Shown in pieces: positions 1-64,000 of a stretch of 64,000 nt of DNA (within the stretch, counting starts at the first letter, position 1; each line of letters opens with the position of its first letter). The stretch lies in the NCBI RefSeq assembly GCF_032854445.1, contig NC_088297.1, positions 4,651,991-4,715,990 of the forward strand, in the 5' to 3' direction. The notes under the pieces are model-generated. The model saw nothing but the letters and a program-made list of their open reading frames with translations, was not told the DNA's origin and searched no databases. Both the position numbers and the translations under genes were made by a program. The DNA comes from Liolophura sinensis. Lineage: Eukaryota; Mollusca; Polyplacophora; Chitonida; Chitonidae.

Positions 1-257
1 TATGTATTACATATGTTCTTTCCATCGGTCTCCATGTTCATAGCTGAACACTCAAGGACGCCACGGCAGGCACATTTATGACAGTAATTAATTTTGCCAA
101 GATGATGAGAGCAGAGATTTGATGATACACTCTCATTGACAAGGGTAGACGTCTTTCGTTGGGAGGGCAAGTAAGACGGTTCAGACCCCAAAATAACAGT
201 AACACCCAAAGAAATAAAAGGAAGGAATACAATACCATGTTTGTGCAAGATCAATAC
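1..257. other. left edge, repeat-like sequence downstream of channel gene 1 exon 3
   Basis: Bases about 25-75 resemble 37429-37480 (shared core ATGTTC..CATAGCTGAA.AC.C..GGAC), which suggests a dispersed repeat. On the minus strand one frame holds a YLPS motif like the start of exon 4 of the second channel gene, but no AG acceptor precedes it. I do not call an exon here. Confidence 0.35.
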
Positions 258-359
258 CTGGCGGACTTTAAGTCCGATATAATACGTGTTATCCGGCGCT
301 AGTTGTAAGAACTCGGAGTTCGTCAGGGTGATCTTCTCGTCCGGCTCGTGTATAATAAG
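258..359 (-). CDS. channel gene 1, exon 3
   Basis: A TGTAG acceptor precedes CTT and a GTATTG donor follows CAG. The exon is 102 bases, phase 0 to phase 0, and encodes 34 residues starting LIIHEPDEKI and ending GLKVRQ. The paralogous exon at 50097-50198 has the same length and reads IFLHEPHEKF to VKVKQ. Confidence 0.82.
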
Positions 360-3300
360 CTACAAGTAAAAACATTCAACAAATGTATTGAAGATCCCGG
401 ACGAGCTTCGCAATGCTGTGTCGAATCTTAGCCTTAATTGTAATCCAAATTACCATTTTAACAAGTTGTGCAGCCCTATCGACCTAAACGTAGACATATA
501 CGGTATAAACATTTTCCAATGAAAAAGTGGCACTTGGAGTAAGTCTTACAGAATCATAAAGCAACAATATCCCTCTGTAGCTTCTGTAAAGCCGGGGACA
601 AACCAGGCGGAGTTTTTCGCTTGCATTTATTTATGTATTCATTTGATTGGTCTTTTACGTCGCACTCAAGAATATTTCACTTATACGACGGCGGCCAGCA
701 TTGTGGTGGGAGGAAACCAAGCAGAACCCGGGGGAAGCCCACGACCATCCGCAGGTTGCTTTCAGACCTTCCCACATAGGTTTCCGCTTGTGGGGACGAG
801 CTTAATGGCGAAATAAGCTGACGATATTCACAAAACGTAGTTGCAGACACACTAGGTGGATTTTCCCGTTGATTGTGGTCAATAGATTATGTCATGTGAC
901 TTAGTAAACCATATGACACAAATAAAATGTCAGAGTTCAACGGTTCCGTGTTGTTTGATTGATCAACTCGATCCTGTGGTCACACTACGTAAAGCGCGTG
1001 AAATCGCCAGCGTTTTTCTTCGCTAGTATCTGACATGTTAGATAGAAGCGAATTTCGGACAAGATATCCTGTGAAATACTGCGTCGCCATTGCGGACACT
1101 ATGGGCGTATTTTTTAGAAAGTCACAAAATGCGCCTGTGCGAGCGAAAAAATCCGTTTAGTGTGTCCCGGGCTAGTTCTTGGAGACTCACACAACATTTC
1201 TGCTTCTATAAGTCGTGGAAGATCATACGGCAACAACATATTCCTGTTGGTTCTGTAAGTCTCCGAGGGTCACAAGGCAATAAAACATTTTTTGTTACAT
1301 CTGTATGTTTAGGAGAATTGTGAGGCAACAACATTTTTCTTTTGCTTCTGTAAATCTGGGAGGATCATAGGATCAACATTTTTCTGTGGCTTCAAGTTTG
1401 GACTAAAAGCTGACAATTTGCGACAAATGACACTGCAAATGACAACAGGCCATATTTCACCGGTTACGTATGACCATTAGCAAATTATCCCTGTTGCCAG
1501 TGCTTTGGCTTACTCTCAATGTTGTAGTCTTTCACAATGCACTTTCATGTGCTGGACACCGCTACAACTATATACATCGTTGATGTATATAGTTGTATAT
1601 AGTTCAACACCGTTGAAAATACTGATGTGCCCAACAGTGTTGATGCCATTCCAGCCGGATTGCCTTACCTGACGTCATATATGCCTCATTCAACGTGATT
1701 TTGTTTCTGATGACATTACAGTTATACCCAATAAATGTGCGTTTTCTTTCTTGTACGTAGTCATACTTGCTTGAACCCTTCTGGACCCTTTCCGATATAT
1801 TATCTTGAAAAAATTCGCCTGTTTTTTCTTTGAAGGGGAATTCATCTTGCAGAATAACATCCAGAAACACGCTTCAACTATAATTTATGTTACTCATGTG
1901 TAGTAGTTATAGTCATTTAATAAATGCAGTAAATTGCTGTTCATGTAAAAAATGCTTCAATGGCGGCAGTTTACACAGACCCTAGCACCATGGCTTAAGA
2001 AGAATAAGGTAAAGAATATATGAAGTGACGTTCATTGCAAAATATTAGACTCAGTGATCTAACATTACTCAAACTACTGTGTTGTCATCACAGTTAATAT
2101 TATACGTTTTTGTTCAACTGTTATTCATTTACATATTTTATGGTTGCTAAAGTTGTATTTCCAGAAGTGATTACATAGTTAAGACCTGAATGACGAACAC
2201 CACTAGTGACGTCAAGATGTTCCAAAAACAAAGGGAGACAAGTGATGGACATTTTCAGTACAACGTCACATTGACCATTGTAGGTAAAGATCTATATTAA
2301 AATACTCAATAAATTATTATCGCATGAAGAACTTTCACAATCTTATACAATAACAGAAGACTATTGAGAGAATTTTTGTGGCGAATATTGAAAACGATGC
2401 AGTTTACCTGTAAAAATAGCTCACTATTTTTTCATTACAACAACACTGGATCTATGAAGAATAACATCAGTAACTGGGTGATCAGCTAATAGTATTATCA
2501 CCATTCATAGTTTAAGTTTTGTTTTGCGCCGCACTCAAGAATATTTCATTTATACGGCGGCGGCCAGGATTATAGTGGGAGGAAATCGGGCAGAGCCAGT
2601 GAAGCATACACGACCGCCCGCAGGCTGCTGGAAAGACCTTCCCACGTAGGATAACTAAGTGACTGCATAATTGTACCAACCTTGGCTCCCAAATCGCCGC
2701 TCAATTTCAACCCTATGGTTAGTCCGAATGCAGCGCCAGGAACCGTGGAAATCAACCTTTGAGTTTCATTCTCATTTGCGGGCGAGACACCACCTCCCAA
2801 GACGCTGTTAAAGCTGTAACAAAGGGTTTGTCTTCCCCACGATTTCCGAACAAATTTCAAACAATCTGTCCTGGCAAAATGACAATATTCCACAAGGTCG
2901 AAGTTTGGCTCCCTCAGTTTTTTGTAAATAGACACAAGGTTTATGCTTTTGTACTGCTCTGGTGGCATTGACAAGAAGAACGTTTTGTTCATAAGGTTAC
3001 GTAAAACTTCCGTTTCGAATGGAGTCAGAGAATGGTTTTCAGCGATAGTGGGATCGACACAGATCGTTATTGCTGGGAAATGTAACTGGTCAACATATCG
3101 GGTGATAACTTTGGTCAGCACGGGACTGTCGTAGACATGCCGGAGCTGTTTCACCATAACATAAAACAGCACACCTATCTGTACAAAGATGATAGCACCC
3201 CATAACAACCTGAGGACAAAACATAAACTCAGATGAAACATGAACTCAGATGAAAGATAAGTTTGTTCAATTAAATTAACTGGTAAAGGAAGGTATACGC

Positions 3301-4807
3301 TTAATTTATGAAAAAAAATATCGCAAAACTTCATTCATTGAAAATTATTCATTGAAACGGAAATTTGTAGCCCAAAATTAGTCAACACAAATCCACATGG
3401 GATTTTCGATTTTACCTGAGAATAGCCCAAATAATGACTTTTCACAAAATATCAGCATTGTCGGTGCACATTATCGTTAAAAAACAGTAAATTCCTAAAT
3501 TTATAATGCAGATTGCATCATAACTTTATTAAATTTTAAAATCATTTTAACACTATAAAAACTAAAGTCTGATATTTACAAAAAGGCAATAATTTGAGTG
3601 ATTATTTGTGAATACAGAAACTTGATTTACTGGGCTGAAATATATATATATATATATATTTGGTTTAAAAATTTACAGCCTACCCTGGAGGACTGCGACA
3701 TTGCAGAGCTTCAACACGAGCGATGATGACCACAAAGTTTTGGAAGATATCAACGACTTAGTTCGATAAAACTTGTTGGGAGAGAAGACATTTCTCATTA
3801 CTGACCCTTTATGCTTTCCTCTGTACTGAGGGTTGCTCCTAAATTCACCATATTCCTAAAGGGTACGGTAAAAATAATCCATATCTGCCACACCGTGCGA
3901 ACGGCATCACTATTCTGTATATATATAGACTTCATTCCACTGCGAGTATACGTACTCACGTCTAATAACCTAATCATGCAAAGAGAAGCAGTCAACAGTT
4001 TTCAGTGATGTTAGAATATGCAAAGGAATATTGGGGATGACTAGGTGAAATCAGTGTAGCATGCTAGAATATCAGTTGTCAATAATAAAATATTTATCTC
4101 AGGGGCCCTTTGATTGCAAATCTTCATCCAATCTAGAGAGCTAATTCAAGACGAATAAACTTCCCCTAGCCCCGGGTTAAGCGGAATTAAGTACGACGGG
4201 AAAATTCAAAGCATACGAACATATACTTTATATACTTTATACTGCGAAGGAAAGTAAGCGAAAAATAAGTGCCGACATAATTGCCTCATTTTCACAGGCA
4301 ATAACCAACACCTCAAAGCGAAAATCACTGCTTCAACTTAGGGGAGAACCCGGGCGCGAAGACGAAATTTTTGTTTGCTGTCTGTTTTATGTAACATACG
4401 GTTTTCGGGAGCTGCTAAAAATTCCGCTGTTAAAATGACACGTGCTTAAGTGTTTACCGACATTTCCTGTAACCATTATACCACGACATTACCCTCATCA
4501 CTACAAGAGGATCGTTACCTTGTCCAGATACATGACACCATTTACTGAATTATATGCAAGCAATGAGTTCAAACCTTAAACCGGCATAAAATTTACATTT
4601 TTGTGCAAATACATGCTCAATGAAGCATATACAACTTTACCTCCGTGGTTTTGAAGCACCCTTGTAAATGACAAACTTGACACCGTGCATGGAGGTCTCT
4701 TGAGAAAACTGGGACACCATTGCCAACATCGTAGGATAACGCTCAGAGTCAGGATTACGGACACTTTGTGTAGCCGAATTTTTGTCTGATTCTTCACTAA
4801 ATACCAT
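258..4807 (-). CDS. DEG/ENaC (ASIC-like) sodium channel, partial gene, exons 1-3
   Basis: The predicted product is a subunit of a trimeric, amiloride-sensitive-type cation channel in the plasma membrane. I see three exons that join in phase. Exon 1 has the cytoplasmic gating motif (TSMHG, His-Gly at residues 41-42) and ends in Arg-Arg. Exon 2 holds the first membrane span and the post-span motif FPAITIC. Exon 3 is a short extracellular segment. The second channel gene at 46871-56017 has the same phases (2, 0, 0) and the same 102-base exon 3. Downstream exons with the cysteine-rich domain, the GAS filter and the second membrane span are not in the window, so the gene either runs off the left edge or is truncated. 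Ligand and gating (peptide, proton or other) cannot be told from these exons. The start is the first ATG before the conserved block; the frame stays open upstream, so the true start could lie further out. Confidence 0.85.
624..785 (-). repeat. SINE, 5'-truncated copy
   Basis: Carries the conserved 3' part of the abundant SINE (ATTTATTTAT tail, CACTCAAGAATATTTCAC, GGAGGAAACC, CCCACGACCATCC) in minus orientation. The tRNA-like head is missing. Confidence 0.85.
1190..1395. repeat. degenerate tandem repeat, about 45-base unit
   Basis: About four and a half diverged units of the form CATTTTTCTGTTGCTTCTGTAA followed by GGAGGATCATAAGGCAACAA. One related unit lies at about 541-590. The plus-strand ORF across it is a by-product of the repeat. 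Confidence 0.7.
1890..2110 (+). repeat. fragment of a dispersed repeat (family of 7213-8180)
   Basis: Shares landmarks with 7290-7500 and 13900-14100: TGTTCATGTAAA, then CCTAGCACCATGGCTTAA, then a GTGATCTAACATTACTCAAA segment. It is more diverged than the other copies. The remainder of 1400-2500 shows nothing I recognise. Confidence 0.55.
2515..2650 (-). repeat. SINE, partial copy beside a channel exon
   Basis: Diverged SINE 3' domain (CGCACTCAAGAATATTTCA, GGAGGAAATCGGGCAGAGCC). It ends only about 30 bases from the exon 2 donor of channel gene 1, so read-through of that exon runs straight into SINE sequence. Confidence 0.82.
2681..3209 (-). CDS. channel gene 1, exon 2 (first membrane span and outer domain)
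   Basis: A TTTGTCCTCAG acceptor and a GTTGGT donor bound 529 bases (phase 2 in, 0 out). It encodes LLWGAIIFVQIGVLFYVMV (first membrane span), LTKVITRYVDQLHFPAITIC (post-span motif), several N-glycosylation sequons and four extracellular cysteines. The donor GTTGGT is not the best consensus. Confidence 0.88.
3480..3690 (+). repeat. dispersed repeat copy with a (TA)n run
   Basis: The block ATTTTAAAATCATTTTAACAC then GTCTGATATTTAC and AAAGGCAAT.ATTTGAG also occurs at 16835-16900 and, inverted and weaker, near 26400-26530. A pure TA run lies at 3641-3660. This lies in intron 1 of channel gene 1. Confidence 0.6.
4641..4807 (-). CDS. channel gene 1, exon 1 (N terminus with HG motif)
   Basis: 167 coding bases from ATG to a GTAAAG donor. 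The product starts MVFSEESDKN and contains MVSQFSQETSMHGVKFVIY, the typical DEG/ENaC N-terminal block, ending PRR with the last Arg split over the intron. It matches the paralogue (MVSEFASETSLHGVKY) closely. Confidence 0.87.
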
Positions 4808-4809
4808 GC

Positions 4810-6540
4810 TTTGAATTGGCTTGAATACTTCCCGTATTTTCCTCTGGATCAGCGCAATTGGTAGTCTCAGAGAAGTTCCCCGGTGTTTTTTCCGGGCTCA
4901 CCTCCTCAGAAAAAACTGATGCCCTTCTGCGATTTGCTTTCACAAAAAGAAAACCCTTTCCCAGACAGTACCGTAACTCATCGTACGTTGTACATCTAAT
5001 AGTTCAAAACATTCCAATAATTATAACAATTTTGTTTCGAAATCCTCATTGTTGCTCGAAGTCCAAACCCAAAAGTACATTTTCTCGTAATTTGTTATAA
5101 TTCTTTACACATTGAGATTGTCTCTAAGAATTGCTCAAAATCACAGAACTGCTCCATGTATGATCGACGCTTTGGTTGGTAGGAGCAATCCGAGGCCTTT
5201 TACATCCTAAATCTGCGCTACTGTCAGTGAAAACACCATCCGAACATAGGTAGGTCTGTTGTGAAGGCTGCTAATCCAAGTCATACCACCATCTGAGCTT
5301 TGAATACACCTGGTTTGATCCGAATCATTATGATGAAATGGAAATTTAACATCTAATATATCAACAAGACGCAAGCATCAATTCCCTCGCTACGAGAACT
5401 GCAAACTGGAATACTACAACCGGACCAAACAAAAGGTAGCCCTAAAACTATTGCTATTGCATTAAAAACGCTGACATTTATCCCTGGCTTTTTAAGAATT
5501 CTATATGACATTAACGGTATGGCTATATACACATCAGTTCGGAGTGAATGTTAAACAGCATTACCACAGAAGCAAATATTCTTGCATGTTACCAGGGCAC
5601 ATGCAACGTGTCGTTTATTGAACGTCGATATATCATGCCGTACGCCAACAAAACAAAACTACGTGTTCCCATGACCATTAAACAGTTTATCGGATTTATC
5701 TGTCAATTAACCAACAGACTATTACTCAGGTGAGTCAGTTGATAAAGGTTAGCTCTAATTACATGTAACCATAACCATTTTCTATGTTTCATATTTCTGT
5801 TAAATTACCACGTGTGCATATATACCGATATTTTGTGATATTTTGGTATTTATCTTGCATTTTTGAAAGCCGCTCAGCAAATTGCCAAAGCCGTGTGATG
5901 GCACAGTGCACAGACATTATTTTCCATTTATTGATACATCAAAAAAAGTAGCGTTGGCCGCCCAAAGAAGAGGGTTGTAGTGCAGTGTAAGCCTACAACG
6001 ATATATAATGTATATACAACGAAACATTTTGTTTGAAAAGCAGTCAGGCGTTGTCATCTGTGGAACTAGTCTATAAAGCGGATCACAATGCACGGCTGCA
6101 TGTCCCATAGAGAAGCTTATCGTGCACCTGAGAGATTATTCCAACAGAACAGGCTTCATATTTAATGTGATGACAAGAATTTCAAGGTATGGTGTTTGGT
6201 GTGGATTAAAAAAAAAACCTCGACTACGGCGGGTGGTCCACATCTCAACACCGAGAAAGTCCTCCGACGGTGTCCGGGATGGTGTCGCAGTTTTCTCAGG
6301 AGACTTCATTGCACGGTGTCAAGTTCATCATAAATAGCTATGCTTCCGAACCGCGAAGGTAAGACATGTTTAACTGGTTACAATATTCTGCCTTCTGGAT
6401 ACTTACTTGTTATATCCTAGTTTTCGTAAACTTTCGTAAAGCAATGAATACTGATTAAATATTTTATAAATTGGCAAACCTGGCAGTTCCTTGCTTGGCG
6501 GTCAGTATAAGAGGAAGTACTGATGTCAGTGTAGTGTGAC
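4810..6540. other. no gene recognised
   Basis: This is the upstream side of channel gene 1. ORFs are short and show no family features. I see no SINE here. A core promoter cannot be assigned by eye. Confidence 0.5.
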
Positions 6541-6559
6541 TGGACGGAGCGTCGTGTCT

Positions 6560-6810
6560 GGCGTCTTCTGCATGGTGTTACAGTGAGGCAGCGTCATAAG
6601 TATGTCAGCATTGAGGTAGCCCTGTTACTAGAAGACACTATTGTTATAATAACGCTGATATAACGCTGAAATAACGTCGTAACTCCAATCAAACAAACAG
6701 TGAGGCAGTACCATAAGTATGTCCACAAGTATTAAGATAGTCCCCTTACTAGGAGACACTGTCGTTATATTAACGCTGAAATAACGTCGTAACTCCAATC
6801 AAACAAACAA
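6560..6810 (+). repeat. two-copy tandem duplication of about 120 bases, SINE-like 3' end
   Basis: Two units each run from GTGAGGCAG through CATAAGTATGTC and GGAGACACT to GAAATAACGTCGTAACTCC and AATCAAACAAACA. The ACGTTAAACTCC-type ending recurs at 7030-7050. It looks like the 3' part of a second repeat family duplicated in place. Confidence 0.65.
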
Positions 6811-7212
6811 CCAGACTTCTGTGCACTGCGCTTTACCATGACAGGATGTCAAGTCAAATACTTTATAACCTCTGGTGTCGGTGTACGCTGAATGAGTGGA
6901 GCGTCATTTTTGGTGTCTTCACACCATTACGTTCCAGTGCCGCAACACTATTCATATGTAGGCCACGTGGACCTACACAGTTCAAGGACACACATTTTGT
7001 TGTATACGACTGAAGCTAGTTTGAAAGCGACGTTAAACTCCAAACTAATACAACAACATTTGTAAAGAATATAAACCCATCCCTCACCCCTCTTCCATGG
7101 CATGGTGTTTCTTAATAAGTTGTTGTTTCCTCGGTTTTACTTCTTGCCTTAACATGGAGAATTTTAAGAAAAATCTATGCACTAGTGCAAGCCTAAAGAT
7201 ACTCCAGCCTAA

Positions 7213-8180
7213 CATATGGCGTACAGTATAGAGAGAAAAACCAGAGAAGCGACGACAGTGTGATGGCAGGCAAATGTAACCGGTGAAACGCAGCTTCTTG
7301 TCAATTTACCTCAGTTAGGGTTTTATTCTAACTGTTCATGTAAATGCATAAATAGTAGCAAATTATACGCCATCTGGCACCATGACTAATCAGAGGTATG
7401 TTTTAAAAAGTTCAGGGATGTTAATTGCCACATATTAGACGTCACTGGTCTAGAGTTACTGCTGTGTTTTTATTACAAATATCATACAATAACGTTAAAA
7501 CAATGCATAGATAGCCTAACCACGAAAATTGCTTTTGTGATGTAAACCTAAAACGAGTCCCAAGGAATTAGTCAACTTTAATTTCAATTAATGTAACAAA
7601 ATTTATATTAATGAGTCAAGAATAAGCATGGTGAACACGATTTTTTATTCATTTTCTCATATGAGATTTCAATGCAGTTGTAATTTGTCTATGCAGCGGG
7701 TAAAGATCACAGAATCCATGACAAGAGTTTAGATCTTAGAATTCTGCGCGATTGATTCTAAATTTACGGGTCGGCACAACGCCATTCATTGAAACGGAAG
7801 TTAATTGAATAAGAAGTAAATATGTGGATGGCTGCATATCATGTTCGGTTTGTGGCAAATTTGCTTCTGCAATTGAACATTACTGGTCTTATTGTTTTAT
7901 TAAATGTCAATTACAAAACAATTACAAAATTATAAAGCTGATTACAACGCAAAAGTAAATATCCATTTACAAAGTAAATAACTCTTTATTTGACAAAGCA
8001 AGTTTGTTGTTAATTACATTGAAGATAGTCGATATAATGACGGCTGTACTATATGCATGTACATGTATATATGGATGTACTTTCCCCAATAAAGGTAGTC
8101 CAACGATATCTTTATTGAGGGAGTGCCTTTTAGACAAAGCATTTTGAACAACTTTAGACCAGCGACGACAGCAAAATTAC
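7213..8180 (+). repeat. dispersed repeat, about 970 bases, unclassified
   Basis: Colinear with 13842-15118: GAGAGAAAAACCAGA, TTTACCTCAGTTAGGGTTTT, CAGAATCCATGA, TTACTGGTCTT and ATCTTTATTGAGGGAGTGCC occur in the same order. Shorter pieces occur at 1890-2110, 15633-15900, 19890-20020 and 60260-60340. I see no ORF, terminal repeat or tRNA head, so the class is unknown. Confidence 0.75.
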
Positions 8181-8189
8181 AGTTAACAT

Positions 8190-8935
8190 TCTGCATTTTT
8201 TTACCTACGCGTTAAGCGACTATTATGAAGCGGTGTATGTTGCTACTATTCAAGAGTTCACATGAAGAGCTGGAACAAAACCCTAAGGGGAGGTATCTTC
8301 ACAAGAGAGTGAACTTGACGTTGACGCTCTCTCCGCCAGTTTAAGTTTAGTCTTCATGGTGTAATCTGTAATATTCCTTCATATATTTTTGCCTATAAAA
8401 TACAGTACTCCTCGATTCTAACGATATATCTGGCACGGATGTGGATGGGAACATTCGCGTAGAAAGGGCGTAATATCGAAAGAAAATGTTCACATCGATC
8501 ATACAGCCAAGACAGGTGTACCTATCCGCGTAGGATCCGTGTCTGATGGGCGGAGGGTTTTACAACATACACTAGCATTCACACATAAACTCACCTAATT
8601 TATTATAACTGCGGCGTTGTTCGGCACCAAACTTGTTTGTACGCTTAGAATAAAAAACATATTTGCAAACGGAAAGGTTTAGTATCCGGCGTGGTTACTA
8701 ATTGGCACAAGATCGAGTTTTTACTGTTTCCGCAGTTATTCGGTAAATGCAAAACCATGAGTGATTTTGATATATATTTTTATAATGCATGATTTTGTTT
8801 AGCGCAAATTTTTATCATGGAGCCGACAAAAGTGCTAAATATAGTGTATAGTTACAACAAAACTTGTATATGGTAATTTAAGCATTACAAATAGCCTTCT
8901 TATAATACTAGTACAGCTTTTGGCGAGAACTCTCA
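8190..8935. other. no gene recognised
   Basis: AT-rich intergenic sequence with short ORFs only. I see nothing I can name. Confidence 0.5.
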
Positions 8936-9035
8936 TGTAGTATGGGAATGTTGTTACGATTTTTACCTTTTTCTGACACTAATAAACTGTCGTATCAGAT
9001 AAGCAAACTTAATACACATCGTGTCATGTTTATAG

Positions 9036-9407
9036 CTAGCGTGCAGCAAAAGGCGCCACGTTGTACGGAACATCGAGTACCAGGGAACTATTGGTGCTGG
9101 GGTAAAAGTAACACACCTGCCCCGTCTCCTTGTGGCAAAGGATATACCCGAAGCTATAACTGACGGTGAATGCGGTGGGCAGATCCTCAAAGATCGCGTT
9201 CAGGTAATCGTCCATAATGCCCAGATCGGTCAGCCGGAGATCTTGGATGGGCCTGCTGAGATGAAAATGGCTCCGAATCGAGCGCCAGTACTCCCTATAC
9301 AGTTGCCGTATGTCGCTGGAAATCGATGGGTTGGATTGGGTCGGGCTGGAATTTCTCGTCCATTGCAGAGACGTCCGGTTCGAAACGGCTTGCTGGAACC
9401 TTGTCAC
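9036..9407 (-). pseudogene. truncated ORF, possibly from a Polinton/Maverick-like element
   Basis: A 123-residue ORF with balanced, protein-like composition in GC-richer sequence than its surroundings. The stretch HFHLSRPIQD, then AFTVSYSFGYIL, then YFYPSTNSS resembles, from memory, the N-terminal part of large invertebrate proteins that accompany protein-primed DNA polymerases of Polinton-like elements. It ends at a stop after VAPFAAR with no continuation in any frame I could follow, so it is probably a dead fragment. The family call is tentative; an exon of an unknown host gene is the alternative. Confidence 0.3.
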
Positions 9408-9439
9408 TCGAGCTGACTTTGGAGCTGGCCCTAACTATA

Positions 9440-10345
9440 TTAGAGGATAACTATAGCATCGTAGAGCATAATTATGTAACACTCGTTGTGCCACTTCGAA
9501 AGCAGTTCACCAGTGAATCTCATTTATCGAAAATTGGACCATTCATAGTACGAAACTGGAGAGCTGAGAATTACACAAACCCAACGAATACATTATCGTT
9601 GGCATTTTAACACGTAATATTTTTTGCGAGACGAATTTTTTCACCAACCCTGTTTGCAACCAGGGAAATCACTTGGTCTCTAGCTTCTGGATTGTCTGAT
9701 AGAATAGCTTGTCTTGTCACACAATTATCTGTTGGCATCGGCAGTCATACCTTTTTATGTATGTGCAGAAGCGAATAACCTCAGGGATGACCTAGCGAGC
9801 ATTATGGCACGTGGGCTAGGATTAGCCATACAGCGCCATCTGTGATATGCCAATAATTGTTATTTTTTATTCAATTTTACATAAATCCGTTTAAACAAGT
9901 GGGCTTAGATTAGCCATACTGGGTCAAAGGCTGTTCCCGTCTATAGCCGTGTCAACAAGCGGCCCAGAGTTATTCACCCCTGAAATTCTTTGTACGTAAT
10001 ACGGCATTTGCTTACACTGCATGATCGTATGATAAATATGTCAGTTTTAGTCGACAGCCTTCAGGTCTAGCGTTATGTAGATTAGCCCTACAGCGCCATC
10101 TATAATGTCCAATAATTATTGCTTTATTCAATTTTACATAAAAAAGGCACCAAATCCAGAGAATATTACCACAGATATGTGTTAGTCAACATTTAGGTAA
10201 AAAAATAAGCTAATAACTTGAAGCATACGGTTATGTAACACTCGCTGTGTTACTTCGAAAGTAGTGCATCAGTAAATCTCAAGCATCGACAACTGGACCA
10301 TTCACAGTACGAAATACGGCATGTGTTTATACTGCATGATCGCCT
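9440..10345. repeat. shuffled duplicated blocks
   Basis: Three blocks occur twice. One (TATGTAACACTCG.TGTG.., TACTTCGAAAG, TGGACCATTCA.AGTACGAAA) is at 9470-9555 and 10233-10315. Another (TACAGCGCCATCT, CCAATAATT) is at 9829-9885 and 10089-10140. A third (CACTGCATGATCG) is near 10015 and 10330. The order differs between copies. Confidence 0.65.
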
Positions 10346-10402
10346 AGCCGAGTGGTACAAACCGGTCGGTTTTTACCCACAGTGTGTGGGTGAGCGGGTG
10401 AC

Positions 10403-10735
10403 TTACCTTTCCGTGTTCAGCACGTCGATGCACTCGCCAATCTCATAACCAGTAAAAGGTCTTGTCACACCCGTCGCATGTGTACGCTTTTTCCCATATA
10501 CCTGCTGGTGCCGAACCAAATCGCCCCGGCGGGGGAAAAGTCCGCCCCAGGTCGGGCACGTGAACTTCGCTCCTCCCTCCTCCGTTAGTCCATTCATGCC
10601 GCAGCCATGCGTCCCGTCTGGAAAATGTTCTGTCGCACATGCCGCGCGTAAACCTCTCCCCTCGGCGTGCCGTGTCTGCTTATGCCGCAGGCGGTCGCTC
10701 CGCCTTGAAATGCGCCTGGCACACGTCCGAAAATT
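10403..10735 (-). pseudogene. decayed C2H2 zinc-finger gene
   Basis: Four finger remnants appear in two reading frames. Read in order on the minus strand they are: CARRISRRSDRLRHKQTRH (second Cys, C-x12-H-x4-H kept, first Cys lost); MCDRTFSRRDAWLRHEWTN (last His lost); FTCPTWGGLFPRRGDLVRHQQ (second Cys and last His lost); and YTCDGCDKTF (both Cys kept). Linker-like EK-Y remnants lie between. Lost cysteines and histidines plus at least one frameshift point to a pseudogene of a Kruppel-type DNA-binding protein. The upstream side carries the motif array at 10800-11280. Confidence 0.7.
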
Positions 10736-10799
10736 TATCCCCTTTCTTTTTATCCCGTCAACGCGAACGTCAACGACATTCAGGCACCAAAAACGCGCG

Positions 10800-11280
10800 G
10801 TCACCCATCGGTCAGTTTTGGCACGAAATGGAGCTGAAGGAGCTGCTCTCGAGCGTGGCGTAAATGGAGTTCACCCATTGGTCAGTTTTGCCGCGAACGA
10901 AATGAAGCTCACCCATGAGTCACCTTTGGCGCGAAATGGAGCTGAAAAGGCTGCTCTCTCGCTTGACGTCACGCACACTTATTGGTCAGTTTTGGCACGA
11001 AATGAAGCTAGCTCATTGGTCAGTTGAGCTGCTCTCAAGCGTGACATCAGTTTTGGCGCAAAATAGAGCTGAAGGAGCTGCTCTCGTTTTGGAGAGTTCA
11101 CCCATTGGTCAGTTTTGCCGCGAACGAAATGGAGCTCACCCATGAGTCAGTTTTGGCGCGAAATGGAGCTGAAAAGGCTGCTCTCTCGCTTGACGTCACG
11201 CACACCTATTGGTCAGTTTTGGCACGAAATGAAGCTAGGTCATTGGTCAGTTTTGGCACGAAAGAGCTGAAGGAGCTGCG
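10800..11280. promoter_or_regulatory. repeated inverted-CCAAT / E2F-like / CRE motif array
   Basis: ATTGGTCAG occurs six times (starting near 10877, 10981, 11015, 11104, 11208, 11242), which is CTGACCAAT on the minus strand, the NF-Y type CCAAT box. TTTGGCGCGAAA, a textbook E2F site, lies at 10925-10936 and 11152-11163, with a weaker version at 11051. TGACGTCA, the CRE palindrome, lies at 10964-10971 and 11191-11198. The whole set is duplicated with a spacing of about 227 bases. It lies on the 5' side of the decayed zinc-finger gene, where a cell-cycle type promoter would be. Function is inferred from motifs only. Confidence 0.5.
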
Positions 11281-11389
11281 CTCATTGATCCGTTGGTGCG
11301 CTTGGAGTGACGACTCAACGACACACCTGCGCCACCGCAATCGCGCCACCGCAGTGCGACACGTTTGCAACATTCTCTACTACTAATGT

Positions 11390-12080
11390 TATTTGATATT
11401 AAATGTGATAAAAGCACAGCATTTTCAATCATTCCAGATCAGTGATGTCCATTTATTTGCTGGGGAATGTGTATAAGTTGTTATTATTCAAAGCATGCTG
11501 TTAGGTGCAGTTAGAATAAAACCGTAACAGAAGTAAACTGGCAAAAGGCTGGATTTCAGGGTTTTGTGTGACGATTTTTATGCTATCACACTGTCTTCGT
11601 GACTCTGAGTTTGCCCCTGGCGCTATATCGTCAAAATCAGTGAATATTTCAGAACAGTGCTCTATACAGTCCTACACATCAAGTGCTCCAGATTCCGTGA
11701 TCATTTGTGGGTTAAAGTTCAATGTCGATGAAGCAGATTTAGCACTTCATAAATTGTCTCTTCTAAGATGATTAGCTCAGATGCGTTCTCTAGGATGTTT
11801 GCTCATGCGCAAGCTTAACGTATTTAAATGTAATTCTTCGATAATTTATGGCAATTTCCTGCCTTTTGGAGATATTCAGACAGCTTGGAGCTCTAATTAT
11901 TTCTTCTAAAATCGTTCAAATATCATAATTAGTATTGCATTTTATAAAGCGAACATATTTAAAAAATTCCCAAAGGTGTAATGACGCAATCAGTTCTCAT
12001 GGATACGTGGACTACAACATACAACGTTTAGCTGGAATGTGTGTCATTGTTACAGCTTATTGTGTATTTTTTCAAATTTA
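11390..12080. other. no gene recognised
   Basis: AT-rich sequence. A 67-residue ORF at 11568-11771 has no family features. I see nothing else I can name. Confidence 0.5.
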
Positions 12081-12084
12081 GTGG

Positions 12085-12540
12085 CGTAAATTAGGACAAC
12101 TCAACCAGGTAAAGTAGAACAATTCAACCAGGTAAAGTAGAACATTTCAACCAGGTAAATTAGGACATTTTAACCAGGTAAATTAGAAAAATTCAACCTC
12201 GTAAAAGGTTTTCCCTTATATAACGGTGGTAAGGTTCACGGGTGAAGCCAACCGGTGTAAATTCATTCAGGTTAATTAGAACAATTTATCCAGGTAAATT
12301 AGAACAATTCAACCAGGTAAATCAGAACAATTCAACCCGGTAAAGTACATCAATTCAATCTGATAAAGTAAAACAATTCAACCAGGTAAAGTAGAACAAT
12401 TCAACCAGGTAAATTAGAACATTTTAACCAGGTAAATTAGAACATTTTAACCAGGTAAATTAGAAAAATTCAACCTCGTAAAAGGTTTTCCCTTATATAA
12501 CGGTGGTAAGGTTCACGGGTGAAGCCAACCGGTGTAAACC
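12085..12540 (+). repeat. tandem repeat, about 22-base unit, with a duplicated 80-base cassette
   Basis: Units of the form CAACCAGGTAAATTAGAACAATT run through the block. A cassette (AACCTCGTAAAAGGTTTTCC to GCCAACCGGTGTAAA) interrupts them at 12181-12262 and again, nearly unchanged, at 12458-12538. This indicates duplication of a 277-base higher-order unit. Confidence 0.85.
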
Positions 12541-12674
12541 GCCGCTCTTATAAACGTACCTGACAAACCTCAGGGATTAAAAACGCAGCTGGACTAGCGA
12601 GAGCTGTATTCGAACACGCGACCTCAGGGTTAAAGGGCTGACGATCGCAGAGAGCCAATGATTTAATCAATTCG

Positions 12675-13215
12675 CCAGTTGAAACCCATGACAATCTGCA
12701 GATTGAAACCCGCGACAATCCGCAGTTTGAAACCCACGACTATCTGCAGATTGAAACCCACGACAATCTGCAGTGTGAAACCCACGGCTATCTGCAGATT
12801 GAAACCCACGATAATCTGGAGGTTGAAATCCACGAAAATCTGGAGGTTGAAACCCACGACAATCCGCAGTGTGAAACCCACGACTATCTGCAGATTGAGC
12901 CCACGATAACCTGCAGATTGAAATCCACAAAAATATGCAGGTTGAAACCCACGACAATCCGTAGATAAAAAACCGCGAGTATCTGCTGGTTGAAACCAAC
13001 GACAATCCGCAAATTGAAACCCGCGAGTATCTGAAGGTTGAAACCCACGTCTATCAGCAGGTTAAAACCCACGACAATCCGTACGATGAAACACACGACA
13101 AACTGCAGGTTGATACCCTGCGAGTATCTGCAGGTTGAAACCCACGACAATCCACACGCGAAACCCATGACAATCAGCACGCTGAAACCCACGACAATCC
13201 ACACGCGGAAACCCA
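12675..13215. repeat. 24-base tandem repeat, about 22 units
   Basis: The unit is close to GTTGAAACCCACGACAATC plus TGCAG, with scattered substitutions and a few length changes. Because 24 is divisible by 3 and units lack stops in several frames, overlapping ORFs with 8-residue repeats arise on both strands; I treat them as by-products. Confidence 0.9.
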
Positions 13216-13437
13216 CGCCTTCACATGTACAATGTATTAATGAAGGTATTCGTTTGTTTCATGGGTGTTAGACGACGTACTAGTCACTCACATATAAAGC
13301 GGCCGTAAGCGGACCGCTCGGGATAAATCGCCGCCTGAATCATCTCCTGATTTTAAACGGAAAAACAAATAGTGATAGCTGGAATCGAACCTACGAACTT
13401 GGGCTAATCAGGTAGGGTGATATCGTCGCTTCATTAT

Positions 13438-13672
13438 GATTCTTTTATTTCACTGGAGCTGATCATGAATATTCCATTTATACGATGGTATTATGATGGG
13501 AGGAAACCCGGCAGCGGCCGAAGGAAATCCAGGTTGATGGCCCAGCTTCCCACCAGAGGAAACCAGTATGAACTGGACTTTAACCCACACCGATCGCGTT
13601 CTTGGGAGGATCCTGGTTCAGTGTACTGCGCTAACACCCTCACCACTGTAGGATTACACCAATGAGCCAGCG
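13438..13672 (-). repeat. old, diverged SINE copy
   Basis: Recognisable by CATTTATACGATGG, GGGAGGAAACCCGGCAG and the head-side block TGTACTGCGCTAACACCCTC. The central domain is badly diverged. Confidence 0.65.
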
Positions 13673-13841
13673 AGGGGATACTGCATGTACATGCTTAAAC
13701 ATACTATCATGTCTACATTAGTTAATATACGCCTACTGTGAACTAACGATGAATCTGACTTGGATTTAACGACAAACATCACTGGCACAAGACTAACAGT
13801 GATAAGTGCTTCTGTTTTTAGTACAAATATAAATAAGACTT

Positions 13842-15118
13842 TAGCACAGAGAGAAAAACCAGAGGAACATCGACAGTGTAATGGCTGGCAAATGGTCACA
13901 CTCACCTCAGTTAGGGTTTTATTCTAACTGTTCATGTAAATGTATAATAGTAGCAAATTACACGACCCCTAGCACCATGACTTAAAATTAGATAATTAAA
14001 TTAGATAGTCAGTTGGGATTTATTGAACATCACTGGTATAGAATTACTCAAAATGCTGTATTGTCGTCGCATTTAAAATACATTAACATCAAAACATTGC
14101 ATAGCTAGCCTAACCACCTGTCGCAAAGAATCAGTTAACCGCAATTAATCTAACAAAATTTATATTAATAAGTCAAGAATAAGGATGGTGAATACGACTT
14201 TTTGTTTTCATTTTCTCGTGTGATTCTCATTCGCAGTTTGTGAGTCGTGAGATTTCAAGACAGTTGTAATTTGTCTATGCAACAGATCAAGATCACAGAA
14301 TCCATGAGAAGAATATAGACCGTTAAAATTCAGCGCGATTTGCTGTAAATGTACGAGTCAACACGACGACATTCATAGAAACTTAAGTCAACTGAACAGG
14401 ATATTCTCAATAAATATGTGAATGGCTGCATATCTTGAGTGAGTGAGTGAGTGCTTGGGGTTTAACGTCGTACTCAACAATTTTTCAGTCATATGACGAC
14501 GAAGGAATCATTAGGGTGCATGCACGTGTAATGTGCCTCCTTGTTGCAGGACGGATTTCCACCGCTCTTTTATTTAGTGCTGCTTCACGACGACTTACCG
14601 AAGGCAAGTAAACCGACCCGCCCGAGCCATTATACTGATACGGGTCAACCAGTCGTTGCACTATCCCCTTCATGCTGAGCGCCAAGCGAGGAAGTTACAA
14701 CTTCCTCTTTTAAAGTCTTAGGTGTGACTCGATCAAGGATTGATCCTGGATCTACCGGTCCCGAAGCGGACGCTCTACCAACTGTGCTATCCGGGCCGGT
14801 TTTGCATATCTTGAGAGATTTGTGACAACTTTGCTTCTGCCATTGGGCATTACTGGTCTTGCTATTTTAATAAACATCCGCTACAAAACATTATGACCAA
14901 TGGTTAGGTAAATATCCATTTACAAAGTAAACAACTGTTTATTTAACAATGGAGTTTGTTGTTAATCAGACTGTATTTCGTTCGCGAGACAGAGAACATA
15001 ATGATGGCTATACGCTGTAAAGATAAGCATATAGTTTCACCAATAAAAGTAGTCGGGCGATATCTTTATTGAGGGAGTGCCTTTTGGATAAAACATTTTG
15101 AACAATTTTAGACCAGCG
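13842..15118 (+). repeat. second long copy of the dispersed repeat, split by a SINE
   Basis: Colinear with 7213-8180. The copy is interrupted at 14440-14802 by a SINE; the flanking parts read ATGGCTGCATATC..GAG before and TTTGTGACAACTTTGCTTCTG after, contiguous in the other copy. At its right end it abuts a half foldback element. Confidence 0.78.
14440..14802 (-). mobile_element. full-length tRNA-headed SINE, second family, with 13-base TSD
   Basis: In minus orientation the head reads GATAGCACAGTTGGTAGAGC (A box) and GATCCAGGATCAATCC (B-box-like). The tail has TGAAAAATTGTTGAGTACG then ACGTTAAACCCC and a (CACT)n end. The direct repeat TGCATATCTTGAG lies at 14427-14439 and 14803-14815. The insertion splits a copy of the long dispersed repeat, so it is younger than that copy. 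Confidence 0.9.
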
Positions 15119-15119
15119 A

Positions 15120-15370
15120 GGTGTGCTAAGTTCCTTCCTTCTGGTGTTTCCACCAGGAAAAAAAGGTGATGTGACGTCATAATTCCTAAATACCGTCAGT
15201 ATGGCCCATAAAGACCACCATAGAATTCAGATATTTGAAGGCCTTTCAACACTCTTTAAAAAATCTAAAAAAATCTAAATAAAAGTATTTCTACACATAG
15301 TTTTCAGTTGTCTGTACGACAGACAGAACCTTACTTCACATTTTAGCTTTCTTTTACTTTAAAGAGATAT
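15120..15370 (+). repeat. half of a foldback element
   Basis: Matches the right arm of 21860-22215: TTCCTTCCTTCTGGTG, GATGTGACGTCA, CCTAAATAC.GTCAGTATGG, TTTCAACACTCT, CATAGTTTTCAG. The left arm is absent, replaced by the dispersed repeat. Confidence 0.7.
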
Positions 15371-15632
15371 CAAAATTGATTAGATGGCGGCGCGTGTCAT
15401 TTTCTCAATGTGTGCGATTTTTCTGACTTTGAACTGCGATATTTCAGCTGTGCAGTAAAAGACACAAACAATTATGCCTTTTAAAATTCAGGTGGGATAC
15501 TTTATCGATGCATAAATACATACATACATACATTTCGCACACCAGGACATCAGGGACAGTCAGCAGCGATTGCTGGAAGGCAGACGTTATGTAATATCGC
15601 TTATGCCAGTTAAATACAATTAAGACGTAAGC

Positions 15633-15900
15633 CTAGAGAGAAAAACCCAAACTTGGGTGTGATTCCTGCCCAATGGTAACATGTAAGAGGTGAAATACGG
15701 CCTCTTGTCAATTTACCTCAGTCAGGGTTTGATTGTAGCTGTTCACGTAAATGCTTAAGCAATAATAAATTACACGCACCCGAGCACCATGCCTTAAACA
15801 GAATTAGGAAAGAAAATGCAGTGATGTTAATTGAAATGTATTACAGAATTACTCAAATGCTAGGTAGCTCTTGTCTTCATGATAACCGTTTTTTTCCACA
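15633..15900 (+). repeat. partial copy of the long dispersed repeat
   Basis: Contains AGAGAGAAAAACC, GTCAATTTACCTCAGTCAGGG, GAGCACCATGCCTTAA in the same order as in 7213-7450. Confidence 0.65.
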
Positions 15901-16790
15901 GGTACTAAGTGTTCAAAAGCTTAATGAAGTCCTTGGCCAGTCAGACTGTGTGCTTGTATCTATCTAACGGGCGCATCCGGTGCTGTCTTAACCCAGGAGA
16001 TTTGCCAGATGTGTGACAAAGGGCGGTGAGTCTTCCCCTGGTTCCCCGTACTTCGGTAGCCAAACACTTTAACTCAATCGAACGGGTAAATCATTTTTTT
16101 TCTAAACCAATGCAATAAATAAGTAAAGAAATAAAAATAATTTGCGTACTTCCTACTTCTACTCGATTTTTTCATGCCATGATAAATATAAACACTGTCT
16201 TTTCTTTGAAAAAAAAATGCTGGAAACGTTGTCGTATGCACAATCACCACTCTTTATAACACAGTAAAAATATGAAGGGAGATGAAACTCCAAACCATTA
16301 GAAGCGTCCATGGAGACTAACGCATTTACCTCTAAGTGATATTCGTAGCTTGATGAAGTGGTAATCAAATACACCCTGCTAATTAAACAGTGTGTGTATT
16401 TTGTGTAAATCTCCAGTTGTCAGAAACTTGTTTCTCGAACCAGGTCAACGGCGTGACTCCACGTGCAATCAACTAACGTGCTCTGCTATATAGATGTTTT
16501 AATGAATCGAACACTGATGAGTGACATGACGGCAAATAAGTCACGAGATTAACCATTGTCATTCCTTTATCGAATTCACCTTCGTCGAGACGGGATTAAT
16601 CAATAGTAAAGTAATTCTGATGCTCTTGGTAAATTGATTTGCACTTTGTTAGGCCTGGGTGTATCGTAGAGTTCAGATAAAAGCAAAACAGGCTATACCG
16701 GAGATTTTTTGGCAAAATATCAGGCAAATGCTTCCTTCTCACATCATATCAGCCTCGTCTGTACACGTTCCTGCCTAGGATCGTTAATAA
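15900..16790. other. no gene recognised
   Basis: Short ORFs only. A minus-strand 71-residue ORF at 16159-16374 has no recognisable feature. A stretch near 16440-16480 (GAACCAGGTC..CGTGACTCC) could be a tRNA-like remnant but is too short to call. Confidence 0.45.
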
Positions 16791-16794
16791 AATT

Positions 16795-16990
16795 CCTATA
16801 ATTTATAAAGCGGGTCGCATTATAACTGTTTCAAACTTTAAAATCATTTTAACACAAATAATACGAGTCTGATATTTGCCGAAAGGCAATTATTTGAGCT
16901 GTTCATGGTACACACAGAAAATTCTATTTGATAAGCGAATATGGATTTCTGCCCAAAATTCCCGGTATAGCCTCTTTAATTTTTACGTGG
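16795..16990 (+). repeat. dispersed repeat copy (family of 3480-3690)
   Basis: CTTTAAAATCATTTTAACAC, GTCTGATATTTGCC and AAAGGCAATTATTTGAG align with 3535-3600. A following segment (CCCGGTATAGCCTCTTTAAT) resembles 26600-26640. Confidence 0.6.
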
Positions 16991-17205
16991 TCCTGGGCCA
17001 GATTGATTGTAACTCGGATCATGGAAATGAGAAGTCTTTGGTTTCCATGGTTACGTACTTACAATCTCCTTCGATAATTTTGTTGGACACAAGCCCATTT
17101 CACAGAGCTATTTTTGGCTTTAGAGTTTATTTTTCGCTAACATTTCACACATTAATATTTTGCACACCTCAACAATGTTGGCTTCGGACAAGTCTATTTA
17201 AATTT

Positions 17206-17327
17206 CCCGTACGTGGGAAGATCTGGCACCAACCTGCTGATGGTCGTGGGTTTCCCCCGGGGCTCTGCCCGGTTTCCTCCCACCATAATGCTGGCCGCGT
17301 AAAACACTAATCAAATAAATAAATAAA
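17206..17327 (+). repeat. SINE, 5'-truncated, plus orientation
   Basis: GTACGTGGGAAGATCTGGCA, GGTCGTGGGTTTCCCCCGGG, CCACCATAATGCTGGCCGC, then GTAAAACACTAATCAAATAA with a (AAAT)n tail. It has an internal deletion of the AAGTGAAATATTCTTGAG segment. Confidence 0.85.
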
Positions 17328-17523
17328 TAATTTAAATTTGAAGTTTCAGTAAAAATAAAGTTAAGCATTGTGTAGAGGTTTTAAATTTTCGCCGAAGCCA
17401 TTTTTTTTCACTCGTATACGGTAGCCGTTAGTTCTATGGGTGGAGCACACCGGGGTGCTTGTAAGGGTAACCATCCGCCTCCGTGTCGCAAGCCTCAGAC
17501 GAACTTTCCGACGTCTAACGACG

Positions 17524-17788
17524 TACACTCAAAAAATTAATCTGTTAAATTTACCAGAAAATCTGTTATCTGAGGAATGCTATAATGTATTCTGTGATTT
17601 TAAGCAGATTATTCTGTTGAATATAACACACAGTCTATTCATTCAACGTAACCATTGTATTTGACTAACTTAATAAGGTGTTGAATCTGAAACAATACTC
17701 TTATAATTACAGAATAAATTCTAGTATCACCCGGGCAACAGACTTTCTGTTCAATTTAACAGAATTTAAAATTACTTTTCTGAGTGTA
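17524..17788. repeat. MITE-like element, TA-flanked, about 265 bases
   Basis: Ends are TACACTCAAAAAATTAA and TTACTTTTCTGAGTGTA, inverted copies with two or three mismatches. The TA at each end fits a TA target duplication as in Tc1/mariner-derived MITEs. There is no coding sequence inside. Confidence 0.6.
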
Positions 17789-17944
17789 CATTCATGTCTA
17801 TGCACACTATATGAATAAAACAAAACGTCTTCAGACCGCAAAAACGACCATACAAGTATTACTGAGGTCTAAGAACAGTTAGAGCGGGGATCTCTACAAA
17901 TTCCCTTCCAAGGCTTGGATTGAAACCGCAACTCTCGTATGTCT

Positions 17945-18195
17945 CTAATGGTACAAAGATGTGACAAGGCAGAGCCAACACCCTTTATCAGGTGCAATGA
18001 AGTGAAATGGTACAAAGAAGTGACAAGGCAGAGCCAACACCCTTTATCAGGTGGTGTGAAGTGTAATGTTACAAAGAAGTGAAAAGGTACACAGAAATGA
18101 TGTGGTACAAAGAGGTGAAATGGCACAAAGAAGTGACATGCTGCAAAGCAGTGAAATGGTACAAGGAGGTGAAATGGTACAAAGAAGTAAACTCG
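17945..18195 (-). repeat. tandem repeats of two periods
   Basis: Two copies of a 57-base unit (GGTACAAAGA.GTGACAAGGC and AGAGCCAACACCCTTTATCA) are followed by about seven units of 15-18 bases like GTGAAATGGTACAAAGAA. Confidence 0.8.
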
Positions 18196-18199
18196 TAGG

Positions 18200-18970
18200 C
18201 AGAATCGAAAATGGTAGCAATCGACAGAGATAAATGCTAAGAACCACAGAACGTATTCAGCAATACAACAAATAGTTGTGTTTTCCTCGTTGCCTTTTAA
18301 TAAATCCAATATACAATAAGTCAATGTACCAATATACAGTCGTATACAAATGTAGTATAAGTGATAAAGCTGTCATGCATATAATACGATACAATCTAAC
18401 AACAATATGATACGTTTGAAAAAAGGTAACCCTTGAATCAAAAAAATGCAACCACGCGTCGCTTAAACTACCAATATAAACGTAGCACCACGACATTATT
18501 TGTAACAACATTGCCCGTAAATTTCGTTTTTGGATATTATCACAAACCTGAGTCTTCACCTATGTCCCAATTTCACAAAACGTCCCTACAATACACTGGT
18601 TTTTTCTCCGACAACGGTCCAACACACACACGTATAAGGGTTGCCACATATCAAAAATTTATGACTTTTTTTACGGTTAATACACTTCTACCATACATCA
18701 CGGTGAACTCTGACAATACTTTATGAATTCTACCGGACATTAAAATTTTTGAAGAACATTATTTCACCACTAAACAATGCAGCTCAATTGTTCGACATTC
18801 AACTGGAATAATAAAGAAATACCGACTCACTGACGACCCCTTATGAAATATGTTACTCCTGTACTACTAATATTTATACGTATACCAGTACTGCTGGTAA
18901 AAGAAAATACGTAAATTCATGACACAATTCAAAATTCATGACTTCTTTATGCCCGGGACAATTGTTGACC
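18200..18970. other. no gene recognised
   Basis: AT-rich, short overlapping ORFs on both strands with no domain features. I see nothing I can name. Confidence 0.5.
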
Positions 18971-18973
18971 ATA

Positions 18974-19215
18974 GCATCATAGATGTATATTTACACATCT
19001 TAATGACCGTAGCATCCCTGATGTGTATTTACACATCTTAATGACGGTTGTAGCCCTGATGTTTATTTACACTTCTTAATGACCGTAGCATACCTGACGT
19101 GTATTTACACTTCTTAATGACCGTAGCATACCTGATGTGTATTTACACATCTTAATGACCGTAGCATCCCTGACGTGTACTTACACATCTTAATGACCGT
19201 AGCATCGCTGATTTA
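18974..19215 (+). repeat. 38-base tandem repeat, about 6.5 units
   Basis: The unit is GCATCCCTGATGTGTATTTA then CACATCTTAATGACCGTA, with starts every 38 bases from 18974. Confidence 0.92.
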
Positions 19216-19239
19216 CACGTATACTTACACATACACACA

Positions 19240-20085
19240 CAGAGTTATCTGCGTGTGAGAAGTTTAGTGAATGCAGATATGGTATTGTTCGATAGGCAAT
19301 AAAATGGAATAGAGCAGAAACAATATGCTAAAGTACGATTAACTCTACTGTATTGTCGGTGCTAGAGGCGGGCGTACATGCATGAAGAGAAAAATCCGGA
19401 AAATCTGAACACATTAAAGACAACTGTTAATTTATGTTTTCATTATCACCAGTAGAATGGGATATGGTTCAATCATGAATAGGACAAATTATGGATAGGT
19501 AATCATCAGGGAAAAACCATTTCAACCATCCTGAAGTTGCAGGAATATGCAACAGATGGAAGCGTCCCACACAAATACAACACCGTTATACACAGCTCAA
19601 TGAATACGCAATAACTGTAACATGGCAGAGAAAGACCTGGAATGGTGTTCTACCCATCGCGTGACAAAAAAATACCAAGACCTCACATCTTAATCTTTAA
19701 AAATATTTTAAACACAAATCTCGGTATATGAAAATCTTCCAGAAAATATGCCAACACTATATGTAAAAAGCATTATTGATGGTTGTCAATGTCAAGCAGG
19801 GGGGCAGGTGGTTAAGTACGCTTCTTAGATAAACTGTGAAAAATTACACGTATCTGTACAAAACTGACTTGACATAGTACAAAAAAAGAAACTACGGCAC
19901 CGTGAGTACAACCAGAGCAGCGATGACAGTGGGATAGTTGGTAAATGGTAACATGTACATGTGAAACCCGGACTCTTGTCAGTTCATCTTCGTGTAAAGG
20001 CTTAAAAAGTTGTAAAAAAAAAAGCTTCATACCGTACTGAAGAATATTTCACTAATAAAAGATGCCCATGAAAATGACATATTTA
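19240..20085. other. no gene recognised; includes a repeat fragment
   Basis: Only a short piece of the long dispersed repeat at about 19890-20000 (GCGATGACAGTGGGATAGTTGG, AACATGTACATGTGAAAC) can be named. Confidence 0.5.
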
Positions 20086-20087
20086 TT

Positions 20088-20162
20088 TTACTGGATTGGA
20101 GTTTTACGCCCTGCTCAAGAATATTCCACTTATACGACACTGGCCAGCATTAGGGTGGGCTG
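20088..20162 (-). repeat. SINE fragment
   Basis: GGATTGGAGTTTTACGCC, GCTCAAGAATATTCCACTTA, GGCCAGCATTAGGGTGGG: only the 3' 75 bases of the SINE. Confidence 0.8.
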
Positions 20163-20164
20163 TG

Positions 20165-21360
20165 ATTAACAAGAGTTGATGAGAAAGATGTACTAAAACG
20201 TTGAGTTTAGTGCAGTAACAGCCCTGTCTACGCTGATATTAAAACTGCCGAGCTGGAAATTAAGGATGCATGGGTGCCCATATTCACCCACATTTTAGCT
20301 AGTGCACCTAATTTTTTTTTTTAAGTGTAGCCACCTTTTTTCCTAATTAGACCTAGGGCAAGATGAGGTGAAGCTTAAAATGCCTATAAAAATGAAACAA
20401 GTTCACAACACGGGTCTGCAATGAGTGGCGTCAGCAAAGAGAACATACCTTTTCTTTTCCTAAACAATAAAATAACTACAGCTATCAACACACACAGTTA
20501 GTTCCCACAGAGAGAAAACAAATATACTGACCTATTTAATTTAGTAGCAAGATTAATATACACGTAATACACTGACCGCATATTACAATTAACATTAACA
20601 TTTTAAGCTAAGTTTAATAACTATAAAACCATGTAATAATCTTAAAAAACGGCTCGGGTAACAAAAGAACGTATTTCTATATATATGCATGCACAATATA
20701 AACAAATAATAAACAATATATATTCCTGCTATCACATATACATATATAGGCGGACGTAAAAACGATAGGCCAAACCGCAAGCAATGTATCGCCAGCCTTA
20801 TCCGAAGATTTCATGAACACAACACATAAAATGTGAAAAATGCAAATGGGTCCAACGCTGAAGTAATACTGACAAAACGACAAGGGGAGATCACTCCAAT
20901 CGGGGAGACAATTCTTTGAATAATGGCATAATTAGATCACAGGCAAACAGAATTAAATGTTTCTGCATTCCAAAATTAAACTGTGACCTTGAAAACATAC
21001 TTCACAGAATATTAGCAGGCTTTAAATAGACCCAACTTACAACATAAATAAAACGGCTTTATTGCCATGGCCATTTAATAACGCCGAACTTAATGAAATA
21101 AAAAAAAAAAAAAGCTATGCCCAGGAAATAACGCCCTTGTATTTTGAATGTGTCTCTTAGTCTGCTATAATACTTGTCAATAATTTCCTTCAATTTCCAA
21201 ACTTTTCAAAACTGCATCTGTAACATTTTATTGCAATTCCAAATACATTCTCCGATTTTTGCAAAAAAATAAAGATAATTACCATACACATTCATTACAC
21301 AGAAAAAAAAAGCCATCACACATTAAATGCATATTTCTTTGTTCTACAAGAGTAAAAAGC
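20165..21360. other. no gene recognised
   Basis: AT-rich, with runs of T or A near 20315 and 21105. Short ORFs only. Confidence 0.5.
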
Positions 21361-21362
21361 AC

Positions 21363-21425
21363 TTGGCACAAGGATCGCAAGGATCGCAAGGATCACGAGG
21401 ATCACAAGGATCACAAGGATCACAA
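21363..21425 (-). repeat. 9-10-base tandem repeat
   Basis: Seven units of CAAGGATCGC / CAAGGATCA. The minus-strand ORF over it reads a run of Ile-Leu-Val from the repeat. Confidence 0.85.
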
Positions 21426-21859
21426 CTGAACATATTTGAGATTCATCACAATCTGAGTAAAACTTTATCCTATGACTTTGGACAAATTTCTTTTGTTTAA
21501 TATTTGTTGTTACCAGTGGGATTTTGTCTGATATATCATTAATTTTCTTACTGTTCTTACATAAAGCATGCAAAATATCAGAAAATATGTGGAGCCAAGT
21601 TTTAGAACATCTCAAATGTACAAAGTTCATGTGGGCACAAGCAACAATATAATGTGCCAAACTTCATAACAAGGTGAATAGCAAACACATACATTGTTCA
21701 CCAAAGCCATATCCATGTGCCATAACCGTGTAGTATCAAGGACTGTCAGAAGAAGTATCTAGGCACAGCAAAAAAACACTTGCTTAATGCAAACCACCTC
21801 AAAAAATCGAAGTAGGCCTCACTAAATAGATAACTTAAAACTATACTTTAAAATACCTT

Positions 21860-22215
21860 TATTTACTTTTTTTAAAGATTTTCTAAAGGGTTAAAGATGC
21901 TCAAATATTTAAATTCTAAGGTGGGCTTTATGGACCACACTATCAGAGGATAGGAACTCTGACGTCACAGGAAGTTTTTTTCACCTCTAATCAAGGCACC
22001 AAATGTAGGGATAATTCTTTTTACCCATGACTAAAAGATTATTAAATCAATGTTCCTTCCTTCTGGTGAATATATGGAAAAAAAGATGATGTGACATCAG
22101 AGTTCCTAAATACAGTCAGTATGGTTCATAAAGCTCACCATAGTTTTCAAATATTCGAATGCCTTTCAACACTCTCAAAAAAAAATCTGAAAAAATAAAG
22201 GAAAGTACTTTTAGG
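21860..22215. repeat. foldback (long inverted repeat) element
   Basis: The left arm (about 21870-21970: TCAAATATTTAAATTCTAAG, GGGCTTTATGGACCA, AGGAACTCTGACGTCAC) is the diverged inverse of the right arm (about 22087-22205: GTGACATCAGAGTTCCTAAA, GGTTCATAAAGCTCACCATA, TCAAATATTCGAATGCC). The spacer is about 115 bases. Related copies or halves lie at 15120-15370, 61395-61500 and 63225-63510. There is no coding capacity. Confidence 0.75.
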
Positions 22216-22240
22216 CATAGTTTTCAGCTGTCTTCATGAT

Positions 22241-22618
22241 GAACTTTACTTCATATCTCAGCTTTGTTTTACAATAAGATTTCCTGGATTACAATGGAAA
22301 AACAGCATTGAAACAATAAAACTCTCGCCTCAGTTATACCTCTGACAATGTACATGTATGTTTGGCGAACTTTACTTCATATCTCAGCTTTGTTTTACAT
22401 TAAGATTTCCTGGATTACAATGGAAAAACAGCATTGAAACAATAAAACTCTCGCCTCAGTTATACCTCTGACAATGTACATGTATGTTTGGTGAACTTTA
22501 CTTCATATCTCAGCTTTGTTTTACATTAAGATTTCCTGGATTACAATGGAAAAACAGCATTGAAACAATAAAACTCTTGCCTCAGTTATACCTCTGACAA
22601 GGTACATGTATGTTTGGT
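22241..22618. repeat. 126-base tandem repeat, three units
   Basis: Units start GAACTTTACTTCATATCTCA at 22241, 22367 and 22493 and are nearly identical to each other. The first unit overlaps the outer end of the foldback element, whose related copies share the CTTACTTCA start. Confidence 0.93.
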
Positions 22619-22624
22619 GACAGT

Positions 22625-23220
22625 TTACATGTACTGTAGATGTATGCACCTTTGTACACTGCATATCCATGCATAATGACATGAAAACGAAAACAAAAAC
22701 GAAAAAAGTTCCCAGACAGAATGGAGAAGAGCATCATCATCTTCATCAAAAGTACATGTATCAAATTCATCTCGGATTGTCACATCAAAGAATTTTGATT
22801 TGAGTTCAAAGTCACATGTATCAATGTTGATTTCCGTCAATGTTTCATATTGGTCAGCATCAAAAGTTGAGCAACACATTACTCCGGTTGGTTTATCCTG
22901 CCTGCCATATTTACAAAACAAACCTATGGTCTCTATGATAATCTGTGTGCATCAACAGCAAAAGAGTATCTCTGTACTCACCATAAAATGTTTTCCTTTC
23001 TTATGAATTACAACAGGATTATAATAGACATACAAATGTATTCAATATGTCAAAGTCCAAAAAGGTGGTCAAATTTCTTGATACAATGAAAATATAGCAA
23101 ACAAATGTAATATGTTACAAAATTAAATTTAATATGAAGTAAATGGAAGTTAGTAAATTCAGGAATAGATACCAAGGAATCATAAGTTTTTTTTTAAAAA
23201 GACTATAGTTATGCATGTTT
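22625..23220. other. no gene recognised; one acidic minus-strand ORF
   Basis: A 98-residue minus-strand ORF at 22625-22921 has an acidic stretch (TFDEDDDALLHSVWELF). No start context, splice sites or family support it. It lies just 3' of the dehydrogenase gene. Confidence 0.35.
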
Positions 23221-23223
23221 CAT

Positions 23224-23229
23224 TTTAAT
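23224..23229 (-). terminator. candidate poly(A) signal of the dehydrogenase gene
   Basis: ATTAAA on the minus strand, about 40 bases after the stop codon. This is the common variant of AATAAA. Confidence 0.4.
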
Positions 23230-23266
23230 GAATTTGAAGAGGTATATAAAAAATCATTACACACAT

Positions 23267-23363
23267 CTATTTGTTTTTTGTTTTCCTACCAACAAATGAG
23301 TCCATGAAATTGACAGCGCCAAAAAAATGTTGAATGACAAGCATGGCTTCCACTGGAATGAAC
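23267..23363 (-). CDS. dehydrogenase exon 5 (C terminus)
   Basis: TTTACTTTACAG acceptor, phase 2, then [15 protein letters not shown] and the ending VGRKTKNK with stop TAG. It completes Thr293 across the intron. Confidence 0.9.
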
Positions 23364-26300
23364 CTGTAAAGTAAAATATTCGGAGTATGACAATGTCTCT
23401 CATTCCATTCCGTATAACCATTTCCAAAATAAATTTGTCAAAGCATTGATTATGATCAGAACATGGGGGTAACAGAACAATGCCAGTGGGGTAATATCCG
23501 ATCAATTAGCACCGTATTTTTTTTTTTTTTTTTTGATTGGTGTTTTACGCCGTACTCAAAGATTATTTCACTTATACGACGGCGGCCAGCATTAAGGTGG
23601 GTGGAAACCGGGCAGAGCCCGGGGGAAACCCACGACCATCCGCAGGTTGCTGGCAGACATTCTCACCTACGGCCGGAGAGGAAGCCAGCATGAGCTGGAC
23701 TTGAACTCACAGCGACCGAGCACCGTATCCGTTACACAAATAAGAATTCAGCATCGCAATTCTTGGATATCAACTCTTACAACATCAAAAAGAAGACGGA
23801 AAAAATGCCAGCATTATGGCGGGAGGAAACCCGCTCGTGGAAATTCACGACCATCCGCAGGTTGGTGACAGCCCTTCTGATGTATGACTGGAGAGGAAGA
23901 AAGCAAGAGGCCACTTAAACTCACAGCCACCACACTGGTGAGATTTATTTTGTTTATTTATTTGATGGGTGTTTTACGCCGTACTCAAGAATATTTCACT
24001 TATACAACGGCAGCCAGCATTATGGTGGGTGGAAACCGGGCACAGCCCGGGGGAAACCCACGACCATCCACAGGTTACTGACAGACCTTCCCACATACGG
24101 CTGTAGGGGAAGCCAGCATGAGCTGGACTTGAACTCACAGCGACACATGTATCTTAAAGCCACATTTTTCACGGCATAATACATTCATGTACTGATTAGA
24201 TTTAGATCCAAATCTTGAAATAAACTTACGTTTTCAGGAAGGCAAAAAAGTAGACAATTCTTGGGATGCAGACTTGTATCTTGTTGGTAAGGATTCCATG
24301 CATGATATGTTGTACGGTCTGTGTCGTTTCCAGTTCAGGTAAAATCCAGCGGAACCTGGTAAATGGAAAGAGAAATTAAAACACCTGAGAACTTGCTTTA
24401 ACTCTTATGTTCTCCTTGATCCTTGTTTAGGCCAGCATTAAAAATATATTTGTTTTGATTCAAGTCTGACCAACTGTGTATCATCTCATAGTATCGGGCT
24501 ACACCCAGTGAAGAGAAGTCAAGGATTTTTACACACACCGCCATTAGGTGAAGCGTATTATGTTATAGCAACTTTGTCCGTCTGTCTGTCTGTCTGTCCA
24601 TCTACATTTGTGTTCGGGCTGTATCTCCAATTGTTTTCCACGGAGTGTTTTCCTTATATATACTATATAAATAGACATGATTTCATGTCAGTGCTGTAAC
24701 TTAAACTGTTTCCAAAGAGAGTTTTAATTTTTGGTGGATATCTTCATACAGACATGACAATGTGTGGCGACTCACATTGGTTCATTTCTGTGGTTGTCAT
24801 GGTTACCATATCACCATTTTCCCTATGTATTCTATGAGTTTTCATTTTTGGAGGACACACTTTTCCATTTGCGCAAATGTCATGATACCCACATGTGTCA
24901 TCAACATGCATGAAGATTCCCCTCAGGGGTTATACTCACAGATATGCCAACCATATAGGTGGAAGACAAGTGTGGTACAGATATGCCAACCATATAGGTG
25001 GAAGACAAGTGTGGTACAGATATGCCAACCATATAGGTGGAAGACAAGTGTGGTACAGATATGCCAACCATATTGGTGGAAGACAAGTGTGGTACAGATA
25101 TGCCAACCATATTGGTGAAAGACAAGTGTGGTACAGATATGCCAGCCATATTGGTGGAAGACAAGTGTGGTACAGATATGCCAACCAAATTGGTGGAAGA
25201 CAAGTGTGGTACAGATATGCCAACCATATAGGTGGAAGACAAGTGTGGTACAGATATGCCAACCATATAGGTGGAAGACAAGTGTGGTACAGATATGCCA
25301 ACCATATTGGTGGAAGACAAGTGTGGTACAGATATGCCAACCATATTGGTGAAAGACAAGTGTGGTACAGATATGCCAGCCATATTGGTGGAAGACAAGT
25401 GTGGTACAGATATGCCAGCCATATTGGTGGAAGACAAGTGTGGTACAGATATGCCAACCATATAGGTGGAAGACAAGTGTGGTACAGATATGCCAACCAT
25501 ATTGGTGAAAGACAAGTGTGGTACAGATATGCCAGCCATATTGGTGGAAGACAAGTGTGGTACAGATATGCCAGCCATATTGGTGGAAGACAAGTGTGGT
25601 ACAGATATGCCAACCATATAGGTGGAAGACAAGTGTGGTACAGATATGCCAACCATATTGGTGAAAGACAAGTGTGGTACAGATATGCCAGCCATATTGG
25701 TGGAAGACAAGTGTGGTACAGATATGCCAGCCATATTGGTGGAAGACAAGTGTGGTACAGATATGCCAACCATATTGGTGGAAGACAAGTGTGGTACAGA
25801 TATGCCAGCCATATTGGTGGAAGCAAGTGTGGTACAGGCATGCCAACCATATTGGTGGAAGACAAGTGTGGTACAGATATGCCAACCACATTGGCGGAAG
25901 ACAAGTTTTTTTAAAGAATGGCCGCACGAGGCCTGGAGGGTGAGAGACTCTACAAATTTCTTTTGCAAGGCCAGATTTTGTGTGCTGTTGTGTGCTAATG
26001 ATGGAAAGACAAGCACATTAACCATTCGACAACGACCTGCCCTTCTCCAACTGCTGAAATTCTAAACCCATTAAAACGTACTTCATACTTGGGAGTCTTT
26101 AACACTGCTCTGACTCCACTCCAGGTAACCGTTACGACAGGTAACCGTTGCATCAGGTAACCGATGCGACAGGTAACCGTTGCAACAGTTTGATTTGTGG
26201 CTGGAGAAAGCCAGAGGCCACCAGATTGACCAGAATAAACTAACACTCTTTGCAAGTTTTATATAAAGGTGAAACTGATAACAAATGTAAGATTTAGTGG

Positions 26301-29300
26301 GGTTTTACTCCAGATTTTGGGCAGAAAATTCCATATTTGTTAACCACATAAAAATTTCACCTTTCAGAAAAGACCTGACTCAAACCTGTTATTTATAATG
26401 ATTAAAATGATTTTAAAGGTTAAAAAGTCACATGTTTAATGCAACAAACTTTCTAAATTTTACAAATTTCATTACCCATTTTAATAGCGGAAAAACGCCG
26501 ATATTTTGTGAAAAGTAATTATTTGTGCTATCGAGACCTAAAATAATACAATCATGTAGTAGATATTCAAGTACGTTCGGACTTATCAATTTTTTGCCAA
26601 AACCAGGTTATACCCTCTTTATTAAGCCCGACGTAATTTTTAAATCACTTAATTTTTTGGACTCACTGATGGAAAGACAAGCGCATTAAGCATCTGACCA
26701 ACTGGGCCCTGATTTATAGATGTGTATATATGAGTACAGTCTGTATGTAGGATTGGGTAATCAAACTACATTATTAATTAGAGCATACATGACTGTCATG
26801 ACCAGTACTTACCTCATCTTGCAGCCTTGAAACATGCCAGTTTTGACAAAGGAAGGGCAGACAACTGTAGTATGCACACCGTCGTATCCCGACGAGGCCA
26901 GCTCATAATGTAGGACCTCACTGAAGCCTACCACCCCGAACTTTGACGACGAATAATCCACCAATCGGCTGAGGCCTATCAAGCCGACAGAACTGGCGAT
27001 GTTTACCACATGGCCATGGTTCTTTTCCATCATGGATGGCAGAAAACATTTGACTGTCTGGAAATACAAAAGCCAAAAGGCACAATGTTTAAACAGCATT
27101 ACGCTAACAGCTCACAGAATGCCTACTGTATACGGATATCATGGATGACAGAAAACAACTGAACGGACATAAGCAAAGTCTTAGCAGCAAAATCCCCATG
27201 GCTTACAGTATGCCTAAATACTGTAAAATATATGTAGCCTTTATAATGTGCAATATATGGGTAGACAGGTCTAAATTGTAGTGGCCTGTGTGACACAGTT
27301 GTTCATAACATATCCGAAAATCTTGCATTAAAATGTATTTATTTATTTCATTGATGTTTGACACTGTACTCAAAAATATTTCGCTTATACGATGGTGGCC
27401 AGCATTATAGCGGGAGGAAACCAGGCAGAGCTTGGGGGGAACCCAGGACCAGCAGCAAGTTGCTGTCAGGCCTTCCCATTTACTTACGGCCCAGAAACAA
27501 CGCCACACTGGGCTGGGCTTGAACTCACAGCCATGGCATTGGTGCTGGCGTGCTAACCCCCTTCGGCCATGGGAGCCCCGTGTATATCAGTCGTATTATT
27601 TGTCAGGTATGTGTAACAAGCAAGCATCTATTCACAGTACCTGTCACACCACCTGTCTCCATGCCTATTAAACAGCCCACACTTCATTTTATCCCATAGA
27701 TATGATGGCACTTTGTGCAATTCAGGTCTAAGGGCAATGCTAGGTCAAATCTCGGACCACTTTATGACACAACACTTTGTGAGTCATGGCTTCTCGTAAT
27801 GTTTTTTTTCGTAAAATACGTCGTCTAGGTTATAGTGCCATAGGTGACGTCAATTACGAGGGCCCTGCATTGATGTTGTGAAACATTCAAATTACTACAA
27901 GTTTCAATGTCTTTTATGGTGGGATTTTTTATTTCATTGAGACGTCATCGCCGTATGCTGCGGAAGAATGTAACATGTAAAAAAAAAATAAAGTCAGAGA
28001 TCCAAGATGACGCCATTACCCGGTCCAAAGGCCGACCCATAAGATTCAAGCCTGTCATCTCATTGATCACAGGCCACACAGCAGTGGCCAAAACCACACT
28101 GTCTCCTGCTTGATGAGACCGTCAGTATTTATTTATCAATCTGATAGTTCTTTAATATACAGTGCCCAGAATAAACCACCGACCTTTGGCAAGTTACTGA
28201 TCAACTTCACCACATGATGTCCAGATACATGAACATGCACAACACACAGGGGAAAGATAATTGTCACTTAGCACTGTCGACAGCTTATTGTCTGCCACCA
28301 AGGCCCCACAAACAGTGAAAGTCAGTCGCTACAACAACTTCAAACAAACACAAATGGTGTGACAGCTACAAGAACAGGTACATCTTTCACTCATGACCTT
28401 TGACCTACCCAGAACTGAGCTAACAGGTTGACTTGGAATGTCTTTGTGATGTCATCATCAGAGCAGTCAAGCAGCTTCTTGCCAGTGACGATGCCAGCAT
28501 TGTTCACCAGAATCGAGACAGGACCCACTTCCTCCTTCACCAGAGCCGCAACGCGATATACTTCCGCACGATCTCTGAAACACAAGACACTGAACAATGA
28601 ATGATAATCACAGCACATGCGCTATATTATGAGACACAAGAGAGTGAACAATGAATGATAATCAAACCAATCTTGCTTGATCTCTTACAAACAATAAGTG
28701 ACCAATAAATGACAATCACGGCACTTTCACTTGATCTTGAAACACAGGAGATTGAACAATGAACAACAATCAAAACACCTGCACTATCTCTGAAAAACAA
28801 GGAGTGAACCATGAACAACAATCTGAGCACTCTTGATTGATCTCTTAAACAGAGGAAAGTGAACACTGAACAATCAAAGCACTTCTGCTTCACAATGTTT
28901 GAAAAACTAGGGAAAGAACAAGTAACGAAGAACTCTTAAAAAAACAAGGGAGTGAACAATGAATGACAATCAAAGCATATTTGCTTGATCTCTGAAACAG
29001 AATCTGGGGAATGTGAAGCACGTGCTGTTTTTGACAAAAAATTGTCCTTGCATTATATATGTATTTCTTGGCTATTAAGTAAAAGTTTCATTTCTTGAAA
29101 AAAAATTTAAGACTTAAGGACCTTGACTTATAGAAAAAACCAACAAATGTGCAGGCTTTTGAGAGCCATGACACTAAAATCTACTACATTCCAAACAGTT
29201 ATTCAGACGTGTAAGAAGATTTTAATTTCATCAAAAAGGTCACAGAATTGTAACACAGCACAAGTACAGAATATTTGGGTCAAAAGGACAACAGTTATAA

Positions 29301-32300
29301 CTAGGTCACTAGATCAGCAGGTCAGTGCTCTTGAGACACAGTAACCTTGATGTTTATAGTGACACGGAGACCATCTTGACACGGAACATTCGGACTGGTA
29401 AACCAAGAAATCTACTATCACCAGCTGAGCTTGGATTGCAGTCTTTACATGTAATTCAATGCTCACTGAACTTGTTGCTCTCCATTATTAAAGTTTCTAA
29501 CAAAATTTGATTAAATCCCGCCCATCTGTTCTTGAGAGAGACATGGCAGCTTGTATTAGATACTCAGTACTGTCAAAGTACATGATGAATGGATGAAAAG
29601 GCAACCAAAAGAGCCCGATCAAAGCATGAAGTTTCAAAGCAAAAGTGACTATTAAGAATTAGGGTTAATTAGATGTGTAGACATCATGTCATGCAGCCAA
29701 GGCCAGAGCATACACAAGTACATGTATATGGCAAGGCATTAAGCTAAGGACAAAGGCATTTAGACGTGCGAAAATGCTGTCAGTATATGACACGCTAGAT
29801 TGTCATTCTGTACTATGACAATGACATGTATTCTTTGTAACTGAGTGGTTACCTGCTGTGTGAGCTTATTAGACACAGTAGGTAACCACTTGACTGCGAT
29901 ATTAGACACAAACAGCTGTCAAAGTCTAGGCACATCTACACGTAGCCATGGCAATATGATGAGGGAGACATTAACGTGATTGTCAAGGTAATATTGTATT
30001 ATACTCAGGTCTCCATGAACAGTATGTACAGTACACATAAATAAATGTAACTTGGCATTTGCAAGTATGCACATGTCCTCATGCAGAAGGTTGAAGGTCA
30101 CTGACACCATATATTTGCGTATCCTGTCACCGAGTATTCGTGTAACAAATTCATCCTACAAAGATCCATCAATTCAGTGCAGAAAAACGATGTAAAGGTG
30201 AATCACTTCAGGGATGTGACCATGGTATTCGCAACCCAAAGGGAGATAACCTACTCAGCAGGCACATTTGACCTGTCTGCAAGATTTGAGAATATAAATC
30301 ATGTACTATAAATTACCCTAACAATTTTGCTGAAAAAAAATGCAATTTTTGTTTGAAATAAATGTTAGAAAATATAACTTTTGGTGCTGAAACTCACATT
30401 TTTATGGTAGGATACCACCTAACCTTCCATACACACTTCAAAAAAAAACCTTCTTCAAAAAAGATCAATGAGCTGGCAAAACCAGTTAAACTATGTAACT
30501 TTGTTATGCCATGGGTGAAGTTTTGGGTCTTCACTGTATGTCAAATAGTTTAGAATAGCTTTCTAAGATACATGACACAAGAATGCAGCAGTATTAAATA
30601 AAATCCCATGGTGTAGGTCAGCCTTGAAATTGTATATTTGAATGTGAAATCCCAAGACAATGTTACCATGAACAACAATCTGATATGACTCTGACAATGT
30701 TATCATGAACAACAATCTGACATGACTCTGACAATGTTATCATGAACAACAATCTGACATGACTCTGACAATGTTACCATGAACAACAATCTGACATGAC
30801 TCTGACAATGTTATCATGAACAACAATCTGACATGACTCTGACAATGTTACCATGAACAACAATCTGACATGACTCTGACAATGTTACCATGAACAACAA
30901 TCTGACATGACTCTGACAATGTTACCATGAACAACAATCTGACATGACTCTGACAATGTTATCATGAACAACAATCTGACATGACTCTGACAATGTTATC
31001 ATGAACAACAATCTGACATGACTCTGACAATGTTATCATGAACAACAATCTGACATGACTCTGACAATGCTATCATGAACAACAATCTGATATGACTCTA
31101 CATCACAGTTGTGGAGTTGGAGCTGGAACTGCTCTGTTCATGTTAGACATGTCAGAGTGACATCAACACCATACCATTACACCCAGGTCACCTTTGTCTT
31201 GATTTTTGAGCAGGTGTGAGATATCTTGCAGAAGACAAGGAGAATGATTTACACCCAGGTCGCCTTTGTCTTGGTTTTTGAGCAGGTGTGTGATATCGTG
31301 CAGAAGACAAGGAGTATGATTTACACCCAGGTCACCTTCGTCTTGATTTTTGAGCAGGTGTGAGATATCTTGCAGAAGACAAGGGGAATGATTTACACCC
31401 AGGTCGCCTTTGTCTTGGTTTTTGAGCATGTGTGAGATATCGTGCAGAAGACAAGGAGTATGATTTACACCCAGGTCGCCTTTGTCTTGATTTTTGAGCA
31501 GGTGTGTGATATCTTGCAGAAGACAAGGAGAATGATTTACACCCAGGTCGCCTTTGTCTTGATTTTTGAGCAGGTGTGAGATATCTTGCAGAAGACAAGG
31601 AGAATGATTTACACCCAGGTCGCCTTTGTCTTGATTTTTGAGCAGGTGTGAGATATCTTGCAGAAGACAAGGAGAATGATTTACACCCAGGTCGCCTTTG
31701 TCTTGATTTTTGAGCAGGTGTGAGATATCTTGCAGAAGACAAGGAGAATGATTTACACCCAGGTCGCCTTTGTCTTGATTTTTGAGCAGGTGTGTGATAT
31801 CTTGCAGAAGACAAGGAGAATGATTTACACCCAGGTCGCCTTTGTCTTGATTTTTGAGCAGGTGTGAGATATCGTGCAGAAGACAAGGAGAATGATTTAC
31901 ACCCAGGTCGCCTTTGTCTTGGTTTTTGAGCAGGTGTGTGATATCGTGCAGATAACAAGGAGAATGATTTACACCCAAGTCTTCATGTTCATGTACATTC
32001 ATAGTGCCCAGACTCTTCATGGCCTGGGAATGTGATAGTACACCTTAGATTAAAAGACTTGACATGCCTAACAATGCATCACCTGTACACTTTAAAATAT
32101 ACACAAATACACTGAACGTTTCACTTATAAATGGATTTTTTTACAGCATAATTTATTAACACAGCTATCCGCATTATTCTCACCGTTTAACAAGGTACAC
32201 GCTTTAGTTAGAAATGTCTTTCATGGGAAAGATGGACTGGATATTAATGGCTGCAGAAGAAGTGGTCTAATACCAATGTCAGGCCGTAAGTTGTCCTTCA

Positions 32301-33290
32301 TGAGAGAAATATGCATGGACTAGATCCATGCATGTATTTTCCCCATGAAATGTATTTTTCAGCCTGACCTGTGTGCATCAGACCACTTCTTTTGCAATCA
32401 GTATCCCTCATGTAGTGTGCACCTTAACTGACAGCTGTTTACAGGACAACACCACAGAGGATGTGACCTTAAGGTTACAATCTCCAAATATGGCAGACTG
32501 TTGTAGCATTCTGGAATAGTAATTTGATGGCACCTGCAGACGAATTTATTCAATGTCTATGTCGGGATGATATGTATAAAACATGCATATATTTGATGTA
32601 TTAATGACAGAGTGCGTTAGACAGCATCCAGTATATGAAATATAGCAAAATTAATTTGTGGCATTTGAAAGCCAAGCATTCAGCATCGTCAAACTGGTGT
32701 TATATAGCGCATGGCATTCTGAGCATTTTACTAATTTGATGCAAGGCCTGTGAGCAAAACTCTACCTCTCCCATAGTTATGTCCACTGTATTAACTTATA
32801 TAAAAGATCAATACACATAAATGATATGCTTATATACAGACAGGTCTACCTTATATAACACCAAATTCAATTATGACTTATGAAATGAGAAAAATTGGGT
32901 TTATAATAATAAGCAAATTGCAAAGAAAGTCTTCACTTCATACGCTTACCCGACATCACAGCAGTACGGGAAGGATTTCCCTCCAACTTTCCGAATGACA
33001 TCGTGCGTCCCTTCGTTGGTTTCTTTGTTGATGTCCCACAATACAACCGTGGCACCTAATTTTGCAAACTCCACTGCCAGTTCCCTGCCTATTCCACTTC
33101 CAGCACCAGTCACCAAAACTATCTCTTGTCTCACAGACTTACATTTCACTGGTAAAAATAGTCTCAAGAAAGCTAACACAAACACCACAGTCAAATCTCT
33201 CAAAGTTACCAATGCATCTATCAGAATCTTCTTGGCCGTGTCCTTTTCCTCGTGGATTATAGAACCAACAGAGCCGTTGGTGGCAGACAT
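23267..33290 (-). CDS. short-chain dehydrogenase/reductase, SDR16C / RDH10-like
   Basis: Predicted 324-residue membrane-anchored oxidoreductase that probably oxidises retinol or another lipophilic alcohol with NAD. Five exons join in phase with GT-AG ends. Features in order: N-terminal membrane segment ([16 protein letters not shown], about 33-48); cofactor loop TGAGSGIG (61-68); acidic Asp86 after the second strand (LWDIN), which favours NAD over NADP; NNAG (138-141); catalytic Ser near 191-192; YSSSK with Tyr204 and Lys208. The tail FVGRKTKNK is typical of the RDHE2/RDH10 group. Length fits the family (about 300-340). The start is the ATG giving MSATNG, with A at -3. Introns are large and repeat-rich. 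Relatives such as 17-beta-HSD11/13 share most motifs, so the exact substrate is not settled. Confidence 0.93.
23535..24150 (-). repeat. cluster of three SINE copies
   Basis: Copies at 23535-23722, 23790-23935 (central part only) and 23946-24150 all lie in minus orientation, each with CCAGCATTA.GG.GGGTGGAAACC or GGGAGGAAACC and CCCACGACCATCCGCAGGTT. They fill most of dehydrogenase intron 4. None retains a full tRNA head. Confidence 0.88.
24230..24355 (-). CDS. dehydrogenase exon 4
   Basis: 126 bases, phases 2 in and 2 out: CCATTTACCAG acceptor, [10 protein letters not shown], then [25 protein letters not shown] donor. This is the C-terminal helix and membrane-associated part of the SDR fold. 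Confidence 0.9.
24939..25905. repeat. 39-base minisatellite, about 25 units, in dehydrogenase intron 3
   Basis: The unit is GGTACAGATATGCCAACC then ATATTGGTGGAAGACAAGTGT. Variants at three sites (CCAACC/CCAGCC, ATAGG/ATTGG, GGA/GAA) recur in the order atagg, gaa, ccagcc, ccagcc, giving a 156-base higher-order unit repeated about three times. A one-base deletion lies near 25822. Since 39 is a multiple of 3 and the unit lacks stops in most frames, long ORFs appear on both strands. I regard them as non-coding because they lie in an intron and all frames are open alike. Confidence 0.93.
26118..26192. repeat. 17-base tandem repeat, four units
   Basis: Units of CAGGTAACCGTTGCGA type, with small changes. 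Confidence 0.85.
26813..27057 (-). CDS. dehydrogenase exon 3 (catalytic Ser, Tyr, Lys)
   Basis: 245 bases from a TTTGTATTTCCAG acceptor to a GTAAGT donor, phases 0 and 2. Contains [26 protein letters not shown] and [15 protein letters not shown]. Confidence 0.93.
27333..27582 (-). repeat. near full-length SINE
   Basis: Runs from TATTTATTTATTTCATTGAT through ATTTCGCTTATACGATGG to the head side (GGCTTGAACTCACAGCC, GCGTGCTAACCCC). It retains a B-box-like TTCAAGCCC in minus orientation. It lies in dehydrogenase intron 2. Confidence 0.85.
28409..28574 (-). CDS. dehydrogenase exon 2
   Basis: 166 bases, phases 2 and 0: TGTGTTTCAG acceptor, [24 protein letters not shown], ending AQFW before GTAGGT. 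The acceptor side is the end unit of the tandem array at 28570-29000. Confidence 0.92.
28570..29000 (-). repeat. degenerate tandem array of about 54 bases that includes a splice acceptor
   Basis: About eight units of the form GATCTCTGAAACACAAG, AGTGAACAATGAATGA, CAATCAAAGCAC, TTTGCTT. The first unit on the plus strand overlaps the boundary of dehydrogenase exon 2: on the minus strand it supplies TTGTGTTTCAG|AGATC. Several other units keep a TTTCAGAGATCAAG-like sequence, i.e. decoy acceptors. Confidence 0.8.
29001..30650. other. intron sequence, no feature recognised
   Basis: Part of dehydrogenase intron 1. Short ORFs only. An inverted pair TTACCTGCTGTGT / ACACAGTAGGTAA lies near 29850-29886. 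Confidence 0.5.
30657..31100. repeat. 37-base tandem repeat, 12 units
   Basis: The unit is ACAATGTTACCATGAACAAC then AATCTGACATGACTCTG; the main variation is TTACC/TTATC. It lies in dehydrogenase intron 1. Confidence 0.95.
31179..31979 (-). repeat. 72-base tandem repeat, 11 units, with a long ORF
   Basis: The 72-base unit encodes on the minus strand a 24-residue repeat with [15 protein letters not shown] and HLLKNQDK. An ATG-started frame of 285 codons spans 31163-32020 and a second minus frame is also open. It lies in intron 1 of the dehydrogenase on the same strand. Two open frames and a lack of splice or family support argue for a non-coding minisatellite, but expression cannot be excluded. 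Confidence 0.9.
32252..32396. repeat. near-complete hairpin element, 145 bases
   Basis: Outer arms TGCAGAAGAAGTGGTCT and AGACCACTTCTTTTGCA are inverted with one mismatch. Inside, GTCAGGC pairs with GCCTGAC-like sequence, TTCATGAG with CCCATGAA, and TGCATGGA with TCCATGCA around a CTAGA loop. The whole element could fold on itself. It lies in dehydrogenase intron 1. Confidence 0.75.
32950..33290 (-). CDS. dehydrogenase exon 1 (membrane anchor and cofactor loop)
   Basis: 341 coding bases from ATG to a GTAAGC donor, phase 2. Encodes the N-terminal anchor, [18 protein letters not shown] and [12 protein letters not shown], ending CCDVG. A few upstream in-frame codons contain no other ATG. Confidence 0.93.
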
Positions 33291-33299
33291 CGTGAAGTA

Positions 33300-36200
33300 A
33301 AACCGGGGCAAACTGACTGACAATATCAGTCACAAAAGTTGACTGACGATATATGGACCCCGGGTGATCCGCGTTTAGTTACTTAAGCAAAGTTGTTGAC
33401 ATCACTCATCTGCAGGCATTCTTGACTATCTCCTGTCCCCGATTACCACTACTCCTACAAAACTTGGTCTCCAATTAACACACAAGAGGACTAGATCCTA
33501 TTTAATACGTGGCACTTGCTACAAAGTCATGTATGACAAGAAATTTCACCTCGCAATGTGCAGCATGATACCTCACTGACAGCGAATCGTCATCGTGAAT
33601 CAAAAACATCCGATTTTACTAATCACCTTTGCTGGATTTTCATTGTACAGCGACGCTTGCTGACATCATTTGACGAAGCCACGCTGTGCTAGTGCCAGCC
33701 AGGGACAGAACAATCCTCTAATTAGACCAGGCATTGTGTGCGCAAAGACGGTATTTGATTTCAATCAATTATCAAACTAATCTTCTTTTGACGCACGCAC
33801 TCGCCAAGCGTTCAACAAGTGTCACCTTGACCTCTGACCTACACTGTAGAGTAAAACGCTGAAACACATTTGGTATAGTTCCAACACCCTGTAACAAATT
33901 GACATTACATGTTTCGAGATTTCAGGCTATTTTACTGCAAAAACACGTGCCTTATTACAATTTATATTAAATTGCTTAATTTTGCTGCAAATGTAATCAG
34001 GTAAACACTTCGGTAAAAAAGAAAAAAAAAATTTTTTTTTAAAAGGGCATTTTAATGTCACATTTAGCACTAACTCCACATGTGAAGCTGGCACCGTGAC
34101 CTGATTTAACACTTTTCAGTACTATTGTACCGAGCAGGTATAAGTTAGTACATCGTCAATCAGGTGAACCACTCATACACGTGCGGCTATAATTTCGCCC
34201 CAGCTCCAGTACATGTATTTTTCGCTTCACAAATTACAAAAATCTCGTATCTTCACAAATATGTACGTGTAACACGTTGGTTATCATGATTCATGTGAAT
34301 AAGTACACCCCGGTGCACTAGTTAACAGACTTATGGTATCAGAAAATATAATTTGCTTTATATGTTATGCAACATCGAATTCGACAGTATATGGGTTTTA
34401 TACCCTCGATGTGTGTATACACTGAAACACAGTCAAACAAATAAACAGTACATAGCATGTTTCAGCAACTCCTAACTGTAGCAATGTTTCAAAAGAAAAA
34501 AAAGACACAATTAAGCTAATCAGATATATGGACATTTTTTTAGTAGTTGAGCAAGGGGAAATGTTCCCGAGCTAGCGAACAATTAATTGTCGTACGCTCT
34601 GCCAGTATCAGGAAAGAGACTTTATATAATCCCGAATCCAAATGTTCCGCGCGCATCCACATTATACATGATCGAATGATCGGCTTAAGGTGTTTTAGCA
34701 CGTTTCATGTACTCGATGACACCTGGGACTAATATAGGCCCCTATAACGACTCATACATCTGATTTGTTAGCCCCAGCAATATTCGCTTTCACGTATCCG
34801 ATGTGGCAACATTTAATTGTGATTATCATTATCCTTTTTAAATTAAATTGGGTCTCTCCGCGAAAGTACTTATTTATAAATGAGCAAATTGATTGCTGCT
34901 ATATATAACTACAGAGGATTTGAGTTTTCATAACTGTGACTACCCCGTTCATTGATTCCTGCTGTTCTTACGACTTCCGGTACATTATATATCAGCACTT
35001 TTAATAAATGTGAGTATAACTGTGAGTTGTAACCTTTCCAAATAATAGTCAATTAATATATCAATATATCAGTTTGAAGCATGTACGGTAAAGTACAAAT
35101 TTCAGCGAATAAAAGGGAAAGACAGTGATGCAACTTACTATGCGTGAGTGGGGTTATGGGAATGAGGTTGAATTGCCCGTATGCTCGTTCTCTTTTTCCG
35201 GTCGCATCATGCCCGAGAAGTATGTTCCGCTGTACATCTTGTAAAATATCAACAAACATCTCCATCCCTCTGTTACCGATCAAATTAGTTGAAATTACTA
35301 TTAATCGTTATATGCCTTTTTAACGCCTAAACATGGTTTTAAGCTATAACTGGGACTTACAATTATTAATAAGCTCCTAAAAGACAGGTCACTTGTGTGT
35401 CTTGCTCCCAGTGAAGTCGAAATACACGTTGTCACAGGTGTGATGGCGTGATTGTCTGTTATCTGAACATTTCTACCGACTGTTGTTGGTGAAGATTAGA
35501 AACAGCATTCTTGTCAGTCATCTTCATAAAATCTAAACTGAGTTTGATTGAGTAGAAGCCACATCGAAGTAATTTTAAATGCCGTTATGCCGTGTGCAAC
35601 AACAACACTGAGGACAACATCACAATTATTTATTGACATTCGTGGTGGGGTAATTTATAGGCGCCGGTGGAGCTTGAATTAAATGCGTGGCAGACATCAC
35701 AAATGGGTGTCAAACGAAATTTGTGAATATAAGGCATACTTCATGATAAAATGATCTCCGCAACAACAACGACATGCATGCGTCGTCCGGTTTTGTGTTC
35801 CACAATTCATGCAAACTATCCGAGAAAGAAAAAAGAAACGAAATCATGGTTTAGGCTTAGTGCCTTCTATCTCTGGCACAAAATGTCAAAATGTCGGATT
35901 ATCATAGTCACAGTGGCAACAAAGGTAGATCATAGTCCATTTCACTCTAGCCTTACATACAGTACAGCTTATGCTAAAAGTCCACACCATACAAGGAGAT
36001 TAGCGCAATCCTAGAAATCTTTTAGAGTTTGTAGCGCCCCTGTAGGGGGTGTATGGGAAGGGAGTTTGGTATAAAATATCTGCTATGAGGTTGTATTTCA
36101 CAGGCCTCGTCGTTTGAAAATCCCAGGAGTGCTATTTTCAGTCCTCCTTATTTCAGCAAGGAGTGTGAAAAGCTCTCCTGGAAATAGTCCTCCTAAATTA

Positions 36201-36685
36201 CTTTAGGAGAGCTATTTCATAAAATATACAAAAACTGAAAATCTATATAAACATGGCTGCCATAGTTTTGGTAAGTTAAATGGCTTTGACCTGGACTATT
36301 TTACTGAGGGCCTGCATGGTCATGGGTGGATAACAGGTGTCTTAATGAGGGTAAATTCAATACCAGAAGACAGCACAAGTCAGAAGTGTCATTGTCAGAA
36401 GTGTCATTGAATGCTGTGAAAAAAAATAATAATAATAAAAAAAATAACAGCATATAATTCCAAAAGATATGAGAAGTCATCATTGTTGCCCAATAAAGAT
36501 GTAATTAGCTGCTGAAAGCATGTGTAGACGGAAAACACTGGCCCCATGAGGTTTGATATATCCAAGTTCTACTGTAACTTAATATTATGGTATGGAATCC
36601 GGTCTCAGACTGCAATTTTAGATTTTGATTTTGGTGCAGTTTTATAATTCTTATTTTAAGTAAACTCGACCAAATACATGGACAA
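33300..36685. other. intergenic, no gene recognised
   Basis: Upstream side of the dehydrogenase gene. ORFs are short and featureless. A block at 36000-36230 carries two copies of GGAGAGCTATTTC-like inverted words around CCTCCT. No core promoter can be assigned by eye. Confidence 0.45.
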
Positions 36686-36689
36686 TAAG

Positions 36690-37151
36690 TCAGCATTTTA
36701 ATTTTGAAACAGCAAAAGTTTCATCTCCGAGGCGTTTCTGACCAGTCTTCAGTGCCTGACCTAAAGCAGTCTCAGCCAACTTTTCAAGTTCGACACCCAT
36801 ATGATGCACTTTAGATTCAAGGTGCCGCATGACGGTGTGTTTTGTAATAAAGCTGGTTCCCGTTGTATACTTCATGAAGTCAGCGACAGCTCTTCCACGG
36901 AGCTTGGGTACCAACTGCGCCTCGTGAGCAGCGCAGGTTTTGCACCACACCTCAGTCACTTGCGTCAGTCCATCCTCGCTACTCGTTTTGTAGCCTATCA
37001 CATTTCCTGTTGGCCATGCAAGGAAGGTTTTTAGCTTCACGGAAGACATCCTGTTGAAGACTAGAGCGTGAACGTTCTGTACGGTGCACTTAACCAGTAC
37101 ACATGCCGTTCCCTTTCGCCTTGCAGAGGCAACGATTGTCACCTTCAACAC
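36690..37151 (-). CDS. zinc-finger-like ORF, possible exon or transposase-derived fragment
   Basis: 153 residues, not assigned to a known gene. Residues about 71-110 read VWCKTCAAHE (C-x2-C), then a spaced HTVMRHLESKVHH (H-x4-5-H), the layout of BED/TTF-type fingers found in hAT transposases and host proteins derived from them. FNRMSSVKLKTFLAWP precedes it. The ORF is open from ATG to TGA without obvious introns. Composition is more coding-like than its surroundings. It could be the first exon of a larger gene running to lower coordinates or a remnant. Confidence 0.4.
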   Translation of the reverse strand: MLKVTIVASARRKGTACVLVKCTVQNVHALVFNRMSSVKLKTFLAWPTGNVIGYKTSSEDGLTQVTEVWCKTCAAHEAQLVPKLRGRAVADFMKYTTGTSFITKHTVMRHLESKVHHMGVELEKLAETALGQALKTGQKRLGDETFAVSKLKC

Positions 37152-37682
37152 AGAAGAGTTTGCCTAAAGTTACCTCCCCTGTCACGGCGGCTGGCGTGCG
37201 ATTTATAGAGCTCCCCAAAATGAGTTTAGGTGCGCGTAGGAGCGCGAGCGCGATCGCGCTCCTTATATTTCAAGGCCTGATTTCAAAATTATTACTCCGA
37301 CATTTGATACAAATCAATGATTTTGATCGTATATTTACTCCCATAAATTGCTTAATGAAGTTGTTGAGCTGATTTTGTTTTGCTTAGGTAGGTTACATAT
37401 TGCAAAAATAAACTTCCTGCCTTTCGCGGCTATATGTTCTCATAGCTGAATACACGGGGACTACACCTTTAACAATAATCCTATTCGCCTCACCAGGTGT
37501 GTGACAGCTCAGTAGAGGGTTTGTCACACGTCAAAGCTTTATTCATTATCTTAGAAAGCGATACGAGCGGTAAATTGACTTTTTGCCTGAGCTGTACTGT
37601 GGCTCTGTCTTTGCTTACACTCTGGTAGAGCCGTACAACATTCTATTTAATTTTCTGGGAGTAGTGCTAGAGTTCTACTGCC

Positions 37683-38005
37683 CAACAGTAATGTGCCAAA
37701 GGTGGGTGGTTTAGACGGGGCACTCAGGTTTGCTCAGACTTGCATACTTGTAAGATTTTGTGGCTGAGGTGGTTAGCATACCAACACAGCACAATGATCC
37801 AGGAGCCTCTCACCAATGCAGTCGCTGTGAGTCCAGCTCATGCTGGCTTCCTCTCTGGCCTTACGTGGGAAGGTCGCCCAGCAACGTGTGGATGGCTGTG
37901 GGTTTCCCCCCAGGCTCTGCCCGTTTTCCTCCCACCAAATGCTGTTGGAACGGTGTAAAACACCAATTCATTATGTAGATCAGATTTGCTACAGACAAAA
38001 TGTGG
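37683..38005 (+). mobile_element. tRNA-headed SINE copy, 5' of RPL7 exon 2
   Basis: Nearly the same as 40469-40791, sharing also the 5' flank GTGCC.AAGGTGGGTGGTTTA. A box TGGCTGAGGTGGTTAGC, weak B box GAGTCCAGCTC, then the conserved body. The end reads AAACACCAATTCATTATGTAGA, not the usual (AAAT)n tail. It lies within RPL7 intron 1. Confidence 0.88.
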
Positions 38006-38051
38006 TTGACGTCAGTCATGGTCCTTATGTTGGATATCATTGGGATTTCAG

Positions 38052-38151
38052 ACAAAAGGTGCCGCAGGTTCCGGAAACCCTCTTGAAAAAGAGGAAGAAG
38101 TTTGAGGAGTTGAGGGCCAAGAGGGCCAAGGCTGTCCTCCAGGAGAGAAGG
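38052..38151 (+). CDS. RPL7: RPL7 coding exon 2
   Basis: GGGATTTCAG acceptor, then one base plus [20 protein letters not shown] and AVLQERR, GTAAGC donor at phase 0. Confidence 0.93.
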
Positions 38152-41100
38152 GTAAGCTTAATGATAAAAGTACAGTTGATATTCCGGTTTCATCTGGTCC
38201 TGCTTTATGTAACCTTCACTCTGATATTCATGTCGCTACACTACAGTGGTGTCATGCTTGTAGGTTTCTTCCACATGTAGAGTCTGTTATGGCTAAATTT
38301 AGGCTCCTGCACCATGGGAAGTGGGAATTTGTTCCAGAAATGTTCACAGAGATGACATGGTTTTACCTTTGTCATGTACATCTGTAGCCATACAAGCATA
38401 TATTGTTCCGGGGGCCTCCGTGGCTCAGTTGGTTAGCGCACTAGCGCAGTGTAATGACCCGGGAGTCTCTCACCAATGCTGTCGCTGTGAGTTCAAGTCC
38501 AGCTTATGCTGGCTTCCTCTCCGGCCGTATGTGGAAAGATCTTTCAGCAACCTGTGGATGGTCGTGGGTTTCCCCCCGGGCTCTGCCCGTTTTCCACCCA
38601 CCATAATGCTGGCCGCCGTCGTATAAGTGAAATATTCTTGAGTACGGCGTAAAACACCAATTAAATAAATAAATATATTGTTCTGAGATACTCATGGATG
38701 TAAAAAAGGAAAATTAGCATAGAAGCATTTCAGGTTTACACTTCAAATGACACGTGTCAACAATTCCAGCTCAAAATAATCATTTCTAGTACAATAATAC
38801 ACCTTTATTTGAAAGGGGCAGGATGTTCATGTGACGAGACTAATGTGTACAGGTGCATAAAAGATTTTTGGACTAGTAAAAAAAGAAAAGAATGAACATT
38901 TACATACAATACAAATGCAATATTTTTTCAGCCATGGTTAGAAAATGTTTTCTTGTTTGCTCAACCACTTATCTCACTTTTGTACATTGAATTTTCTCCC
39001 GTTTTCAGAAAGCTCGAGAAAAGAGGAAGGTTATCTTCAAACGCGCTGAGCAGTACGTGAAGGAGTATAGGGTCAAGGAGAGGGATGCCATCAGGCTCGC
39101 TCGCCAGGCCAGAAAACATGACAACTTCTACGTGCCAGCCGAACCCAAAATTGCCTTTGTGGTCCGAATCCGAGGGTAAGTGCAAAAGTAGGATTGTAGT
39201 GAGAAATTAAAAAAGGTGCCTCTTCCCACATCTTCGTTATTTTTAGCTCGCCTGTATGTAGTATGTCGGCGTTGACGAGCAATAATAGAGAAAGCAATGT
39301 TAAACAAAATGTTAGGGGTGGTATCTTAAAAAGTACTACAGGCTTTGAGCTCAGAGTTTGCACACATGGAGAGCACAGTATCACTAGGGAGATATTCCAG
39401 TGTTGAGTGGATGCGTGCATAAGAAGTACCGTAAATTACTGAATCCAGACAAAGTGTGTTGTGTATAAGAATCGATGTTAAACAGAGTGCTAAGGGTGGG
39501 ACTCTGAAGATTAAGGGTGACTACCCAGTACCTTTGCAAATGTTGAGTGTCATGTCAGATATGTGTTTAACTGCAGAGCTCTTGATGTACAAAGCTGTGT
39601 GAGAATTTAGCGCTCTCTGAATCTCTATTTGCAAACTTACCGGCAGATGAAGATGTCAAACTGCGACACATTTGCCACATTTCTTGGGGGTAATTTGAAA
39701 TACATTGTCAACTTCTGCCCATATTTCGTAAGCATAATTACTTTATTTACAGATTGGTTTTGTTTACACGTACGTACAAGTCTGCAAATTACGATCACAG
39801 GGCTCATTTCCACTTGTCTATCCATCAGTGGAAATCACATGATTTTTGCGGACAAAAGGCAAAACAATAACCTTACCTGTCACTGACGACATGTAAATCA
39901 CGTGTGGGCAAATTTGCATACCGGTTGTCATAAGTCATGCACTTTATTTTGATATACTGTACAACCTGTGACCCAATGTAAGTGTTGTGCGAACTCCAAC
40001 AACTCTGACAAATCCTGTCTCCCAATAATGCCGATAAGGGGTAAAAGTAAATTATGGCAGTTTTCGGAAACCTTGCTTGAAGTATGTTTTCTGTGTATAA
40101 TGGGAGGTTCCTGATATAATAACACGGGGAAAAGGAACTCTTTTGCAATTAAGAGGAAAGTTGAAACAAAAAGCACATATAGACTCACTAAACATCTTCT
40201 GTCATTTTGCTGCCAACTCAGATCATGCAAAAGACGACAGTAACTCATGTGTGAAACTCAAGGTAACTTACTGTATTTGTGCAGTCGATGATGTACGCAT
40301 CAATTCTGTAAGTAACCGAACGACTGGCGGAGTGGTTTTAAAAAAAAAAAAAAAAAAAATGCTTGCTATCATCTACAACAGTTGAGTGGAAAATTTTGGG
40401 TGTAATATTGAGTGAGAGGTGTGTAATTATAAAGGGGGATTTGAATACTTGAACAAACTAACTTAACTAACTAATGTGCCTAAGGTGGGTGGTTTAGATG
40501 GGGCACTCGGGTTTGCTCAGACTTGCATACTTGTAAGATTTTGTGGCTGAGGTGGTTAGCATACCAACACAGCACAATGATCCAGGAGCCTCTCACCAAT
40601 GCGCTGGCTGTGAGTTCAAGTCCAGCTCATGCTGGCATCCTCTCTGGCGGTACGTGGGAAGGTCTGTCAGCAATGTGTGGATGGCTGTGGGTTTCCCCTG
40701 GGCTCTGCCCGTTTTCCTCCCACCAAAATGCTGTTGAAACAGTGTAAAACAACAATCCAATATATAAATCAAATTTGCTGCAGACAACATGTGTAATTAT
40801 AAAGTGAGATTTGAATACTTGAAGAAACTAACTTACCACTTGCCAATCTGATTGTATTTTCAGTATAAATGGTGTTCATCCAAAGCCGCGAAAGGTGATG
40901 CAGCTGTTCCGCTTGAGACAAATTAACAATGGAGTGTTCATCAAACTGAACAAGGCCACTCTGCACATGTTGAGGATAGCCCAGCCCTACATCACATGGG
41001 GGTAAGACAGTACGGCTTACGTAGTAGTTAAATCTTCAGGGTCCCTTACTGTTCCACTTGAGACAAATTAACAATGGAGTGTTCATCAAACTGAACAAGG

Positions 41101-44049
41101 CCACTCTGCACATGTTGAGGATAGCCCAGCCCTATATCACATGGGGGTAAGACAGTACGGCATACGTAGTGGTTAAATCTTCAGGGTTCCTTACTGTTCC
41201 GCTTGAGACAAATTAACAATGAAGTGTTCATCAAACTGAACAAGGCCACTCTGCACATGTTGAGGATAGCCCAGCCCTATATCACATGGGGGTAAGACAG
41301 TACGGCATACGTAGTAGTTAAATCTTCATGGTCCCTTACTGTTCCACTTGAGACAAATTAACAATGAAGTGTTCATCAAACTGAACAAGGCCACTCTGCA
41401 CATGTTGAGGATAGCCCAGCCCTACATCACATGGGGGTAAGACAGTACAGCATACATAGTAGTTAAATCTTCATTGTCCCTTACTGTTCCGCTTGAGACA
41501 AATTAACAATGGAGTGTTCATCAAACTGAACAAGGCCACTCTGCACATGTTGAGGATAGCCCAGCCCTACATCACATGGGGGTAAGACAGTACGGCATAC
41601 GTAGTGGTTAAATCTTCAGGGTTCCTTACTGTTCCGCTTGAGACAAATTAACAATGAAGTGTTCATCAAACTGAACAAGGCCACTCTGCACATGTTGAGG
41701 ATAGCCCAGCCCTACATCACATGGGGGTAAGACAGTACAGCTTACGTAGCAGTTAAATCTTCAGGGTCCCTTACTGTTCCACTTGAGACAAATTAACAAT
41801 GGAGTGTTCATCAAACTGAACAAGGCCACTCTGCACATGTTGAGGATAGCCCAGCCCTACATCACATGGGGGTAAGACAGTACAGCTTACGTAGCAGTTA
41901 AATCTTCATTGTCCCTTACTGTTCCACTTGAGACAAATTAACAATGGAGTGTTCATCAAACTGAACAAGGCCACTCTGCACATGTTGAGGATAGCCCAGC
42001 CCTACATCACATGGGGGTAAGACAGTATGGCATACATAGTAGTTAAATCTTCAGGGTCCCTTACTGTTCCGCTTGAGACAAATTAACGATGGAGTGTTCA
42101 TCAAACTGAACAAGGCCACTCTGCACATGTTGAGGATAGCCCAGCCCTACATCACATGGGGGTAAGACAGTACAGCGTACGTAGTAGTTAAATCTTCATG
42201 GTCCCTTATTGTTTCGCTTGAGACAAATTAACAATGGAGTGTTCATCAAACTGAACAAGGCCACTCTGCACATGTTGAGGATAGCCCAGCCCTACATCAC
42301 ATGGGGGTAAGACAGTACAGCTTACGTAGCAGTTAAATCTTCAGGGTCCCTTTCTGGCTTAGTGGTGTACAGTGTTCCTCAAAAAAGATAACAAAGAGCA
42401 ATGGCCAGCCCAGCCCTACATCACATGGGGGAAAGACAGTATGGTTTACGTAGCAGTTAAATCTCCAGGGTCCCTTACTGGCTCAGTGGTATACAGTGTT
42501 CGGAGCTCTGTCTGGTTTCCTTCCACCATAATGTATAAGTGGAGTATTCTTCAATACGGCGTAAAACACAATTCCAACAACTAAATTAAATCAGGAGGTT
42601 TGACGGTACCTTGGCAGGAAGTACATGTATTAAATCTCCTTGGCCTAAATCCCCATGGCCTAAATTTCCATGGCCTAAATCTCCATGGCGGAGTGTTCTC
42701 TCAGGAGTCTCTCACCATTGCCTCTGCGGTTGTGCATGAGGCCTGGCATCAACCTGCAGATGCTCATGGGTTTTCCTGGGAACCCGCCTGGTTTCCTCCC
42801 ACCACAACACTGGCCACCATCTTGTAAGTGAAATATTCAAGAGTATGGCATAAAACACCAATCAAATCAGTAAAGTGGTATGTACTTCAGTTTATGTAAT
42901 CTGTAGAAGTCTGTCAGCAACCTGCGGATGGTCGTGGGTTTCCCGCGGGTTGTGCCTGGTTTCCACCCACCATAATGCTGGCCGCCGCCTTATAAGTGAA
43001 AAATTCTTAAGTACGACGTAAAACGCCAAAAAAAACATAGTTGTATCATGAGGTTTTATCCTTTGATTCTTCTTGTCAAAAAGACCTTTGTTTCCATACT
43101 ATTGTTGAGCAATTTTGGTGTGATGTGTGTGGTTTTATTGTCATTGTTTGTGGAAAGAACAGGATATAAATATGGGTCAGTCCATCTGTTCATCTGTCAT
43201 GCTTTCATTTCAAGGCAAAAACTTTCCCAAATATTGTCCAATTTTGATAAAATGTTGTGATCATCCTCAATTCGAAATTTTTGTTGAACTTAGATCAAGT
43301 TTGAAAACGGCTGCACATGTAGTGTTTGGATATAAGTTTTCTAAATTTTGTTGTTTGTTTTATTCTCAGAGAGCCCACACTAAAGAGCATCCGGGAGTTG
43401 ATCTACAAGCGAGGCTACGGCAAAGTGGACAAAAGGCGAATCCCTCTCACAGACAACGCCATCATTGAAAAAAATCTAGGTTAGTCATTGTTTGCTTCAC
43501 ACGGCATTTTTCTCAAAATCACAGATCCTGCAAACGGTGGTTACTATTAATTATAAACGTATTTTGTATTTTCAAAAAGTGACCTGGAACGGAAAATTGA
43601 CAAAATATTCCATTGATATGTCTGAACTTTTGCACAAATATGTACAGATTTAAAATTTTTGTCGTCAGTAATTAACAAACAAGTTTTATTTTTGGCTACA
43701 AAAATGTACATGAGTGAGGATAATGAGAAATCTTCCCTTAGACATTGTCCAGATTGCGCCATACCGATCTTGGTCCATCATGCAATATAGCTTTTCGTAG
43801 TTTGCCAGTGCTTTACCACTGAGTGATCTCCCCTTTCCAGGGCAATACGGGATTATCTGTATGGAGGATTTGATTCACGAGATCATCACGTGCGGAGAAA
43901 ACTTCAAACAGGTGACCAACTTCCTGTGGCCATTCAAACTGAACACGCCGAACGGCGGCTGGAGGCGAAAATACAACCATTTCAACGACGGCGGTGACTT
44001 CGGGGCAAGGGGAGAGAAAATTAACACGCTCCTTAAAAGAATGATTTAA
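38052..44049 (+). CDS. RPL7: ribosomal protein L7 (uL30), large subunit
   Basis: Structural protein of the 60S ribosomal subunit. Five coding exons join in phase and give 241 residues that follow eukaryotic RPL7 closely: [103 protein letters not shown] and the C-terminal INTLLKRMI. The acceptor at 38052 needs two bases from an upstream exon, so the ATG lies on a tiny first exon I could not place. Human RPL7 is 248 residues, so only a few residues are missing. The intron after the third coding exon contains nine tandem copies of that exon's 3' part. Confidence 0.95.
38409..38672 (+). mobile_element. full-length tRNA-headed SINE with 11-base TSD
   Basis: 264 bases. Head CCTCCGTGGCTCAGTTGG (A box) and GAGTTCAAGTCC (B box), body GGTCGTGGGTTTCCCCCCGG, tail GTGAAATATTCTTGAGTACG, GCGTAAAACACCAATT and AAATAAATAAAT. 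The direct repeat ATATATTGTTC lies at 38398-38408 and 38673-38683. This is the best copy in the window for defining the family. It lies in RPL7 intron 2. Confidence 0.94.
39009..39175 (+). CDS. RPL7: RPL7 coding exon 3
   Basis: CGTTTTCAG acceptor, phase 0; [20 protein letters not shown] to AFVVRIRG; donor GTAAGT at phase 2. Confidence 0.95.
39180..40465. other. RPL7 intron 3 sequence, no feature recognised
   Basis: Short ORFs on both strands, an A run at 40340-40359. I looked for box C/D snoRNA motifs, common in ribosomal protein introns, and found no convincing C and D pair. Confidence 0.5.
40469..40791 (+). mobile_element. second copy of the 37683 SINE variant
   Basis: Almost identical to 37683-38005 over its whole length, with B-box TGAGTTCAAGTCC intact. 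The two copies sit 2.8 kb apart in the same orientation, both inside RPL7 introns. Confidence 0.9.
40864..41001 (+). CDS. RPL7: RPL7 coding exon 4 (source of the tandem array)
   Basis: TTGTATTTTCAG acceptor, 138 bases, phases 2 and 2; [19 protein letters not shown], then [26 protein letters not shown], donor GTAAGA. Reading past the donor gives an immediate in-frame TAA. Confidence 0.95.
41002..42345 (+). repeat. tandem array of partial RPL7 exons, 145-base period, nine extra copies
   Basis: The landmark GAGACAAATTAAC recurs at 41060, 41205, 41350, 41495, 41640, 41785, 41930, 42075 and 42220, exactly 145 apart, after the original at 40915. Each unit has the last 90-odd bases of exon 4, the GTAAGACAGTA donor and about 45 intron bases ending CTTCAGGGTCCCTTACTGTT. 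Exon parts are almost unchanged; the main coding differences are CGC/CAC (Arg/His) and GGA/GAA (Gly/Glu). The intron-exon AG (CTTCAG) is kept before five copies and changed to CTTCAT before four. The true acceptor and the first 45 or so bases of the exon are not duplicated. Confidence 0.96.
42346..42500 (+). repeat. degenerate end units of the RPL7 array
   Basis: CCCAGCCCTACATCACATGG then GGAAAGACAGTATGG: the donor GTAAG is changed to GAAAG and the exon part is broken. A final half unit ends near 42497. Confidence 0.8.
42478..43034 (+). repeat. three SINE fragments in RPL7 intron 4
   Basis: Copies at 42478-42592, 42688-42869 and 42903-43034, all plus orientation, each with CCACCATAATG- or CCACCACAACAC-like and AAGTG.A.TATTC..GAGTA landmarks. 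Between the first two, TCC.TGGCCTAAAT is repeated four times (42640-42690). Confidence 0.82.
43370..43479 (+). CDS. RPL7: RPL7 coding exon 5
   Basis: TTTATTCTCAG acceptor; completes Gly, then [20 protein letters not shown] and [15 protein letters not shown]; donor GTTAGT at phase 1. Confidence 0.95.
43841..44049 (+). CDS. RPL7: RPL7 coding exon 6 (C terminus)
   Basis: TCCCCTTTCCAG acceptor; [19 protein letters not shown] to [10 protein letters not shown] and TAA. Confidence 0.95.
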
Positions 44050-44119
44050 AAGAAATGCTTCGGTATGGACTACCCCTGGCGACAGACTTGTAAAATTGCA
44101 AAGGGAGATAACTCTTCGA

Positions 44120-44141
44120 TTGACCGAATCTGTTTTCGGTC
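44120..44141 (+). other. stem-loop in RPL7 3' UTR
   Basis: TGACCGAA and TTCGGTCA, an 8-base perfect stem with a 6-base loop, just before the ATTAAA. Confidence 0.55.
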
Positions 44142-44144
44142 ACT

Positions 44145-44150
44145 ATTAAA
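44145..44150 (+). terminator. RPL7 poly(A) signal
   Basis: ATTAAA about 95 bases after the stop codon, followed by a T/G-rich stretch (GGTCTCTTTGAGTGTTGTTT). Confidence 0.6.
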
Positions 44151-44159
44151 GATTCCATC

Positions 44160-45480
44160 TGAAGACGATTACTGGTCTCTTTGAGTGTTGTTTTTACATG
44201 ATAATCAAGTCTGCAAAAGTAGACTGTTCAAAATACAGGTTAGTCGATACGAATGTTGAAGGTTTGGAATTTGGAATTCAGTACGTAGTCTTGATAGTTT
44301 TTTTTCCGTCGTGAATAACGTGAGTTCACTCCTGGCTTTCGGTAGGGAATTCGATTTTTATGAAATGCCCACTTTTTCACTCTTGGTAGAACCTGGGCGA
44401 CAATAAACTGTTGACGTCGTTAGCGAGTCCGTTTGTGTAGGCTAATGTTCATTGAAGACAACTAACTGGTCTTCCACCTGTACTGTACGCGAGGTTGGAA
44501 AATCAGTAACTTGTCAAAGGTCCGTTTTTCTCCATCTAAAAAACTTCCCATCTTGTGAAAAATTTTTGAGTACGACAATAAGCAGGTACATGTATAGTTG
44601 TTAATTAACTTTGTGGTCAAGTGAACATTTGTGAAGTCAGACGCCAAGCATATGCCTGAGCACAGTTTATTACTGCATGTAGAAGGCTAACCACACAATA
44701 CATGATACAATACAAACGACCTGGGGCAGATTCCATAAAACATTTTTTATCAAAATTTAAATTATGATTGTAAGCATTATTGTTCTGCTTTAGAAGTTAA
44801 AATTTTGTGCACTAAATCAAGATTATTGTCAGACCAAAAACTGAGGAATACAAAGAGGTTTTTCTTGAGTCTTATATATTCGGCAAGTCTGATCAAACGA
44901 ACGTGGCTTAAGACCCAAATGGACTCCGGTGACGTTGAAATCTCTTTCACACGTGGGAAAGTTCGTCGGAAACTTGCCACACGTCCGTGGTTTAACCCAG
45001 GCACTCCGGTTCCTTCCATAAAGCTTACAGCTATCATGTATATGGGGAAAATCTTTTACTGATGAGGGTAAGCAATTAGCAAGCGACCAATCAATTGCCG
45101 AATTTTGTCCAAGATATTAGACACCGGTTACTGACAATATACGGTATTGTTTAAGTGTAGTAATGCTGGTTACGTCGTGATATACAAATTGGGGAAAGAA
45201 AAAAATCACAACGCAGTCTAGAGCTTATATACGGGGACGGATATACAATTGTCATGTATAGTGTGATAGAGCTGGTTTAGGACGGTATACTCCTGAATTC
45301 CTGTTTAACTCTGCATGTGATATCGTATGTTTGCATCATTAACATATAGCAATGTCCTCTGCATGTGATATCGTATGTTTGCATCATTAACATATAGCAA
45401 TGTCTCTAGATTTTCTCCTGTTTAAACTTTGACCTTATTGGCACATCAGCATATCACTGTACTCTGAAGACAATGGGATG
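44160..45480. other. intergenic; one old repeat and one 46-base duplication
   Basis: 44890-45020 (CGTGGGAAAGTTCGTCGGAAAC, GTTTAACCCAGGCACTCCGG) looks like a dispersed repeat; 17440-17520 has weak similarity. 45311-45402 holds two tandem copies of a 46-base unit starting CTCTGCATGTGATATCG. No gene is recognised. Confidence 0.55.
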
Positions 45481-45486
45481 TCTTGT

Positions 45487-45658
45487 TTTTTATTTATTTG
45501 ATTGGAGTTTTACTCTGTACTCAAGAATATTTCACTTACACGACGACGGCCAGAATTATTGTTGTGGGGGGGGGGGGAGGGGAGCAGGCAGAGCCCGGGG
45601 AAAACCCACGACCATACGCAAGTTGTTGCCAGATCTTCCCACGTACGGCCGGAGATAC
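45487..45658 (-). repeat. SINE copy, head lost
   Basis: TTGATTGGAGTTTTACTCTG, TACTCAAGAATATTTCACTT, then a G run at 45565-45575 replacing the usual GGGAGGAAACC, and AAAACCCACGACCATACGC. Confidence 0.85.
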
Positions 45659-45659
45659 A

Positions 45660-46375
45660 CATGGTTATATATATGTACACACAGTAAAAAATACTGTAAA
45701 AAATGATACGACACAAAATGCACATTAAAGTTGTTCCCGTGCAAGCAGAAGCCACAAATCTCCAAAAAGTCTTGATGGGAGTTAAACTGCAGCCGCGTAA
45801 AAATTTGCTGCGGTGAAAAAAAAATCGTAAAAATGTATTCAGTGTTCAACAAGCCCTGGTATCTTAACGGTGTTTGGGCTCCTCCCAAGTGTGTACGCCC
45901 AGCGATTTTTAGAATACATTTTTTTCTTGTCATCATAGCAATTTAAATGTACACATACATTATTTTAGTAGCAATCTTGCGGTAATAATCCAAGATTTAC
46001 CAACAATGAAGTAAATATCTTTCAGCATATGTTGAAATCCTCTTTGATGGCAACGGACTGTGAGGACATAAACAGTTTATTGGTAATGTCTTTGCGTGGA
46101 CATTTAAGGGTATCTTTTGCCGGTTCAAACCAGTAGGCCTACTAACCATTACTGTCTTCCAATGAATGCGTAGTAGACTAGGCTCCGTTGTCAGTATACC
46201 CACCAAACGTTACCGCAAAATTAAGGAAGGAGTTGAGAGTTGCTTCGGTCGTGAAAGAGTTACCCATTTCATATATATTTATATACACCGCATGTATTAG
46301 CGCGTCAAGATAGCCACATGATCATTCAACTGACCGTGTTCTCTGTATGCCCCGTTTGTCATGTATGCATTCGGT
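45660..46375. other. no gene recognised
   Basis: Short ORFs only; nothing I can name. Confidence 0.5.
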
Positions 46376-46377
46376 TT

Positions 46378-46832
46378 TTATTTATTTAGTTATTTGACTG
46401 GTGTTTTACGCCGTACTCAAGAATATTTCGCTTATACGACGACTCCCAGCATTGTGGTGGGAGGAAACCGGGTAAAGCCCAGGGGAAACTCATGACCATT
46501 CCCACGTCACTGGCAGACCATTCTGTTTTTCGTCTTAATATCAAGATCCTATCACTGTATTGGTGACTTGTACTAGGGTTTAAGTCACTGAGGTAGCACT
46601 TGTGTCAGAGCGATTGTACATGCTGTGATGTATCGGTTCTTACTCAACACTCATTCAACAGAGCTTGAATATTTATTTATTTATTTGATTGGTGTTTTAC
46701 GCCGTACTCAAGAATATTTCACTTATACGGCGGGCAGCATTATGGTGGGAGGAAACTGGGCAGAGCACGGCGGAAACCCACGACCATCCGCAGGTTGCTG
46801 GTAAACCTTCTCACGTACGGCAGGAGAGGAAG
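46378..46832 (-). repeat. two SINE copies 3' of channel gene 2
   Basis: 46378-46520 and 46671-46832, both minus orientation, with TTACGCCGTACTCAAGAATA in each. The second ends about 40 bases from the channel gene stop codon and may form part of its 3' UTR. Confidence 0.88.
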
Positions 46833-46870
46833 AGAGCTTGAATAAGATCTAGCCTCGATATATTCAAAGG

Positions 46871-46989
46871 TCATTTGTGAGAACATCTGAAAATCCCACG
46901 ACATAGCCATCTAAACACGAACTCTGCAACTTCTACCAGGGTGATTAGACTGGCTCCGAGAAACAATCCCATCTGGCCTCCGATTGAAG
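46871..46989 (-). CDS. channel gene 2, exon 7 (GAS filter, second span)
   Basis: GTTGCTTTCAG acceptor at phase 1; SIGGQMGLFLGASLITLVEV, AEFVFRWLCRGIFRCSHK and TGA. The C-terminal tail is only about 20 residues. Confidence 0.92.
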
Positions 46990-49900
46990 CTGAAAGCAAC
47001 GAAATGAGAAGAAATCAGTTTGTTTCACTGCCATTGGAATTTGTCTTTATTGTCTTAAAACACTGGAGAGCTAGATCATTGCATGGTATTTTCATAATTA
47101 CCTTCATGCATTCATCTGTTGCACACATTCATTTTCTATTGGCCGAGTGGGTCAATTTAGACTTGTAGATATTTGACCAATCATGTTGAGTGATCGTCTC
47201 ACGTGGTGAGGTTTCTGAGACACCTGACCTTATAGTCTTGTTTTTTTGTTTTCCCCATCTCTATCATTCTAATTACCATAAACCTGGTGAAATACGCATG
47301 TGCTCAAGACGTAAGCACCAGTTATATACACAAATGAACATTATTCTCCATGAATATTTTTTTTACCTGATTATTTTCACATTAAAAGTTTGTTTTAGCT
47401 GTTAATTGTATTTTTATATCAGAGATAAACTATTTCACTCAAACCACACCAATTAGTTTTAAGACATACACGACTGCATTGGTTTATCTTCCCATTCAGT
47501 CGCACGTGGGAAGGTCTTCCAACAACCTGCTGATGGTCGTGGGTTTTGAGCCCGGTTTCCTCCTACCCTAATGCTCACGCTCATCGTATAAGTGAATTAT
47601 TCTTGAGTACGACGTTAATCACCAATCAAATAAAACAAACACTTGGAAAAACTAGACCGCCTAAACTTTCTTCACAACAAAACGAGAATGAACTAAGGCG
47701 GAGGTGAACTGAAACCCCCTTTGTTGATGGTGAAAGGTTACGGTCCAACCATATAGAGACAGTGTCTTCCCGTAGCAAAGTGGTATCAATGCGTAACCAG
47801 ATGATGATGGCGTATGCTTACCAAAGACATCATCACGAGTATATCCCTGTACCTGCTCGGTTGACTCTATCCTCATTCTGTCGAAGTGGATATTCACTGA
47901 GAGGACGGAGAGTCTGTGAATAAAGAAATGAATAAAATACAGACATACAGTAATGTACAAATTTCCACACTACATACAAAGGGGCAATACTCTGCAGTTC
48001 TATCCTATCCATCCGGGAACCAGAACAATATAATATTTGTTATACTGAATACGTCTTGAATATATAATTAACTTCATGCAAAATTCAAATCGCGATAAGT
48101 AAGCTTAGTTCTATGCTTGTAGATCATAGTATGTATACCTTCATAACATATTCCGCCAGTCACTTTGGTATTGAAAATGTTATCAGCCAATCAGTATGAC
48201 CAGCAATTTTGACTGGTTAGTTTCACTTTACGCTATTTGTGTGAAAAAAATGTTATTATCATTATAAGTATTAATTATTGTCAGACCTTAGATTCTCGGG
48301 TATGGATACGTCAAGGCTAGTAGACAGAGTAGTTGTGTAATCGATTTCCTGGCAGGGGAGCGGGCAATCACATGTTGCAACGCCTGGAACGGACAAACAC
48401 ACGTGCGCAAGATTCCATCAGCTCTAATCGAAACATGTATGATACTGTATGAAAAGGAGAGCAGGAAAGCAAATCTCTGCCAAAAGACCAGCTGTTTATC
48501 TCAGGCACAAATAAAACTGAAGTGAGAAATATTTGAGTTTGAGGTTAACCCATCAAGCTTTAAACTAAATAAATCGAGTTATTGTTCATGAAAAGAAGGA
48601 CAGTGACTGTTATTCGGCATAATCCTTCCACGCTTCCGTAGAATGGAAATTGTATTGCGTGAGGCGATACAGAGATTCCTGTTATCTTTCCTCATGAATT
48701 GTTTATATTTCGCGAAGTGTGGATTTGCTGACTTTGTATTGGGACTTCTAATCTGTTGCTTTAGCCAAGACTGATACAATCACTTACTGAAGCTGGTATT
48801 ATGCAATGCCACTCCTGTTGTATTCACACATTCAATGTAGCTTGCTGGGTTCAATATATCACCTGTTTGGAAGTAAATGATTGGCTACATACAATTGTTT
48901 CTCAATTAAATCGAAAAAATTAAATTCTTTTCTATTTTTACATAAATAAAGACAGATTTAAAAAAAAAAAACTAAGAAAGAAATAATTAAATATTCTCTT
49001 ATAACTCGACAGGTTATAGTTCTTATCGCTTGTACTGCGACATATTACGACCCAGAGTAAGGTAAACGTTTCAGACATGACGAATACGTTCCTTCCCTGG
49101 ATGTGTTGGTGTTAACATCATTTCGCTATTTGTTGGAATTAAGTATACCAGCGTAGACACACACTATGCTTTTGCAAGGAAGACTGAAGGCACGCTTGCG
49201 GCAAGTAAATAAATCCCACAATATACAAGACAGCACAAACGTCCGCCATAGCTAAATGATCAAAATCCCTCACAACGGATGTTTAAATGAAAAACATTCC
49301 TTAAGGAAAATCCCAATTCTAGACCAGATCCCCATCAAAATTTCATAGATTTCATCCAAATCCGTAATGACATTTTCCCTTAAAGTTGCTGACAGAAAAA
49401 TAAACGATCGCAAAAACATAACCTCATTTGGCTGTGGTAATAAATAAATCCATTATAAAAGACGTTGGCATTCACCTGCTATGTCGATTCCACATAGTGT
49501 CTTCAACCACCGTCCGTGGCAGGCATCTTGACAAGCTCTCAGTGTGTAGCGTCCGTGGGGAACCAGAGGGTGCCGGAAGTCCTCCAACATCACCAAACAC
49601 TCCCTGTCTCCAAACGCTTTATATGGTGACGGCAAGTAAGTACTCTGGTGTGGAAATGGTGTTGGTTGAGTTAAATGAGCACAAATGAACATATCCAAAA
49701 TGAAGAAAACGATGGAAATCAAGCTATATCTTAATGGAGTACAAAACCATCTGAGACAAAAATATACACAATTTATATGTTCAGTAAAATCCTAGTCTCG
49801 AGATTATTAAAACTTGAATAAAGTGATTAATAAAATATAGTTACTGCCTCTAAACGAGCACGCACGTTTCTCATTTGTTTCTCTTGTGATATTTCAAGAA

Positions 49901-52900
49901 TATTTCACGAATACGACAGCGGCCACCATTATGGTAGGAGGAATCCAAATAGAGCCGGACAAACCGCTTTGGCTCCAGAGAGACTGTTGTTTACATAATA
50001 ACATTTGTACATCCTTCCCGTAACCTGTAAGATTTCTTTTTTGTAGTTTTATACGTGTTTTTGTACTTGTCTTCCTTCTGTATGTAATGTTATTACCTGT
50101 TTGACTTTAACTCTGACGTAATTCTCAGTCCCTGGGGTAAGTTTGAGGACGTCAGAGTTTCCCGGGGAGAATTTCTCGTGGGGCTCGTGTAGGAAAATCT
50201 ATTTAACAAACAGAAATGTATTAATGGATGGACATCAGGACGAATTGCGCATTTATTTATTTGATTGTTATTTACGTCATACTACAAGAATATTTCTCTT
50301 ATGTGACGGCGGCCATCATGATGGTGGAAGGAACCAGGCAGAGCCCGGGGAAAACCCAGGACCTCCTGGGTCATTGCGCCGCGCTGTCGTGCTAAACCCC
50401 TCGGTCACGGAGACCCCCCTTTATATTCAAGAAAATATAAATATATTCGTAAATTTTGAAATCTTCGGTAATATTCTCTTCTCAGATTTTGAATGATATT
50501 CAGGGTTTATCGCCTGAGAGGAATTTTAACAGTTTTTAGCATATGAAATATTTAAATGTGTTCCTGCCATTTTCTTTATTTATTTGCAAATAGACACTCA
50601 CCTGTACTCCTGTCTTAACTGTGTCTTGTACATTAATTGTGAGAGTGAGTCCTCCGTCCATGCCCGGAGCCAGGGATTCTAATACGGGCAATATTTGTTC
50701 ATTCTCGTTCCCCGGTGACGAATTATTCAAAGTTTGTGTATTTTTTTTATCATCTACGAAACCATTAACTGTATAGCACAAACGAGGTTGTAATTCTTCG
50801 GAGACGAATTTCCTGACGTAATTGGAACAATTCGTGCTGGCAAAGACACATTGCTGTATGAGTTCTGTCTGAAGAAGTTGTTGAGTCTTTTCAAAAATCC
50901 CCTTCAGGTTAAGCTTGTTAACCTCCTCTTGCGATACCACTGGAAAGAGGGTTTTGTTTAAGATCTGGCTGCTTGTGAGCAACGTGTTTCCCGGCTCACT
51001 GCTTTTGAGCGCATTGGCTCTCAAATCACTACTTTCGAGCGCATTGGTTCCCAAATCAGCAAGTGCCTCGAGCGTCATGTTGATGGCGTCAGGTAAATGA
51101 CTGCAAACCGTGACACCAGGGAACGGCATCCTGTCCATATAACGGTTTGTGACTTTTGTTAATATAGGACGACTATGAATATATCGTATGTGGCTCTCAA
51201 CAATTATGACGAAACCCGTTAGCTGGGCCAAGACCACCACTACCCAGAACAATCTGTCAGATAATAAAAAAAGGAAAAAAAAACAAACTTTATTTAAAGG
51301 TAAACAAAACACTAACGTGAAATATATGTCAGATGAAAGCCCATTAAAAACTATCCACAAAAAATTGGTTTTATTTTTTTTAGAATTTTTTCAACCCAGA
51401 AAAAATGCACTTGGAATTTTGGATTCCATAAATACCTTTTCTGACAATATTGGGACCAGTGACGTCATATCCGGTTTTTTGGCACTTAGCACATGTACAT
51501 CACTTGGTTTCATACTTTTAATTGCATATACATGTAGATCTATGAATGCAATCGCCAAATGGGCCTTGAAACCAACCATTTCAATATGGATGTGACCTCA
51601 TTGGTACTTTCTGGATCACAACAGATCACCGCACAGAATCTGATGTTTTAAAACCATTCTACTCGGTTGGAAACATTTTCCCCAAAAAAATCGAATTATT
51701 GGGATGGACAGTGTTTATTGGTCTTTCACCTGATATACACTTTATTCTAGTGTTTTCTTTGCCTTTAATTGAATGGTGTTCACTGCCGAGGTGATGAATT
51801 TTTAAGCTGGATTCAAACACGTGACCTCAGTGGTCAAGGGCCCGTAGACCGCCTGAGCCATCATCCCCTCCCCCTTCCTCCTCCCCTCCCCCAAACAAAA
51901 TCGGAGTTTCATTTCGTATTTCTTTACACTGCAACAGTATAGTTTGCCCTTTACAATAGCAAACCAGTTATATGGTGCCAAATGACAATTAAGCTTGTTG
52001 AACTAAACGCGGTACGTACCTTTAAAAGCGACGTGATTGATCCCCAAATTAAAGGTAAAGTGAACATCATTTAAAAAATGTATTTGAAGTGCCTGCACTT
52101 TTTCAGATTTTTTTTCTCTCTGATTTAAAGGTATGGATTGTTAGATTTTTATTGTGGTTGGCTTCGTGAACCATATATCAACAATACACATGTATATCGC
52201 CAATGACGTCACGCCACTTTTCTACGGCTCTGGAACAGATTATAGAGGTTAAGGCACACTGAAGGTTGAATGCCATAAATATTGTTCGAGTGAGACGTGG
52301 AAATGATAACCCACGAGACGCAAAGACATTTTCTCTACATGTATATAAATGCGTATCACTTTATCTGTTGCATCCTTGAAAAAAATAAGCAATGTGCTAT
52401 CTTCGTCGTATTTCTGATTCTATTCATACGCGCTGCAATTTTGTTCACAAACCTTTTTACAGTTTTAAACGTTATCTGTAAGTAATTATACATCTACAAA
52501 GGTGTTTCATGCTATGCAATATAGGTATTTACGTAAATAAAGCACATGAAGGATCTCTATCTGATGTTTTGGCGAACTATATATGTGCGGAAGTGCACGG
52601 CCTTGTGATGCGGTCCACGAAGACTTCAAGATCTCCGGCAGTGTAATAGCAAAATGTGATAACAAAAGTGATATCTAACAAATGAAAATATCATTTTTAT
52701 TAGTGAAGGAAATACTGGGATTTCACTGATGTATAAATGATAAAACCCAATATCGCACATAAGTCCACCTTGCAATCTACACACTAAACTGCATTACATT
52801 CAGTGAAAAAAAATCTAAGAAAATAAGTTGTTTTCAGATTCAGTTCTGGTGGTATGCATTTTATTTCATTTTTATACATGTTTTCATCCCTTAACGTCAT

Positions 52901-55900
52901 TAGAGCACGCCAATGCGGTGTTATGACACATAGGCCTCTCACAAATGGTGGCAAAAAAAACAAACTTGACCGAGGTCCGAGTTTTCAAAGCATCCAAAGC
53001 ATCCGGCAAAGATGCCAATAAAATATAGAATGTATCAACCACGAAGATAGTGTAATGGATCCATGTGGTCAGAGCCATTTGCTGACAATATATGTACCAG
53101 TTTAGAAACACAGTGCTTTACGCTGAACCTGCCAGTAAGCCAGGACCGGTATTTATCAAATGTCTTAATACCCAAGTAAAAAACGAAACACTACAATTAA
53201 AACTAAATTGCTCTAGAAAGTTTAAAATTTGTAGACTGATTCTTTATTGCTGAACAATGTACTAACCACTACTTGAATTCATTCTTGTTCTTAGTTTGAC
53301 GATTTAAGCACTTGTATTTTACGACTGACGTCGTAAGTCGTTTTAGAAATATGAGCCCTAAGCAAATCATCTGACTTGAGGAGGTGTTTAAATGCCATAC
53401 GTATAAATGAGTAAATGACTAACTTTTGTCGATCGATACACGTAACGTCATGTGTTGGTCAAATGGAGTTTGGAATGTTCCTTGAAATCCTCAAATTGAT
53501 CGTTGAATCCTGAAATGTTTTATGGAGTGTTTGAAATGGCGAGATGTTTTCTTAAACTAAACTACCAGGCAAAAGAAAGGTTTCACCGTATTTTTTGTCA
53601 TAAAAACAGTAAAAGCGCGGTTCCGGGTTTGAGTCTAAGGAGGACTTAGTGTATGACTGCATCGTTTCCTCTACCAGAACGCATCGTCACGAACGCAGCA
53701 ATTGGAACTGTGAAATTGCGACCACAGGCAAAACGTCCTTTTGAGGCATGGCTCGTGATGCACGTGCAGTAATGTTGCATAAATACTCTTGCTCGAAAGA
53801 GCAGACATTCAGTGACCGAAAAAACACAAACAGTATGCCAAGACAACGCAAGCGCAACGAGACCAGGCCATCGGTATGTCCACCATGGGAGTCTCGCAAC
53901 GTCACATTGCAAGAACGTTCAACTGCAGCCAAACCACCATCAGGGGGTTGTTGATACGCTATCAGCAGACAGGCCAGACCCAAGACAGACCAAGATCGGG
54001 AAGACCGAGGGTAACAACTGCGGCTGAAGATCGCTACATCCGGCAGATCCACCTCCGAAACCGATTCGTCACGGCGACGTCAACAGCGGCGACGGCACTA
54101 GGCCATGTCATCAGCCCCAGAACAACACTGCGTCGTCTTCATTCAGCTGGTTTACGACTTTACCGCCCCTTCCGTGGGATGGCCTTGACCCTTTTACACC
54201 GTCAACGCAGATTGCGATGGGCACGTATTGTACGTCGGTGGCAGCGACGTGACTGGGCGAGAGTGCTGTTTACAGACGAGAGCAGGTTCTGTCTATTCAG
54301 GAACGATGGCAGAGTTCGAATTTTCCGACGAAGAGGCGAGCGTCTCGCGCCAAACTGCGTAAGAGAGGTTTATCCGTTTGGAGGCGGAGGCGTCATGGTT
54401 TGGGGAGGGATTTGTGACCAAATGAAGACGCAGCTGGTTATTATGCAAGGTAATCTGACTGGCCAGCGATACGTTGATGAGGTACTGAGACCTGTCGTCG
54501 TTCCTTTCCTCCAACGAGAGCCAAGAGGATCGATCTTGCAACACGACAACGCAAGACCTCACACTGCCCGCATTGTTACAGACTACCTCGAGACCGCAAA
54601 CGTCATCGTGTTGCCCTGGCCAGCCAACACAACAGACATGAACCCCATTGAGCATCTCTTGGATCACCTTGACCGCCGTTTGAGACAGCTGGTGCCTCCT
54701 CCAACTAACCAACAGGAACTTGAGCAAGCTGTGTTAAACCTATGGAACGTTATCCCTGTTGACGTCATCCGGCGACTGACGACGTCAATGCGGAGGCGTG
54801 TGCTTGCTTGCATTGATGCCTAGGATGGCCACACTCGCTACTGATGACTGTAGTCCTTCATTTCTGTGGATACTGTGACTTTACATGCACTTGCCAGTTA
54901 ACTTTACATTTGTGTAATTTTTTCTTCTGACCCCTTGTCTCTTTCATTGTGTTTTGTGGACAATTGAATGCCAATATTTTAAAGCCTTTTTGAGAGAATA
55001 TTTGACAATGATTCTTGTTTATAAACCAATCTTCTTAATTCTTATATCTGCCTTTGTTTTTGTTTTATGGGCTCAAGAAGTGGGTGAAACCTTTCTTTTG
55101 CCTGGTAGTATAGTTTATTTTATGGTCAAGCCCAATATCTTTTAATGCTCAGTAAGAATGTCTACGAAAAGCTATTCTTTGTGGCAAAGTTAAATATTAC
55201 TTTGTTTGCGCACAGGTTCCTCTTTTTGTACCAAATCGGTAACCACGCTGACATGTGTTAGAGTGATGCCTCACAGGAAAGCAATGTCGAAGACACCAGA
55301 CACAATTCCCCAGCCAGTCACTTTGCGATGACACCAGATCCACCATATCCCGTTATACTAAACACCAATGTGCTAAAGACTGTCGGTATTTTCAAATTTT
55401 AAAATGAAGCGATATGAAATTGAAGTGGATGCTAGAATTATGCACTTTTAAAGATTCTTTAAATATTGGGAAAAATTAAACTTAAAGTATACGAACAGAA
55501 AGCAAACATTTGTTCTCTCGATACAGATTGATTTTTGTCCAAGAAAGAAACTACGGTGTTGAAAGGGTGTTGAAAACGTCAATGAAGCAAAACAGGTTGT
55601 AGAATATTTTGTGATATTTTACTGCTGTTGCATGTGTGAATTAAAAATTCTGGAGTAATTTTTAATTGATTTTTAATCAAATAATTAAATAAAATTCGTT
55701 AAAAAAATGACCACCAAAAATGCCTTTTGTGATTGAAACGATCATAACAAACATGATTCATAACTTGATAACGATTAAAATATAATTCATATTTATGGAA
55801 ATGTAAAATTTATGGGTGAAAAATAAGTACAAGTCTAAACTCACCTGCGTGGCTTGGCAATGCAATCTTGAAGAGTGTACTTCACTCCATGTAATGAAGT

Positions 55901-56017
55901 TTCGCTAGCAAATTCGGACACCATTCCGGACACCGGCTGTCGTCTGCCGGTATCTGGAGGACGAACCGCTTCCGTTTTTGGCCGTGTTTCACAGGATACA
56001 TGCGCCTTGGTTGCCAT
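46871..56017 (-). CDS. DEG/ENaC (ASIC-like) sodium channel, complete, 467 aa
   Basis: Predicted plasma-membrane cation channel subunit with short cytoplasmic ends, two membrane spans and a large cysteine-rich outer domain. Seven GT-AG exons total 1404 coding bases, all phases matching. In order: gating motif TSLHG (His-Gly 43-44); first span LFWVVVVLAQLTGFVIIV (59-76); post-span FPGVTVC; an Asn/Ser/Leu-rich insert near 105-150; SPYKAFGDREC and YTLRACQDACHGRW (cysteine-rich part, exon 4); CDCPLPC (exon 5); VNIHFDRMRIEST (exon 6); filter motif GAS (440-442) inside QMGLFLGASLITLVEV, second span. Slightly shorter than vertebrate ASICs (about 510). It is the paralogue of the partial gene at the window's left end. 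A Tc1-like element sits in intron 1. Gating stimulus unknown. Confidence 0.92.
47496..47635 (+). repeat. SINE, 5'-truncated
   Basis: CGCACGTGGGAAGGTCTTCC, GGTCGTGGGTTT, GTATAAGTGAATTATTCTTG, ACGTTAATCACCAATCAAAT. Plus orientation, in channel gene 2 intron 6. Confidence 0.88.
47822..47913 (-). CDS. channel gene 2, exon 6
   Basis: TTCTTTATTCACAG acceptor, phase 2; LSVLSVNIHFDRMRIESTEQ, GYTRDDVF; GTAAGC donor at phase 1. The nearer CTCTCAG is in the wrong phase and was not used. Confidence 0.88.
48287..48383 (-). CDS. channel gene 2, exon 5 (CDCPLPC)
   Basis: TTTGTCCGTTCCAG acceptor, phase 1; VATCDCPLPCQEIDYTTTLS, ending ENL and a split Arg. The donor GTCTGA is weak but is the one that fits the phase of exon 6. 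Confidence 0.84.
48390..49470. other. channel gene 2 intron 4, no feature recognised
   Basis: Short ORFs only; an A run at 48960. Confidence 0.5.
49476..49644 (-). CDS. channel gene 2, exon 4 (cysteine-rich)
   Basis: CATTTCCACACCAG acceptor, phase 0; STYLPSPYKAFGDREC, HGRYTLRACQDACHGRWLK, LCGIDIA; GTGAAT donor at phase 1. The spacing of cysteines matches the ASIC thumb and palm region. Confidence 0.9.
49885..49960 (-). repeat. SINE fragment
   Basis: AAGAATATTTCACGAATACG, GGCCACCATTATGGTAGGAG. Diverged short piece in channel gene 2 intron 3. Confidence 0.7.
50097..50198 (-). CDS. channel gene 2, exon 3
   Basis: TGTTAAATAG acceptor, 102 bases, phase 0 to 0, IFLHEPHEKFSPGNSDVLKL to VKVKQ, GTAATA donor. 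Same length and similar protein as 258-359. Confidence 0.88.
50250..50425 (-). repeat. SINE copy with deletion
   Basis: TTTATTTATTTGATTG, CAAGAATATTTCTCTTATG, then GGGTCATTGCGCCGCGCTGT and CGTGCTAAACCCCTCGG on the head side. The middle third is missing. Confidence 0.82.
50602..51253 (-). CDS. channel gene 2, exon 2 (first span and outer domain)
   Basis: TTATTATCTGACAG acceptor, 652 bases, phases 2 and 0, GTGAGT donor. Contains LFWVVVVLAQLTGFVII, LTKVTNRYMDRMPFPGVTVC and a stretch with internal similarity (ADLGTNALESS / DLRANALKSS). It is 123 bases longer than the paralogous exon, mostly because of that insert and a second one before the end. Confidence 0.92.
51260..53560. other. channel gene 2 intron 1, left of the Tc1-like element
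   Basis: 51775-51850 (GGATTCAAACACGTGACCTC, CGCCTGAGCCAT) is a tRNA-like SINE remnant in minus orientation. A C-rich run lies at 51866-51892. No other feature recognised. Confidence 0.5.
53565..53587 (+). repeat. left terminal inverted repeat of the Tc1-like element
   Basis: Starts CCAGGCAAAAGAAAGG and ends TTTCACC; exact inverse of 55083-55105. Confidence 0.95.
53876..54823 (+). CDS. Tc1-like transposase, DD34E
   Basis: 315-residue ORF. N-terminal helix-turn-helix (SQRHIARTFNCSQTTIRGLL, about 7-26), GRPR hinge (42-45), second helix-turn-helix (about 50-95), then the catalytic triad Asp134 (LFTDESRF), Asp224 (QHDNARPHT) and Glu259 (MNPIEH). There are 34 residues between the last two, as in Tc1. 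WGG (176-178) is typical. Cuts and pastes the element through its inverted repeats. An ATG at 53835 in another frame starts MPRQRKRNE, which resembles a usual Tc1 N terminus, so the start may have suffered a frameshift between about 53850 and 53876. The remaining ORF is intact. Confidence 0.93.
   Translation: MSTMGVSQRHIARTFNCSQTTIRGLLIRYQQTGQTQDRPRSGRPRVTTAAEDRYIRQIHLRNRFVTATSTAATALGHVISPRTTLRRLHSAGLRLYRPFRGMALTLLHRQRRLRWARIVRRWQRRDWARVLFTDESRFCLFRNDGRVRIFRRRGERLAPNCVREVYPFGGGGVMVWGGICDQMKTQLVIMQGNLTGQRYVDEVLRPVVVPFLQREPRGSILQHDNARPHTARIVTDYLETANVIVLPWPANTTDMNPIEHLLDHLDRRLRQLVPPPTNQQELEQAVLNLWNVIPVDVIRRLTTSMRRRVLACIDA
55083..55105 (-). repeat. right terminal inverted repeat of the Tc1-like element
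   Basis: GGTGAAACC..CTTTTGCCTGG, followed by the TA duplication. Confidence 0.95.
55110..55840. other. channel gene 2 intron 1, right of the Tc1-like element
   Basis: AT-rich; nothing recognised. Confidence 0.5.
55845..56017 (-). CDS. channel gene 2, exon 1 (N terminus)
   Basis: 173 coding bases from ATG (ACC before it, A at -3) to GTGAGT, phase 2. Starts MATKAHVSCETRPK and contains MVSEFASETSLHGVKYTLQ, ending PRR. An inner Met at residue 32 aligns with the conserved block if the first ATG is not used. Confidence 0.9.
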
Positions 56018-56019
56018 GG

Positions 56020-57455
56020 TTCACGCCGTTTTCGGTGATACTGTAGACAGAGACGACCTTCTAACTCAGGGCCCTCACATCCGCTCCGCATGGGGATACA
56101 GGGTATGAAGTGAAAACCAATTATGACAATGCATGCTTGGATGCGCACGATGACAATGCCAGGTGTCATCGTTAGTAACCAAGAGCTCTGCCTATTGTAA
56201 CAGAACAGTGTATAGACCATTGACATCGCTTCGCCATGACATTTCTGTTTACCGACTACACGTAAGTACAACAAAAGGATTCACGGAAAACCACGCAAAT
56301 TCATGCGTGATAGGTCCAAATAACGAGATTTTGTTCTGGTAACGTTAAACCATACAGTTCATTCATTCATTCTATTCTGGTAAAGGAAATTTTGAAAGAG
56401 AATAAAACTGAGTGAATAATTATTGTTTAGCGGTAACTCGGCAATATTGTAGCCATATTGTGGCGAGGACATGTTTAAAACTGGAGAGGGTAAGGATGGT
56501 TTTCGAGGCGATAACGGCAACATCCAGCAAATTTTGTATTTTTGTATCGGCTATCGATTTTTGACTATTCTTTTCGTTTTCCGGTCAATGTTTTGAAAAT
56601 GGCTTTAGCTGATGCATTTTTTTATATTCAAGTTAGCAAAATTACTCAGATGTGTACAATGCAGTCTTTTTTACTGTTTGTCTTTAAGAATGTATCATGG
56701 ACAGAAGTCTCATTATTGGCTTAATTGCTCTCAGGCCTTTACAGTTCATTGTATTTGAGCCAAGTTGTTTCGGTAAAATATTTGCAAACACAGTCTTCTA
56801 TTACCATCATGTACGGAATGTTAAATATCGTTATTTATTTACAATATCAGTGGTCATAGTCGATTGCTTTCCTCATTCATCTTTTCATGTCCGGGTTGAA
56901 TTTCATGGGACCCATTTAGCAAAACAAATAACAGCTCTACGTTATCGAAGTAAGATTTTGAACGCAAATACCCATAATGCATTTCCACAGAAGTTTTTGT
57001 ATAACGTTGTGAAGATATGATATCAGGTAGTTCTGGTATTTGTTTCTCTATTTACAGATTAGCTTTCAGAAGTACAGATTTATATTCATCCACTCACTAA
57101 ACCTAAAACAAACGCCATAAAGTCACAATCAACACAAATGTCAACGGAGCGTCGACAGCAAACCAAACGTCATCAACCACCATTTTCGATTCCAGTCTGG
57201 AAAAAGATATACTCGCGGGACTTTAAGATTGAAACAAAGAAGATGTACGCAATTATAAGGGCGATTGACAAATTCTTTTTTACTCTTAACCTTAATTGTG
57301 TTTAATAATGAACAGAAGGAGGTATAAAAAAAACAATCTCATTTTTTTAAAATCCGGGTCCACCCTATAAACTCTATAAGAGCCTCATGGTTAGAAATTG
57401 GTTATGTGCGAAAATCTGATGCTACATTGCTACTATTAGTACGAGGACAGCGCAG
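56020..57455. other. upstream of channel gene 2, no gene recognised
   Basis: AT-rich with short ORFs. No SINE or gene feature can be named. Confidence 0.45.
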
Positions 57456-57460
57456 GCGAA

Positions 57461-57541
57461 ATGGCCGAGTTTCCGGTTGGTGAATGTAACGATCCAGAAC
57501 GGTTAAAGAGCTACTACAGTGTGAAGACCTGTATGTTTTAA
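57461..57541 (+). other. short ORF, possible first exon of an unknown gene
   Basis: ATG in a good context (GCGAAATGG) starts MAEFPVGECNDPERLKSYYS and reaches a stop after 26 residues. A GTATGT donor at 57531 would end the exon before the stop. No downstream exon was found. Confidence 0.2.
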
Positions 57542-57990
57542 AAGAAGGGTTAAATGATAAGGATTGAGATAGTCTGAATTCCCTAAATTGTAAAATGACA
57601 ATGTATTAAAACCGCTTCCACCTGTTTCGGAGGATAGTACGGAAACAAAAGTTTCTGTGGCTTCCAATTTTGGCCGGTGTGACGTCATGCAAGAACACTT
57701 TGCGTCACACATCCCTGACGTATAGCAACAAATGTGCGACTTTCCAGCATAATTGCCTTACTGGACGTCACACCTACTTGATTCATCTTCACATAAGGAA
57801 TATTATCACGTCACATCAGTTAAATTTTTGCAGATTTTGTTTTTGGGGACTCTTCACCTATACGAGTATAATACTGTTATTCGTCATAAGTCTTTTTGAA
57901 CTGACGTGTTAGCTCTGTTCCCAAGGGTATCCTTCATATCATTTTAATATTTCCGCCTGGCTTCTCTTAGGACTGAAGTAGCTCTTTAAC
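57502..57990. repeat. possible MITE with 19-base inverted ends
   Basis: GTTAAAGAGCTACTACAGT at 57502-57520 and ACTGAAGTAGCTCTTTAAC at 57972-57990 are inverted copies with one mismatch. No coding capacity between them and no clear target duplication. Confidence 0.5.
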
Positions 57991-57999
57991 GTGAAAGTT

Positions 58000-58600
58000 A
58001 AGCTGTGAACATGACCAACCCATCTCTTTGTCTACGCTGAATGCTTACATTACACAACCAGGCAAAATTGGTAAGTGGTTTCCAGAATAAACGCTAACCA
58101 TCTTAGTGCAAAGTTATTCGAAGAGATTTAACCGTACGACTCGACATTGCCTACAGATTATTTGTTGGATATTAAACACGTTTCGTGAAAATTTTGGCAT
58201 TGTAGGCGAGATAGTATTAAAACGGCAATCAGCTTAAAAGTGCATGCTTGAGAGTGTACTGTGGAGTGTGTGCGATGTCGTGTTTCAGGGCTTGTTTGCT
58301 GTGACATTTAGCATGCTTTATGAATTTCCTGAAAGGTGTATAATGTTCAACAAATAATGTGTTAAATATCAATATGTTGTTCGTCTATTTTTGCTTAAAC
58401 ATCTATCATGGACAGAATTCCCAATATCAATACTGGCTTAATTGATTTCAGAGCGTTACAATTCAATGGATTTTCGCTAAAATATTTGCTGATTTCGTGC
58501 TTGAGCAGTCACGGTGAAATCACAAACTCGTCATCAGTAACGCTATTTCTTTACCATATCTGAAGCTTCTGATATTTTGATTCATTTTGTACATGAGGGG
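58000..58600. other. no gene recognised
   Basis: Nothing I can name. CATGGACAGAA..CCAATA...ATTGGCTTAATTG at 58409-58443 resembles 56696-56730, perhaps an old repeat. Confidence 0.45.
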
Positions 58601-58611
58601 ATTATCGTGCT

Positions 58612-58652
58612 TCCACCCCCCCCCTCCCCCCCCCCCCGACTCCCCCCCCCCT
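58612..58652. repeat. C-rich low-complexity run
   Basis: Runs of 8-12 C interrupted by T or GACT; likely to be a sequencing and assembly weak spot. Confidence 0.9.
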
Positions 58653-58734
58653 CAACCACCACACAACATATACAATCGCCACAAACTTGTGAACGTTCCG
58701 GGGTGCCAACGGAAACATTGATTGTCAATCAGGG

Positions 58735-58880
58735 TAGATTTGCTTATATTCAACCGATTATTTACCGCCGTACTCAAGAGCTTTTTATTTTCACTATGGT
58801 TGCCAGCTTAATGGATGGAGGAAATCGAAGCGTCTAGCAAAAACCCAATTTACTGACGAACTTTCCCACGTGTGACGTAT
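58735..58880 (-). repeat. old SINE fragment
   Basis: ACCGCCGTACTCAAGAGC, TTGCCAGCTTAATGGATGGA, then CTTTCCCACGTGTGACG. Strongly diverged. Confidence 0.55.
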
Positions 58881-58884
58881 AGAG

Positions 58885-59650
58885 GTGCACATCATACTGG
58901 TGAAGAAAAGTGGTCTTTTGTGTACGTTCGACTTTACAAGCGTCATTCAAGGGTTGCTCAGTGTCACCAAGATCTCAAGAAAATGTACAAATTCCTTGTC
59001 AGACCCCGGGATTGAACCCGTACCTCGTGTGTCCTTGTGATGTCCATGTTAAACTTACCTTCGTTTGTACGACGCCTTGAATCTACAGTTGTAAGGTTGT
59101 GGAATCTTTTCGTGGTGATGAAAAGCAGTGGCTGCCAGTTTTCAACGATGTGCGTCAAGATCTGGAGCTAGGATTTAGCAGTGCAACTAACCATGGATGT
59201 GAGGAATTAACTATGGATAAACTAGCTTCGTCTAAAAACTTTGTCAGCTTTCGGAATTAACCCTTGTGGTTTTATCAAGCCAAACCCTGACTGTTCGCCC
59301 TAAAGATCAGCGATGCCAGACCAACAGTGTATACCAGGCGTTTTCAGGTGAGAACGCTGCTTTGGCGCGGCACGTCCACCTTAATAAACTCTACACACAA
59401 CAGAGCTCTTTTGTTCCTTCATTGTAACACAGTCTACAAACGCTCATTGTCGCTACCTTGTCACCACGCAATGGTTTTGTATAACTTTCTGCCACATGTT
59501 TAACTTATTACACTGGGACATGAAATGTTCAATCTTCTGTTTTGTATTTTTCCATTTTTATTATTCCTATACGTATGTAAACTCATCCGCGCGAATCTAT
59601 TGGCCCAGCAGTACACAATACTTAATTTCACACTTCCGGCATTTCAAAAT
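58885..59650. other. no gene recognised
   Basis: GGGATTGAACCCGTACCTCG at 59007 looks like a tRNA-type B box remnant in minus orientation. Otherwise nothing recognised. Confidence 0.4.
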
Positions 59651-59657
59651 AGAAGCC

Positions 59658-59968
59658 AACATGCAGGGACCGCACAGGGTGTCATCATGGGCCTTTTCTT
59701 GCAATTTTGTGTGAAAATTGCATGGTTCAAACTGACATGGCCTCTTATTGGCACGCCATGGCAAACCTGGCAGAGATCACATTCATAGAAATCACAATGA
59801 ATTATTTCATTACTGGGAATGAACCATGCCATGCAACTGTCAATGTATGGAACGCAAGAGGAACAGAAACAATTTCAGACGGAAATCATGCGCCAATTTT
59901 ATCCTGGTGTCTCAAACATTATAAAGCAGATCGATTAATTTGTCCTGAGAGACGATACCACCATATAA
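59658..59968 (+). mobile_element. 311-base interspersed element, copy 1
   Basis: Same length and about 95 percent identical by eye (some 15 differences) to 62634-62944. No target duplication is visible here. Both copies keep an open frame of about 70 codons (MANLAEITFIEI to ERRYHHIT) with few amino-acid changes. Confidence 0.8.
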
Positions 59969-59969
59969 C

Positions 59970-61390
59970 TGGTATTTATCCCCAATATTTGCAGAACACA
60001 TAAGGCCAGGGTATATCCATTACACTGGAGTCACTGGCACACAAACAGGTACAGGCACAGGTAAACAAACGCTGGCAAATGTATTTACTGATAGATGGAA
60101 CTCTAGTTCGCAATGACCTAGAATTGATTTACCCATTTCTTCTCACGGCATTGTGGGAGTGTGGGACGCAGGGGACTACTGATACTACCGTTAAACTGCT
60201 CACCTTGTGCTCGTGCTAGTTAAACACCTCGTGGTTGAGAGATTAATAAAAAGATTACAGAATGTAGAGTGAAACAAAAGCAACAACGATAGTGTTATAG
60301 TTGGCAAATGGTGAAATGTAACCGTTAAAATTTACCTCAATTCAGTTTTTTTTTAAGGAGAAGAAAACTTTAAAAAAATGACACCATAAGCTGAAAAGAC
60401 CACATTTTTTTCTATCTGGTAATGCCTGCTGCATAATTTGCGATTTTTACTCGCCATACACGTAAAGACTGAATACGGCAAGGCTGGCCTAAATCGCTGA
60501 GTCCATGGCGTCCTCCATCTTTAACACCCCGTAATTTATGCTGGGGGTGTGTTGCTTCTCAGTCAATGAAAGCGGATGTTGGTACGGACTTTATTTATAA
60601 TTTATCTCCTTGAGGTACATATCAAAATTTTTTTTATTGCATGCACCTGCGAGGAAATGCATACTCTTTTCAACGGAAAAATGCATACTCTTTTCAATCG
60701 TATTTGATTGATATTTAAATTTTCTTTTCTTTTAAGCTTTCCGTGGCTGGGGGAACTTGAGGTGGCGGTTCGATCCCAACCCTAGGCTGAGAATTTATGG
60801 ATTCCCGTGCTCTCACTGTTCGTTGGTCTTTGATGGTAACAAGCGGTGGACCATTCTCAATTGGACATGTCTGATTCCGCCCTGATCTTATACTTTATCT
60901 ACTTTTTTTAGTTCATTTGTGATTGGTGTTAAACATCCTTTTGAAAATTGTTTTCATTAACATGAAATGTCCATTTCGGTCGACGGCTGGTATGCGAATG
61001 TCTATTTCGACGTATAGATTCCACTAATAATGCATGCATGTCTTTTACAAAGTTAATTTTCGGATTCCTCCATCCATAAAACCGTCCACCGTGATGCACG
61101 AAAAAAAAATCTTTAATAAAGCTTAAACAACAATCAAGCAGTACTTTTTTGTACTTGATACATACCATTTTACATACCTCTACCTGTGGCAGATCCACCC
61201 ACCACATTAGCGGGGACTCAGTGACGATCGATATAGTAATATAGTACTTACGTGTACTTATCATTTAGTGTAAAACAAAAAAGTTACTTGTTATTTGTAC
61301 CATGCTTATGTGTCCAGTATTAGCCTTCGGATTAATGGGTATTTATTAAACACAATTTATGATTCTTAAAGGAAAAGACCTCTAAAAAAA
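59970..61390. other. no gene recognised; SINE-like remnants
   Basis: 60740-60780 (CGTGGCTGGGGGAACTTGAG, GGTTCGATCCCAACCC) has tRNA-like A and B boxes and is followed near 60920 by GTGATTGGTGTTAAACATCC, so it may be another old SINE. 60260-60340 is a piece of the long dispersed repeat. Confidence 0.45.
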
Positions 61391-61394
61391 CAGA

Positions 61395-61500
61395 GCTATA
61401 CCTTCATTTATATTTTTAGATTTTTGTGAAGAGAGCTAAAGGCGTTCAAAGGTTTTGAATTCTAAGGTGAGCTCTATGGAGCGTTTAATTTGTTGTCCAG
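61395..61500 (+). repeat. left half of a foldback element
   Basis: TTTTGAATTCTAAGGTGAGC, TCTATGGA: matches the left arm of 21860-22215. No right arm follows. Confidence 0.55.
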
Positions 61501-61791
61501 CGTAGGGAAGGCTGTCATTTCACTACTTTGGACAACAAGGTGACGAATTAGTAGTTCCCCTGTACCCAGGGAAAATTAAACGACACATCTCAAAACCTGC
61601 CTGTATAAGAATAAAATGGAAAACCAATAAAGCTGGCATGGTAATTAACAACAAAGGCTAATCACCCCTCGATGTAAGAACCGATTTGACTGTCCCGGTT
61701 ACAATGCCTCATACACTGGAAACACTGAACGTTGCCTTCTAACTCGCCTCATAGAGAATGCAAAAGGAAACAGTGAAATTCATTCTCAATT

Positions 61792-62060
61792 GTATTTATT
61801 TATTTTTTTGATTGGTGTTTTAAGCCGTACTCAAGAATATTTCACTTATACGACGGCGGTCAGCATTATGGTGGGTGGAATCCGGGCAGAGCCCGGGGGA
61901 AACCCACGACCATCCGCAGGTTGCTGACGGATCTTCCCACGTACGGCCGGAGAGGAAGACAGCATGAGATTGACTTGAACTCAAAGCGATCAAATTGGTG
62001 AGAGGCTCCTGGGTCATTACGCTGCGCTGGTGCGCTAACCGACTGAGCCCCGGAGGACCC
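61792..62060 (-). mobile_element. full-length tRNA-headed SINE
   Basis: Tail TTGTATTTATTTATTTTTTT, complete body, and head ending GTGCGCTAACCGACTGAGCC (A box in minus orientation) and GACTTGAACTC (B box). Flanks ATTCTCAATTGTATT and ATTCTGAGTTGTATT form an imperfect target duplication. Confidence 0.9.
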
Positions 62061-62064
62061 TCCC

Positions 62065-62615
62065 CCCCTCCCTATTCTGAGTTGTATTCTAGTGAATTAT
62101 TTTGGGAGTATGAGGACCTTTCCGTGAGTTCTCACTATTAAAACATTCTCCTGAATGCCACGGTTATTGACACCTCTGACAACTGGAATGTTCTTTTATT
62201 TAAGATGGCACTGGTCATCCGACTAAACTACCCGCTTCCAAACAACGGTGTAAAGGCCTCTATAATTGCAACAGTTAGATGAATATTACCCTCATATATA
62301 TTCAACTTCTGTATATATTTTTCTTCTGTTTTCTTCCTTAATATTTAAGACATTCATTTGCTGACACTCTACTTTCGATGCATAGTAGATTTTCACTTAT
62401 TGGATTGACACTGCTGTAGTTATCTTCAACCCTTCTGAATTGTGTGTTAATCTCTGATATATGCCATCAAGTTGTTTTTACAGTACATTTATCTGCCCTA
62501 ATCCTCTAATCTCATTAGTTTGCCCTGCTGCCACTTTTATTGCCTCATTTCAATAAAAGACTGTTTATTCTAACAACCACATAGATTGTCAGTGTGTAGA
62601 ATACCTGCCACTGCC
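62065..62615. other. no gene recognised
   Basis: AT-rich; nothing recognised. Confidence 0.5.
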
Positions 62616-62633
62616 AGCCTTCCTACCCCGCCC

Positions 62634-62944
62634 AACATGCAGGGACCGCACAGGGTGTCATCATGGGCCTTTTCTTGCAATTTTGTGTGAAAGTTGCCTG
62701 GTTAAAACCAACATGGCTTCTTATTAGCGCGCCATGGCAAACCTGGCCGAGATCACATTCATAGAAATCATGATGAATTATTTCATTACTGGGAATGAAC
62801 CATGTCATGCAACTGTCAATGTATGGAACGCAAGAGGAACAGAAACAATTTCAGACGGAAATCATGTGCCAATTTTATCCTGGTGTCTCAAACATTATAA
62901 AGCAGATCGATTAATTTGTCCTGAGAGGCGATACCACCACATAA
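62634..62944 (+). mobile_element. 311-base interspersed element, copy 2, with 15-base TSD
   Basis: The direct repeat CTTCCTACCCCGCCC lies at 62619-62633 and 62945-62959, immediately flanking the element (AACATGCAGGGACCGC to CCACCACATAA). A 15-base duplication fits LINE-type target-primed insertion. There is no tail of simple sequence, no terminal inverted repeat and only a faint tRNA-like box (GGTTCAAACTG in copy 1), so the class is open. Confidence 0.82.
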
Positions 62945-63224
62945 CTTCCTACCCCGCCCTACTGCCCCTTCACAAACCCCACAGCCTTCTATACCTATCA
63001 CCATTTTTATTGGCTACATGCACTACATTCATTAGTCTAAATCGGCTGATCCATCTATTGTTTGTTTGTATAACTAAACAGTGTATATATAGCAGGTACC
63101 TGTGTGACTTTTCGCCTATCCTGAAGAGGACAAACAAAATTTGGTCAACATATTGAACGTCAAATATACGACTTCTCAGTTTGTTCGGAGTTTTTATGCT
63201 TTTACATTATGTTAAGCTGATTGG

Positions 63225-63510
63225 TAGATCAACACCATCTCTGGACCATACTGTCAGAGTTTAGGAACTCTATCGTCACATTGATCATCACTCTGAATAT
63301 TGGAATAACTCTTTTCACCCATGAGGAATTTCCAAACATTCCTTCCTTCTCGTGAACATCAGGGAAAAAAAGGTGATGTGACGTCAGAGTTCGTAAATGC
63401 TCTCAGTATGCCCCACAAAGCCCATCATAGTATTCAAATATTTAAATACCCCATTTCGACACTAAAAAAATCTGAAAAAAAAATAAATAAAAATATTTTT
63501 ACGCATAGTT
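63225..63510. repeat. foldback element, second full copy
   Basis: Left arm CTGGACCATACTGTCAGAGT, TTAGGAACTCT; right arm GTGACGTCAGAGTTCGTAAA, CTCAGTATG, TCAAATATTTAAATACC. Colinear with 21900-22215. Confidence 0.7.
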
Positions 63511-63559
63511 TTTAGTTGTTCGTATGATGGATCTTACTTCAAATTTTAGCTATCTGTTA

Positions 63560-64000
63560 CATAGAAAAAACAATCAAACGGTTAAGCAAGTAATGGAAGT
63601 TGAAAGTGAGTATACAGGCACAGTAAAACGCCTATTCTCTACCCCTGATGTACACTACTTTACTTCTTATGGTGACCTCAGAATTAAGTGTGCGTTGGCA
63701 TTTTGTTTCCAAGAAAGTTTCCAAAATGAGTATAATTCTCTTGTATTAAAGTAAATATGGACAGAGTGTCCAGAATCTTCGCAAAATATTCGTCATTTTG
63801 AATTAGATCTCCATCTTGGATACATGGGAAGCTAGAATCACATTGCAATTGACGTACATGTTTTTATTTCTGGGAATTCTTGTTTACGAATGCCTGTCTT
63901 GACACCTAGAATGTACTAGGAATATATAATCAAACTTCGTTAACTCGCTCGTTTCGAGCACATTTGTCAATTTTGAGTCATTATCAGAATGGATTGGACA
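63560..64000. other. no gene recognised
   Basis: A plus-strand ORF of 76 codons at 63524-63754 partly overlaps foldback-derived sequence and has no family feature. Confidence 0.45.

Follow-up and report, generated by a model that had tools for sequence, protein, structure and literature searches.

The window analysed here, a stretch of 64,000 nucleotides (C3:4651991-4715990, in an assembly of 609,464,459 bases in 632 contigs), contains a gene for the ribosomal protein RPL7 in which the end of one exon is repeated head to tail together with its splice donor. RPL7 is essential and highly expressed. Ten identical donors, each preceded by about 98 near-identical exon bases, compete at this locus for one true acceptor, which raises the question of whether the extra donors serve the gene or are ignored by splicing.

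The gene lies on the plus strand and encodes RPL7 (uL30): its best PDB match (E = 6.8e-108) is to RPL7 proteins of solved ribosomes, and the product matches Pfam families PF08079 and PF00327, both above the cut-off. Five exons, from 38052-38151 to 43841-44049, splice into a frame that is open from exon 2 to the stop codon. These are exon 2, the first coding exon found (38052-38151, placed by its boundaries and by protein matches), exon 3 (39009-39175), exon 4 in its true copy (40864-41001, 138 nt), exon 5 (43370-43479, whose start is where a preliminary description of the locus had put it) and exon 6, which includes the stop codon (43841-44049). The numbering adopts the count of that description, with an inferred first exon added; a short-pattern search for exon 1 settled no match. 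The acceptor of the true exon 4, TTTTCAG, ends at 40863 and its donor, GTAAGA, begins at 41002. Introns 3 and 4 are 1,688 and 2,368 nt long. Searches of the 609-Mb assembly with exon 4 DNA, PF00327 and PF08079 reported no second RPL7 locus, array or retrocopy, with the proviso that a missing match in an assembly profile search does not prove absence. Exon 4 DNA gave 11 matches, namely the true exon, nine array units and one degenerate copy. PF08079 gave two matches, both within RPL7 and one of them under the cut-off, and PF00327 gave one, the true exon; the latter search caught none of the nine array units and is therefore insensitive.

The array begins at 40904, the 41st base of exon 4. Tandem Repeats Finder reports it at 40904-42356 with a period of 145, 10.0 copies, 95% match and a score of 2633; ten full units, the first of which includes the 3' part of the true exon, occupy 40904-42353, and the nine extra units start at 41049. 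Such head-to-tail, near-identical units are those of a minisatellite. Each unit consists of 98 exon-side and 47 intron-side bases, the latter being the donor GTAAGA and 41 further bases. GTAAGA is present in all ten units in perfect 145-bp register, so that nine extra donors (41147-42312) start at 41147, 41292, 41437, 41582, 41727, 41872, 42017, 42162 and 42307. The preliminary description of exon 4 followed by nine 145-base units, each with 90-odd exon bases and an unchanged donor, is thus borne out; its placement of the array end at 42500 is not, as the full units end at 42353 and are followed by a degenerate copy at 42407-42501. At the unit junctions, the intron sequence ...CCCTTACTG is joined to the exon sequence CTGTTCC..., and CTG is common to both sites. 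No inverted repeat of at least 20 nt was found in 40300-43700, and Rfam gave no match at gathering score in 36000-46000.

The intron side of the unit ends in TTCAG in six of the ten units and in TTCAT in the other four. The six acceptor-like ends, AAATCTTCAG, lie within 41030-42344, with AG ends at 41039, 41184, 41619, 41764, 42054 and 42344, and by their letters could act as candidate acceptors; donor and acceptor candidates that can be paired thus exist within the array. The earlier statement that the acceptor was not copied holds only for the true TTTTCAG. Their pyrimidine content is 9/17, against 8/17 for the exon 2 acceptor and 11-13/17 for the other four RPL7 acceptors. Since they are no worse than the exon 2 acceptor in this respect, pseudo-exons may be used.

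The degenerate copy (42407-42501) differs from unit 9 and its flank by 8 mismatches in 95 bases, lacks most of the exon and no longer has a donor, owing to a single base change (GTAAGA to GAAAGA, GT to GA at 42431). Around its junction, AGTGTTC is common to the intron site and the exon site, and the junction holds a 29-base filler for which the window offers one 11-base match elsewhere and nothing longer. Because the shared sites are distinct, CTG for the units and AGTGTTC for the degenerate copy, two separate tandem duplications are likely, one for the array and one for the degenerate copy. Their order is only inferred, given the junction filler and a divergence of the degenerate copy that is not far above that between full units. 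A dispersed-repeat fragment at 42500-42590 adjoins the degenerate copy and has at least 41 matches in the genome, itself included; among the best 40 of 459 candidates, no match other than the fragment itself begins before query position 46 (window 42500). The idea that the intron beside the array is a tRNA-like SINE head was rejected, as the genome matches start only from about 42500 on. A 46-bp stretch of intron 3 is also duplicated (40420-40465 and 40790-40835, 93%), flanking a dispersed repeat of about 320 bp that sits just upstream of the exon 4 acceptor. Upstream of RPL7 exon 2, at 37689-37998, this repeat has a 90% copy, found among the best 40 of 5,795 candidates.

Tandem arrays are common in this genome. 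In a sample of 20 stretches of 10 kb, taken at fixed positions on ten contigs (200 kb in total), we counted 18 arrays with a period of at least 30 and at least 5 copies, distributed over 9 of the 20 stretches, and the 64-kb window holds seven distinct arrays including that of RPL7, which is therefore one of many. Its unit is long for the genome, because none of the 18 sampled arrays combines a period of at least 100 with at least 5 copies. As a control we took six loci of 5-6 kb from other ribosomal-protein families, some of these loci being possible mitochondrial forms, and considered their Pfam-matched exons; four further Pfam places (C8:8100262, C1:23561206, C1:23559471 and C6:15209713) were left out. 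Exon DNA was compared within each locus because Pfam searches with the six other families were insensitive. A nearby second copy was found for none of the 12 Pfam-matched exons at the six loci and for one of five exons in the RPL7 positive control. Two of the six loci have an array nearby; these arrays are non-coding by translation, with stops in all six frames of the three units read. Arrays near ribosomal-protein genes are thus ordinary; what is unusual is that an array has captured the end of an exon.

The units themselves vary. Across all ten, 16 of the 145 columns are variable, no two units are identical (pairwise differences 2-10 of 145), and likeness shows no steady fall over distance, with lag means of 4.9-7.0 differences. 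The near identity of the units had been taken to favour recent spread or gene conversion. The array is not brand new, as the intron parts differ between units by a mean of 8.6%. All four combinations occur in 22 of the 45 informative column pairs, a sign of exchange between units or of recurrent mutation. The 9-base donor window is invariant, at a level expected by chance for random columns (P = 0.34); for the whole invariant stretch of 22 columns that surrounds the donor, P = 0.061 (between copies of the array). Variable columns are fewer in the exonic part (6/98) than in the intronic part (10/47; Fisher p = 0.010), and the longest invariant run spans 57 columns (29-85; p = 0.005), both of these tests having been picked after the data were seen. 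Six of the 16 variable columns are in CpG positions; when CpG columns are dropped, the contrast becomes 4/94 versus 6/41 (p = 0.067) and the invariant run has p = 0.056. Half of the six exonic variants alter an amino acid, from R to H in four units, G to E in three and N to D in one. The true exon 4 carries none of these changes. The pattern fits homogenisation of the units in which only the unit joined to the true acceptor is exposed to selection, and it does not need any function of the array copies.

Our preferred reading, to which we give a probability of about 0.8, is a near-neutral minisatellite that happened to be seeded where exon 4 meets intron 4 in the one RPL7 gene found and is ignored by splicing. 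A tandem duplication would have started the array, after which the units would have multiplied and swapped sequence; the degenerate copy would stem from another, perhaps earlier, duplication with the shared AGTGTTC at its bounds. The spliceosome would define exon 4 across the exon, pairing the true acceptor with the nearest donor to give the 138-nt exon; the nine farther identical donors would be passed over, and the array would leave as ordinary intron, nearly neutral in its effect. A small leak to later donors would yield nonsense mRNA.

Use of the first donor is expected because long introns lie on both sides of exon 4, the situation in which exons are defined across the exon. In the available text of the study by Carranza et al. 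2022 (PMC9225289), five minigenes were tested in human cells, each with a pair of identical strong donors and flanking introns of 365 nt; all five used the upstream donor exclusively. The human rule given there for such introns is a preference, among donors of near-equal strength, for the one that lies closest across the exon. The same text reports that before strength matching the downstream donors were favoured in about 60% of events in human data, and that weak identical donors gave exon skipping in larger constructs (PMC9225289). We infer first-donor choice and removal of the array from this rule, which comes from human data and applies to donors of near-equal strength.

Besides the long flanking introns and the negative Rfam and inverted-repeat searches, several observations speak for a near-neutral array: (i) the abundance of such arrays in the genome, (ii) the chance-level invariance of the donor, (iii) the amino-acid changes in the copies and (iv) the loss of the donor in the degenerate copy, the last being weak evidence as most of the exon is absent there and the change is a single base. 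The neutral expansion offered as an alternative in the preliminary description is supported. Against neutrality stand the lower exonic variation, which may come from exchange with the selected exon and counts against full neutrality, the 22 invariant columns, the intact donors in all nine extra full units, and the control loci, where none of the 12 exons compared had a nearby copy, so that exon capture is not commonplace.

A possible though doubtful alternative is that the array acts as a sequence reservoir. Through unequal crossing-over and gene conversion, the true exon 4 would trade its 3' part with array units, and selection on whichever unit adjoins the acceptor would indirectly keep the exonic part clean. 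The lower exonic diversity (0.020 versus 0.086 in the intronic part) is consistent with this, as are the four-combination pairs, which exchange would give, and the true exon's having the consensus base in each of the six variable exonic columns. However, the CpG-free contrast is marginal, the copies carry three amino-acid changes, and the chance that a unit lacks all six variants is about 0.25 by arithmetic on the variant counts. A reservoir is compatible with a near-neutral array rather than exclusive of it, and the odds of the two overlap.

We modelled 20 splice products, with a placeholder for the first two codons and with no more than one pseudo-exon per product. The normal product is full length, and skipping of exon 4 preserves the frame. 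All 18 modelled products that use array sites carry premature stops, as the isoforms of unproductive splicing do. The true donor gives the 138-nt exon and the nine later donors give exons of 283 to 1,443 nt, all of which stop at codon 138 of 243, since an in-frame TAA overlaps the first donor (GGG TAA); the longer exons are thus nonsense, as had been proposed. Five products with a pseudo-exon in place of exon 4 stop at codon 98 of 243, and four with a pseudo-exon added after exon 4 stop at codon 144 of 243.

These early stops, the single RPL7 locus found and the unproductive splicing of five ribosomal-protein genes in a Drosophila set (PMC2689934, whose available text does not name RPL7) speak for a dosage switch, in which a regulated share of transcripts would use later donors or pseudo-exons and be removed by nonsense-mediated decay, capping RPL7 output. 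We nevertheless regard such a switch as improbable. In this phase a donor G|GTAAGA invariably gives GGG TAA, so the nonsense outcome requires no special design. The invariance of the donor is at chance level, the copies carry three amino-acid changes, the donor is lost in the degenerate copy, exon definition favours the first donor given the long flanking introns (PMC9225289, available text), and the open-licence literature searched contained no report of this kind for RPL7. The splicing or dosage switch, or donor sink, put forward in the preliminary description is therefore without positive support in a genome where arrays abound. A copy-number-variable "donor ladder", in which donors 2-10 or pseudo-exons would lead to decay, array length would tune RPL7 between individuals and exchange would renew the exon end, is likewise a long shot. 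False expansion of a smaller repeat during assembly is scarcely credible, since the ten units are all distinct, the array is only 1.45 kb long, and the ten sampled contigs, at 19-96 Mb, suggest a long-read assembly.

Studies of intron gain in Drosophila (PMC2891723, PMC2809761) reportedly concern tandem duplication or decay. The nearest precedent found for the RPL7 array is the potato RdRp gene (Ma et al. 2016, PMC4974935), in which, according to the available text, one exon/intron boundary was likewise duplicated in tandem with its splice signals and the copies carry point changes. That case involves one duplication on the acceptor side and a new intron backed by RNA reads (PMC4974935), whereas the RPL7 array has nine extra copies on the donor side and leaves the true acceptor uncopied. 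The introduction of the same paper also describes Rogers' AGGT model, as well as fission yeast genes that contain multiple 24-bp duplicates (PMC4974935). The minigenes of Carranza et al. resemble the RPL7 locus in having several identical donors, one acceptor and introns beyond the short-intron class, but they were built with two donors, whereas the natural gene has ten (PMC9225289, available text). In the polyubiquitin gene UBC (Duan et al. 2024, PMC10809524), tandem gene units also each contain a splice site; as far as the available text goes, those units are whole in-frame coding monomers with dual-specific sites, donor or acceptor, whereas an RPL7 unit combines part of an exon with intron sequence and disrupts the frame. 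With the unproductive splicing and decay of ribosomal-protein transcripts, the likeness is that the alternative choice would give premature stops; that system is regulated, whereas the stops of the RPL7 array are predicted (PMC2689934, available text). No closer precedent for a donor-side ten-unit array in a ribosomal-protein gene was found in the open-licence literature searched.

The ten donors differ mainly in their distance from the acceptor, with exons of 138, 283 and so on up to 1,443 nt, and would thus provide a natural test of the distance rule of exon definition. If the array is silent, it shows how a genome rich in tandem repeats tolerates repeats seeded on exons, and it would offer raw material for new introns.

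Elsewhere in the window, a 72-bp array of 11.2 units at 31177-31981 contains on the minus strand an open frame of 293 amino acids with a 24-residue repeat; seven Pfam families match this frame as a whole, no single stretch passes, and the matches look like repeat artefacts. A 39-bp array of 24.9 units (24938-25906, 96%) has several open frames on both strands, one of which, on the minus strand, gave no match against Pfam. An open frame of 335 amino acids at 53816-54820 contains Tc3-type and DDE_3 transposase domains. On the minus strand, two stretches at 2573-3334 and 50539-51390 match the amiloride-sensitive sodium channel family (PF00858), and a short-chain dehydrogenase match (PF00106) lies upstream of RPL7 on the opposite, minus strand at 32949-33329.
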